A DNA stretch of 64,000 bases, taken from contig NC_087082.1 in the NCBI RefSeq assembly GCF_026151205.1, positions 3,004,001 through 3,068,000 on the forward strand, read 5' to 3'. Source of the DNA: Bolinopsis microptera (Eukaryota > Ctenophora > Tentaculata > Lobata > Bolinopsidae). Shown here piece after piece: positions 1 to 64,000 of this stretch. The notes under the pieces were generated by a model that was not told the origin of the DNA, searched no databases, and saw only the letters and a program-made list of their open reading frames with translations. The position numbers and the translations under genes were made by a program. Every line of letters begins with the position of its first letter. Within the stretch, counting starts at the first letter, position 1.

Positions 1-1
1 C

Positions 2-1546
2 AAGTCAGCTGGTATCTTTAAACCCATATACGTCATAAGGGAAGGTTTTGATCCAGAGCAATTCAAGAGGACATTAGATGTTGAGGAAAGGTTAGCAATC
101 AGAAAAGTTTTATACCCAAACTGTTTGGAAACAGACATCATTTTCCTATCAGTAGGCAAAATGGAACGTAGAAAAGGTGTGGACATTTTAACCAATACGT
201 TTAAAAATACATTCAAGGGAGACGAAACCGGCGGGAAAGCTTGTCTGTATATAAGAGCAGAGTTGAATAGTAAACAGAGGGGAGCAATCCAAACATTCAA
301 CGATAGGGGACTAAGAATTTATGTGTTAGATAGACTTTCTAATGAAGATCTTATCCTGGCATACCAGAGGTATTTTATTTATTTACAGATTTGACAACTA
401 GACCAAGCTGCTAAAAGCTGCTTGAAGAAGGCCTATAATGCTACTTTTAGTGGTTTTTCTTTTATCAGAATTTTTGGAGAGTAATCATGTAATCATACAT
501 GAAAGAGAGGTAGACTGACCAATGGTGTTAAGGAAGATTAATGAAGTAATTTTATTTAATGTATCTTATTTTCAGTGCAGACGTATTTGCTCTCCCCACC
601 CACGGAGAAGGCTGGGGTAGACCCATCATGGAGGCCATGGCTGCAGGTCAATGTTATTCAGTCGTGACATACCTTTATGAGATTTCGAGTTTAAGCTTGC
701 TTAAAGTAGCAAATTATTCAATAATAATTGCAAATTATTCAATGACCCTTTTTTAATATACAGGTTTGCCAGTGATAGTTCCGATATGGTCAGGAGTATC
801 CGAGTTTGTAAAAGAATCCTACTCGATTCCACTTCACGTCAACGAGCTGGAGCCTGCTTTTGTTGGTGAATCCTGGGCTATAGGGGGAACACAGTAGGTT
901 CACTTCATGACGTCATAACATTATGATACATCATATAATTTGAATACTTGCGGTAGTGCAACAACACTTTATCTATCACTGTGTATCATCAATTATTAGG
1001 AATCTTATAATTTTATGTCACAGGTATAAAGACTTGCATCAATGGGCAGCTATAAATGTGACTGAACTTTCTGATCTACTCCGTTGGTGTGTGAATCACC
1101 CATCTAAGCTGAAACGTATCGGAGAGCGAGCTCAAAAAGTAATGTTGACCCACTACACAAGGGAAAACGTTGCTCAAGACGCAAAGAACAGAATCATACA
1201 AATTAAAAAAGATATCAGGAATCGAGGGTGGGATCACTATCTTCTAAGAAATGAGCTAAAATCATCTCTGAGACATTCTGAGATCCTCCAGAATAGAGAA
1301 ATTACAAAGATTGAGCAGGTAGACAAAAATAACGAAAAGTTAACCAGTAAATTACACAGTCTTGTCAATGCATTTGATGATGTGTCAAAGCAACTAGATA
1401 AGGTTTCAAAGATGATGTCTGTGTTTCAATCTATAATGGAAAAACCTTTGCAAGCAGAAGAAAAGAAAGAGATCTCTACTGAAAAAGTACAGATAGCCAA
1501 GTCAAGAACTGTGGTGGACAGTCAATTTCAAAATAAGAATTTATGA
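2..1546 (+). CDS. Glycosyltransferase family 4 (group 1) protein, 5' end outside window
   Basis: Transfers a sugar from an activated donor; acceptor unknown. Exons 1-369, 576-646, 764-893 and 1024-1546 join in frame (phases 2, 1, 2), with acceptors TTTTCAG, TATACAG and GTCACAG. The first exon holds the nucleotide-sugar-binding half of a GT-B fold (FLSVGKMERRKG, then DRLSNEDLILAYQ). Exon 2 carries the donor-site EX7E motif (EGWGRPIME) followed across the junction by AMAAGLPVIVP. Exon 4 has the closing helices (LSDLLRWCVNHP, ERAQKVMLTHYTRENVA) and then a charged, probably coiled-coil tail of about 100 residues that is not part of the catalytic fold. Stop TGA at 1544-1546. The start lies left of the window. 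The family is clear from EX7E and the glycine-rich loop; the exact enzyme is not. Confidence 0.85.
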
Positions 1547-1760
1547 CATGGAGGATTTGATGAAAACAGATGGAAATAATGTTTTATTAATAGGTACACG
1601 ATTTGGGAGATTCTTTGATTTAAAGATATTTTATGCCAGTTTAATTACATATCTTTTATTTTGTACGATTGAAACCACTTTCAATCAAGGATAACTGTTT
1701 GAAATTGCTAATATGTGAACAGAAATATTAGTTTGTCTACGTTAAATATATTCTTAGTAC
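1547..1760. other. Glycosyltransferase 3' UTR and intervening DNA
   Basis: AT-rich sequence between the glycosyltransferase stop and the downstream edge of the 5-oxoprolinase exon. ATTAAT/AATAAT strings near 1576-1590 could serve in 3' end formation, but no canonical AATAAA was picked out. No further gene seen. Confidence 0.4.
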
Positions 1761-2336
1761 CAGATCAAAGATAGAGGGTCGAGCTTGATTCCCAATGTGG
1801 AGCAGGTCTTTAAAACCTTTTGTCACACAAAATGCCATAGGTTCCCCTTTTCTTTCTAGTAGAGCATTTGTTGCTACAGTGGTTCCCATTCGGATCCAAT
1901 CAATGTCTTTTGTCTCAATAGGATAGGGTATCTCTTGACCGTGGAACTGAATAATTGAATTTATTGGTGAAATTGCAACAGTAATGTTTTCTGTAAAATA
2001 AATTTAACTTCAAATAGTTCTATTAAATTCCCCTAGAGGAGTCTAATTCTATATTTAATCGTATCTAGCAAGTAAGAGCAATATGCTGTTTTGAAATTTA
2101 ATGGGAAATCTTAGACATAATAAGAGTTCAACTAAATTAAAGGGAGTTATCAGTTATTAAACAAATAATTAAATCTTATGAACCTTGGATATCAACCTCC
2201 TGATAGCTTCACTAGGGGCATCTTTGTAGTGATAATCTTCAGAAAGCAACTTGTAAACAAATTGGGTCTTATCAGGATACTCAACATAAACATCAGTGAA
2301 TGTTCCACCACGATCAATTGCAAACTTAAAGCCCAT
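1761..2336 (-). CDS. OPLAH: 5-oxoprolinase (ATP-hydrolysing), first two coding exons only
   Basis: 5-Oxoprolinase opens 5-oxoproline to glutamate with ATP in the glutathione (gamma-glutamyl) cycle, in the cytosol. Exon 1 (2336 to 2184) starts at an ATG and encodes [20 protein letters not shown], containing the hydantoinase-A N-terminal DRGGTFTDV motif, then [19 protein letters not shown]. Exon 2 (1946 to 1761) encodes [19 protein letters not shown] and [18 protein letters not shown], diagnostic of the family. Both are multiples of three and join in phase 0; donors are AAG|GTTCAT and CTG|GTACTA. The exon 2 acceptor (TTATTCAG) has a weak pyrimidine tract. The enzyme is normally about 1,290 residues, so only 113 codons are here. 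The next exon would lie left of 1761, where the opposite-strand glycosyltransferase sits: either that gene is nested in an OPLAH intron or this copy is truncated. Confidence 0.85.
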
Positions 2337-2444
2337 TTTCTTGCCAAGACCTAGTGGAGTAGAATAGTGAGCATGAAATTAGCACTAGATACTTTCATCA
2401 TAATGTAATCAATTTGTAAACTGCTGGGTAGATATTATGGTCAA

Positions 2445-2720
2445 CAGTGGCGTAACGAAGGGCCCGCCGACCCTGCTGTGCGGGGGGAGGGGAGGGCGCC
2501 AAATTGTCGTTTGAATGTGGGACAATTTTGAAAAACTTAACTACGGTACTAGCAAAACTAGAAACACACTTTTTTAGAGATTTTACAGGCGTATCCTCTA
2601 AAATCATCTAATTTGTCCAATTTTAGGGGGGGGGGCACCAAAAGGGGGGGTGGGTGGGGGGCGCTAACAAGGGGGCGCTTTTCCATCAGGAGGGTGCCAA
2701 CAGGCAACATAACGCCACTG
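2445..2720. mobile_element. Non-autonomous hAT-type MITE, copy 1
   Basis: Ends are inverted repeats: CAGTGGCGTAACG on the left and ATAACGCCACTG on the right. Direct repeats ATGGTCAA (2437-2444) and ATGGTCGA (2721-2728) flank it: an 8-bp target-site duplication with one change, as hAT transposase makes. The interior is G-rich with GGGGGG/GGCGCC strings and has no transposase. A second copy lies at 22558-22846. It sits about 100 bp upstream of the OPLAH start codon, so it could affect that promoter. Confidence 0.88.
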
Positions 2721-2728
2721 ATGGTCGA

Positions 2729-3454
2729 AATCATTTAAAGCAGAACTCTGTCTTCAATGCAGAATTTTCGACTCTGTTTAAATGTATTGTAAAAGCTGAT
2801 CTGTAATATTATGTATGTTTCTTATTCTGGGGCCGTTATAGACAATTGAACATGACGTACAATACAATAATACCTTTGCTTCTTCAGGCTACGTGTGATA
2901 ATTCCCAACAGCTTGCTGGAGGGAATTTACGTCCAAAAGAAGCGAAGATGTTATTTGTTATAACTATTGACGGTGGCTCCTGTAAGATGTGTAACGTGAT
3001 ACGTGCGCATGATACAATATAGTGTGTAATATATAGTGCGCCACTGTTATTTGTTTTGAAACTTCCCGCCAGCCAGTCTGAGGTGACTCACAATATGTGC
3101 TCATAATACCTTCAGTTCCTTGCAGGAAAAATCTGCAAATTATCAGCTCTCAGTGTCGACGAGTTTTAGCGCATATAATTCCCGGAAATAGTTATAATTG
3201 TAAGAATATGGCTCCATACAATTCTGTCACAACAGAGCAAGGAAAAAAAGGCGATCGGACGGACAAAATTATAACCAATAAGAAATAATAAAAAGTATTC
3301 AAACAATATACACATAATATTACAATTATGACCCTATATAAAATGAAACCATCAAAAATGTAGTACATGTTCCCCTTCTAAAATATTGACTGAATCACTT
3401 GAAGATTACAATTGGCCTTGTGGCTCTAAATTTAAGTATAGACTCCCAATATAA
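2729..3454. other. Noncoding stretch with a LINE 3'-end remnant
   Basis: No gene seen. The stretch 3298-3350 (ATTCAAACAATATACACATA, then GACCCTATATAAAA) matches 36058-36110, just beyond the 3' end of the reverse-transcriptase element, in the same orientation on the + strand. It therefore looks like a leftover tail of a related retrotransposon. Confidence 0.5.
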
Positions 3455-3790
3455 GTGGAATATTGGAATGAACATCTCTTGCTGAACCCCAGAATAAATC
3501 AGAGTGAGGGTCAGATACTGGATAACATTGATGAAAGAAGCAAAAAATTATTTCCTCGCTACTCAAGCAGAAGCACAGACACCAAGGTTATGTCGCTCCT
3601 ACATGGCCATGACATCACCTTTGCAGCCTTCCTATCCAGGCAAGGGTGGCCAACAACTGCGACCCTCAGTGTCCAAATTGTAAGGTATTGGACACCAATT
3701 ATCACAGACTCTTCTACTGTCCACTGTGCAGCTGCTCTTACAGGTAAACCCTGCAGGAGCATATCCCTCATTATACTTCCTACCTTATGA
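3455..3790 (+). mobile_element. Decayed non-LTR retrotransposon tail (RNase H/zinc-knuckle end)
   Basis: Reading + gives TKVMSLLHGHDITFAAFLSRQG; after a one-base frame change come CDPQCPNCKVLDTNYH and LFYCPLC. This order, a short helix ending in a cysteine/histidine cluster, is typical of the region following RNase H in many LINE ORF2 proteins. The frameshift and lack of any longer ORF mark it as a relic. Assignment to a clade is not possible from this piece. Confidence 0.5.
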
Positions 3791-3872
3791 CCTTATATGG
3801 ATGGAGCAGGGACACAGCTTGCATGAACCATGCAAGCGAGAACTCCTCAATATAGTCATCGCTAATTCCCCC

Positions 3873-4014
3873 TTCCTGTTGGCGCCCCCTCCCCCTTTTG
3901 GCGCGCCTCCCTAAAATTTGACAAATTAGGTGATTTTAGAGGATACCCCTGTAAAATCTCTTTTAAAAAAGTGTGTTTTTTTACATTCAAACGATGATTT
4001 TGCTCCCCCTAAAA
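3873..4014 (-). mobile_element. Truncated inverted copy of the CAGTGGCG MITE
   Basis: Read on the - strand it follows the interior of the 2445-2720 element (ACAATTCAAACGACG-like block, a long T/A block around TTTTTTAAAAGAG, the GATACC/CTAAAATCACCTAATTTG block, then GGCGCC and C-rich strings), but neither CAGTGGCG terminus is present. It is therefore a fragment without recognisable ends. Confidence 0.6.
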
Positions 4015-4341
4015 TGGCTATAAGCTTATTATATACTTTAAATTCAACAACAATTTAAATATTCAATGTTATTCAAGCATGTCATTTGGAGGATGTTTTC
4101 GCTCGCGTGCCAAGCACATTTTCATGCTAGCTTCGCTTCCATATTCAATATTGTTAAGATCGTTACTCTGCAAATATTTACTTGTATTACGTCGTGACCT
4201 CCATTGTCGTTTCACTAATAACTAAGTAAACAGCGAAAGCCACGATACAGCCGCGCACTCGTGTGGTAGGTCTTCAACGTGTGACAACAATTTACTTCGC
4301 AGAACAACGATGTGAAAAGGTTGAAATCGTTAATTAAGTGT

Positions 4342-4440
4342 TATAGGTTTATAACTGACCAATTGACGCGCGCCGAGTTGGACTCGTCGACGGTTTAATA
4401 TTTGAAACAAATATTTTACAATCAGAATCATACGTTAAAT
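4342..4440 (+). repeat. Palindromic GC-rich repeat module, copy 1 (diverged left part)
   Basis: Contains GACGCGCGCCGAGTTGGACT followed by CGTCGACGG and an AT-rich tail with CAAATATTTTAC. The core matches copies at 5281, 28773, 40239 and 40561. CGAGT-TGG-ACTCG can form a stem-loop and CGTCGACG is a perfect palindrome. Confidence 0.8.
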
Positions 4441-5280
4441 TACCTGGGGACAAGCTCAGGCTAATGGCTATCATGTTCACATTGCCATTTGTATACGCGT
4501 ACTGCGTGACGCGCTTGTTTCACAAGTAGAATATCCTTTGCCGCATTCGGCGGTCGCGCGCTACTGTAATTGCGAGAGGGCTCTGGTTAGAGCAAAAATG
4601 ACAGGCTGAACGCGGCCCAGTAAACGTTAAATTAATAAGTGTCAATGAATTTGTATCCTGAATTTTTTTTCCCTGCTCTTGCCGAAGGCAAAAAGATCGT
4701 AGGGAATAAGTAATCGGGTTTGGATATATGAGGTGGCCCGACGGTCCTGCGATGTCGACAAAAGTCTGCTCCTTCGCAATATAGACCACTCCCCTATAAT
4801 TATAAGTATAGGAAGCGTCTGTTATGCTGTGCGCGACGCTCGGCATGTGTTAGTTAATTGCAGTATCCAACGCGAATTTCAATTGTCAATTGTCAAACGA
4901 TGCCGTTCAAATTAAATTAGCCCAAAATTTGTGCGCGGCGTACTAAATATTCGAGTACATGCAATCCTGCACGCGCACAATGACAAATTACGATGAAAAT
5001 ATTGCAACTTTTTAACAACAAAATAATCCAACATCTAATTTTTATCAATCGATAAAATTAACTTTTCGTTGCAAATATTAACGGTTTAAGCAGGGAAAAT
5101 TAATCGTGCGTGGTGTAACCGCGGCGAAATTCTTGTTACGCATACAGCATATAATAGTCGTTCAGGGCCAGCTAGAGAACGGGTTGAAAAAGTTACGTGA
5201 CAGTCGAGTGTAGAGTGAATAATCATTATCCAATTAATTCCCTGGTTTCTTTAGTCAGCTTTTAATCTCAAAATAAAATT

Positions 5281-5360
5281 GTAGGTTTACAACCTACCAG
5301 GACGCGCGCCGAGTTGGACTCGTCGACGGAACAGATATTTTACGAGTATCACCCGTTAAA
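5281..5360 (+). repeat. Palindromic GC-rich repeat module, copy 2
   Basis: Best-preserved + strand copy: GTAGGTTTACAACCTAC (7-bp stem, 3-nt loop), then CAGGACGCGCGCCGAGTTGG, ACTCGTCGACGG, and the tail ATATTTTACGAGTATCACCC. Three successive self-complementary segments occur in about 50 bp. No coding potential. Confidence 0.85.
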
Positions 5361-7289
5361 AAAATAAAAGAGATACAAAATAGAAACGTTTGGTTTTCAA
5401 CAAAATGTTTGTTTCGTAAAACTAAGGTTACCTCTCCAGGAGGAAAATTTAAGACAACGTAGTTGTTGAGCTTTATATTATTATCTCAAAATCTCCAGAA
5501 AAGTCTCATTTTGGGCCGATCAAAAGTTTGCAACTTTAACTTTGCGGATTCTTTTCCTCTGATTGGCTGAATTGTGTCACGTGCTGGCTGCTTGAAGATT
5601 GGAATGTGGCACGCGTGCAAATCACTTAATGTCGCGCGCGAGGTCAAGCCGTTTGTTTAAATTAAACCACCTCTAGTAACACTAACACCGTCAGCCAGTA
5701 ACTTTTGCTGGGATTTAGACGAGTATCATTCCTCAACCCAGGGTCAAATGCATTTTATTTGAAAATTGAATTCGCACGGCGCACACAATATGAAACATTT
5801 ATTTGAGTGAAAAATTTGCAGTGCATGCAGTGATGATAAAAACGATCACCTCACACTCACAGCATACAGACTTTCACAAAATAACGATAAGGGGAATGAA
5901 TTTGGCTAAACTGATTTTTTTATTAACCGTTAACACTTAACAATCATGAGTCAACGCCAAGATTCTCATAGATTTGGGTGAACTTTCTCATGAAATCCAA
6001 TTGCTGGACTTGCACTTGGTCAAAAATTATCTCTTACCTCCAGATTCAATTATCAATTATTAGTACAAAATGTTTGACCAATGATTTGTCTCTGACCTCA
6101 CTTATATTTTGAATTTGAATACTAGTTTTGCAACAATCGTGTTGCAACATCAACGAAACTCATTTCCAGGCATGAGGCAGTGAAGAAGGGAATTAAAACA
6201 AGTTTTACGAATGAAAATAAAAGGTTTTTTAAAATTTGTACCAAGTTTACAAAAGTTGCTTTAGTCAAACTGTTGTTGTTCACTAATATGGAGTAGAGTG
6301 TAGAGGATGAAAATGTATTATTAAACAGAAAATTAAAATTAGAGACAGATAACACATCATACCAACAAGATTTATTTAAACTTTAAAGCAGTTGAGAATT
6401 AACGCATGTCGATTTAAGAGTACGGTTCTACGATCCAGTCATTTTTTATCTACTTCTTTGCCGTGCTCCATAATCAACATGTCGTCAATTCAAAACCACC
6501 TTGTATATATTGCCTTAATCGAAAATCTTCTTTTTTAATCTCGTGCAAGCATAGATAATTTAAGCGAGATTTAAGATGTTTTTAATAGCCATAAAAGTCG
6601 GGCAAAATCGAGCTCTGTTTAGAACAGAATATGTCGTTCATTATTGATCGGACATCGGAAAAATATCTTTATAAATCATATTTTTGGTTCACTGCTAAGT
6701 AATGATTAAGTTGAACATCATCGAACACTTAACGTTTGCCCGAGAATTCCGCTTACGACGAATACTCACGCGTCTAAAATTAAATCGCAGTTCAGAATTT
6801 TGTCCTTAATATGTTGCGAAATAAAGAGGCCTCTAAATCTAGGTAAATTACTGCAATTTAATTTTTCAAGGTATAAAATAATTAACTTATCACTAAAATC
6901 CTATGTCTAAAGTATAAAATTAAAAGAACAGATAGTAAGTTATCTAAATCAAGATACATCACCGGCAGATCGACATAAAGTTTAATCAAAATCACCAACA
7001 TGGCAAGTAAAAAAGTAAAAATTAAACTCTGAGGTCAGTAACTGTCGTAGGTTGAAACATGCTACTAATATAAACATCTCTAAGTAAAATCAAACTTCAT
7101 TATTATTAGCATGCAATCAAATAAAAATGTCTGGATTGTTCATCAGTTTTGAGACAAGGTAGCAAAGTCGCAGTGTTTATGAGGTACAGTTGTAAGGCTA
7201 AAGCAGAAAGATCGTTTAAAACTGCCCGAGTGCAAACGTACTCCCCTACGTCACGATCAGGTCGTGGTGAGTTACCAGTGTTGGTTATT
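5361..7289. other. AT-rich noncoding stretch
   Basis: Several open frames of up to about 75 codons show no recognisable motif or splice structure. Downstream (3') flank of the homeobox gene, which is transcribed leftward and ends at 7520. No RNA gene seen. Confidence 0.4.
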
Positions 7290-7297
7290 TAACAACA

Positions 7298-7380
7298 CTT
7301 GCTATAGCAACACTATAGCAACACTATAGCAACGCTATAGCCACACTATAACAACACTATAGCAACACTATAGCAACAAT
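7298..7380 (+). repeat. 11-bp tandem repeat (AACACTATAGC)n
   Basis: About seven imperfect copies of AACACTATAGC with single-base variants (GCTATAGCCAC, CTATAACAACA). It lies about 140 bp beyond the homeobox stop codon, so it would fall in or near that gene's 3' UTR. Confidence 0.85.
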
Positions 7381-7519
7381 ATAGCTAAACTCACACGAGC
7401 ATGGCCACACAATTGCACGTGCATAACCAAGCTCGGTTGTCATCAAAATACCATCTCAATATCGAAAGCAGAGTTCAACATAACAGCACTGAAGCAGCTT
7501 AAATGTGATCAAGAAGAGT

Positions 7520-10500
7520 TTAGTATCTATGAGTGTTGCGGAATGTTATCTGCTTGTTGTTGCCAGACCCGAAGCCGATGTCGTGGTGACTGTGGTACCC
7601 ACCCATAGTGGAACCCATGCTGTGGTAAGGAGCTGTTTGGAGGTGCATGTTGTTCCTGTTTGGATGGTTTCCTAGCTTCTTTTCCTTGTTTCGTTTATTC
7701 TGGAACCAGTTCTTTACCTGCAAGACACGTTGGTTATTATTTGCAGTAGGGATACTCTAAGTCTAAGTCACGTTATTTATGATCTCATATTCATAGTTTG
7801 CCATAAATATTTTAAACATTCGTTCAATAATATCAGAAGTATCACGGTAAATTATCGTACTTATGCAGATTAAGTACACTTTAAAACATGATTAATTAAC
7901 ATATAATAAGGAACCGCGATTAGAAGTAGATTAACCAATTACCTGAGGAACAGACATGTGTAGAGTCTCAGCCAGCACGTTTCTCTCCTCTGTGGTGATG
8001 TAGTTATTCCTTCTGTAACACGTGTCCAGGGTAGCGAGCTGGGTTGTGGAGAAAACTGTTTGGGTCTTCCTGGGCTTGGGTTTTCTGGTCGCTTCCACTT
8101 GCCCCTACGGAGTAGTTTTTGTTAAATTTCAATATTTACTAAGATGGAAGAACAAGATTCTTTGAAACATACAGATTGCTAAGTTAACGCTTTTCTGTGA
8201 AACGATTACCAGTTCTTATTTTATTGATGAAATATTTGAGCATTTCTCAGTAAACACTATTCAATAACTTAAATAGCAGAATTAAGTGGTAAAAGTGGTA
8301 AGTAGAAGTGGTGAAAGTGGTAAGTAGAAGTGGTGAAAGTGGTAAGTAGAAGTGGTGAAAGTGGTAAGTAGAAGTGGTAAAATTGGTAAGTAGAAGTGGT
8401 GAAAGTGGTCAGTAGAAGTGGTGAAAGTGGTAAGTAGAAGTGGTGAAAGTGGTAAGTAGAAGTGGTGAAAGTGGTAAGTAGAAGTGGTAAAATGGTAAGT
8501 AGAAGTGGTGAAAGTGGTCAGTAGAAGTGGTGAAAGTGGTAAGTAGAAGTGCTGAAAGTGGTAAGTAGAAGTGGTGAAAGTGGTAAGTAGAAGTGGTGAA
8601 AGTGGTAAGTAGAAGTGGTGAAAGTGGTAAGTAGAAGTGGTAAAAGTGGTAAGTAGAAGTGGTAAAAGTGGTAAGTAGAAGTGGTAAAAGTGGTAAGTAG
8701 AAGTGGTGAAAGTGGTAAGTAGAAGTGGTGAAAGTGGTAAGTAGAAGTGGTGAAAGTGGTAAGTAGAAGTGGTGAAAGTGGTCAGTAGAAGTGGTGAAAG
8801 TGGTCAGTAGAAGTGGTGAAAGTGGTAAGTAGAAGTGGTGAAAGTGGTAAGTAGAAGTGGTGAAAGTGGTACAAACCTTCTTGTGTTGGGGGATATTCGA
8901 GCTCATATTTTGTAGCTCTCTGGAGTTGGGCCACCCTCCCACACTTCTTGACAGACCATTGTTGCTTGGTGGTCGGAATCCCTCTGAGGAGAAAGTTGGT
9001 GTTAATTTTACGGGCACTTTTGAAACAGGATTTTGCAAATTTGCAGGGTCAAGATTAATTTGGTCTATTAGCTATTTAAGGGAAGAACTTGCAGACAATT
9101 TAATCATGATTATTAATGTATTTAACTGAAAACCCCGTTATGTGGATGTACAATTTGGATGTTAGGCTCGGTGGGTGAGGGTTTTTATTAAAATGTGAGT
9201 GACTTTTCATGAAATAGTTTATCTAGTGAGGCATTTTAAACCTAATTTCTATCAAACCCGGAACAAGGAAACCACTCTTATTTTTGGATCAGAACGATTG
9301 CCCGATAAATATAACATTTGATCCGGAATATGGTTCAATGGACAGCCCAATCTCTTATCTAAGATTAAATTCCTGCTATGATTCCCAACCCTGTCCTCAG
9401 ACACTTGAAATTTCTTTGCTACTCAGTTCCCCATCCCGATTGTTTAGTTTGAAACCCAGAATATTTAACCTTAAATTAGCACTTCGTTCAAATCCCTCAA
9501 CATAGACTCGCACCGTGATTCAGCACACCTTGCACATTTTCAGATATTGTACCGTCACAAGTGGCTAATTTGCTGGGATTGTCTCTGAATCGGGTTCTAA
9601 TTCTCTGGTAATTTCCCTGGTAAAAATAAATCTCGTGTACCTCTGTCTAAGAAACCACCAGACTTTTCTTACGCTAAGAACTTTGACATCACGGAATGTG
9701 TTTAACAATTAGGTTTATCGTGTTTTTGACCAAGTTTAAACTTGAAAATTCCAAGAATTTCTCTCGAAATATGCAATGATGGTTGATGACGGGTGCCACT
9801 CTTTTAAGGTTTCCGAATTTAAGATCTAAATAATATGCAGCCTAAAGACTGAAACGGGAAACCTCAGATAAGGAGAGGTAAGCTAACCACAGCGTCATCT
9901 TGGTACTCAGCATATGCTTTAGCTGGCTAAGTAGGTGTCCAATTGAAATACTAGTGAGGTCACAGATTAATATCAGTAGCTGTCACCATGTCAGTTACTC
10001 TCAGAATAAATTCCCACGAAGGATCAAGCCAGATAATTAACAATAATCGCCCCATTTTAACGAGATACTTGCACATCCAGTCACAGCATCCCGGTGGAGT
10101 TACTCAACTCTTTAGGTACCAACTGCGGGTGAGAAGTGTTCCTGCCCCACCCCACGTGACCCCACTCCACGTGACCCTCTACCTACCCTAACAGGGAGGC
10201 GGGATGCGTTTAGGGCTAACTTTTCAGGTCGGCTAATCAGTAGGTATTGAGAAATTTAAGTACCTGTTAAATCATTGAATAGCGGAAAAATGCAGCTGGA
10301 TCACACCTCCCCAGGACAGCTCGGGAGGTAGACCAAGGCACAGCCTAACCACCAATAGCACACCGCCAATTTATTAATCTTATTTGCCGAATATTACAAT
10401 ATTCAAGTAGGGGGAGTAGGAGTTTGGTCTCCTGATAAGAACAAGTCAATTCTCGCGCTGCCGGACCAGGTGCAGGGACCTGTTTACCTTCTCCCATTCA

Positions 10501-13500
10501 TCTCACCGCGTCACGTGGGCCGGATACCAGCTCGTGATTGGTGGGGTCAAGCACGTGGGCTAAATTCTGTGATCTGATTGATTAGACCCGATCATCGGGC
10601 AGGGCTATAGATTTATGTCAGCCCTGTGTGCGTATTGCAGGGAATACCTAACGAGTACTGAGTACTATAATGAGGCTAATTTACTCATTTTAACAATTGA
10701 TAAGGGTCTGTTTGAATCCTTCAATTTTTGGGGAATTGACATCGGAAATTGGGAAATTTCTACACTTCTAGGAATCGTTAAGTTGATCAAGTTATATTGG
10801 GTTAATCCAATGGAAGTTCATTAAGCTTTTTAACAGCTGGCACTATCAAAGATAAGGATTTTAACAATTCCAACAGTCGTGAGACTCGAATGAGGAACAG
10901 CCTTTTTACCAATCCATTTTAACCACAATGAGATTATCAGAATCTCAAAGAACAGGTCATCTCAACCACGGTCAGTAATTATTGCAATGCATATCTAACG
11001 TCAACATACTCAGTACATCACTAATTTACTCCTGCACAATTATTGATAAGGAACTGTTAGAATTTCTCCAATTTTTGGGGAACCAACGTTAGAAATTGGG
11101 AATCTTGGTTAAATCATCATCAGAGAATGACCGTATCATACGGTCTAATTCAAAAAATAATTTAAAGGTTGCCTTGACATCACATTGCTAAGTGCAGGTC
11201 AATTAAAATACCAATACTAGGCACGACCAGAAGTGAAGTAATCTTCAAAAAGTTGTGCTAGTCATGAACACCCACAATCCGGCTCAATTATGTCGTGAAC
11301 CGAACAATGTTCATCAGCCCCAATTGCCACCACGGTAGACATACCGTCCATCATCATTAAATTTGTACCTCCAGAATCAGCTTAATAAAACGTCTCTCTC
11401 TCTCTCCGATCACGAAAATCAGAAAATATAATTTTATCAGAAAATCAGGAATTCAGGAATACATGGTTTCCAGGAGTCTAACCAATCCATGTGATGTGGC
11501 ACTCTATACGGCTGTCTAACTTGGCAGTCTAATGGAGTCAATGGAGCACAATAAGTGCTAACAAGATCGGTTCATATCGGCCAGACCATCGACTGGTGGA
11601 TGGTTAGGCCGACTAGACTCTGTAAAGCATCATTTAAATTATACTGTGAACCTTAATATACGGGGGCACCATTGACCAATTAGGTACTTGAAATTGTTTA
11701 CATATACAGGGTGGCCCATAAGTGACTACCCACACGCAACCTCTTAATAACTCACGTAATTCGTCTCCAAATTGCACCAAAATTTCAGAGATTATAGATA
11801 TGGGTCAAACTTAGAATTCCTGAAAGTTTCGTAAGCCACGCCCAATTACAGTGGGCGTGGCGTGACACTCCCTCTTTTTCACTATTGTCTTCATAAAATG
11901 AGAACGCTTTAAGCTAAGAACTCAAAATTTTTTGCACACATTTGGCTTGATAATTGAACACTTTTCCAAAAGTTTCAAGTTCATTGGTTAAAATATGGCT
12001 GAGTTATGACCATTTTAAAATCCATCGGATATGTGATCCGAGCACTCAGTCAGTGATATTTGCACTCAATTAGTGATCTCGTCACCCAATCTGATCAAGA
12101 GTAAGGCGTTAGCGTGTATTAATGAGGTTCATTAGGCTTTGATTGGATACCGATGATGTCTTTGCTAGAAAGGAAAACACAAATTTTTAGGATAAATCAA
12201 TAAATGAAATCAACTAAATAAAAATTCCCACACAAAAACAATTCAATAATTTCAATTAAGATGTTCAAGGAATGTGTTGGCGAAATCTATCCTCGATTGG
12301 AAATGTATATCGAAAATTGTGAATACCTATTCGGGGGATGATGATTGTAAAGTTTGGTGGTATTTTCAAAGTACTCCGACGTTACTGGGAAGAATTGGCA
12401 CGTGCGTAGGCACCAACTGAATTTAGAATTACGGTTGATTTGCATTCTAAATCATGTCAAAGAGCACGGTCACCCTTAAATTTTAGTATCACGGTCATGA
12501 AATTTTCAAGGCAATTTGACTTGTCTACTACTTGAAATGTTATCAGCGACTGAGAGGACGGGAGGTTATTGTTTAGCGACCTTATCTGGCTCTGTTGAGC
12601 AGGCCAGCCAGCTTGAACGAGACGTGAGCGTTACAAATGGAATTAGGTTTTTACCTTGTCCCCGCCCTCAACGGACATTGTCCCCCTCAGAGCGAGCACA
12701 ACCAAACAGGTCATAGATTGGGATCTGATCGTCCAATCACCAGCAGTGTGGAGTATCACGTGGGATTAGCAGGTTTTAGGTATGAAGGGCTGAGACTTCC
12801 TGAATTTTAGTATTGGCACTTTATCTACTGTTTAATTTTATCGCCTGTTCCTACAAAAATTCCGAATCTAATTAGTATTTGACCAGTATGTTAATATGAT
12901 TTACCCTAAATGAATTCATCGAAATGCATTCATCGGTCCCAATTTCCAGCTTTAGAAGATTTAAGGAGCATGGGAATACTTAAGGAACGATGTCTAATGA
13001 TAAACAGCCATCATCAGGAAGAACCGATAAATCTTGGCACTTGCCATGGGCTGGATATTATATTCCGACTCCGCGATGATAAATCACTAATCCGCGAGAA
13101 ATTTAGGGGAAATTTTCCCCAGGATCGCTTAACACCCATCCCTGCAGTAAGTGCCACTAATTGAACATACTTGGGTTATTTTCAAATATGAAGATAATTT
13201 GAAGAAGATAAAACACCAATAGAGGATGATGAAGATACGAGACGGAGAATGGTAACCGGGAAGTTTGTTAGACGTAGCCAGTAGCCGGCCAATAGCCTGT
13301 TGTTCTAATAATAGTACCGCAGTGATCTTTTGCCGTGCGTAGGAGGAGTTGAGAGCAACAATTTGCGGATTTTACTCTAAACCATAATCACGCTATAGAC
13401 AATCGGCATAAATCCAATAATAAAATTTGGGGAATGGGATGAATAAAAGGTTGGTCTATAAAGAGTTGAGAGAAATTGGGCTGGCTGGCGAGAGGGGAGA

Positions 13501-16500
13501 AGGGATGAGATCACGTCTCGGCCATGACACGGACCGGAGGACGAAGGATCAGGAGCAGGCTGAGTAGTAGTACTCCTGACAACCACCCTCCTAGCATCAC
13601 ATCAGGCTTCATGCTCCGCTTATCTTAATACTGACAGGGCCATCTCTAGCACATACTTGACATATTTGGGTGCGTATTTTTATCTCCCAATACTTTTGTC
13701 CCTTTTTAGAATGCAGGTGAGAATCTGTTGAAAATTAAGGTTGGTTTGATCGCCATCAAGTAAACTCTCGTCTGAAAATTTGGTTACCGAAAATTTGGTT
13801 AAGATTCACTAAATGGGCACGAAATTGGTAATAAATAAGGATTGGTTTACAATTAATCGTAATAAATGAGGATTGGTCTGCAAACTAAACTTTTCAGACG
13901 GAAGGTAGTATAATCAGATGATGAGAGAAGGTTCATCACCCATTGTATTGGGGCTGTGGGATAATTTTTATTTTCTATAACATTTTATCATTCCTATCTA
14001 AACAATCGAATAAGTTTCAAAAATTCCAAGAATTAATTGTCAGGATATATCCTGAAAACATACCGACAAGGATTTTCTTTTGAAAAATTATGATAAGTAC
14101 TTCCTTACACTATTGGCTTATTGGCTATTAGATATATCCTAGCTTATATTTCGTAATTGATTTAGATGATCAAATATTTCCAGAAATGTCGAAGATATGC
14201 TATTTCCGTGAAATATTTCCAGTTTTGATGATGCAACCAGTTATAGACTCTGTTGACATAAAGATCGCGTTTAAAGAAATGTTAAGATGGAATCTTATAT
14301 CAGGAGACGTAAAGAAGAAAGAGTTGAAATGTTTGGCCCACATTAAGTACGAAATTCTCTACTTCGATATTTAAACTGGTAGAAAGAAAGGGTCGGAGTT
14401 TCAGAGTTGAGCTGATTTTGGTTGTAAGGATAGAAATGTCCGTAGATTGGAAGCTGATTATCCAGTCAGTCTGACCTGGACAATGGGTATAGATAGTCAA
14501 TCAAGGAGGGTGGGGGACGGGTTAATATTACTCGTTCCCACACTAGAAGTAGATCATTGCTCTAACACTGAGTAGTTTGTATTGCAGACAATAGAGCGGA
14601 GCACGGAAGTAGTCGGAGTATGTGCTGAAGTTCCGTGTTCAGTGTCCAACCCCCTGTCCAGCCTACCACACCACGTGTTCAGCCTACCACGCCACGTGAC
14701 TGTCTTCATAGTCACGTGGGTGTTTTCCCGCCAATGGAAGCTAGGCCCATGCCGTCTAAACAGCTAGTACACGACCCGTCCGCGTGATTGTACCGCTAAC
14801 TGCTCGCCCAACTGACAAATGTGGGTATTGGCATCGTACCCAATCAGGGGGTATATCGAGACAGCAACCAGTCAGCGGTTAGACGGGATAGAGCTCACAG
14901 CAGTACTGGTATAACTTATTTGGTAATCTGTGGAGCTCTCTTGACGGAGTGGACAATAGGGCTCGACAGATAGAATAACAATAACCTAGCTCAAGAGAAC
15001 AGTTGCACGTGTCAAATAGATAGGGTGTATGAAGGGCTACAGGTGATGTAGAAACCACAGTTTTCCTCTTCATACCAACAACAGGTGATGTTTTATCTAG
15101 ACAAAATCTCCCATCCACACTCCCCACTACCAAACCAAAAGCACACGGGAAATTCTAATATCTGCTGACAAATCAATGGCTATATGAAACTGTAGCCATC
15201 CTGCTGCAGAACCTGGCCGACTTTCCAAATGGTTTATTCATCATAACATGAGTATCAGCAAGTTGCCCTACACTGGTGACATGTCTCTGAAGATTGGGTT
15301 CCAGTAGTAGTAGTAGAGACTAGAGCTAGAAGTTAGGACCTGGAGGTGGTTTAGGAGCACCATTACCTTTAGTCGACTGTCTGGGAGTTGTGGTGCGGAC
15401 AGACGTACAGGAGCCTTCAACCGATATTAGCTCCAACCAATGACCAAATAACTCATTAACGCAACCCTTATTCAATTCTTTTTATTGTTGTATTGAAATT
15501 TAGTTTAATTCAATCGTACTGCTGGGCAGGCTATAATCTAATGCCAACACCAGGAGACTACACCAGCAGAGGGAGTTAGAGAGGGAGAGAGCTCCTTCTC
15601 CCTGGAGTTTAACGACCTGAGTAGCGGTTGTCAGGGGTCGCGTCAAACTCAATAACCCGGCTAGCTCCGTACTCAAGAGGACTCGACACCTGGTCCTCAG
15701 CTCTTTAGTCACCCTCTCTAATGAATTGGTAGGAATACAGTTGGAGTATAGGTAGAGAGAATAGATTGTCTGTCGTCATTAGCCCCGGAATAACGTACTC
15801 TTCCATTCTTTTCTCTCTCTCTTTCGAGAAGGTATCTAGATGGCAGTGGATCATTGTCCAACCTGTTTCTTCGTCCTTAGTCACTACCTTCACCTCTGGA
15901 CTGCAGGCCAGACCTTGAAATCTTGTTACAATCATTGGCCAGTGCTATTGTCCATTGTTGGGTCCTCCGAAAAAATAGGTACTTGTTAACATTTCAGTTC
16001 TATTAGAGTGGCTGCCGGGTACCTACATTACTCCAGAGTACTGATCCCACGTACTTCCGGGTTCATTCCTTATTACATGCCTCAATAGTCATGAACCCAC
16101 AACTCTCATCTTCTAATAGTGCTACAAGTACGAGATTATCGGATATTAAGAGTACAGGGTTGATGGAATGTCGGTTTGAAAAACCAGCTAAAAGACACCT
16201 TCGTCCATCACAACCACATGAAAATCTGGCGACTATGGATCCGCGCTGATTCACAGGATTGGTACTCTTATCCCATTCCGAGAGAAAATTTACTTAAAAA
16301 ATACCATTGACTCTTGAAAGGCTTCTCTTAGAATACGAGTGAACTTTAGTATGAAGAGCACTGACCGAACAAGATATTAGATAAACCATTTAAAATTGGG
16401 TGATTTGTACCGAGATATTGATAAGAGCCAATTCATTAAGAGGCGACAACGTGGTTCATAGCAAGATCATACTCCTCAATTGTTTCCAATACCTTCATGT

Positions 16501-18189
16501 ATCTAGTGCTAATAATAATCCTATTCCCCCGATTTTCTAATTAAATATTCTCCTTGTTTCGATCAAATAAAGACTGTCGGGATCTATGACGGCTGATGAG
16601 GTTATACTCTGAGAATTATCACCTATTTGAGGGTTCTACTAGTACCAACTGGTGCAGAGCTCACTTTCTCAAAAGATGCAAGTTACAGGCCTAGTTTAGT
16701 GGATATATTTTCTTAGGAGTGCTCCTGGAATCAACAAATTTCTGAATAGAACCACTGCAGTATTGCTATGTCTTTTAAGATGGATGGTTAAAATATCTTG
16801 ATTTGAACGCCAATTGTGGGAGAAATTGTGAGAATTGTCAACGGTACGTTTTGATCATCCAATAAAAAGTTTATAATGTGAGGCTTTTAATTGTTTTTGC
16901 CAAAATGGACTATAATAATCTTATCAACAAAATTTCGTCGCCAGAGTGTGCCTCAATAGAATATCTTAAAATATTTTGTATTTTGTTTATCTCTCGGCGG
17001 ATCAAGGACAAGCCTATATTGCGAGACGTTCCAGATCGTGAGACAAAAATATAGTGCACCAAACTCAATTTCACGACAAATCCAAAATTCAAATTAATCG
17101 TTTTCAATAGCAGCAATAGAGCATTCGGTCAATTTTTCGGGGTCTACTTACATAATAAATTGAGTATATCGTTAGGATTTTTACGTTCGTTAGCGATAAT
17201 CTAATCCATTACAGGAAATCCAGTTTGTTGTGATGAAATGAAATTTCAACTGGTTCTACAATTTCAAATGTGAGGTAATTTCGAACTATTACTTGACGAC
17301 AAATTAATCTCTTACTCTTAGTCTTATTTCGTTATTGAGTATATTGAGTGCTTTGTAGTCGGTGAATTTTATTGTATCTTATAATTTTGACCGATTCCAG
17401 ACAACAATAGAATTAAATTAATTGTTTAAACCCACCCACCATAATAGCATTTAGAATGAAATGCCGAGTCCTTTCAGAATGATTACAGAAATTTGTCCTA
17501 TAGACATAAGAAGCCTCAGATCATATGTTTTGTGAATGACGAAAATATTCTTCACCCACCACATACTGCTAAATGTATCTTCAAAAGTTTCCACCACGGA
17601 TTGCTACTTAACAAAACAAAAGAACATAACATAAGTACAAAGAAATGATAGCGACAAATGGAATTTAAATTAGGATGAACTTGATTAAGATGCCCACGTA
17701 CCAGATTTTTGGCTGGAATGCATCATGGTTGGCTTGTCGTTGTACTTGTTGTACATCTTCGATTGGTTAATAAGCCCATGATTTGGCACAGGCATCGTGA
17801 TTCCAACATTCTTCTTATAGCCATTCTGAAATTTCATATTCATTTTAAATAAAGTGTTTTCAAAAAAATGAAGAAAGAAGAATTAAAATAATACTATAAT
17901 ATTGAAATCTAAACGGCAGCCAAATGCAAAATGTCCAAAAAAACTTCGATCCGGCAATCATAAAATGTATATGCACGATTCTATTATCTATAAGCTATAA
18001 CAGGAGATATAATTATAACAGCAGACCAACCTTGTAGGAGTCCGAAGAGAAAGACAAGTCAAAAGCGCTATACGGAGCGTGAGTGGCGTGAGAATACAAA
18101 TTCCTTTGGTAGTTCGATCTCTGGTCTTTCTCTTTCTTCTTGTGAGGAGCTTTCAGAATTTCATCAATGGAGAATCCGCCCATGACCAT
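7520..18189 (-). CDS. Homeodomain transcription factor with N-terminal EH1 repressor motif
   Basis: DNA-binding nuclear regulator. Exons, in transcript order: 18189-18031, 17825-17702, 8983-8877, 8104-7943, 7717-7520; total 750 nt, 249 aa. All junctions agree in phase (0, 1, 0, 0). The ATG at 18189 follows an in-frame TGA. Residues 6-12 are FSIDEIL, an EH1 motif that recruits Groucho/TLE corepressors. The homeodomain spans about 141-200: F8, L16, W48, F49 and N51 are present, and helix 3 reads VKNWFQNKRNKEKK. Position 5 is Q rather than the usual R, and position 47 is N. Its intron lies between homeodomain residues 44 and 45, a position known from several ANTP/NK-type genes. The tail is rich in His, Asn, Gly and Met. 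I cannot place it in a named family; an ANTP/NK-like or Not/Hex-like repressor is my inference. Confidence 0.88.
8286..8870 (-). repeat. 22-bp minisatellite inside homeobox intron 3
   Basis: About 26 copies of a 22-bp unit (+ strand GTGGTAAGTAGAAGTGGTGAAA) with few variants: GGTGAAA/GGTAAAA, GGTAAGT/GGTCAGT and one unit shortened by a base near 8490. It occupies most of the 772-bp intron and ends six bases from the exon 3 donor. In the sense RNA it is CU-rich (CACTTCTACTTACCACTTTC). Because 22 is not divisible by 3, the open frame crossing it is an array artefact with a 22-residue period. Confidence 0.95.
8984..17701 (-). other. 8.7-kb intron 2 of the homeobox gene
   Basis: No convincing coding exon on either strand; open frames stay under about 90 codons and lack motifs or paired splice signals. 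It contains ten CACGTG hexamers (10153, 10168, 10512, 10552, 12399, 12757, 14672, 14693, 14713, 15006) and a GCCACGCCCA/TGGGCGTGGC hairpin. Such long introns often hold enhancers, but that is inference. Confidence 0.5.
11835..11861. repeat. 10-bp perfect inverted repeat
   Basis: Arms GCCACGCCCA (11835-11844) and TGGGCGTGGC (11852-11861), 7-base loop. It follows a CAGGGTGGCCCATAAGT string at about 11708 that resembles a mariner-like terminal repeat; no matching right end was found. Confidence 0.7.
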
Positions 18190-19915
18190 ATTGAAATATT
18201 GAAGTAGAGTTTGTCGAGGTTTCAATCAAACGAATGGCAAATGCTCAAGTCAGAAATAAGTTTCTCAGTAGGCCCCGTGAGTTGTATACTCGCGGGGATG
18301 AGATGTTACCAAAACCGCGTGATCTGATTGGCGGAGAGCTCCACCAATGAGGTGCGAGAAGGGAGACACGTGACAGGTGCGACACGAGTTCATTAGTGGG
18401 GCAGGGTATCGTAGTGCAGCGGACTTGACATGTTGCGTCTCCAGACCGTCTACGATTCACGGCCGGACCGTCCGAACTCTACTGTGCGGTCACGTGCCTG
18501 GAAAAAAGAGCTGTTAACCTAATAGAAGTGTGGTTTATAGCCTGAATAAGGCATTCTTGGAGCATTGGCGGAATCAGTATAGATATTGTCTCGAATCAAA
18601 ACATTCGTCCTGATCGCAGCGTATAGCGACACAGTTTAACGATCCCCAAATTGATAGATTAGTCTCGCTTTAAGAAAATCATGTGTCATGGTCCGTGTTC
18701 TTGTGAACGATAAGATAAGTAAAGTTAAGATTACAAATTCTGAGCAGTGAATCCGAATACAATGCTCAAGTACTCATCATTTCAGATCAAGGTTGAGAGA
18801 TGTTTTCGAGCTGCTCGACATTTTTAGTTTCCTGTACCAATCTTGTCGTGGTACTGGCAAGATGATAAAATGGTAGATTATAAATATTATGTTTTAATGG
18901 ACCGGATGTAAAAGTTCTTGGCGTACTTTAGATACAATTCCGTTATTGGTATGAAACGTTGGATTTGTTACTGATATATCATTAACAAATACAACATCCA
19001 ATTAAATGTAAGAATACAAGAAAAACAAATATACTGTAAAACAATTGTAGAAAACCAATGAATTTCAAGTCTTAATTCGATGGTTAACGTAATTATCTGT
19101 TCTTCAATAAACTGTAGGGAACCAACAAAAATTGGTTCCTTGCCTACCAGTAGAAATAGGGTTTACGGACAATCCTTAAAATCAACCGGTTTTCGGTAAA
19201 TTTGTGAGCTGATAAAAACCCAAGGCGGCAAATTCTTAAAACCTCCGGGGTGATTTCCAATTTTAATATTATTTCAATCAAAAATCAATTGACACTGTTG
19301 CAAGGTCCGCATTATACCTACTGCTCTCCAAGTCGGCTCACATTGCACTCAATCATTTAAATCACTTCGAATCGCCCTAAAATTAGCAGCTTTTTGAGGA
19401 ATGTTCGAGATTGATATTAAGATTGAGGAGCTGGTTACCTTGAATGTATGGTAGTTCTGAAAACCTGCATCATGTGATATTGACTACTGAGTACTGACCA
19501 ACACAAGATATTTACGTCGCGTCAAATGGTATCGTTTACTCAGCGGTTGTTGCCATAGTAACCTGAAGAAAAGGATCACGCCCGCCCTGTTTCGTGTTAT
19601 CATGGTCCTGGTATTCGAGTATTCGAGGAGTTCACAACGTGAAAATTGCCGTATATGATGGTGGTATCCAGCTTAAGACACAATGTTAACAAATCCTCAG
19701 AAACAGTGGCCTTAGAACAAAGAATGAGAGACTCCAGTAAACGCTGTGATGGTATTACTCAGTCACTTTTCAATAGCCTACTTAGTACTTGTTGGCGGAG
19801 AAGTAGACATATTGATGATTATATCCCTTAATCAGCACACCAGTCAATGGTAAAATAATTGTCAGGCTCATAATTTAAAGTTATAACCCTTTCTTATCGT
19901 CCTGAAACAAAGAGT
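18190..19915. other. Upstream region of the homeobox gene
   Basis: Contains a relatively GC-rich patch at about 18280-18500 with two CACGTG hexamers (18367, 18491), a candidate promoter/5' UTR for the leftward homeobox gene. No gene recognised between it and the small membrane protein gene. Confidence 0.35.
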
Positions 19916-20794
19916 CTAGCTTGCCTTCTCCATGTCAGTCTCTTTTTCAATATCCAAGCACTTCTCGATGACTGAACACTGTTCGATCATGAAATAGTGT
20001 CTGAACTGAAACGCTACCCCCACAAGAACAGACCACCCTCCAACAGCTATAAAACATCTGGAGACGGTCATGTTACCCGTAGCGTAGGAGAAGATTAGTC
20101 CCAGACAGGATACCATGACTCCTGAAGGGTGAGGGACCTGTCAAAACTGCGACATTTTAATCTGGAAGTTTGAAATTCCGGGATCCGACTAACTGGAATG
20201 CGGAATAGAAACGTAACGGGTAGAAATGTTGAATGGGTCTGGCTAGGGACATCACCGGAATTTCAATACAAATAAAAAGATTATGGAGTGTACGTGTGGG
20301 TCGTTACGTTACCTGCAGTGATGAAAACAAGCAGGGGGTAATATCTCTTTCTTCTAAATGCAACACTTTCTGAAATTATTACAATATTTCCATTTCAATA
20401 TTTCTGTATTAACAATATTTGTATTCCAATTTGATAGGCAACTGTCGCTTATACTAGTATAGATGAATATAAGATTTGCCGTACGAAATAAATAACTTAT
20501 GGTCTAATCCTTTTTTATCTATCATCTAATTAGTTTTCTTTTATTATGTAATTGTAAGTACTAAAGATGGATAATTGAAACAAACGTACCTTTATCAGAG
20601 TTTAACTTCAACAAAACACAGCTGGATGTAACTGTGCCGTCGGCAGGATTGCCGTTTGATTGCAGTTCAGATAGCTTACTTTCTGTTTCATCTGTTTCTT
20701 CGTGTCTGTTTGTAGGGTTGGGGGTCAGCTTGAGGGATGAAGCACAACTCTCACTGTTACACCGAGAGCCGACTCTCTCATATTTGTTCGCCAT
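19916..20794 (-). CDS. Small two-helix membrane protein, not recognised
   Basis: Three coding exons (20794-20590, 20353-20313, 20137-19916) join in phases 1 and 0 to give 155 aa. The ATG (20794, context AACATGGCG) lies nine bases after a good acceptor (AGTCACAG), so a noncoding first exon upstream is likely. The N-terminal half is polar and acidic (HEETDETESKLSEL), presumably cytosolic. The last exon gives two hydrophobic stretches, GVMVSCLGLIFSYATG and FIAVGGWSVLVGVAFQF, then a short charged tail with VIEKCLDIEKETDMEK. No signal peptide. I do not recognise a family. Phase agreement over a 41-nt exon supports a real gene, but expression is unproven. Confidence 0.62.
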
Positions 20795-22187
20795 GTTAGA
20801 TACCTGTGACTGAGAGGGTAACTCTTATTAGATTACAGAACAATCATATAACCTGACAATCAATAATCGGCAACTTTTCTCCACCTTTCCATTTAGTCAC
20901 ATAACTAATTCAATGACCAATATCAACTTAAAATGACACAATTTTTCAGACGACATTTGCATATGTCCGAATATTCTTCCTGGTATAATATAACATTTCT
21001 TCAGAACTGAAGATATCGACAACAATGGTTCTGCTCGCTCTCTTTAAGATCAACAAAATACAACAAAACAAAACAACTGACGCAATATACTGATACTGCT
21101 GATCTGCGTACCATACAGTTCAGATCTTTCTCTTGACATATAGACATTAGGCCATAGGCCATAGTACAATGTGTAAATTCAGTTTATGTAGATTCGTTGT
21201 AAATGCGATTAACATGAAATTACCATTGTGGCTTTAACAAAGGCTTAAATGAGAATACTGACAATTGGTTTGATTAACACAGTCGGCAGACTTATCTTAA
21301 TTCGACATATAGAACTGTCTATAACAAAACCATGCACGCTTTTTTTCGACTGCGCCCATGGTGCAACTCACATTATAAAATATCTCAGTCTCTCATGATT
21401 GACATAAATACAAAAGTATGTGCAAGGTGTATGTTTGTATAAGAGCTGTGAACATACTTAGGGCTTAGTTTTTGAGAAATAGTTTAAGAACTGACTTTAG
21501 CATGTGAGCAGCACATAAACTTATTACATCTTCTATAATATAACGATCGCTTTTTTCAAACATGGGGGACGAAATACCAACTACAAACTAGCATTAAAGT
21601 GATTGAATCGAGTGGCCACAAAACAGTATTTTCCACAGTAAAAAACCATGAAAAGTCTTTCACAAATCTGAAATTGTGTTCCCATTTTCTTTCTTAAGAA
21701 AAATCTGCGATTTTTTATTCAGTCAAATATTGCATAATGCAAACACAGTTTCCCGGGGGAAATTTGTAGACGTTTTTGGGAACTAAAATTGGGTTGAATG
21801 CGTACTACTATAAGTATAATTATCCGTGAAAATCTATTGGCCCGGCAGCACATCCATTTAAATAACATTTGTTTATGGAATACCTTGGGCAGCAACATTT
21901 TCCTCGTGAAACCAAGCTGTCTTTGACAATTTAACAGGAGTACTATTACTAAAAGTAAAACATTTATACACATAATCAAAACACTTTTCATACTATTACT
22001 AATGTGTACTAACAAATAAGTTTAGCAAGCAGAGAGTCTAATAATGACAAGAAGTCAAGAAGTCGTGCTGACTTGGTCACCAGGCTTTTTGTTGGATTGA
22101 TATAGGCCAAAAAGCAAGTTTATAATCTTTTCTTGTAACTACTATTCATTGAATCTAATCAAATTAGCATTCAAAACAATCTATGCA
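20795..22187. other. Noncoding stretch
   Basis: AT-rich, no supported gene. A 98-codon open frame (22015 to 21719, - strand) lacks motifs or splice partners. Confidence 0.4.
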
Positions 22188-22412
22188 CAGCTTAAAACCC
22201 CGATTTACCGCGCCCCGATTCACCGCATACCCCTATAATATCGGGAAATGGCCGCGGTATATCAGGCCGATATACCGCGGCCATTTCCTTTCCCCCAAAT
22301 AGGGCTAAACATACATAATTTAAAACAAACAAACCCCCCATTTACCTCGGACCCCGATTTACCCTGGATGTTTCCTTTCCACCAAACTCCGCGGTAAATC
22401 GGGGTTTTACTG
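22188..22412. mobile_element. Pogo/Tigger-like MITE with central palindrome
   Basis: Ends are inverted: left CAGCTTAAAACCCCGATTTA, right GCGGTAAATCGGGGTTTTAC then TG followed by TA. The CAGTAAAACCCCGATTTA type of terminus is characteristic of pogo/Tigger elements, which duplicate TA. The centre (about 22242-22286) is a perfect palindrome with 20-bp arms beginning GGAAATGGCCGCGG around a 5-base spacer. No transposase. Confidence 0.72.
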
Positions 22413-22557
22413 TATATTATAAAATGAACAAAATATAGATTCATAAAAGATGTCTCAAACAATATGGAAATGATTGTCTTTTATTTCTATAATTGTAATA
22501 TAAGTAACAATTACCTACGCTCTTACGTTATTAACAGAAAAATCGACAAAATAGAAC

Positions 22558-22846
22558 CAGTGGCGTAACGAAAGGCCCTGCTGACCCCGCTGTGCAGGGG
22601 GGCGCCGTCTTAGGGGGGCGCCAAATCGTCGTTTGAATGTGGGACAATTTCGAAAACTTAACTAAAGTACTAGCAAAACTGCGCGTTTTGCTCTAGATAC
22701 ACACTTTTTTAGAGATTTTACCGGCGTATTCTTTAAAGTCACCTAATTTGTTCAATTTTAGGGAGGGGCACCAAAAGGGGAGGGGGCGCCAACAGGGGGG
22801 CGCTTTTTTCGGCAGGGGGGCGCCAACAGGCATCGTTACGCCACTG
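22558..22846. mobile_element. Non-autonomous hAT-type MITE, copy 2
   Basis: Terminal inverted repeats CAGTGGCGTAACG and CGTTACGCCACTG are perfect over 13 bp. Exact 8-bp direct repeats AATAGAAC flank it at 22550-22557 and 22847-22854. The interior aligns with 2445-2720. Perfect duplication and termini suggest a younger insertion than copy 1. Confidence 0.93.
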
Positions 22847-23535
22847 AATAGAACATAGAAACGTTCGGAAAATCTGTGATCGAGAATAATCAGAAAACAA
22901 TATATAAGATTTAGATTTAAGAGCCACAGCTACCTTTACAAAACATGAGCATTAAGCAAGCGAAACAGGTCGCATTTCATTTTTCTCAACTTCGTATTGT
23001 TCCGACATAATGCCAATGGACAATAATAATATTTCCCTAGATTGAATGGACTCAGTACCAGTGTTATTTTGAAACTTGTTTCTCAAGAAAATGAATTCTT
23101 CACTTCTAGTGTGATAGGCAAGGAATGCCGACAGTATATAATGTTAGTAACAAAATTGCAAAGAAATAAAAGCGGTGCATACTCATTGTTATATAATAGA
23201 TACGTGGATTACGATTGATTAAGAATTGATGAAGGTATTTTTTACAAAAAACACTGATTGTTACTAATCATAGTTAAGTGGGCATCTTGATGAGAAAGAT
23301 TAGGTTGGCGAACTTAATGAAGCAAAGTTTAATGAACTCGTGGGTAATCGCATTAGCATTAGTAAGATAAATAAATAATAATAACTGCCTCAATGCCTCA
23401 TGACTAGAACATAATGTGTCGACTTAAACCAGACGCCAGATAATAGTATGTATAATGTATGTAGGAAATTATGATACAAGTACAATACGGCAACATGACC
23501 AAGTAGACGTATATATGACGGTGAAATTTATTGTT

Positions 23536-23584
23536 TGAGCCAGACACTTTTCATCAGCCATGGCTTTAGAAAGTGTCTGGCTCA
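23536..23584. repeat. 15-bp perfect inverted repeat
   Basis: Arms TGAGCCAGACACTTT and AAAGTGTCTGGCTCA around a 19-base spacer that itself contains the palindrome AGCCATGGCT. As RNA it would form a long hairpin. No flanking duplication seen. Confidence 0.9.
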
Positions 23585-24785
23585 TAGCAGCGCAATACAA
23601 AACAATTCGGCGCAGTCAATAATTGTAATTTTTAATTGTAACATAAGGTTTCTCACGCCGTCAATAGTAAGATAATATCGGCGGATAATAGTTACTCCCG
23701 AACAAAAAAACAAGAAGTTTGCCGGCACACTTGAAGATGGGAACAATGGAAACAATATAGAATAATCGCTTTATACTTACCGTCAACTTGCGCCGGGTTA
23801 TGTTAACAATTTGTGTCGACCGACGTAATTAGCAGGCAGATAGAAACATTCCTTTTGCTCATAATTACCGGATATGATGACAAGTTTTCTACGACATAGA
23901 TCGAAACCAATGTATGACAACTTGCTAATATGTGATCAACTCGCTGCTTCTACAGGAAAATGATTCGCAATTATTTCCCGATGTTGCAATTAGAGCGGGG
24001 GTTGAAATACACGTGAATTACGTACTGTTAACTTATAACGTATGCCGTGTTTACATTTTACAACAGCTGATACCCAACCTAGTGTAGACATGAGCGGACA
24101 TGTTGACCAGTACAAGTGGAATCCTGGTAGTTGGTAAATGGTAGTGCCAGTGGAGCAGTTAGGCTAATTTATTTACTTCAGTCTAGAGTTGAGATCAAGC
24201 TTTAGTGATAGTTCCTACATATCATGTAGAATGAAAAATGATTAATGACTGTCCGACTGAAACAGAGGCCAAAAGTAAAATGCAACATTGCACTCATTAT
24301 CCTTGTACAGAGTACCGACCACGTCTCTTGTGACTTATATATGAGGCAAGAGAAACACCATCTTAGGACGCGAGGATAGTTAGGACTTAAAAGTAAAACG
24401 AACTGTGAAATGCTGTAAAGATTACTAGACCGCATTAAATTAATAGGCGACACCAGCGCCTTCAGAATGAACGAGAAACCCCTGGGGATTGTCTGGGATG
24501 AGCCATGAATAAAATATTGCAGTATACTCATATTGAAGATAGTCGCAGTCATGAGTCAATATTGTATTGGTAATTTTAGAGATCACGTACTAATCTACTA
24601 CTACTACTTTCTTTGTCTCATCAGTTCTGAATTCTGATGATTTTCCGTTTATCAAAGCTTTCTTTGGGAACAGAACTTTGAAAACCTCAATCGTGTCTTG
24701 TGCCATCCTCAGTGACTTTGTATGATGGTCATTCAAAAAAATTCAGTCGAAACAGTGAAATTTGGGTCGCGGAAAGCTGAAATTC

Positions 24786-24813
24786 GAATATGTCCTACCG
24801 GCAGGACATATTC
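24786..24813. repeat. 11-bp perfect inverted repeat
   Basis: Arms GAATATGTCCT and AGGACATATTC with a 6-base spacer ACCGGC. Function unknown. Confidence 0.85.
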
Positions 24814-26935
24814 AAAATTTTCATTACATCAAAGTTTTCTCCTTATATACTGCTTCCAGTACCTAGATGGCGACTTGTGTCTCTCCCACTGACCTCACTG
24901 ATTGGTCATGACCGGACAAAATTTCAGTCAAAACTCGAATACTTATTCTAACTAAACGAAAAATACTCGGGTACCTATTCCTAATCGAATACTTGTTCTA
25001 ACCAATCAAACAGCACATCCCGAATACGTGTTATTACGAAGTGCGGCACAGAATATACAACATCATGACCAGCAATTAAAGATTGCAATAGTCTCAAATT
25101 GGAAATGGACTCATTCAACATTGAGTATCCTTTTACAACTGAAAATGTGTCTAACTTTTGTCTTCCTACATGACTACAAATCAGAAGTAACTATACATAC
25201 CATGTGTAATACATAAGTAAGACCTGAGTAACAATCGCACTTAAATATACAATATTTAAAGTTTGGATCGGAAATGATGAACAGCCCAATTTGCGAGAGA
25301 TGGAAAAGGTGAACGGCCCTGGCCGAATCATGAGTAGTAGAAGGAAAATTGCTCAAAGAACTAAGAAACTTCAAGATGCATTTCTAATTCTTGCTTTTAA
25401 TGTAAAGCAAAAGATAGTATAATTGGAGTTTTTGCCATTGTTTTTGCCAGACAGCCAGCTTTCATGCGTATTTTATTCAATGGTTTTGTATCTGAGTTTA
25501 AGTATGTAATCACTAGATCTCTAACAAAGGTTGTGCACCAAAATAACTTGCAAGGATCGGTTAATGGGGTTTATCGGAGTCTTAAAATTGGATACAAATC
25601 CAGTAAATAGTGTACCTGAAAAGCAGAACCGGTAAGGTTGGATGGAATCAGGAATCATTCATGTTTTTAATTTGCGTTATCACACTTTACCGAGGTTATA
25701 GAGCATTGGATCATACTGGAATATGTATTCAAGTACGTTCCATCTTCCGCGGGGATCTTCATTAAACGGTTTATTCTACAGTACGTACCGTTTAGTTAGT
25801 GTCATAACTCATAGGCTAAAGGCTTGTTTACATGTTACGTAAGTCAGCATAAGGATTTGGAAAAGCGTGCAATTTCGACTGCAGAAAGGAGGGGGTTTAA
25901 AACGACAAAAATGGCTTAAGTTATATGTGAATTCCCTAACAAATTTCAGTTTATAGTTTGCCCAAAATCATGTACCAGCCGCATTTTGTTTAAATAATTA
26001 AATCGGTTCCAAATACAACGTCAAAAGCGGACATCCCTGACAGTAGAGTTTAGTAATAGTATCGAATCGATTAATTCCGTCTAATCGTAATAACAAAAGA
26101 GTCGAGAAAAGCAATTTAATTCCAAAGAAAAATCGCGTTTAATAAACTAATTCATGGTTACTGGTTCTAAAAATCAAAAAGCATCACTCAGCAGGCATTA
26201 GTCAGTTTAGTCTTACTTTCCATTGGAACCATGAGTACACGATGCCGAATGATATTTTCGAATTAAAACTTAGACAATATAGAGTAACTCTGTGACTGGT
26301 AGCAGTTAGTCAGCAGTGTGTGCTCAGTTTCTCTTCATTTGAGTACTATCATAATATTATGAGAAGATGGAGATCAAGACGACTAATTTCGTGGTATTGT
26401 CTTATAGTGAACAATTACACTTAGTGAATATTAGATAGAATAGCTGTGCAAGTTAAGCAGTTGGCAGCAACAGAAGCTACAGAAGAGTAATGAGCATCAC
26501 GAACCACGGCATAAGTGTTAACTGTGAAGTAATGGAAAACACGTACACATTTATAAATGCATGGTGTCGACGACCTGGTTCTTGGGTTTACAATTTACAT
26601 GTAACAATATGCCTCACAGAACCTCACTGTAAATCTAAAATGAGTCTTTATGAAGACATGATCATAAGTGGCGCCAAGGGCCAGATATATATTATATGAC
26701 TGAGCATTTAAATATAAGTAATATGATAATATTTTAAACGTAAAAATTTACCCAACTCTCTAGTCGATTGTTGATCGTGCAGTCCAATTATATGAAGTTT
26801 ATAATTACAAGGCTGCCTGGGTATATAATTATACTTATAGCTAGAAAAATTTTTTAAATGCGCGGTTAAATCTGCAGACCAAAATTACACTTGTCAAGTA
26901 TTTATAACTGATGACAGGTTTAATTTGTCTTTTAC

Positions 26936-27046
26936 AAGTGTAAAAGTGGTAACCTTAAAAAAAGAGGTATAAAAGTAAAAAAGTAAAAAAATGGTAACCT
27001 ATAAAAAGTGGTAACCGTAAAAAAGTGGTAACCTATAAAAAAACTA
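26936..27046 (+). repeat. Imperfect A-rich tandem repeat (GTGGTAACC-TAAAAAA)n
   Basis: Repeated AAAAAGTGGTAACC motifs separated by variable A runs; at least four units. Confidence 0.7.
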
Positions 27047-27342
27047 TTCATATGGAATATTTATAGGACTAATAGTGCCACCAATTACTCCAGAACTATG
27101 AAACGTGGTACTTAAAATCACCTACATCAGTTATCAGTCATCAGGGAATCATGAGGACAAACTGTACGGTCCAAGCTGTTAGGCAAAGTCGCGGGGTATA
27201 GGTCTCTAGCTTTGATCCGCTCCCACGAAAGGTTTCTTGTTTAGTGTATAATTATCACTGCAAACGCTCGTAATACTTCCATCACGCGATCGTTCCTTGA
27301 AAAAATGTAAATGTAAGAAACATAGCTGTTAACTATGTCTAT

Positions 27343-28244
27343 ACCTTATCGGACCTTATTTGGACGGACATTACATGAACGGACATAATTATGAACGGAC
27401 ATAAATATGAACGCTCGAAGGCATTCAAAACCATCAAAAATCCGAATTTTTTTCAATTTTTTTGACGTTTTTTAAATTTCAGCAAATGATTTTTAAATCC
27501 ATTTTTTCTACAGTAAGTAAGAAAAGCAGTCATTGAGCAGTAAAAATGTTAAAATATATGTACATGATCAGTGTCTAATATCACATTTCATCTTTATCAA
27601 ATGGGTTTTCGTGCATGAAATAGTCCATGCTTTGTGCTTAAAGCATCAGTGATTTCTAGCTTTATGGAAACCTTTTTTATCAAACTACCCCGGTCCTGCA
27701 TTTCAGTGTTAACTTTTACAAACCATTCGGCGTGATGTGGTTTTATCTTAGACAACTTAAGGTTAACCTTAACATCACGTGGAGCTTTCCTAGCACTGTT
27801 CCATTACCTCCCCTGAGTAATATTAACTATAACAACGTCGGACAATGTCCTTGGAAACACGATTTACCGTAATATCTAGAGGCTGGAACAAGTTTGTCAT
27901 GTTGGCGGGGACTAGTTCATGAACTATATTGTTGAGTGCCATAATTTCGTTGACTTTTTTCCGCCAAGTGACCCTTGAAAACATCATATACTAGTAGAAT
28001 AGTCTGTGCCTCCGGCAGACCAAGGAGAACCTTTCCGTCCTTAACTTACGGCACAATCAAGTTCTCAAAGTTGTGATCATATTCTGGACAAAAAGTTCGA
28101 AATGGAAAAATTTTTGAAAAAATTTCAACGGACTTTAACTTGGACGGACATTAATTGAACGGACTTTATTTGAACGGACATTAAGATGAACGCTAGGGCC
28201 TCCAGCGTTCAAGTAATGTCCGTCCAAATAAGGTCCGATAAGGT
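27343..28244. mobile_element. 902-bp non-autonomous DNA transposon with near-perfect long TIRs
   Basis: Left end ACCTTATCGGACCTTATTTG followed by GACGGACATTACATGAACG; the right end is its reverse complement over about 38 bp with one change. Flanks ATGTCTAT (27335-27342) and ATGTCTCT (28245-28252) form an 8-bp target duplication with one mismatch, suggesting a hAT-like element. Subterminal GAACGGACATTA-type motifs repeat several times at both ends, as transposase-binding repeats do. No transposase ORF. Confidence 0.85.
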
Positions 28245-28252
28245 ATGTCTCT

Positions 28253-30169
28253 TATTGGTCTGATGAGGAACAAGACTATAATTTGGTTGGCTGAAAAATT
28301 ATAAGTTTAATTAAGCAAACAAGTTACAGAGCAATCCACAGTAAAACATAAAATATAGAGGGTGTTCCTTATCTCAGCTATTAGTAATTTTGATCCGGGC
28401 TTGATCATTTCCTGTGATTCCTCACATATACCTCTGTTCCGCTGATATTATCTCTTCCCATCTTGTCAAAGGTCTGGGCTGATGATCACGAGTGTCGGTT
28501 GCCGACGAAGCTTTTCGCTACTGAGCTAAGAAATACAATAGATTACAAAAACAATAAAATATGTCGAGGGTTAAGACTTAAGGGGTCATTCTGCATTCAT
28601 AAATCACATTAATTACGTAATTACTGAGGGGCGTGATCACATCGACGCTTCCTTTGTACTTTGATTGCAATGCGAGCTCGGAAGCGGGGAACCTGCGTTC
28701 TGAGCTGTACGTATGACGTATCCCTAAGAAAGAGTTTTGTTTTCGTCTTTATCACTCACAGTGACACAATTTTTAACGGGTGATACTCGTAAAATATCTG
28801 TTCCATATATTGGAGGACCGCCGAGTCCAACTCGGCGCGCGTCCTGGTAGGTTGTAAACCTACAACACAATTTATAAAACAGTTGGACCTGGTGTCTTAA
28901 ATCCTGGGCAACATTTCACAGTTACAAGCTAAGCCATGTTGTTTAAATTCGGCACATGTTATCAAAGGAAAAAACCAGACAAGTCACGAATTTACACGAT
29001 TACAATTTCTGCTAAATGTTTCTGTGGAACGATCATGCAGGACTTGCAAGCACGAAAAAGAACTGAAGTTAACCAAACCCCTTTAATCATCACAAATGTA
29101 GACCGCTTCCGTATACCACGTGACAGAGGTACAGGCACACTGCAGTTATTAAGCACATGTATTGCACAATGTCGGTGTGGTTACCAAGGATGGCATGGTT
29201 AGTGGTTACTTGGTACTACGTTCCCAATTAGACAATTGTAAATTATTGAGTGGTGTTGTTCAGTTGTTGTCAGCAGAGGGAATCATGTTTAATTTCTGAC
29301 CTTAATTTAGAGGGATTCCCTTTCCACTTCCATGTTCCAGAGCCACATTATGTTGTTCACCGTCGTGATACATATTTGATATTGCTACTCTTAGCTTTAG
29401 ATGAAAACTTCTTCTGTGAGTTGGTCATGTACAAACTAGATATAGCACAATACAAGTCCCAAGTAGATGGTAATGCATGATATGCTTTCAGATCACGGCA
29501 CATGCACACACAACCGCACAACGCGACTCATGATTATATGATATCGCGCGATCGATCGATCCGGCGCGCCGATTTAAATGAACTACATGCGCGAAAACCA
29601 GTTGAGTTTCATTATTTAAATGTCTTTGAATTTGGCGCCTTCCATACCGCACACACGGAGAAGCTTCGACACTGAAGGTGAAAGAGGTCCTGTCCACAAT
29701 TGACAAACGTTCACTTTTCACAGATGAGTAGAAGAAACGACTAATCCCAAAACGAGCATTACCAAACACCAAAAATAATCGGCCTAGCGGTTCCAAGATA
29801 AACATTTCTTTTTCTATTTAATTTTGTTGTTAACAAATTGCACCAACTGTTGTATGTCACAACTACAGACTGATTAATTCTGAATAACAAAAACCCCAAC
29901 TGTGAGACAAATAACTTTTTTATAACTAGACTAGCTCCGCTATCGTTTTCAAAAATCTTGTTTCCAGTCCACTCAAAAGAATCGTTTCCTTATCTCTTCA
30001 TTAGTTCGTATTGGAGGGATCAGTTACTAATCTCAGTAAGTAATATAAGAAGAGAACAAGTTAAAGAACTGCTGAAGTTGGGTCCTGATAGAGCCTAGAG
30101 GTCCGAAAATGTGATGCCATTATCCCGATACTGGCTAGTGTGGTGGCTGATGAGATTTTGGCAAAAGTA
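28253..30169. other. Noncoding stretch
   Basis: Apart from the palindromic module at 28773-28866 no feature is supported. Open frames at 28936-29202 (+) and 29805-29488 (-) lack motifs. A GATCGATCGATCC run occurs near 29550. Confidence 0.35.
28773..28866 (-). repeat. Palindromic GC-rich repeat module, copy 3 (inverted)
   Basis: Reverse complement of the 5281 copy: starts TAACGGGTGATACTCGTAAA and ends GGTAGGTTGTAAACCTAC. The core GTCGACGG is altered to GCGGTCCTCC, while the CGAGT/ACTCG stem and the terminal GTAGGTT/AACCTAC stem remain. Confidence 0.85.
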
Positions 30170-30240
30170 TGCGTCGGCCGGGAATCGAACCCGGGCCTCC
30201 CGCGTGGCAGGCGAGAATTGTACCACTCAACCACCGACGC
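30170..30240 (-). tRNA. tRNA-Gly (GCC anticodon)
   Basis: The - strand gives a 71-nt cloverleaf. The acceptor stem GCGTCGG pairs with CCGACGC, discriminator A at 30170. D-arm GGTTGAGTGGTAC carries the A box; anticodon loop CTGCCAC with anticodon GCC; T-arm CGGGTTCGATTCCCG is an ideal B box. It reads GGC/GGT glycine codons. There is no intron and no encoded CCA, as expected for a nuclear gene. Confidence 0.97.
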
Positions 30241-30658
30241 TTATGACAATTATGGAAAATTGACTTATTTACAAGCGATACTTATTGAACCAATAAAGCA
30301 ATGATATGCAATGAACTTTGTTTACAGGTAACAATATGTAAGTTCAGCTAAAGAAGTTATATAAAGCTGTTTCATTAATTAATGAACATAAAAATCAACA
30401 AAACTTTGATTACATGATGCGACCTGCATAACTATTTTACCAATCGTTACAGAGCTAAGCTTGTTATTCTTATCACAGTAAATCAGTTAACATTTAAATC
30501 TTAAATCGTAAATATAAAAACGGGTCGCTTTCGCTGTCATATTGATGACAGAAAATTTTTCTTAGCTAAAAGTTGAGGGCACTCGGCATGATGCAATTAA
30601 CAGGGTGAATCATAACTAGTAATTTATACTCGTGATACGATTTAAAGTATAAATATCA

Positions 30659-32652
30659 TTAATCGTCGCTAAACATGTCCCGTTTCCACTTCTTGTCATT
30701 GATTCCTGATCTATCTGTGTTCTCTTGACTATCGTTCCGACTAAAGTTCCGATTATTAGACCACATACCGCCGCCGCCACCGCCACCGCCTCCCCCTCGT
30801 GGGCGATTGTCGCTCCTAAAGCCTCGTCCACCACCGCCACCACCTCCGCCCCGGGCTCTACCCCGGCCAAATTCTTTACGAGTGTAGCTGTCGTTATACC
30901 CTCTATTTAGCTGTCTGTCATCGTGCTGAATAGAGTTAGAATTTAGAATTAATTATAAAGTAGAGTGAGATAATTGAGATGTTGGGTAAGGGGGGTTGAC
31001 CCCCCCCCCCCCCCCCCCCCCCCCGGCCCCCCTCCCCGGTAAGGTAACGAGCATGATTAGGTTTATTAAAGGAGTCCAATCGCAACTAATTGAAATTATG
31101 CAAGAAACCCTAACACTGGCCTAATGTGCCACTTCATTTTAACCTCACTATTGGGTCATGTGCTTTAAACAATATGATATAACCAACACAAAGCATAATG
31201 ATAGTTTACTTAAATATCATGAGTATAATCCACATAAATCTCAATTATTGTAAAGTCTTGGCACAACTCCAAGATACTAGCGAATTGTTTTCCTAAACGT
31301 CAGCGATTCCTCGCAGTGGTTACATTCAATAAAATGTAATCTACACAAAGTAAACACAAGTCCACGCAAGGTACTCACATCCCCGAAGCTAGAAGAGTTG
31401 GTGCCCTGGAAGGGGTCCCAGCCGACTCTATCCCGTAAACTCCTCTGTACGGGACTACGCCGGGGTCGCTTATCTGCCTCCCTGATTTCAGGGTTATTGG
31501 TGTTGTTGTGGGTCACTGTTATTGTGGAGCTCATTGACTTGAACCTGCGGGAGATAAAACAGTATTAACCAGTACAGGTTATGTGATGCCCTTTTATAGG
31601 CTGTTTCATTTATAATTGTACTTGGTAAAGGTGTAATGGGGGATATGACGTGTAATCGATAACATTTTTTATCATCATTTGAGTTGGATTATTGAGGGAC
31701 CGGGGAACATATTTCCCTAGAAGTTAATTGAACTAAGGCTTTGATGTTACCGAGTCAAGTTGAACTAGGGATAGAATATTTATTTGAAAGAAGTCTGTAG
31801 TTAGAAAACCTAACTATGTTTTCTAGGCCTACTTATAAATGCAAGCTGGTCGCTGGAGTCCTAAAGCAGTGGTTCAACTACAGTTGATTTGTTGGCAACT
31901 TTTTCTTATACCTTTCAGGGGAGGTGTGTGAGTGTCTTCTCTTTCTATCATCATCGTTCTTAGTTCTGTCCTCTGTTACACTTTTGTTCCTGAACATTGT
32001 ACATAGTTAGTTAACAAAACAATTAAAAGAAATCTCGATTTTACCGTGCTCTTTTACATCCAGTTAATCATCATTATTTCTATAAAAGTTAATGTAGCAC
32101 ATTCAACATACAGTTTGTTAAAACTTACAGGTTAGGATAAGAAACAAGTGTTGTCTCAGTAATATTCTTCTTTCCTAATTCTAACTCCAGAGTTACATCA
32201 TCTCCTTTACTGACAATAGGAAACAGGTTCTTCTTCTTTTGATCTGCTTTTGGGGATTTGGATCTCTCCTTCTTGGATCTCTGTCTGTGTGATCTTTCAG
32301 GGGATTTATGACGTTTAGTATGGGATCTTTCTGGGGATTTGTGTCGTTTTTTAGCTTCAACTTTACTATCCTCCGAATGGGTGCTTTTTTGGGTTGTTAT
32401 TTTGACGGAATCAGATTGTTTCCTTTTGCGCTCTGGTGAGCGACGAGGAGGAGATTTTCTTCTCTTATCCTGAGCAACTTTTTCCTTACTTTTTGATTTC
32501 ACTGTCCGTTTTTCACTTTTCTGATTGGATTTGTTTTGATCTTTTAACTTGTTTCTTCTCTGTCGGGGAGAATCAGATGAGCTGCTGGATGAGTCTGAAC
32601 TGCTGGATGAGGAGTCGTCTGAACTGGAAAGGGATTTCTTTCTTTTAGCCAT
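30659..32652 (-). CDS. SR-rich and RGG-rich nuclear protein, unidentified
   Basis: Four exons (32652-32129, 31989-31912, 31544-31379, 30925-30659) join in phases 2, 2, 0; total 1035 nt, 344 aa, with ATG at 32652 and stop TAA at 30659. The N-terminal third has a long Ser run with Asp, then Lys/Arg blocks with repeated KRHKSPERSH units: an SR-like disordered region open to phosphorylation. The middle has a short ordered-looking segment, SLRDRVGWDPFQGTN. The last exon is an RGG/poly-Gly tract (RARGGGGGGGGRG, then RPRGGGGG), a usual RNA-binding and arginine-methylation region, ending KKWKRDMFSDD. I infer a role in splicing or mRNP assembly from composition alone; no named orthologue recognised. 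The Gly codons make the opposite strand look open. Confidence 0.8.
31000..31032. repeat. Poly(C) tract in an intron of the SR/RGG gene
   Basis: Twenty-five C residues, GG, then CCCCCC, preceded by GGGGGGTTGA, so a G run and a C run face each other. Length is likely polymorphic or assembly-limited. Confidence 0.8.
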
Positions 32653-33113
32653 AACTCTTACCTACCTGATATAACGAGCTGTTAAAATTTCAAGTTAGGC
32701 AGATCATGTAAATTTCATCCTTACTGATTACTCTGACAAACATATCAAGTTATGGAGGATCCGATCCCATTTTCACCTATTCGCCAAATCAGAATGGCCC
32801 TTTACCCTTATTATATAAACCCAAAAACGTGTGTCTGAAATAAATGTCTATCTTGCTAAACCCTCTGTTGTTATGTTATGCATATCTTATTCACAGCCTG
32901 GGGTAGTCTTGACAACAATAATATTCGCAGTGTAAGAAATTGACGTCACTATTTATACATGATATATAAGGTTAAATAATGGCTGCCTAAGTATGAACTT
33001 ATAAAGTCAGTGCAGCCAAACAGCATTATATAATAATTCAAACTAAAATTTACCATAATTAAAAGCTGAAATATAAAATTATAACATGGCCTATCCCTTC
33101 AGATTTAAAACAT

Positions 33114-34975
33114 CTATAATTCAATTTTAATGTCGTTATCTGACGCAAAGTCTTGATTATTATCATTTAGATCTGGAATCTCGTTATTGTTCGGATCCTC
33201 AGTCATGGGTTTTGGAGCTTTAGATTCCTGGAAAGACTTCTTTAAATGTTTATCATGAAATTCTTCGTCAGAAAGCTCATCTTCCAAATTTATCGTATTT
33301 GTCTTTTCTTCTTTCCTCTTTTTATCTTTTTTCAGTGCAGGTTTTACTTTTTCAGCCATATTATCAGCGTCCTTCTTCTTAACAGGAGCTTCTTTTTTTG
33401 CTTTCGGCTTATCTTGACCTGAAAATAAATAATATCAATTTAATGATTTAAAAGACATATTATTATCTCAATCTAAGTTTGTCGCTACCGTAAGAACATC
33501 CCACAAATATTTTAAAAACTAATCAAGCATCGTTTTGGTTGCTGTGTCAGCAGCCTGTTAACTTTAAAACAGGATTCCCCCATTGTTATAGAGGATATTA
33601 CAATAAATACAAGGTCTACGTTCTAAACTAAACACCTTTGCAAAAGCTTGTATCACAGGGATTATGTTATATTACAACAGTGAACAGCTTATCCCATTAA
33701 CATGACATATATCACAACTTACCAGGGAAAGTGGCAGTACCATCACCGTCAGCGTCCCAATGCTGCTGATCTATTGACACACTCTCCACCTCCTTCTGCT
33801 TGAGAAGGACGTTCTTCACTTCAAACGATAGAGAACCGTCCTGCACCATGAATATCGCTCTTTTCGCCGATACCTGTCAGGAATTGCTTCATTAGCATTT
33901 AATATCGATTCATTAAGATAATCTCAATTCATATTTCAAATTCACAAAAATAAAATGAGCTGATAACTTGAAATAAAGCCTTATGTAACAAAACGTTTTG
34001 TTTGATTAGCCTTTAAATAGGTAGCTAATATCCTAATGTCAGTTTTCAGGAGTAGATTAGTAGAATTAGAGATATCTTGTAATAGAATGGAAGATAAGCA
34101 GAAAAATGTAAAACATGAAAAACAAAAATTCTTATAAACTAACAGGGTAATTCTGCACTTGGATGTTCCCATTAAGCAGCAAGCTAGCAAACTTGGTCGT
34201 TATCTTGGCTAGCTCTTTCTCAGATTTGCAATATTCCTCTCTAACGTTAAAGAAAACCATCGTGGGTTTACCTTTCTTGGACTGAGCCAACAACTGCTCT
34301 GGATCAATCTTTCCTGAAATGTCATTAGTAAAGATAATTGCCATTCGACGTTGATGAATTAACATGTCTTTTTGTTTGATTCAAATAAATACAAATGGCT
34401 AATTTTGACAATAAAAGCTTACACAAAACCAGAGTGCGTGTACAAATATTATGCCAATCCTGTGCCGTTTTAAAACTTGGACAGGAAATAAAAATTGAAA
34501 ATGAGATTTAGAACACATTTTACATCATTATGCATTCCATAGACTACAATTCTGTTAGGGATCACAGAAATTAAACATCACCATTCACCATGGAGATTCA
34601 GAATATTTTGAACAGTAACCTACAATTAAAATTTAATGGAATAATCTATTATATGTTTTCGAACATCTCACCAATATCATTAGGGTCAAACTGTATACCA
34701 GGCCGATTTTTTATTTCTTCTTTCCTTTCTCTTTCGTCCTCCTCCAACTCTTCCCTCTCCCACTCTCTAGCTATTCTATCCCAGTCTGAGAAGTTTGTAC
34801 CTTGTTTACACTCCAATGACGGCAAGAGGCATAGTTTTAACTCTTACTAACACATTTCCACACTTACTAAACAATCATACCAATCCTCGATCTTACCTTT
34901 TTGTGTGTATTCAGATTTCTTCTTTCCATCCACAAAAGTTAAAGAAAGTAGCAAAATGAAACATAACATTATCAT
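33114..34975 (-). CDS. MESD: MESD, LRP-receptor chaperone of the ER
   Basis: MESD (Boca in flies) assists folding of beta-propeller/EGF modules of LDL-receptor-related proteins in the ER. Five exons (34975-34897, 34800-34672, 34313-34144, 33873-33723, 33418-33114) join in phases 1, 1, 0, 1; 834 nt, 277 aa. The start MIMLCFILLLSLTFVDG is a signal peptide. Then come an acidic helix (WDRIAREWEREELEEDE), the structured domain with KGKPTMVFFNV and AKRAIFMVQDGSLSFEVKNV, matching the family's ferredoxin-like core, and a Lys/Asp-rich disordered tail. The last residues are NDIKIEL; a C-terminal KIEL resembles KDEL-type ER retrieval signals, where vertebrate MESD ends in a related tetrapeptide. It is somewhat longer than the vertebrate protein (about 230 aa), mostly in the tail. 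Confidence 0.92.
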
Positions 34976-35286
34976 TTCATCAAATCTGTTGGAAGTTTAA
35001 ATTTAAATTATTTGATATAAACGTAAGCCACCTGTTATAATACACAATTTAATCAGTACTGTAAAGGGATTTGGCAACAAGAAACTAAATTTACACAGAA
35101 TTGTTGAAGTAACACAAGCCACCGAATTTGATAACAATGACAATCGTTCTCCTATATGTGTAATTTATGTTCTAAATCGTAAATGGAGATCATTTACAGT
35201 ACATTCCATTGTTATGATCAGGAAAGTGCTCAAGTAATCATTAATAGTCCGTTATCTTTCAAGGCATCGACGGAACAACTGTCCAC

Positions 35287-35440
35287 ACAGGAGGACTATA
35301 GTGCCAAGAAAACTGCTGCTCACTGCTGCTATGGGCGCGCACGCAACAGCAGCAGTGAGCAGCAGTTAGCAGCAGTGAGCAGCAGTTAGCAGCAGTGAGC
35401 AGCAGTGAGCAGCAGTTTCTTTGCACTATAGTCCTCCTGT
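35287..35440. repeat. Foldback repeat with 10-bp AGCAGCAGT(G/T) units
   Basis: The left arm begins ACAGGAGGACTATAGTGC and continues AAGAAAACTGCTGCTCACTG; the right arm is its complement ending CACTATAGTCCTCCTGT. Arms are about 43 bp with few differences. Between them lie tandem 10-mers AGCAGCAGTG and AGCAGCAGTT. A related half-copy occurs at 39002-39054. It looks like a foldback/MITE-type element; flanking GTCCAC and ATCCAG are only a weak target-duplication candidate. Confidence 0.82.
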
Positions 35441-35765
35441 ATCCAGAATGCTGCTAAAAGCAACCATAGATAAAAAGATACTGAAACCAAATTATTACTG
35501 ATTACGATTTAACAAGCTCTTGATCCCCTCCTCTATCTCCCTTGAACAATGCCATTTTATCGATATATTCATAATGCACTAACGTTTACCGGACCTGTCC
35601 TTGCCTCGTTTATCATTGTGGGTAACAGGGCCTCTGTCATGTATGTCATAACATAACATTATAACATTATAAATAATGCCTCTCTGGGCATCTCTAAAAT
35701 AAATTCACAGAAAATGAACACTTTACGTTTGAAACCATATAATAACAAACTTTTTTAAAATTCAA

Positions 35766-36053
35766 CTAAATACCTTTGATATTAACCTTCCTCCTCTTAG
35801 CTACCAATGGATTCTCTTTCATATAACATACATAACTATTCCTATTAAACACAGACACATCTATCCTATCAAAGATGTCATATGACAGTTCCCAGTAGTG
35901 GCCAAGATTATTTGCCTGATATCCATGAAGCCGAAAGGCATCTAATCCACTCGTGAATCCAGTAACCGACTCACTAGCTTTCACAAGTGGTGGTAGACTG
36001 TTCCAATAGCGCAAGACCCTGTGGGCAAAGAAGTCAATCTCATTTGTGGTAAA
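35766..36053 (-). mobile_element. Non-LTR retrotransposon ORF2 C-terminal relic
   Basis: The - strand frame reads FFAHRVLRYWNSLPPLVK followed by ASESVTGFTSGLDAFRLH. The R-x-WNSLP ... S...F...L pattern is the well-known tail of LINE-encoded polymerases. The frame opens abruptly at 36053, next to the 3' end of the RT element, so it is 5'-truncated. Confidence 0.75.
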
Positions 36054-38861
36054 TCGGAATTATTCAAACAATATACACATAATATAGCAATGACCCTATA
36101 TAAAAATAATTATAATTATAAAAATTCTGTAAAAATGGTACAAATTTAAAAACTGAGGTAAAATAAAACCCTTTGTAATAATATATGTAAAATCCACTAA
36201 ATCACATCACAACAAAAAGCAGTTTAGACCACCATCCAACAAGCACTCCATGACCTTTTAGGGTTGAAGAGTGTTGATCAGGTTAAGGTCCAAATCACTT
36301 ATTGCCGTGGGTGGAAGGGTTCTGGTACCTCTGTACCCCCTGATAGAGATTATACAGGTTCTGAGTAGATCAAAACGCAGTCTGCGTCTGACAAATGACA
36401 TCACATCACAATACCGTTGGCCTTTCTTTAGGCTGATCTTTTCAGCGAGATGTTTTAGGAACTGTGAAGCCTCGGTTGCCATTCCTCCTGTAGTACTGAA
36501 CACCAGTGGCGTGAAGGAAGCCTTTTCAACATTTAGGACTCTGTCATTGTACTCACGTTTTTTGTTTTTCTCGTGAGATTGGTACATCTGTGAGATGCTC
36601 TTGTCACTGTTGGACTGGGCTTGAGGGTGAAGTACCCTTACATCTGTGAATGCCCTGTCCAGCGGCGACCAAAACGATCTCGCACTGATGTCCAGTCTTG
36701 CACCATCCTGTCTATTTGTTCCATTAGATAGTTCAAGTGTGTGAGGAACGGAGAGAAGCTGGGGTTCTGTTTCAACGTCTTTGCAAACAGTGGTTAGGAG
36801 TTCAGCTATTGTGTCTCTTAGTGAATTGTGTCTAAGTGAAACGTAGCCTCCGATTTTGCAGGTTAGAGTATGGTTGATATGATTTTGTTTTCCACATACA
36901 CATAGGGGACTTCTGTTAGCTGTAGACAGTGTAAGGTTATATCTGAGTGAGAGGGCATCAAAGAATTCCTGTTTGTTAAGGACGTACCCACATGCTTTTA
37001 GAGGGAGTGTAGATAACCAAATGGATGCTCCTTTTTCACTAAGGAGTTCTAATTGCCTTTGTGTTGATGGGGATACCTCATTCATAATAGTTTCACGTTG
37101 GTGTTTGTAAAGCTCTTCCTTACGCTTCTTTACTTCATTTATGATATCATGCTGCAGTTCTTCGTTTAGTTGGAAAGTAGTAAGCTGTTGAAAAACTGCT
37201 TCTGTGAGCTGTTTTGTAGCATTTACTGAGTTAGTGTACTCCATCTCTGCTGTTGATGTACAGTCTGGAACGCTCAGCCCGCCCATTCTTGAGGGAAGTG
37301 AAGCTATTTTTCTGATTTGATCAGGCACAAAACTTTTGCCCATAATGGCTGGTATAAAGTCTTCCTTGACACAATATTCCAAGAGTTTCAGATGGTCGGA
37401 AATCCCTGGGGTTGTACGGCAAACAAAGTTCCATCTTTTGGAGGTTCCATAGATGAAAGCGGAGTAGGCTAGCTGGGGTTCGTTTGCAGCTATTTCGACG
37501 AGTCCAAGAATGTCCGCTTTCCAACTTTCGGTCTCCTTAAGTATGAACTCTTTTAGCCCTTCATCTGATCCGATATATGACCCAAGATAACGGTGGCCTT
37601 TGGTAGTGATCTGAACATCTGGAAAGAGTTCCTTAGCTTTGGTTGCATGCTCTGGTTTCACTATCAACCATGTCTTGCTGGGTTTAGGGTAATACCCATA
37701 CATGGGACCATGATCTTTAAGGTCCTCCCACCATTTCGTGAGTTGATCAAGTTTACCCCCTGCTGCAGAGTCGTCAGCATACCAAACTTGTTTGGGATAA
37801 GTGTTGGGTTCCCTGTCTGATTCTAGTTCTGTTTCAGGTTCAGTCTGTTTAACCTGGACTTCTCTGAGCAGAGGCATTAGGCTCAGTGCATACCATCCGA
37901 GTGCACAGGTATCTCCCTGTGTTGTTCCTTCCTGAGATTGTAAGAGGTCATCACTGTTGGCAATGAATAGGTTACCTTCTTGTCTGTATGTATTTAGGAT
38001 GTAAGTGAACAGCTCTGGACAGGTGTATCGAAGATTCCTAAGGGCTGTGTTGCGATTTAATGCATTGAAGGCGTTTTCAGCATCAACAAGCAGGATCGCT
38101 TCTGTGGATTCTTCTTCAAAGATCTTTCTGACTGCATGAATGGCCGCTTCCACTCCTCCTTGTAAGCCGCCACACAGTTGCATGGGTGCTGTGTTCATGA
38201 TAATGTCCTGTTTCAATGTGGTCATCACTGCTTTTCCGACTATTCTTCTAAGGACTTCACCAATCCCAATGGGTCTAACCCCTGGGTCTTTATCAAGGGG
38301 GATGAGGCGACCTGCTATGTATGTTTTCAGGTGGTCGGGCTGTATCTTTTGGCAACACAGCTTTCTGGCCAAAACTGCAACTGCTTCTTTTAGAAGTTCA
38401 GGCTTTTTCTTAAACTGCTTAGAGCAGAGAATATGCTGCCATGTCTCTGCATCAGTTCCTGAGGGCCCACCAGATCCGCTGAGGTCTCTTGCAACCTTTT
38501 CAATTCTGCTGGAATCAATGGAATCAAATATGACGTTGTCTACTTCTTCAATGGGTCCCTTCATTAGACTAGATTCGAGTGATGGGCTGCTTTCAGGGTG
38601 TTTCTGTATGAGTTCCTGTATGACAGTAGGGCTTGTGTCCAGGAGTTTACTTCTCTGGCTCCCATTCCATCTTAAGGCTGCGGAGACTTTTCCTAGTAAC
38701 ATGAGTCGTGTAAAGACTTTGTTGTGATGTCCTGGGCTGTACTTAGATTTGAGTAGGCGATCTTGTATTGATTTACATTCCCTAGCGAGCTTCTCTATTT
38801 CGCCATCTTTCCATAGTTGGAGTCTTCTTTCCAGGTGTGCTACATGGTCTTTGGCTTTAGT
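36054..38861 (-). mobile_element. 5'-truncated non-LTR retrotransposon with restriction-like endonuclease
   Basis: Extent covers the RT-RLE ORF plus its AT-rich 3' region. The 3' segment at 36058-36110 is also found at 3298-3350, which supports it as part of the element. The 5' edge falls in a (TTTAC)n microsatellite at about 38860-38890, where the ORF stops being open. No poly(A) tail is obvious at the 3' edge. Confidence 0.75.
36258..38861 (-). CDS. Reverse transcriptase / restriction-like endonuclease polyprotein, N-terminus missing
   Basis: Copies element RNA into DNA at a nicked target. The frame is open for 867 codons; the first ATG is at 38702, but the homologous frame continues upstream to 38861 (DHVAHLERRLQLWKDG). 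Numbering from 38702: motif A LVDAENAFNALNR near 205-217, motif B EGTTQGDTCALGW near 238, catalytic VWYADDSAAGG near 306-316, then SYIGSDEG. Near 605-620 is a CVCGKQNHINHTLTC knuckle, followed by ARLDISARSFW and, about 14 residues on, FTDVRV. A CCHC knuckle followed by such an R-x-D...D arrangement is the hallmark of the restriction-like endonuclease of R2/R4/NeSL-type LINEs. Stop TAA at 36258. The intact frame suggests a recent insertion; the clade is uncertain. Confidence 0.85.
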   Translation of the reverse strand, partial: TKAKDHVAHLERRLQLWKDGEIEKLARECKSIQDRLLKSKYSPGHHNKVFTRLMLLGKVSAALRWNGSQRSKLLDTSPTVIQELIQKHPESSPSLESSLMKGPIEEVDNVIFDSIDSSRIEKVARDLSGSGGPSGTDAETWQHILCSKQFKKKPELLKEAVAVLARKLCCQKIQPDHLKTYIAGRLIPLDKDPGVRPIGIGEVLRRIVGKAVMTTLKQDIIMNTAPMQLCGGLQGGVEAAIHAVRKIFEEESTEAILLVDAENAFNALNRNTALRNLRYTCPELFTYILNTYRQEGNLFIANSDDLLQSQEGTTQGDTCALGWYALSLMPLLREVQVKQTEPETELESDREPNTYPKQVWYADDSAAGGKLDQLTKWWEDLKDHGPMYGYYPKPSKTWLIVKPEHATKAKELFPDVQITTKGHRYLGSYIGSDEGLKEFILKETESWKADILGLVEIAANEPQLAYSAFIYGTSKRWNFVCRTTPGISDHLKLLEYCVKEDFIPAIMGKSFVPDQIRKIASLPSRMGGLSVPDCTSTAEMEYTNSVNATKQLTEAVFQQLTTFQLNEELQHDIINEVKKRKEELYKHQRETIMNEVSPSTQRQLELLSEKGASIWLSTLPLKACGYVLNKQEFFDALSLRYNLTLSTANRSPLCVCGKQNHINHTLTCKIGGYVSLRHNSLRDTIAELLTTVCKDVETEPQLLSVPHTLELSNGTNRQDGARLDISARSFWSPLDRAFTDVRVLHPQAQSNSDKSISQMYQSHEKNKKREYNDRVLNVEKASFTPLVFSTTGGMATEASQFLKHLAEKISLKKGQRYCDVMSFVRRRLRFDLLRTCIISIRGYRGTRTLPPTAISDLDLNLINTLQP

Positions 38862-39001
38862 TTACTTTTACTTTACTTTACTTTACTTTTAGAGGATTTG
38901 GAGGGTTTCTGGTAAATCTGTGTGGCTTTGACCTAGCAGAGACAGTCCTATTTTACTTGTATAAAATTGTATTTTACTTACCTACCAGTAATGTGCCCCC
39001 C

Positions 39002-39054
39002 ACAGGGAGACTAAAGTGTAAAGAAACTGCTGCTCACTGCTGCTAACTGCTGCA
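39002..39054 (+). repeat. Half copy of the AGCAGCAGT foldback repeat
   Basis: CACAGGGAGACTAAAGTGTA followed by AAGAAACTGCTGCTCACTGC matches the left arm at 35287 with a handful of substitutions, ending after three CTGCTAACTGC-type units. No right arm seen. Confidence 0.75.
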
Positions 39055-39387
39055 AATGTTCGGACACATATAATATGATCAATATCGCGTAGGTTTTAAT
39101 TTAACTGTACAACGACATATTCCTACAACTGACACTATACAGTTACATTGACAAATGCTGAGACGCCGTAGGTATATAGCGCTCGATTTGTACAATGATC
39201 AAATATACGCAGCGCGCCATAAATTTTAATTTAGTTTTTTGTTTCACAAGCGCTAAGGCTCTGGATAAAACAACAGTCGGAACCAACTTGAATCGAAGTA
39301 TTTTCGGACGCTGATTCCGAATTATAGGATTAGGGTTGGGATCAGATTAGAAAGATATTGTATCACATCGTGACCCCCACGCGACGG

Positions 39388-39995
39388 TCGTTTCAACGAT
39401 ACAGGGGAGCCGCGCATTTGTGCGCGGCGGGTCAAACAACGTATGACAAGAGAGTTAAGGTTTCGAAAAGTCAATCAGTGCTACCAAGAGAACGGGTTAA
39501 AATCGTCACGTAACACTCATAACAGTCAAGTAAAACTTGATTCCTTAACATTAATTATACAAAAACTAATGGTAGATCTAAACAGTTAACTTTTCAAAAA
39601 TTCAAACTAAGACAGATAATTAAATTTTGCAAATTCAATAATGTTTAATTTATTGTGCATGTTTCAATATTTTTAACATTTAAGTTTAAAGGTATTTCGA
39701 AACAATAATAAATGCTTTGAATAAACAAATATTTGTGTATAATTTTTAAATTTTTATGTTTTATTTTACCAAAACGCGGGCCAATTTGAATTTGTCGACA
39801 GTCTCAATATTTGGAACATATATTCTCAATTTTACAAATATAGCATTTGTATTGTTAAAAATTAATTGTATAACCTACGCAAAGACGCGCGCCAAGTTGG
39901 ACTCGTCAACGGTCTCATTTTTCATATGTTGTATGACCCGCCGCGCACTCGTGCGCGGCTCCCCTGTATCATGTATCGTAAAAATGATTAGTGAA
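39388..39995. repeat. Pair of about 60-bp inverted repeats around an AT-rich core
   Basis: 39388-39446 (GTCGTTTCAACGATACAGGG, then GAGCCGCGCATTTGTGCGCG and a GGGTC end) is matched in reverse complement by 39924-39995. Each arm contains its own inner hairpin, CCGCGCA-CGAG/TTTG-TGCGCGG. The spacer is about 480 bp, AT-rich and without coding content. Confidence 0.75.
39774..39930 (+). repeat. Two diverged palindromic modules
   Basis: 39774-39800 (ACGCGGGCCAATTTGAATTT, GTCGACAG) and 39884-39912 (GACGCGCGCCAAGTTGGACT, CGTCAACGG) are decayed versions of the 5281 core, about 110 bp apart, in the same orientation. Confidence 0.65.
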
Positions 39996-40238
39996 ACGAC
40001 AATGGTTGCCTTATCCAAAGCCCTTGCGCTTGCAGTAGCGTGCGCCCGCTTCACGGTACGAAACAAGCGCAGCGGCGCGAAAGCAAATGGTTAGGTGAAC
40101 GAAAATGGGGTCACGACGTGATACAAGGTCTAATTGCTAATATATAAATATTCGAAACAAATATTTTTCGAGTATCACCCTGCACCCGTTAATTTGATTA
40201 TACATATTACATATTGATAATTTATTTAAATGAAATTG

Positions 40239-40338
40239 TAGGTTTACAACCTACCAGGACGCGCGCTGAGTTGGAATCGTCGACGGTCCTGATTGCTGAT
40301 ATATGGAACAAATATTTTACGAGTATCACCCGTTAAAA
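40239..40338 (+). repeat. Palindromic GC-rich repeat module, copy 4
   Basis: GTAGGTTTACAACCTACCAG, then GACGCGCGCTGAGTTGGAAT, CGTCGACGG and the tail ATATTTTACGAGTATCACCC. The CGAGT/ACTCG stem is disturbed (TGAGT/AATCG). Confidence 0.85.
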
Positions 40339-40560
40339 ATGAAATTACTTGCAAAAAATTGTGGTTATGCTGCGCGCCACCTAATATTGAAAAATCATAA
40401 TTACAAATTTCGCGTCCTATGTTTAACATACAATTGATTTGATTTGATTTAGATTCTTTTAACTTTATGTCATTAAATCAACAAAATAGATTTACGAACT
40501 GATAAATAATAAAAGTGGGTACCATTGTTGATTACCTACCCACAATCACTGGTTAATTGT

Positions 40561-40636
40561 TGTAGGTTTACAACCTATCAGGATGCGCGCCGAGTTGGAC
40601 TCCTCGACAGATATTTTATGAGTATCACCCGTTAAG
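40561..40636 (+). repeat. Palindromic GC-rich repeat module, copy 5
   Basis: GTAGGTTTACAACCTATCAG, then GATGCGCGCCGAGTTGGACT, CCTCGACAG and the tail ATATTTTATGAGTATCACCC. It is shorter than copy 4 because the middle spacer is deleted. Confidence 0.85.
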
Positions 40637-40680
40637 TTGATTGTTGAATTGACGACGCGCGTGATATGGCATGCGCGATA

Positions 40681-40800
40681 ATTTTTGAAGCTATATAAAA
40701 TCGATGTTGAATCGAGCGCTACCATTAAAATTAAACCTCTATTTTTGAAGCTATGTAAAATCGATGCAGAATCAAGCGCTTCCGGTTGAATCTAACATCT
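40681..40800 (+). repeat. Direct tandem duplication, two 60-bp units
   Basis: Units 40681-40740 and 40741-40800 both begin ATTTTTGAAGCTAT and contain AAAATCGATG...GAATC(A/G)AGCGCT. Most differences are in the last 20 bases. Confidence 0.85.
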
Positions 40801-40925
40801 ATTTTTTTCAGTTGTAGGTTGTTTCTCCTGCAATTCATTTCACAGTGACTCTGCTTATCTCACGAAAGTGGTTAAAGTTCTCTTTCTGTCACTGTGTTAA
40901 ACTTGTGTTATGTTGACGGTCATAG

Positions 40926-41419
40926 AAAGGATCCTTTGTCCCTCTAGTCTTCACAACCTCTGGAGGTATGGGACCGTTATGCACTGTATTTGTAGATCGT
41001 GTCTCTGAGATGATAGCTGACCATAAAAAAGAAGCCAAGAGCCAAGTCAAAAATCATATCAGAACACGATTCAGATTTGATCTGTTAAGAAGTACACTCA
41101 TTGCACTAAGAGGAATCAGAGGAAGATCAACGGCCCAGCATCTTGAACTGCATGACATCTCCTTCAACCTCATCCCCCAGAAGACGAGCTTTGAGGTCTC
41201 CTAGATTTGTTTATGTAAATTTTGATATTTTACTGTACTATTTTATGTTGTATATAATTTTACGGACGAAATGATCCCAGGGGGGACTCCCAACCCACCG
41301 CTTCGGCGGGTAGTTGACGCACCTTTCACAAGCAAGAGCCACTTTGGTCTACTTGCTGTGAGTTTTCTCAGCTACATGGGTTGGGGGTCCCCCCTTTTTT
41401 TTTTTTTTTTTTTTTTTTG
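40926..41419 (+). mobile_element. Relic of an RLE-type LINE: ORF end plus structured 3' UTR
   Basis: From 40926 the frame reads KGSFVPLVFTTSGGM and then TRFRFDLLRSTLIALRGIRG, aligning with the last part of the 36258-38861 protein (FTPLVFSTTGGM, LRFDLLRTCIISIRGYRG). A TAG lies immediately upstream, so the piece is 5'-truncated or decayed; the frame ends at TAG 41202-41204. The 3' UTR contains a 17-bp inverted repeat (41281-41297 with 41377-41393), an inner CCGC-TTCG-GCGG hairpin and a T run to 41419. Confidence 0.75.
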
Positions 41420-43198
41420 TTGTTGACGGTCGATCTGATGTCTGTTTTTATAATCTAAGCGACAAGCGTCTTCATTGGCTGAAATTTAAGTGGATATTGA
41501 TTTATGAAAAACTCTGACTCCACAGTTCTTTTTTGTTTTTTTGAGACAAAGGTTTCGTTTAATGTGCCTTCGCACATTACACAGTCCTAACGACCTCTTC
41601 ACTTGTCAAACGTCAGCTATGTATGTGACCACCTAGATCAACAGCTTTTAGCCTGGACAGGCGGTGTATCGGTAAAAACGGATCCGGAAAAGTCAATGCT
41701 GCACTCGGGACCTTGGTATTGTCGTCGGTACATTGTCCATTATCTATGTTCTGCTTTCATAGTTTCAACAATAGTGAGTTCTAAATATACAGCTTTAAAC
41801 CGACTAAGTATGAATGAATGAAATACCTGACAATCTGCACTCCTATAATTCAATAGCATGATTAACTCGTAAGTCATGTTTCTTAAAAACTTTAAATTAA
41901 ATTTGGCGCTCGCAGGTCCTCGTGATCATGTGATCGCCGCATGTTGTTTTGTTAATGCGCGGCACACCTTCAAGCTCTAATTATTCACCTTACTGAGGCA
42001 GCCAACCAACGCGTGGCTTTATTTTTATATGATATGATATGTTTTGATTGTTATTAATAAATACTAAAATTTAAATTTGTTTTCGTAAAATTTGTTTTCC
42101 TATCACATGAATTGGAGAGCTGAGATTTGAAATACTCATGGTAGACCAATGGCATTACATTCCACAATTTAAGGCCAAGGCTTGTAAATGAAAATCATAC
42201 AGTGCAAGTGACTGGTCTGTAGGTCATTCCAGAAAATTCTCAACGATTTAGGGATAAATTTGTAGGAAAGTACTCATGATGACAGTAAGTCACCTTAGTC
42301 GGCTGTAAGACACATTCGTCTCGAGATCAAAGGCCATTCTGTGCAAATTAGTCAGAAGTTAAACGTGTTTTTTTATATTACCTCTCCTTCCGTATTGAGT
42401 TGAAATTGTGTTCAAATTTCAAAATGATAATAAATTTATGTAAAAGCATTAAAATTATAATGAAATGTCTATGATGAAGCAATAAAACGTTGTAATGAAA
42501 TATAGGGAGAAAACCAATAAAATTTTACACTATCAGAACGCAAGAAGTTTCAATGAAACAAGAAATTTAATTTTAGCACATTTTACAGAATGAAAAGATG
42601 TAAAACAATTCATAAAATATAATGCCCATTTGATGTATGACTTTTTGTCTTTGACTGCTAGTTTGGTTTTGGAAGGACAGGTAACTAATGCCTGGAAGCT
42701 TTTGCACACCGAAACGTTAGTTCAGTTATTAGAGGCATGGCTCACATTAGGACTAGAAGAAAAATTGTTAGCAGACATTAGGGGTCTGTTTATAGTTGTT
42801 ACTATAGGTTGCAATCTTGTGTGACAAAAAGTCTACACTAAAACAGTGCAAACATTTGCAAGATTTATTTCGGCACCAGTGTTGAGAGTATTCCGTTAAT
42901 GATTAAAAATGTGAGCATATGTCATGTTGAGCATTCTCAACCAACAAATTTGGGAACTCCCACAATGAAAGACCGAAACAGATATAAAGAGACAATTAGC
43001 AGAATCGGAAAAATAGACTCAAATTTGTTTATATAATTTATAAAGCGTATGTTATTGCCCACTTAAAGGGGCCTGTTAATAATAAGTTAAATTATTAGCT
43101 ATTAGCTATTTAATAACAAAAATAAAAATGTGAAATAAGCTTACATTCTTGATTCTCTGTAATAATTTTTCTGACTAACCCTTGATATTTAAAGTAGG
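41420..43198. other. Noncoding stretch before the RRP5 start
   Basis: No gene supported. The part nearest 43199 is presumably the RRP5 promoter/5' UTR; no TATA-like element stands out from the AT-rich background. Confidence 0.35.
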
Positions 43199-46100
43199 AT
43201 GGTTAAAGAAAGTAGCACCAAGAAAAAGAAGGCAGAATCTGCTCCTGGAGAAGCTATGGAGACCAACAATGAGGAGGTAGTAGATACCAAGCCAAAAAAG
43301 AGAAAGATTGCCATCCTCTCGGATGATGTTGACTTTGTAAGGGGAAAGAAAGCTACACAACCTGATGCTACCAAACCTCTTAAGACAGAGGCAGACAACA
43401 TATTTGTAAGTTTCTAATAAGTCACAACAGCAGTTATAGTTGCATGGAGAGGCTGCTATCTAAACTATCTATACAAATTGTAAGCCTTTAGCTTTGTTTA
43501 ACAGTCACTTTGTAACGTGAGTTTTTACGTTGAATGGTCTTAATATCAACATCTATTATTTTTTGCTTTCTTTTTTATTGAGTTCCCGATCCTCTTGGTG
43601 GTTCCATTTGCATGACATCTAGTTAGTACTCACCACTCTGTATGTCTTCACTCCTTGTCTGAATGAATCTTGCGATCGAAGACACAGCTGTGGAGGTACT
43701 GAGCCTGATGAGTCTTTTTACTTCCCCCTAACTCTCTGTCTAGGAACTCTGTTGACATTTTTTCGTAAATCAGTGGGTTGATAACAGATAAGCAGAAGAG
43801 CTTAGTCACATCAAAAAACGCCAAGAAATCCTGGTTTGGATATCGATAACTGTACCACATTGTTTTGACACTTAATAAGCAATCAATGAACAGAACCGAA
43901 AAACTGGCTAAGAAAGAAAAAAAGGTCTAGATACGATAAGAATAAGAGTACAGAGTGTTAAAAGATGTAAAAAAGATCTAGGGTCTCTCAATGACATAAA
44001 TAAAAGTTTTCATCTCATAACTCGAATAAGAGTTTAGTAAAATAATAATATAGGAAAAGTTTGTTGTTATTATGGACTGATCCTTTCCATTGATAATTCC
44101 TTCATTCTTCTCAGATAAATTCATAGATTCGCTGTTTAAGCTAGTGTTTGATTTGTAAGTTCTCGAACCTCCTGTTCTCTTGAAGGTTCCAATTGTATGA
44201 CATCTACCATATTGTTCCCACTCTGTACGCCTCCGATCCTTGTTGGAATGAGTTCGGTAACCATGGATACACGTAGTCTGATAATTAATTTCGTTTCCAC
44301 CAACTTTCTTCCGAGGAACTCTGTTAGTTTCCTGTCGTAGATCAGTGGATTTATAACAGAGTTAAGGGGAAGAACTATCATGGCAAAAGAAACGTACCAA
44401 TTAGTCGCATCAATTAAATTCATATTGTGCATACCACTTATTATAATAAAGGGAACCCAACATAGGAAGTCAGTAGCAACTATGATAGCAATTTTGTTCT
44501 GTATAGCCCTGTTTGCCCTTACTCCAGCTTGGTTTTGATCCTGTCCTGACCTCCGTGAAGCTATTCTGGTTTGGATATTGATGAATAAGTAGCAAGAAGT
44601 GATGATGATGATACAGACTAAGTTCATAGCAAGCATCAGCCAAACTGCAAGATCTCCTTTATGATCAGTTATGTTAACTCCACTTTCTACTGATTGTCTG
44701 ATTCTTCTTGCATCGTCACTCCGTACAAAGTACTTGTATAAGCAAACTCCATCGTTGCCGTAGAAATGGACTGGACGTCTACTCAAAAGTTCATATGGCT
44801 CATGCTGAGTGAATATACCGTCCACTTTTTCACTGATTTCTTTCCATGTCAAATCCATGGTGATGTTTGTGGTATTGTAGTAAGCTTGAAGAACCTTAAT
44901 ATGTTTCTCCTTGTTGGGGAAGCCTATGAACAATTTGTAGATGGGATCATAAAACATTCCTTGTACAAAGTATTCCTCCAATGAAGATATCAAAGGTATA
45001 AAAGCTATAGCAAGGGATGCGGTGATGATTCCCGTAGCTAGGAAAGTGAGCTTGACAGCAGAGCTTCTGTTTGCAGGGCCTGGAATACTCTTGAAAGTGA
45101 GCCAGAACATTCGGATGACACTCAAGGCTGTCATAGCAAAAAGGGAGACTTGTGATCCAACTGTGCTGATGACCCCCAATATGGAGCATGTTGTTCCGGT
45201 TAACCATTCGGCTTGATGTCTGCAGAACTCAGTTCCATATATAAAACTATCATAGAAAGACAGAAGAACTAAATATAGTCCGATAACAAGATCCCCTGCT
45301 CCTATTAGACTAATGAAGGCCTTGTTAGCTAAAATAAATTCATTCCTACTATGCTTTATAGTTTTTAGTCCACTGAATACGGTGTACGAGTTTAATATCG
45401 ATGCTAGCACCCCCATAATCCAGGATAATATCTGTAGTGTCAAGTTTTCGAGTATCCTTTTCCCACAAATGACATTGCATTCATCTGAGAGGTCAAAGCA
45501 ATCGTATATGCCGTCACATCTCTGCGATAACGAAATGAACTGATGTTTAGTTGAGTTTAAAGTGTCTTCACAAATCATGTGATTTGCACAGTTCAACTCG
45601 TCACTCATGTCCCCACAGTCATCTTTGAGATCACATACTTTCTTGTATTCCACACATCTACTGTTGTTGCATTGAAAATAGTCCTGGTGATATTGGCCTT
45701 TCTTTGACTTTTCAACAAACGTTAGAAAAGAGTTGTTAGCAAGTGTATAGATTCGGTCAGGATATTGTCCAGGGCATGAATCGTATAACAATGATCTGTT
45801 TTTATTTAGAGGACATGAAGCATCTAGACATAGATCCATGCAACTGAGAAACAGATAATATTCACCAAACAAATAGCTACAATTAACCTTAGAGGTCGGA
45901 ACAATTAACTCAAACTTTGTTATTCCGAATACATCTCCAATCCAGGGTTGTATGAATTCTTTCACTTCACAGTTAGAGTCATCGCATATATCTCGCCTTG
46001 ATCCTTGATATAGAGTTGTATCATTGATAGGTGGGAAATCTCTAGCGATCCTACAAACCTCATTCTCTGCACCGTCACCACACGACTCCAATCCGTCGCA

Positions 46101-49100
46101 AAGTTGTTCTAATTGAACGTATGGTTCATCACCTTTCGGGCACAGATATACGTTCTTGCAAGTTTCATTACTTTGTTTTAAACGATATGCTTTGTCAGTT
46201 TTGTTGCCGCAGAAACGTGAGTCCTCAATTTCAACCTGTTCATCCATTCCATCCATACAATCCACCACTTTGTCCATTATCCAAGTAACTGGTATTCCGA
46301 CCTTCATACTTATTTTAAAGCTAAACCTTCGTAAACATTGAAATTCCTTCGTCATGTATTCACACATGTCATGAAGTTCGTCACTTCCATCAGTACAATC
46401 CCACACTCCGTCACACATCCTGTGTTTGTGTACTCTACAATCAGTGGAAGTAGATGGTGATAAACAGTTGTTTTGAAGGTCATCGTCACATATCTTTACT
46501 GCTGATCCTAAACGCTCATCATAATCATAACACAACACGTACTTAGAAACACTAGAGTTATACCCATTAATATCACAATACCCCCCTACTCGCTCTATAT
46601 CAGAACAGTTAGTTTGATCTGAATAGTTCAAACAGTACGGATATATTCTCTTATAATGATATATACTCGTTATATCAAATGCAGAGCATCTAGTATAGTT
46701 GAATATTGGTACTGTGTTAGTCTTGCTATACCGCACTTTACTGTGGTAATGTGTACAAGAGTGGGGGGTATTTTCAGTAACGTTACAGTCCTGTTCATCC
46801 TCTTCTTCTTTACAGTCCTTGTATCCGTCACATATCCGGTATACAGAAAGAGAATTGTTTTCCGTATACGGGTATAAATACGTACAGTTAATTCCGTATT
46901 TATACCCGTTACAGTCACTTTCATCTATACAATTATGACTATGAGTGTCGTCACATTTATCATCACAGAGCTCTGTTGTTGAGTACTTTCTAGGAGTAGT
47001 AGTAGCATAATAAGCAGTAGTAGCATAATTAGCAGCAGGGTACTCTTGTGGGTCAGGCGTTTTATTGATTTGTGATACAGGGCAATAATTATCTACACTA
47101 CAGTTCTTATCACATTTGATGTACTTCCTGTTGCAAAATAAGCCTCCACACAGCACATCTGTGTTTGTTATTTGTGTATTAAACCCACACGCCTGATACA
47201 CGTGGGGATCGTTCTCACAAACTGCAGTAACGCCCTCGAAATGACCCTTCCAGGTCTGGTTAAAGTACACATCAGAGTGGGTACACTTGAAGTAGTATTT
47301 TTTCTTCTTTTCATCAAAACATGCATTTTTGAGGAAGCCCCCTACCATCGTAACTGTACAATATTTTCTTGATTTTCTCAATTCATCCACAATCCTGTAA
47401 TCAACACTGCCCGGATAAGAACATTCTTTGGTTGTATTACCACACTTTCCACTCATTCCAGTGTGGTCACAACACGGGATGTCCCCATCAGGATCACACT
47501 CAGCAGGACTGCCATCAGGTAGAGGATAGTGAGTACCACATCTCCCGTCAGATCTCCACTTTATCTCGAACTCACCTGATAGAGTGAAGTAACATACCAC
47601 TGAGTGTTGCATGAATAGTTAACAATGCAAATGGTAACATCAATTCATGTATTATTCTGCAATCCGCTGCATTTAATAAAGGCAATAACAATTGTACTCA
47701 TAGAAGCACTAAACATACGAACTTGCACGTTTAAAATTGTGCGCGACTAGATTTGTTAAATTTGTGCACGCCTTAGCTGTGCACAAATGAAAGATTAGGT
47801 ACATTTTACAGATTCAATTTAAAACGTCTTACCTTGACAGAAGATGCCCTGAACTAAGACGATTAGTAGTGCGATCGAAAGTTTAACATCCATTCTTGTT
47901 CCACCTAAGTCGAGATCTTTAGAATTTAGCTAATTCAATCCTTGAATTAAATGTAACGTAAACATTTTATTGGCAATTTCCAAAAACAAAATGGGCTTAG
48001 GAAAAATAAAAGAGCAGAAGAAAATACAGTCACTGTCAGGTTAATTAATAAACATTAAATTGTTACACAATTACATAATTTTATTTCAAAGAAAATTCGC
48101 CGAATGACCTTACATGCTCTGACGAGTTACCGAGTGTAAACAAAATTAGGGACACCGAAACACCAGTTGACCAGTAAACTGGTCATAGCAATTACATCGG
48201 GCCCCATATGCATCTATAAGTGAAGCGATGCTGCAACCAAGGCATGCTAGGTTTATTCCATTGGACCAATAAGGTTACAGCCTAAAATATAAATATAATA
48301 ACAATGTACCATTATAATTATAAACACAATTTATTAAACATATTTTATTAATTACATATTTTATTGTTGATAATCAATCACTAAACGGTCTGGTCATTAT
48401 GAATAATGGACCTCGAATAGTTTATGAGAAGCTGATAATTGTATTGCTAACAATCGTTTAAACAATTGTTTTCAACGAATAAATATGTAATGGCCAATTT
48501 GTTACGTCAACGAGCAAACAGAAGTTACAGGCGAAATTATATCATAAAGCCTATTTACAGCAAAACAAAATAAATACCCGTCCTGGTACGTACTAACTAC
48601 TAACCCTGATCTAAACCAAGGTAACTGTAGCGCCTGGGTATTGTGAGCATCAAATATGTCACGTGAACAGTTTGTAATTGGTCTTAGCACGATACCAAAC
48701 ACCGATTTAATCAAACAACAAATTCAGCTCCTGAACTTAGGCCTCAGAAAGAATCTTAGGCAGATGATTATAAATGGTTCCTGCAGTATAGATGATGATT
48801 ATTTGTGATCATGAAGTAAGAACGACACATAATCTATGAGATGTTAATTTTCGAATGGCAATGATGATTGTCCGAAACATATTGTACTAGAAACCCGCTA
48901 GTCGAAAGCTTTGTTCGAGGAAATTTAAAAAATCATTTATGTTAAATTTCTCATTTATGTTAAATTTCTCTAATCTCTAATCATCTAGCTCTAAGCTCTT
49001 TACTGTAGAAAGTATGGATTTTATTTGACAATGACGACAACTTTGTAAGTATTCGGATTTGTCCCCGTTGTCGGGGGGATTTCGTCAAGTTTAAAATATA

Positions 49101-50938
49101 GTGTAGATAAGGCCAAGGTATTGCCTGTAATCGTTTGAATGACCAGATTGTTACTCAAACGGTGCCCAACAAACAGAAATGAATAGCGAAACCATTTTCA
49201 GCGGGCCTATTTAACAGGTTTTAAAGCAAAATCTATATTAGAGGTAGTTTATGAATCTGTGGAACTAAAATTATTAATGATATGGAATTGATTGTACACA
49301 CTTCAGCTAAATTTTTAATCTCATAGTAAATACGCTCCCTGGTGTGCTATCCCTGATTTAACCATACGTCACTACCATGTTGAATGCCCATGACTATGAG
49401 TATTCTAAGCACAAAATTAAATATTTGTCACGTGAACAAATGGCGGTGTTTGATTGGTCTGAGTAGACTGAGAATTTCGGAGGGAATCTCTTGAAGTTGT
49501 TGGCTCTTGTAATGCGCTTAGTCAATAAAGACACCGTGAGTATCTATTCCTTCCACACAATCCACCTCCTTGTAATTGTCCATTCCCAAGAAACTGGTAA
49601 TCCTTAATTGATAATTCATATTTTGATTTTGAAGTTGGACTAGGAACCGACTGGTTTGGGGTTTTGGCTACTGGACCGAAAACGACCGGATATCAATCTA
49701 TTTTCCTTTTTGCCGGATTTTGCTGGACCGGAGCCGGTTAATATGAAGAGGACATTTAAGGCTGCCGAAAATTGCCGGAAAATTGAAATTATTCCTTGAT
49801 TGTGGGTTTTATCAATTACAATAAGACAGTGCTTACAGTCTGACTAATTGTGTTCATGCCGTATCTAAAATTTAAACTAATTTTCTGCTCCCTGAGCAGC
49901 AGTTACTGGTTGATATGTTTTGCAAGCAATGCAGACTGCAGAGGTCACTGATTGATCTGCTATATGAGCAGAGCGAGAAACGAGTTAGAATAAAATCAAA
50001 ACGCACATTTCAAGGATTCACTGCGTTTTGTGTAGCACTGGCTTAGTGGCGCAGTTCGTTAGTCGACCTGCCTTACTCGTGATATGCTGCTCAATCACGA
50101 GGTTGCGAGTTCAATCCCCGCCTGTGCCACTAGCCATGGGGTGAGCGGCGTTGCCGTTCGCGTTCTGCTAAGGGTTTAAATGAGGAGCTGTACATGATCT
50201 ATACAGCGGAGCCACTGGTGAAGAAAGTGTGGTATAATACCTTAACCGTTGCTGGCCTTAGTTATCGATCCTTCGGGTTCCTGTAAGTGCTGGTGACGGC
50301 CATGGTTGTCCGAAGTAAAAGAAAAAGGGTGGTTTTCATAGATGACCCTGCTGCCTTGCAGCTAAACAACGTAAAGTAAGGTAAGTAAGTAAATGTAATA
50401 AGAATTGCGCCCGTCAGGCCATAGAAGTAAAGCCCAAAATCCGTGACTGTCACAAGTTTGAGGCGTCGACATAGCGGGGGATCATGCCCTTAGTTTTTTA
50501 AAGGCATAATGGCCTTTGTTTACCACAACCCTCCGCTTGCAATGCTTATAACTAATTAATTTTAATTGTCAATTGTAATTAGTCTAGAGTCTAGGTACCT
50601 GCTTTGACTCCTCTCTTTGTGTTACACAAAATCTCACATGAGCGGATCTTTAACATACAAATACCTAGACAAATTCTTTCTTAACATGAAAGGTAAATCA
50701 CAATGCTGGCAAGCATGACCGTGCCTCTTATATTCACAATACTATTTACCCCCTTTACTATTTACCCCCTTTACTGTTTACCCCCTTTATTATTTACCCC
50801 CTTTACTTTTATACCCCCTTTACTATTATATCCCCTTTACTATTATACCCCTTTATTGTTTTTCAGGCATTAAGACTCATCGAAAGTAGTTCAGCAGGTA
50901 TATTTAAGTTCAAAACATTCTAATTCAATGTTAAAGAT

Positions 50939-50978
<40 letters not shown>

Positions 50979-53900
50979 CCAACCCGATGTCCGATATGAG
51001 GGTTGATGAGGCCAAAATCGGAATCGGAAAATCGGAAAAATCGGAAAATTGAGAAATTTACTGAATCAATCTCTAAAAGCTCTCAGAAGTGATATAATTT
51101 AACCAGAACCCCTACATATGCTATGTATGCTATATGAAAACGAACCAATTGGACATTCCAATAGTATGTTTTATGCGTTTTTCCACTGCAGGGGCTAGTA
51201 TGCTCACTACTAGTTGGAGTTGTCATATACTCCCAGACCCGAGTGCTTTGGCCTCTTGACGTGAGATCGATTGTTTCTGCTCATTAATTGTATCCTTGTT
51301 ACTTGTTATTATGTATTAGTACAACACTAGGTACCTGGTTATATTTTGTGGTCCGGTCTTTAAACATACCATAATATCACTAGTACACTGCACCTTAAAT
51401 ATATAGTCAAGTACATTTGTATCGTAACACATGCTTGGCTGGGGGATCATGTTTTGTGTCCGTTCGGTACCCTATATTTTCAAAACGGACAAAAAGTAGG
51501 GCGGACAAAAACGGAAAAAACAGACAAAACATTTAGATGTCCTCCTCCTCCTCCCTAGTCTTCCTCCTCCTTCTCATCAGTCCTCCTCCTCCTCCTCCTA
51601 AGTCTTCCTCCTCCTCCTGAGTTCTTCTCCTCCTGAGTCCTCGATCTTCAGTCCTCTTCCTGACTCCTCGTCCTCGTCCTTCTCCTCAGTCCTCCTCACC
51701 CTCTTCCTCAGTCCCCTCGTCCTCAGTCCTACTCCTAGTCCTCCTCCTTCTCCTTCTCCTCCTCTTCCTCATTTCTCATCCTCCTTCTCCTTCTCCTCCC
51801 CATCAGTCCTCCTGAGTCCTCCTCATAGTCGTCCTCCTCCTCCTGAGTCCTCCTCCTCATCCTCATCCACCTCCTGAGTCCTCCTCCTGAGTCCTCCTCC
51901 TCATCCTCCTCCTCAGTCATCCTCCTCTTCCTCCTCAGTCCTCCCCCAGTCCTCCTCCTCCTTCTCCTCCTCCTCATCCTCCTCCTCCTTCTCCTCTTCA
52001 TCAGTCCTCATCCTCTGTCCTCCTCATAATCGTCCTCGTCCTCATCCTCGTCATTAGTCCTCCTCCTCCTTATCCTCCTCCTCAGTCCTCACCCAGTCCT
52101 CCTCCTCATTCTCCTCCTTCTCCTCCTCCTCATCCTCATCCTCCTCCTCCTTCTCCTCTTTCTTCTCCTCCTAATCAGTCCTCCTCCTCCTCCTCGTCTT
52201 TAGTCCTCGTCCTTCTCAGTCCTCCTCCTCATCATTTTCCTCCTCCTCCTCCTTAGTCTCCTCCTCCTCATCCTCCTCCTCAGTCCTCTTCAGTCCTCCT
52301 CCTCCTTCTCCTACTCCTAAGTCCTCCTCCTTCTCCTCCTCATCAGTCCTCATCCTCAGTCTTCCACTAGTCGTCCTCGTCCTTAGTCCTCCTCCTCTTC
52401 CTCCTCCTGAGTCCTCCTCCTCTGGAGTCGTCCTCCTCCTCCTCATCAGTCCTCCTCCTCTTCTTCAGTCCTCCTCCTCTTCATTCCTCCTCCTCAGTCC
52501 TCCTCCTCAGTCCTCCTCCTCATCCTCCTCCACCTCCTGAGTCCTTCTCCTGAGTCATCATCCTCCTCCTCCTCCTCAATCTCCTCCTTATCCTCCTCCT
52601 CCTCAGTCCTCCTCCTCCTCCTCCTCCCCATTCTTATCCTTATCCTCCTCCTCCTCCTCCTCCTCTTTCTTCTCCTCCTAATCAGTAGTCAGTCCTCTTC
52701 CTTAGCCCTCGTTACCATCCTCCTAGTCCTCGTCCTTAATCATCGTCCTCATCCTCCCCAGTCTTCCTCCTCAGTTCTCCTCCTCCTTCTTTTCCTCATC
52801 AGTCCTCCTCCTCCTCAGCCTCCTCCTCCTCCTCATCCTCCTCCTCAGTCCTCCTCATCTTCCTCATCCTCCTCAGTCCTCTTCCTCAGTCCTCTTCCTC
52901 AGTCCTCTTCCTCAGTCCTCTTCCTCCTCAGTCCTCCTCCTCCTCCTCAGTCCCCAGTCCTCCTCCTACTCGTCAGTCCTCCTACTCATCCTCCTCCTCC
53001 TCCTCATTCCTTCTCCTCCTCATCAGTCCTCCTCCTCCTCCTCCTCAGGCCCTTCTCATCCTCCTCCTTCACCTCTTCCTTCTCCTCCTAATCAGTCATC
53101 CTCCTCAGTCGTCCTCCTCTTCGTCCTTAGTTCTCGTCCTCATCCTCATCGTCCTTAGTCCTCGTCCTCATCCTCCTAGTCCTCGTCCTTAGTCCTCGTC
53201 CTCGTCCTCCTAGTCCTCCTCAGCCTTCCTCCTCAGTCCTCTCCTCCTCCTCAGTCCTCCCCCAGTCCTCCTTCTCCTCCTCCTCATCCTCAGTCCTCCT
53301 CCTCCTCGTTCCTCGTCCTCGCTCTCGTCCTCGTCCTCAGTCCTCCTCGTCCTTAGCCCTCGCGTCCTCTTAGTCATCCTCCTCCCCGTCCTCAGTCCTC
53401 CTCTTCCTCCTCCTCCTCCTCACCAATCCTGCTCCTCTTCCTCAGTCCTCCCTCTCCTCTTCAGTCCTCCTCTTCCTCAGTCCTCCTCCTCCTCCTCAGT
53501 CCCCTCGGTCCTTCTCCTCCTCGTCAGTCCTCCCCAGTCCTCCTCCTCCTCATTCTTCCTCCTTCTTCTCCTCCTCCTCCTCAGTCCTCCTCTTCTTCAG
53601 TCCTCCTCCTCCTCCTCATCAGTTTACACAATTTATTGTTACTAAAATGTTTTTAAATGCATTTGAGTCTGTAACATATTGACATGTTACTGTTACTGAC
53701 TCAAAATGTGCTCGAGAATTTTTTTGTTTAACAGAGTTTTACTCTCCAGTACTACGGAAAAGTTGTTACATGATAAATAAAGATTTTGATAAATAAAGTG
53801 ATTTTCATCCCTTTTAATGTTATTGAAAATAGTGTAGACTATTCTTTGTACCGTGCTACCCATTTCTGCAGATAGCCTGTTACAAATTTTGGAGACAATT

Positions 53901-56900
53901 TAAATCAAAAGTTACAAAGCGTTCGCTATTTGTTACGATTGTTATTACCAACCGTACTTCTTTTAATTGTGGACCGGGGTGGATGTTTCTGTCAAACAAG
54001 AGTTGATACGACAGTGTGTTGTTTTTCGGACGAAACGGTTCTTGTTTGGAACAAGAAACCATTTTGGGGTTCTGGGACCACCACCAATCGATTTCTTGTC
54101 ATATTTAAGTACAGAAATAGCTACCTATATCGCCTAGAAACCTCAGAGGAAAGATTTAAATTTTCCCGATTTTTCCGATATGAGGGTTGATGAGGCCAAA
54201 ATCGGGATCGGAATGATCGGAAATGATCGGGTTGGACCCCCCCCAGATGACAGAAATAAGAAATAGTTATGTGGAGGTTTTTAAGAAATTTGCGCAAAAT
54301 ATGCGCCATCATGTTATACGAAATTCGGTAAAAACCCAAAATCGCCATATTCAGGTGCCTTAAAAACCATGTTAAAATTGAGTTAGAGATCTGGAACTTT
54401 GCAGAGCGTCTAGACGTTGATCAAATCGACTGTATAAAAAAGGTTTCAACTTTCAGGAGTATCTATATCGGGAAATGGGTTTTCTAGAACCCCTGTTTTA
54501 CGACAGATTGTCATTTGTCGTGACATATTATATATATTCATTATTCAGGGATAGACGCTTTGCCAGTCAATTATAGGTTATATTCAGGTGTCCGTAGATT
54601 CAGAAGCTTTAAAGGTACAGCCATATCGGACCACAGGTCTTGAAAATAATTGTTTAGACTTTAGTTTTATATTATATTAAAAAGTAATTCAACGTCATCA
54701 TCACCACTTGATGACGTCATCAAGTTAACCATTTTTATAACTTGATTTTTGACAAAGTAATCACTTTTAAAATTGATTTTACGCCATTAAGAAGTAATTT
54801 TATTCAAAATTTGAGGACATATTGAAGTTAGATAATTGTTTAAGCATTCTGAAAATCTACCGGAAAGTTTTTCTAGCTTGCTCCTTCATAAAGATATTCG
54901 CTATTGAAGTTAGTGCTTTTTTAAAGAATCTAAGAATAATTTTATAAAAACGCTAATTTTACGTTCTAGTATTCTCTGACCGTGTTGAGCTATCCCTTGG
55001 GTTGTGGAGCTTAATTTTGCTTCCTAAAGGTCTAAATTGTGTCATAGGCTAGTTTTAAAGTGGAAAATCGCAAAGTTGCACACGTGGGGACACGCCCAAA
55101 TTGATAGAAAATTGCTAAAGTCACTGAAAATTGCTGTTTTCACCATTTTCTGTCAACTTTGCATTTGGAGTGCCGTTGTGGTTACAGTTCTTCTTGAAAT
55201 ACTTTGAAACTTTGCATGCTTATCAAACTATATATAAAACACTAACATGCAAAAATGCGCACGCAATTGTAATAGATTAAGAAGAACTACCCGAAGGCAG
55301 CTGTACTCGGCAATAAAGATTCAATAAATTTCAGCTAATTCACTAACTACCACCCTTATCGCGAAATACTAGGTATCGACCCGAACGCAACTCAAAGAGA
55401 TTTTGACAGCATGGCATTTGATTGATGTAATTAATCGAAACGTATTACAATTCGTAAGCCGTGAATGAATGGGATAAGCGAGCGACCGATTTCATTCTCG
55501 GTATCATTTTGCATTTGAGAACGGTCAATCAAATTAACATCATTTCCTTTTGTTTGGGAAAGAGAGACACTGGCAGCGGTCCACTCTACCCATGATTATG
55601 GGTTTTGGTCAAATCTAATCTATACATTATAGGCCTTTAAAGAAATCAAGCGGCCAAATTTTGAATCGAGATGATATAGGTATATTAAAGTATATTAAAG
55701 TGTATCCCCGGGTCAAAATCGGAAAAAAACCTACATTTTAATATAATTCAATATACCTACAATTAGTAGATTTATATTCTTCGTTAAGATTTACAAGCTA
55801 AGCCATTTGTTAGTCCCCTGAACTCATACACGAATTTACATCCAGTTTGGACAAAAAATGGCCGTGTTATGAGCCAAAAACTAAATGCCCATATTTGGAA
55901 ACACAAACAAAATGTGATGGCTTTTGGCCCCGAAAATGATTAAATTTCAATATTTTTGTATGAGACTTTAACTTTAGGTCATAGACTAGAATCCCGACAG
56001 TATGACCATGTCACATCTTAACCATGTAATCACCATGTTATAACCATGTTATAACCATGTCATAACCATGTCATAACCATGTCATAACCAAACCCTGACG
56101 TAATCATGACGTAATTATGCCCTGACCCTCCCCCCCCCCCCCCCCCCCTTTTGACTTTTTTCCCTGGCAAACACATTTCTCTACGTTTCATGCTACCCTG
56201 ATCATTATGAGCCGGAATCATTGTTATGATATCCGGCCAAGCATCTTCCCAACTACTTACTTTAGCAGCCGGATACCCGATCCATTCCTACTTTCCTCTA
56301 TTTTATCATTATCAGAGTGAAATTGAGCGGAATTTGAATTAAAATATTGTCAAATTGTTATTATTCTTGAGGGTAAAAAAGAAAATGTTGAGTACGTAAT
56401 CAACAACCAAATCCCCCCGGCCCACCGTTATCATTTGGGAACTAAACTTGGGAACTAAACCCCCTAGCTCCCCCTCCGCTGATTACGTAATATGTGAACG
56501 ACCCCTAAATAAGAAATAACAAAAATAAAATATTAATCGATGCAATTTCGAATTGCACGGAAACTGGCTTACCACTGCACATGTGTAGTCATGTTATGTA
56601 CACTATGTATAATTGGCAAAGAAAAATGACTTGTGATGGCAACAAAATCAAATATATTATGGCCCACTAATACCTATTCTGCTGTTATGAGAGAAATCAC
56701 TGAATCGATTTAATGATCGAATTTAAAAGGCAATTTGAGCAGGTGCTTGTTTAGGGGGCCGCGCTCAGCCTGTCATTCGGCGGTATCCTTATTCGGCGGA
56801 ATCTTTATTATATGTTTATGAACATTATTATATATAGCCTGGGGTCCCCAGTTAAGTGCTTGTAGATTATCATGATCATTAGCTAAAATCCTAGTGATAT

Positions 56901-59900
56901 TTAAATAAAATGACATGATAAAGTTTGTGAATAGGTAGAATACTATTCTAACAATAGCAATTAAATACAGGTGGTTCTGCCAACCACCTCCTTTATAGAA
57001 ACTTAATAGTCAACCCCACGCAGTCGAAATTGAATGGCCTCTAATAAGGATTTCGCAATATCGACCATTACGTCACGCTTTGAACAGGTTCCTGACGATT
57101 TAGTTTTTCTCGAAACCATGTACAGTAAAACCCCAATTTACTATTTTCATTTCACGCAAACTGTACGGTGAATCGGGTCAGGAAACTGATGCGATGGTTA
57201 ACTGATGGTACCAGACACACCAAAATGACACTCGGCTGCAAACACGCCAACATCATCAAAAACCTTAACGCTACACTTAGCAACAACAGACAAAATAATC
57301 AGCAGGACTGCCATCAGGGAGGGGATACCATTCCCCACAATGACGTGGGGCCCACATCTCCCGTTAGAGAACCACTTTATCTCGAACTCACCTGATAGAG
57401 TAAATTAATGTACTACTGAGTATTGCATGAATAGTTAACAATGGTAACATCAATTCATGTATAATTCCGCTGTCCTACATTTAATTAAGACAATAAAATT
57501 GTACGCATTTTAGCACTAAACGAACGAACTTACACGGTTAAATTTGTGCACGCTTTAGCTGTTTTCTTACAAATGATGACATATTAGGTACATTTTATTC
57601 ATTCAATTTCAAACATCTTACCTTGACAGAAGATGCCCTGAACTAAGACGATCAGTAGTGCGATCGAAAGTTTAATATCCATTCTCGTTCCACCTGGTTT
57701 CTTGACCTAATTCAACTCTTGAATTAAGTGTATCATAATATACATTTAATCGGCAATTTCCAAAAACAAAAAGGACTAATGAAAAATAAAAAAGCAGAAG
57801 AAAATACTGCCAGGTAAACAAATTTAATCCCAAAACAGTTGATAATCGATCACTCAACGGTCTGGTCATTACGAATAATGAACGCCGAATAGTTTTTAGA
57901 GGCTGTTGTATTTAAATGTATTAGACAGTGCTTACAATCGTTTAAACGATTAAAAATGGCCCAATTGTTACGCGAACAAGCAAAATGAAAAATGGCGAAA
58001 TGATATCACAAGGCCTATTTACAGTAACAGTTTACTATTATTTTGAAAATACAATAATCATACAAATTCGTTCATGTACTATGGAACTGAGAGGCCCAGT
58101 GACATAAAGTGAGGAATCTAAGAATCTAATTCCTAGCCATATTAATTTCCATAGCCACGCCGACTAATTTTTGTCAACAAAATTATTAAATCAACTTTAA
58201 AATAGTCGCTCTCGGTTGTTACACACTGTAACGCCGCGCACTGTACTTTAATTCTATATTTATCCGAGAAGATGTTCGAATCGAGCGCAAATGCCAGATT
58301 CCTGTCAGGATCCTAGTTCTTGCGCTTAACTTGCGCGTTACCAAATAATCCAAGATATTTCTGTCAGGATCCAAGATTTTCCTACTACCAGTATGGTAGT
58401 ATGGACTGTTTGGTAGTATGGTAGTATGGTAGTTGCAGGAACGCGCGAAGATCTATATGTAAATATTACAAAAGCGTACATGAAATCGTAGCCTAGTTGG
58501 ATAATCCGTCGTTACTACATTAGCAGATCGCGAGTTCGAGACCCGGAAAGGAATTCTTTTACAATCTTTTGGCAATTATGAATAACTATACTAATGAATT
58601 AATAACTATACTAATGAATAACTAAACCTCTGTAATATAACTAGCAAAGTAAAATGAAATCGTTATCCGGCCGCGGAGCGGCCGAAAAATTTATGGTAGT
58701 CGTTTTAAAAATATATGGTAGCCGTTTTTTCTTTCCAGACTGGATTCCTAGTCCCTTTTTAAATTTATGTCACTGGGCTGAGAGGATTGATGGTTTGTTG
58801 TTTTGGGACTGGTTTGTTAGCCAGCCAATGTTTACGAATATAATATATTTATTACATAATGAAATGAAATGAGGTATTTATATCCCGCTCATATGATTAA
58901 CCAACAACACAAGGAAGGTGGTTAACCATGTCAGAGCGGCTGACTGTCAGTGATGTGAGCAAATGTGTAAAAGTGAACTAAAGTATAACTCATCATAAGG
59001 CAAAGACAAAATTAAAAAAATTATGAATATAAAACATAGAAACATAAATAGATTAAATCTTAAATATAATATTCAGCACGTAATTAAAACTGACTGAGGG
59101 CTGGAGCGCACCTCAGTTAAGTTCGTCAACTCAAAAGAAATACCCGTCCTGGTACGCATTAACCCTGATCTAAACCTGGGCAACGTAGCGACTGTGGAGT
59201 GTGGGTATTCTGATTACCAAATATGTCACGTGAACATCTAAACAGTTTGTAATTAGTTTAAGCACGATATTAAACACCGAAATCAACTCCTGAGTATGCC
59301 TCAGATAGACTCTTTGTAATTTTTGGCTCGTCGATATCTGGCTGTTGATTTTCATTCAGCATCGGTGTATTTTTCTTCAAATTTACACATGAGTAGAACC
59401 AATTTGTCCGCGCCAAAATTTACCTGAAACTGGCCGTGGTTTCTGAGTGTGGATATTGATTAAATACAGAATTCTTTAAAAATTGTATTTTCAGAAAGAA
59501 AAAGTAGAGCATATATTCTCGGAAAAATCCATAGCCAAAAAGTCTAAAGATGATTCTATTTCTGATCTGGGAAAACCATTGGAAGATCTTACATACAAGG
59601 TAAACGATAAACACATTTATTGTTAATTATATAATATTACTAGTGTAACCCGGCCTACGGCCGGGATTTCACTGCCGCAGTTAAAAAGGGTAGGAGTAAT
59701 TACCCGCTGAGTCAAAACCCGGATTAGGCGAGCAATTCTATTCGGAGTGCCCTCACGTATCCAATAGTATGCTTAAAAGATAGTAATTCTTAATGAATAA
59801 TCAATAGAAATTAACCCTTAACACCATGCACCACACCAGCCTATCATATTTGTGAACATGCATTACATTGTCGTATGAAAGTATGAACTCTCTCTACAGT

Positions 59901-62900
59901 CCAAACAGACCGTTTGAGCACTCCCTCCCCTAATAAGTTTATAGTATTATATGACCATGTAATATATACGCCATGTAATATATACGCTACATATGCAGAG
60001 AGAGAGCTAGCCCCGTAACTCTTGCCGTTCTTCTCAAGCCATTTTATGTAACATATTTTGTGGTACAAAACCATCAATTAAACCACTTACCACCGGCCGA
60101 TTTTTATAAAATTTGCTTATTGGCTTCGTCAGAGTTTTGTCGGCACTATACCGAAAAAACCAGTCCCGTAACTATTACCGTTTTTTTTGTATAACCGTTC
60201 GGAAATTACACACAGACACACACACAGACACACACACAGACACACACACATTCTGGTGTTATTAAGTTGATAATACACTTGCTATGACCTGACCTTTGTA
60301 TCGTCTCATTGGCACAAATCCAAAATATCACTCTCTAACAACATATTAATGTGGATATTCTGTTTTTAGAAACTGTCCCCTGGTATGCTGATGCTCGGTG
60401 TTGTTTCTGAAGTTGGTGAGGTTGATGTGGTAGTGAACCTGCCCAATGGATTGACTGGCTTTATCAGAGGTAATGTGAATATGCATTTCTATGTTAAATT
60501 GTATGTGTGGCACCAAATAAGCTTTGAATTAGATCTAGCTAAGATAAAATATTTTGATAACAAATTAAGTGCAATGTTAAATGCATACCGAATGAAAAAT
60601 GAAATGAAGAAACTAGATGTAGAAGTAATTTATATCAATATTGAATTCTTGTGTTGAGCCATATCTAATTATTATCATAATATGCTAGGTACTGATATCA
60701 GCGAGGAATTTAACAGTGTTATCGAGAACAACGCTGAAGGTGACGAGGAAGCAGAAGGTGAAGAGGTTAGTTTCCTCTGTTGTAGATTTGAAGAAGAGAA
60801 ATGTACTTACAGAACGGTGGGCGTGAGAGTTCACCACACTGTTCTATACTCAAACTCAGAGATTCGATACTAAATTAATCATAACAATTTCCTAAACAGC
60901 CTTCTTTTGAACATCAATTTATAATGTAAGCCACCTATAACATAGTATCTCTATTCTTTAAGCTCCTGTAAGTTCCACTTAATTTCAGGAACTAGACCTC
61001 TGTGACGTTGTATCAGTGGGACAGTTCTTATCCTGCTCGGTTGTTGATGTAGTTACTGTTGACAAGACACGCAAACTCAACCTCACCACCAAACCGGAGA
61101 TAGTGAACGTTTCTGTCAAGCAACAGGATATCAACAAGAATATGGTAGGTGATTTCATTCGATTTAAAGGACTAGTGACCACCTTACCTTCTTCATAAGA
61201 ATATATTTTTTAGTATGAAATGTTTCAATGTTGCTTTATTAGCCGGAACCTTATTTCCGGTAGGTTTTCATCTTTAAAATACTTTAAATTATTGTGCCAC
61301 TATTTTAAACAAAAATACAGTTTTAGGATTATCTGATAGTTGAAGTTGTAACATTAAAAACAGGTGCTACAAGGAGTCATCCAGAGTGTTGAAGAGTACG
61401 GGTACATGGTGAACGTGGGAGTCAAGGGAGTAACAGCCTTCCTCAACAAGAGTGCTGCAGTGCTCCTGAAGAAGTGTGATATTGTCCGGGTGGTGGTCAA
61501 TACGGTTAACGATGGCAACCTTATTTTAGGTGAGGTGTGTTATAAATTGTGCAGCCCGGGATTATTAAATTGTTTTTATTTCTCTCTCCAGAGTTTGAGA
61601 TTGAATAATACAATAATAAGTTTGACTCATATCTATAATCTCTGAAATTTCTGTGCAATTCTAAGAAGAATTACGTGAGTTATTAAAGGGTCGCGTATGG
61701 GCAGTTACTTCTGGGCCACTCTGTATAATTGGGTAGCTCTGGCAGTGTAGTCAGGGTCATACATTTATAATTAAAATATTTTAATTTTAGCAGGGAGATA
61801 AATTATTAATCATCTCTTATTAACTGTCTAATTAACACAGTCTAATTAACACAGGACTGTACGCGGTAGGGATGAAAGCACTTTCGGAGAAAACAGTAAC
61901 AACGTTCTCTTCTCTGACGCCAGGTCACCTTGTTAATATCACCGTTAAGAAACAGGCTGCTAACGGACTGAGATGTACCTTCCTTGGGGGTATCCTGGTA
62001 GGTACTCTTCCACTTAGGGACTGTTTTGCTGGGGGTGATGCAACGTCAATTAATGTCAGTATTCCATAAAAACCCCAAACTGACATTGACATTAATTGAC
62101 ATTAATTGACATTAATTGACATTAATTGACATTAATTGACATTAATTGACATTAATTGACATTATTCGATAAATATTCAAGATATTCACGTCTATGTAAG
62201 TTAGATCGGTTCAAAAAAACAAAATGTCCTTAAATAATTATGAGTATGTTCTTATCTGTTGATCCTTAGGTTCAAAGACCACCAAAAAAATTTCAGCTTC
62301 CAACTCTTCCATCTTCGGTCCCCACCGGCCACGCCCATATTTTATTGGTTTCTTATACAGGTAAAATATCTAGAATCGGCTTTTTTTAGTATGAAGGAGT
62401 AATGTTAGCTGTTTAAAATTCGTTATTCAAAAATAAATGTCATGAAGGCATTTCGTTTAATGTGGGTTTTAAGTTCTGATGATGTTGAGAACCACGCCCT
62501 TGGATGGCCAAGCCCATTTAAGAAAATTAAATTTCGGGAAACCGTATTATTTTAGTTTTATTGTTTAATGATCTGAATTTTTTCACATTTCACATTTCCA
62601 TATGTGATAGTAGTGAATAAATTGATGATATAAACGTTCTAAAGTGCTAAAAATATGGTAGAACTACATAATCTCTGGTCGAAAAATATCATGTCAATTA
62701 ATGTCAGTATTCCAAAATTTTGCAAAACTGACATTGACATTAATTGACATTAATTGACATTAATTGACATTAATTGACATTAATTGACATTAATTGACGT
62801 TGCATTCCCCCCGTTTTGCTAGAGTAGGAACCGACCGGTCTAAGGTTTTGGCTGCCGGACCAGAAAAGACCGGATATTCCGGTTTGTCGCATTTTTCCGG

Positions 62901-64000
62901 GCCGGAACCGGGTAATAAGAAGAAGATATTTAAGGCTGCCGGAAAATTGAGATTAATCCTTGATTGTGGGTTTTATCAATTATAATATTAAAAGCCATGT
63001 GGACACAATGAGAAAGTGCTTACAGTCCGACTAACTGTGTTCACGCCCTATTTCAAATTTCAACCAAACTTCTGCGCTGTGAGCAGCAGTCACTTGTTGA
63101 TATGTTGTGCGAGCAGTGCAGAGGTCACTGATTGATCTGCTGTATGAGCAGAGCTAGAAACGAGTTGGAATAAAATCAAAACATTGCAAGAATTCACTGC
63201 GCCTTGCCTAGCACAAATGTACAAATTGCTTCAGTAGTAAAGCCCAAGATCCAGCAGCCAGTGCAGCTCTTATAAGTTCGTGGCGTCAATATAACCGAGG
63301 ATAATGTCCAAAGTTTTTAATGGCATGATGGCCTTTGTTTTAATCCTTGACATGTAAGGGGAGTTAGCAACGGGTTTGTTTACCACAATAAAGCAGGGAC
63401 CCTCTGGGCTCTGCTTGAAATGCTCATAAGTAAAGCATAAATGGTAGCTGTTTTGACTCTAACCCACTCAAAAATCTCACATCAACGGGTCTTGAACATT
63501 CGCTGACAGATAACAGGCGACCGTGGAGGCGTGGAATTTACCGGTCACTGAGAGCAATGGACTGGATGCCCCTTAGTAAGAATTTTGACAGAAATATTAT
63601 ACATTTTAGGAACACTTAAAAAAGAAATGTCCTGTTGAATATCCGGCCAAATTTTTGGAAACCGGACCGAAACCGGAACCGGAACCGGAGATTAAAGCCG
63701 AATATCCGGCTGGAACCGGATTCAGCCGGATATCCGGTCAGTTCCTATGCTAGAGGAGCTTTATTTCTACTATGGTCCATGGAGATATTTCTTCTTCTGG
63801 CTATTAAATATATTTACTTGTTTACTTAAAAACTTACTATGTGTTATTTTATCGCGATGTTTCTTTTATTCACAACTAAATAATCCCCGTTTGACCCTGA
63901 ATATCCCTAACAGGGCTCCGTACACCTAATACATCTGAAGGACATGTACAACAGTAAGAGTGTACTGGAGGTGTACCCTGCTAAACGCAAGTTAGCCGCC
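43199..64000 (+). CDS. PDCD11: RRP5/PDCD11 rRNA-processing protein, N-terminal part (runs off the window)
   Basis: Nucleolar S1-repeat protein needed for pre-rRNA cleavages leading to 18S and 5.8S rRNA. Exons: 43199-43405, 59495-59599, 60370-60469, 60689-60765, 60989-61144, 61364-61529, 61855-61997, 63914-64000 (continuing). All junctions agree in phase; 347 codons so far. Exon 1 is a Lys-rich basic region (KPKKRKIAIL, nuclear-localisation-like) with DFVRGKK where relatives have FPRGG. Exon 3 onward gives the first S1 fold (KLSPGMLMLGVVSEVGEVDV, LPNGLTGFIRG), a second (VLQGVIQSVEEYGYMVNVGV, GVTAFLNK) and a third starting LTPGHLVNITVKK and ending GSVHLIHLKDM. These repeat signatures identify the family; full members approach 1,900 residues. 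Intron 1 is 16 kb and contains an opposite-strand receptor gene. I saw no extra exon inside it. Confidence 0.87.
43585..43862 (-). pseudogene. 3'-end pseudogene copy of the neighbouring LDLa-GPCR
   Basis: The - strand reads SVINPLIYEKMSTEFLDREL, matching SVINPLIYDRKLTEFLGRKL of the intact gene (TM7 NPxxY and helix 8). Further on, after frame changes, LDVMQMEPPRGS matches VDVIQLEPSREQ near its C-terminus. Preceding helices are missing. It lies about 275 bp beyond the intact gene's stop codon, on the same strand. Confidence 0.82.
44136..47893 (-). CDS. LDL-receptor class A domain-bearing rhodopsin-type GPCR
   Basis: Cell-surface receptor, ligand unknown. Exon 1 (47893-47833) encodes a 20-residue signal peptide (MDVKLSIALLIVLVQGIFCQ); exon 2 (47575-44136), joined in phase 1, carries the rest: 1166 aa. 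The ectodomain (about 21-720) is rich in Cys and N-glycosylation sites and has several LDLa modules: RMCDGVWDCTDGSDE, EQLCDGLESCGDGAENE, KKVCDLKDDCGDMSDELNC, SQRCDGIYDCFDLSDEC. From about 733 there are seven helices; TM6 has FLCWVPF and TM7 NPLIY at about 1096-1100. The DRY site reads VIRM. Extracellular loop 2 is about 110 residues, very long. LDLa plus rhodopsin-type 7TM recalls GRL101 and relaxin (RXFP) receptors, but I see no leucine-rich repeats. The gene lies within RRP5 intron 1, antisense to it. Confidence 0.9.
47894..48800 (-). promoter_or_regulatory. Upstream region of the GPCR gene, duplicated at 57680-59325
   Basis: The 5' flank up to about 48760 recurs beyond the pseudogene copy at 57682-58025 and 59125-59325, for example CGGTCTGGTCATTA and TACCCGTCCTGGTACG, so promoter and first exon were copied together. 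A TCACGTGAAC block (about 48660) is kept in both copies. Promoter function is inferred from position only. Confidence 0.45.
49641..50735 (+). mobile_element. hAT-like element related to 62825-63747, interrupted by a SINE
   Basis: Begins TAGGAACCGACTGG, the terminal repeat of the complete element at 62825. Homology continues (TTAAGGCTGCCG, CCTTGATTGTGGGTTTTATC, AGAGGTCACTGATTGATCTG) to about 50035, pauses across 50036-50424, resumes at TAAAGCCCAA and fades near 50735. The right terminus is lost. Confidence 0.78.
50036..50424 (+). mobile_element. tRNA-derived SINE inserted in the hAT-like element
   Basis: The head has a tRNA-like fold: GTGGCGCAGTTCGTTAG (A-box-like) and GGTTGCGAGTTCAATCCCC (B box), with GTGGCGC/GTGCCAC acceptor pairing. 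It is followed by a non-tRNA body ending in a GTAAGTAAGTAAATG tail. Its edges coincide with the gap in the surrounding element. No function as a tRNA is expected. Confidence 0.72.
50745..50862 (+). repeat. 16-bp tandem repeat (TTACTATTTACCCCCT)n
   Basis: About seven imperfect units of TTACTATT(T/A)(A/T)CCCCCT, with Ts in place of C and TTTA/TATA changes toward the right end. Confidence 0.85.
50941..54244. mobile_element. 3.3-kb element with G-tract terminal inverted repeats
   Basis: The left end is 37 G then TCCAACCCGAT; the right end is ATCGGGTTGGA then eight C: terminal inverted repeats of about 19 bp with an expanded G tract on the left. AGATGA is repeated directly outside both ends (50935-50940, 54245-54250). 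Just inside, the same orientation of a 36-bp motif starting CCGATATGAGGGTTGATGAG occurs at both ends (about 50991 and 54177). The interior is mostly the (TCC)n-like array; no transposase-like ORF seen. The combination suggests a non-autonomous DNA transposon of unassigned superfamily. Confidence 0.65.
51538..53620. repeat. 2.1-kb imperfect (TCC)n / CAGTCCTCCTCCTC array
   Basis: Almost pure C/T on the + strand, built of TCC with recurrent AGTCCTCCTCCTC and TCCTCGTCC sub-units of variable length. The - strand is AGG-rich, so open frames read as Arg/Glu runs and are not genes. Such purine:pyrimidine tracts can form triplex DNA in vitro. Confidence 0.95.
54251..57298. other. Intronic DNA with minor repeats
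   Basis: No gene supported. Holds an 11-bp tandem repeat ATAACCATGTC (56020-56095), a C run at 56128-56148, and one pogo-like terminus TACAGTAAAACCCCAATTTA at about 57120 without a clear partner. Confidence 0.45.
57299..59325 (-). pseudogene. 5'-end pseudogene copy of the LDLa-GPCR with its promoter region
   Basis: 57299-58025 and 59125-59325 align with 47501-48560 and 48570-48760. The signal-peptide exon (57681-57621, MDIKLSIALLIVLVQG) and its donor are intact, and the next exon starts GEFEIKW after a good acceptor. An insertion then shifts the frame before PLPDGSPAD, and similarity ends at 57299. The block from 58026 to about 59134 is an insertion absent from the parent. Confidence 0.83.
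58026..59134. mobile_element. About 1.1-kb insertion with a tRNA-like segment
   Basis: Interrupts the duplicated GPCR promoter. 58487-58550 has TAGCCTAGTTGGATAATC (A-box-like) and GCGAGTTCGAGACCC (B-box), as in tRNA-derived SINEs. TATGGTAGTATGGTAG repeats lie at 58385-58438. Exact ends and target duplication were not resolved, so it may be more than one insertion. Confidence 0.5.
59639..60252. mobile_element. Candidate retroelement in RRP5 intron 2 ending in (ACACACAG)n
   Basis: Starts near a CCCGGCC-TAC-GGCCGGG hairpin (59648-59664) and ends in a repeat of ACACACAGAC units at 60208-60251. A hairpin head and microsatellite tail suggest a short retroelement, but no coding sequence or target duplication was found. 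Confidence 0.35.
62031..62812. mobile_element. hAT-like element with decamer arrays at both ends
   Basis: Termini GGGGGTGATGCAACGTCAAT (left) and the inverse of GGGGGGAATGCAACGTCAAT (right) form terminal inverted repeats of about 28 bp with two changes. Exact 8-bp duplications GTTTTGCT flank it at 62023-62030 and 62813-62820. Inside each end is an ATTAATTGAC array, about eight units on the left and six on the right. 782 bp, no transposase. Lies in the RRP5 intron after exon 7. Confidence 0.92.
62825..63747. mobile_element. Complete 923-bp hAT-like element
   Basis: Terminal repeats TAGGAACCGACCGG and CCGGTCAGTTCCTA (one mismatch). Exact 8-bp duplications TGCTAGAG at 62817-62824 and 63748-63755. 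CCGGA-rich subterminal repeats (GGAACCGGAACCGGA, GATATCCGG) cluster at both ends. No transposase. An older, SINE-interrupted relative is at 49641. Confidence 0.93.

Follow-up and report, generated by a model that had tools for sequence, protein, structure and literature searches.

A nested LGR-like receptor gene in RRP5 intron 1 and two partial copies of its ends

An intact receptor gene lies antisense within the first intron of RRP5 in the 64-kb stretch of DNA analysed here (the window), and two incomplete pieces related to its opposite ends flank it, one markedly more diverged than the other. We consider it probable that these pieces derive from two duplications of different age, each partial or later truncated, and that the arrangement reflects ordinary birth and death of genes at one locus. 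The region would thus be mostly ordinary gene-duplication debris, in which one copied start may work as a second promoter, and it offers a compact and readable record of receptor birth and death within a single housekeeping-gene intron, where the two remnants have diverged to unequal degrees.

The receptor gene and its RRP5 host

From exon 2 on (59495–59599, + strand, bounded by AG and GT), homology confirms the identity of RRP5: the assembled exons match Rrp5 in the PDB (E = 1e-18; aligned query residues 80–237, residue 80 lying in exon 2) and the Pfam family S1_RRP5. Exon 1 (43199–43405, + strand; 69 codons, phase 0) gave no homology confirmation, and its assignment rests on an open frame and a GTAAGT donor; the joint to exon 2 keeps the reading frame. 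A scan of 43.3–59.49 kb for + strand open reading frames of 60–399 nt ending in GT[AG]AG[TAG] returned five candidates, four of them alternative forms of this exon that differ in start codon or donor (two of each; donors at 43336 and 43405) and the fifth (46121–46216) antisense within the receptor coding sequence. The segment 43199–43405 thus appears to be the best first-exon candidate in the interval scanned.

RRP5 intron 1 (43406–59494, + strand; 16,089 bp) hosts the receptor and both fragments. The receptor occupies 47893–44136 on the – strand as an uninterrupted open reading frame of 1,166 amino acids in two exons, closed by a TAA stop. Exon 1 (47833–47893, 61 nt) encodes the signal peptide, a GT–AG intron of 257 bp follows (47576–47832), and exon 2 (44136–47575) encodes a hevein-like domain, LDLa domains, an LGR-like 7TM region, the tail and the stop. 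The gene falls wholly between RRP5 exons 1 and 2 on the opposite strand, with host exon 1 placed by frame and donor, and so is predicted to be a nested (intronic) gene, complete within a single intron.

Pfam detects LDLa in three stretches (at E ≤ 0.1) and 7tm_1 (8e-12). Among the best 60 of 118 PDB matches, the 7TM region matches TSHR (1e-13), LHCGR (2e-12) and RXFP1 (5e-11), and it carries the motifs FLCWVP and NPLIY. Because Pfam found no leucine-rich repeat family at E ≤ 0.1, we class the predicted protein as a class A receptor that is LGR-like in its 7TM region only, and do not file it as an LGR. Towards the N terminus, residues 26–81 match the chitin-binding domain of BbtPGRP3 (PDB 4zxm; E = 5.3e-9), a hevein-like stretch for which Pfam returned no family at E ≤ 10. 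Both chitin-contacting tryptophans are missing: T and K stand at the positions aligned with Trp53 and Trp55 (BbtPGRP3 numbering, which we matched ourselves to the two W in the alignment), and a 3-residue insertion separates these positions. This mix of hevein-like, LDLa and LGR-like 7TM regions, with no leucine-rich repeat found, is of some interest in itself; a search of one literature collection for a GPCR combining LDLa and chitin-binding domains found no paper. A search for relatives in viral contigs gave three pattern matches, none of them confirmed.

These results bear out the preliminary description of an intact LDLa-GPCR antisense in RRP5 intron 1, on the strength of the open reading frame, the LDLa and 7tm_1 matches and the bracketing RRP5 exons. 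Its suggestion that the intron may have grown to 16 kb through repeated duplication is not supported as the main cause, because receptor-derived DNA makes up 5,907 of the 16,089 bp (37%, a figure that takes in the candidate TM5 piece as well as upstream sequence as far as 48757). A CT-rich array of 2 kb and dispersed repeats account for part of the remainder. Between 48.7 and 59.5 kb, eight RNA-family matches up to E = 5 were all under their gathering scores and were taken as chance; across the whole window, tRNA alone passes.

Two incomplete copies of the receptor gene

A tblastn search with the receptor across the whole 64 kb (E ≤ 1) returned seven stretches: its own two exons, two in the 3′ piece and three in the 5′ piece. 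Partners of the fragments were compared within the window, and the receptor and both fragments lie on one strand in all alignments.

The 5′ fragment consists of two blocks. The proximal block (57299–58027, – strand) holds part of the promoter, a copy of exon 1 (57682–57622), the donor, the intron, the acceptor and 76 bp from the beginning of exon 2, whose copy starts at 57391. The distal upstream block (59127–59314, – strand) matches 48561–48757. Self-BLAST pairs 47500–48027 with 57299–57807 (E = 1e-119), 48366–48563 with 57838–58027 (1e-25) and 48566–48714 with 59132–59286 (5e-23), and in shuffle tests 0 of 200 reached the score of either block (Z = 59 proximal, Z = 30 distal). The 1.1-kb insert between the blocks (58028–59126) does not resemble the receptor gene, its score being reached by 77 of 100 shuffles. 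A further extension towards RRP5 exon 2 was rejected, 63 of 500 shuffles reaching the score of 59331–59490 against 48750–49600.

Noncoding sequence in the 5′ fragment differs from the receptor gene at 96 of 693 sites (14%), with the upstream blocks 12.9–14.8% and the intron 13.5% diverged. Against 48 differences at 345 positions of neighbouring flank and intron, the exon 1 copy has changed at only 2 of 61 (one V to I, one synonymous; Fisher p = 0.019), and it keeps its donor, phase and splice sites. The exon 2 start shows no sign of constraint (9/76 differences). The fragment then ends abruptly in a 20-bp identical run; a single tblastn stretch overruns the alignment by 19 bp, to 57280 (E = 0.017), and the 8.5 kb that follow yielded no trace of the receptor. 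Such an end, with no receptor similarity detected beyond it, points to a clean deletion or to a duplication that took in less than the whole gene from the start.

The 3′ fragment (43557–43824, – strand) is a copy of TM7 and the cytoplasmic tail with a broken frame. Self-BLAST pairs 43592–43802 with 44177–44376 (2e-10), and 0 of 200 shuffles reached its score (Z = 25). It differs from the receptor at 71 of 252 sites (28%), has 10 gap events and an in-frame stop in the tail, and shows no third-position excess across codon positions (19/84, 27/82 and 25/86). With parent homology, a disabled frame and no coding constraint, it qualifies as a duplicated pseudogene fragment and looks dead. An exchange of TM7 by alternative splicing into this fragment was rejected, because the TM7 of the copy is interrupted by four 2-bp gaps and ends up out of frame overall.

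Further along the same strand, 43828–43913 matches 44563–44652 in the receptor, a possible extension into TM5/ICL3 that would imply a deletion of about 160 bp over TM6. Against 44400–45000, 2 of 500 shuffles reached its score. This extension is suggestive only, because the longer interval 43825–44135 gave no signal against the whole receptor gene (69 of 200 shuffles reached its score), because the best match of the 90-bp query in the gene scored 118 against 114 for a chance-level rival at an unrelated place, and because that query had been trimmed after the match was seen.

The two copies differ in divergence. Divergence in the 3′ piece is about 2.3–2.4 times that in the 5′ piece (25/86 third positions compared with 96/693 noncoding sites; Fisher p = 0.0007). 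Unless the mutation rate varies along the locus, this points to two or more duplications of unequal age. The preliminary description had recognized both pieces, and they stand: the TM7 and tail copy by a repeat scan, self-BLAST, shuffling and broken frame, the 5′ copy by the repeat scan, self-BLAST and shuffling, and the shared strand by the alignments. The 5′ piece holds as a partial copy but not as a contiguous one, given the unrelated insert. The reading of eroded tandem receptor copies survives in part: the same-strand partial copies and the dead 3′ piece agree with it, but the divergence gap speaks against a single erosion story, the abrupt end against gradual erosion of the 5′ copy, and the nearly unchanged coding exon and splice sites against uniform decay.

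Origin of the flanking copies

In the account that we favour, the receptor gene would have been duplicated at this locus on two separate occasions, each copy being partial or later truncated. The older event would have left the 3′ remnant of TM7, tail and perhaps TM5, now dead and possibly part of the receptor 3′ UTR, and the younger would have left the 5′ remnant, in which the promoter, exon 1, the intron and the opening 76 bp of exon 2 were retained. As for the receptor, its signal peptide would direct it into the secretory route, its disulfide-rich ectodomain would consist of hevein-like and LDLa modules, and signalling would run through a 7TM region most like those of TSHR, LHCGR and RXFP1. 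Several points temper this account: a difference in mutation rate between the two ends of the locus could mimic a difference in age, another donor sharing promoter and signal exon could have supplied the 5′ piece, either piece could really derive from a copy elsewhere in the genome, and the low divergence of the copied exon 1 departs from the pattern expected of two unconstrained copies, though constraint on the intact copy alone would account for it.

A narrower version of this account is a serious possibility, though we would put it at somewhat below even: the 5′ piece would have begun as a partial duplication, the 3′ piece would have arisen separately as a short local one, and a complete second receptor would never have existed here. 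The abrupt 5′ end, the lack of further detectable receptor sequence in RRP5 intron 1 and the position of the TM7 copy only 576 bp from the TM7 of the gene agree with it. The TM5/ICL3 match, if real, would instead mean a larger 3′ piece that lost TM6, although the controls weaken it. A simple 576-bp tandem repeat readable through the 3′ UTR was rejected: the receptor 3′ UTR is unmatched beyond the copy (484 of 500 shuffles reached the score), contrary to such a repeat if it were still recognizable.

That the pieces merely resemble a large receptor or signal-peptide/hevein-like family, a point that the preliminary description had marked for checking, seems very unlikely. A signal exon and hevein-like start could be common to many genes of a family, but the upstream flank and intron match this receptor gene at 86% of aligned noncoding sites, so the 5′ piece carries more than generic GPCR resemblance, and the 3′ piece matches the receptor tail beyond NPxxY.

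It is unlikely, too, that the 5′ piece functions as an additional promoter and first exon of the receptor. Transcripts would then start near 58–59 kb and join the copied exon 1 to exon 2 of the intact gene at 47575, bringing almost the same protein under a further control. The low divergence of the copied exon beside its flank and intron, its intact donor and phase, and a plant precedent discussed below favour such use. Two changes in 61 are unlike two unconstrained copies, but constraint on the intact gene alone, at half the neutral divergence, predicts about 4 changes and gives P(≤ 2 of 61) = 0.20, so we do not take the low count as proof of use; it is compatible with either. Moreover, the upstream blocks are kept no better than the intron, and the copy's own exon 2 acceptor (57391) would compete, yielding a truncated product of 84 amino acids. 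We give still less credence to the idea that the intact gene has co-opted both fossils. In that case the 5′ copy would supply a second promoter and signal-peptide exon for the exon 2 lying some 10 kb downstream, the 3′ copy would provide the 3′ UTR and poly(A) site, and duplicate remnants would set both transcript ends, antisense in a ribosome-biogenesis gene. The 3′ fragment does contain the sole AATAAA or ATTAAA on the receptor strand between the receptor stop and RRP5 exon 1 (AATAAA, 43574–43579, – strand), which is not significant alone because we estimate about one such hexamer per 0.7 kb by chance at local composition.

Comparison with known systems

Intronic genes are reported to make up about 6% of Drosophila genes (PMC3786989), and nested genes to have accumulated over metazoan evolution (PMC8467205). 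Like nested protein-coding genes such as Drosophila 2mit in tim2, the predicted receptor gene lies in the intron of another gene in opposite orientation; unlike them, it shares that intron with partial copies of itself. GRL101-type/Type C LGRs of cnidarians and placozoans share the LGR-like 7TM region, and the cnidarian members are also said to have multiple LDLa domains (PMC4079206), as the receptor does, but the receptor differs in its hevein-like N-terminal domain and in having no leucine-rich repeat by Pfam. In amphioxus BbtPGRP3, two tryptophans are described as required for chitin binding (PMC4610682; PDB 4zxm/4z8i); receptor residues 26–81 resemble that domain, which is fused to an amidase in BbtPGRP3 and to a GPCR here.

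The nearest parallel to the 5′ fragment is PEP1 of Arabis alpina, in which a duplicated segment of about 2 kb is described as comprising exon 1 and parts of the promoter and intron 1, with exon copies 6.3 kb apart and a single exon 2 to which both first exons are spliced (PMC3527215). Both are tandem partial copies of about 2 kb lying several kb upstream of a contiguous gene. The receptor fragment differs in also carrying an acceptor and 76 bp of exon 2, and its exon 1 copy is a candidate first exon, whereas the use of PEP1 exon 1a is reported as demonstrated. If the copied first exon of the receptor is used, the locus would be an animal counterpart of PEP1, in which partial duplication led to a second promoter rather than to death.

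The intact receptor and its host gene

The intact receptor gene lies on the minus strand, and its two exons (47893–47833 and 47575–44136), separated by a 257-bp intron, join into a 1,166-amino-acid frame without an internal stop. This frame, together with self-matches, bears out the preliminary description of an intact LDLa-GPCR gene antisense in RRP5 intron 1 and accompanied by partial copies of its ends. Pfam searches matched LDLa (three stretches) and 7tm_1, and found no leucine-rich repeat in the receptor. Among the best 60 of 118 solved-chain matches, LDLa stretches of LRP2 lead overall and the top 7TM proteins are TSHR (E 1e-13), LHCGR (2e-12) and RXFP1 (5e-11). Residues 26–81 (47394–47561) resemble the hevein-like domain of amphioxus BbtPGRP3 (E 5.3e-9), the only strong PDB match of this N-terminal domain. 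In BbtPGRP3, double mutation of two tryptophans abolishes chitin binding (PMC4610682), whereas the receptor has T and K at these positions with a three-residue insertion between them, so that the hevein-like fold may be preserved and chitin binding through a BbtPGRP3-type tryptophan site would not be expected.

On the plus strand, RRP5 exon 1 starts at 43199 and spans 69 codons, and a 16,089-bp intron 1 separates it from exon 2 (59495–59599). Seven RRP5 exons join in frame and six of them end with a GT donor; the 3′ end of the seventh was set without a donor and is provisional. The joined protein matches Pfam S1_RRP5 and a solved Rrp5 structure (E 1e-18, best stretch residues 80–237). Exon 1 falls outside that alignment, and its putative assignment is based on reading frame and splice donor. 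A scan of plus-strand ORFs of 60–399 nt preceding GT[AG]AG[TAG] donors returned five first-exon candidates, four of them variants of RRP5 exon 1 and one antisense within the receptor coding sequence.

The receptor, its upstream region and both partial copies make up 5,907 of the 16,089 bp of RRP5 intron 1 (37%). A further 13% is a 2-kb CT-rich degenerate TCC array (51539–53620; C 1038, T 735, A 169, G 139), and the intron also holds one copy of a dispersed repeat (49638–50038 and 62822–63214, 75% identical in the window's BLAST self-match), the other copy lying past the last traced RRP5 exon (62059); a second matching stretch lies nearby (50423–50521 and 63233–63340). Repeated receptor duplication, previously proposed to have enlarged the intron, can therefore be at most part of its growth. 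The least diverged BLAST self-match in the intron is a 50-bp direct repeat (50990–51038 and 54174–54223; 94% identical, 3.2 kb apart).

Elsewhere in the window (38.7% G+C), the 10-mer ATTGACATTA forms two separate perfect arrays (62085–62164, 8.0 copies; 62733–62798, 6.6 copies). An unbroken 867-amino-acid minus-strand frame (36258–38861) is likely a retrotransposon, judging by a reverse-transcriptase match (E 5e-6) just under the Pfam cut-off (26.7 versus 29.6 bits). The only Rfam match above gathering score is a minus-strand tRNA-Gly (GCC) at 30170–30240, and a 22-bp minisatellite (8284–8871; 26.8 copies, 96% matches) has open minus-strand frames.

Two partial copies and their relative age

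The 5′ piece, a same-strand partial copy of the receptor 5′ end, aligns with it in three self-BLAST blocks (57299–57807, 57838–58027 and 59132–59286). Between the second and third blocks lies a 1.1-kb insert without likeness to the receptor gene (77 of 100 shuffles score as high). The match stops at 57299 in a 20-bp identical run; 56300–57298 shows no DNA-level similarity to the receptor (91 of 100 shuffles do as well), and the remaining spacer beyond gave no receptor match by tblastn at E ≤ 1. About 310 bp of the intact upstream region (48028–48365) are missing in the 5′ piece (48027/57807 to 48366/57838); either DNA was inserted close to the intact promoter or the piece suffered a deletion. 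At aligned sites, gaps excluded, differences number 22/171, 26/177 and 18/122 in the distal, middle and proximal flanks and 30/223 in the intron (non-coding total 96/693, plus 22 indel events), 9/76 in the exon 2 start and 2/61 in exon 1. Splice donor and acceptor are intact.

The 3′ piece (43824–43557), a same-strand partial copy of TM7 and tail, carries 71 differences in 252 sites and 10 gap events (68% identity over 214 columns by BLAST), and tblastn reveals a stop interrupting its tail. Codon positions differ alike (19/84, 27/82 and 25/86), and therefore no coding constraint is visible from these counts. Directly upstream, 43913–43828 matches TM5/ICL3 (44652–44563) in correct order, with 3 bp between it and the TM7 block. 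Against 44400–45000 its score is reached by 2 of 500 shuffles, and none of the 287 background tiles taken from each strand attains it. The whole stretch 43825–44135 gives no signal against the whole receptor gene (69 of 200 shuffles), and a rival position in that gene scores 114 versus 118 for TM5/ICL3. This extension is suggestive only; if real, the 3′ piece would be what remains of a longer copy after truncation and loss of TM6. The sole AATAAA/ATTAAA on the receptor strand between receptor stop and RRP5 exon 1 (43579–43574) falls inside the 3′ piece, which may therefore belong to the receptor 3′ UTR and terminate it. A single hexamer of this kind is the number expected there by chance, and weaker signals also occur, among them AATGAA at 44106 and AGTAAA at 43722.

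The 3′ piece differs more often at third positions than the 5′ piece does at non-coding sites (25/86 versus 96/693; Fisher p 0.0007), with Jukes–Cantor distances of 0.37 (third positions) or 0.35 (all) versus 0.15. Rather than the single erosion history first envisaged, these values point to two events, the 3′ duplication being the older, barring strong variation in mutation rate across the locus. The earlier picture is right in kind, with declining receptor copies, and its details, a single erosion and intron growth by duplication, are not supported.

Possible use of the copied exon and known parallels

The copied signal exon 1 of the 5′ piece might still be in use, as its 2/61 differences fall below the rate of the neighbouring flank and intron (48/345; Fisher p 0.019). 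The closest working precedent that we found is the Arabis alpina PEP1 locus, where a duplicated first exon is spliced to a shared exon 2 (PMC3527215). However, if only the intact gene is constrained, so that one lineage alone changes, a null that we judge fair, two or fewer differences in 61 sites arise with P = 0.20. Because, in addition, the upstream blocks are conserved no better than the intron of the 5′ piece and its retained acceptor would compete, we regard use of the copied exon as improbable.

Judged by the titles listed from the literature collection searched, no earlier description of the RRP5/receptor host–guest pair emerged, nor did that collection yield one of a nested GPCR gene with tandem duplication in an intron. 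Partial gene duplicates are ordinary. Gene nesting is a familiar feature of animal genomes (PMC3786989, PMC8467205), and LGRs that carry several LDLa domains have been described from cnidarians (PMC4079206). The locus is tidy yet ordinary, with one testable surprise.
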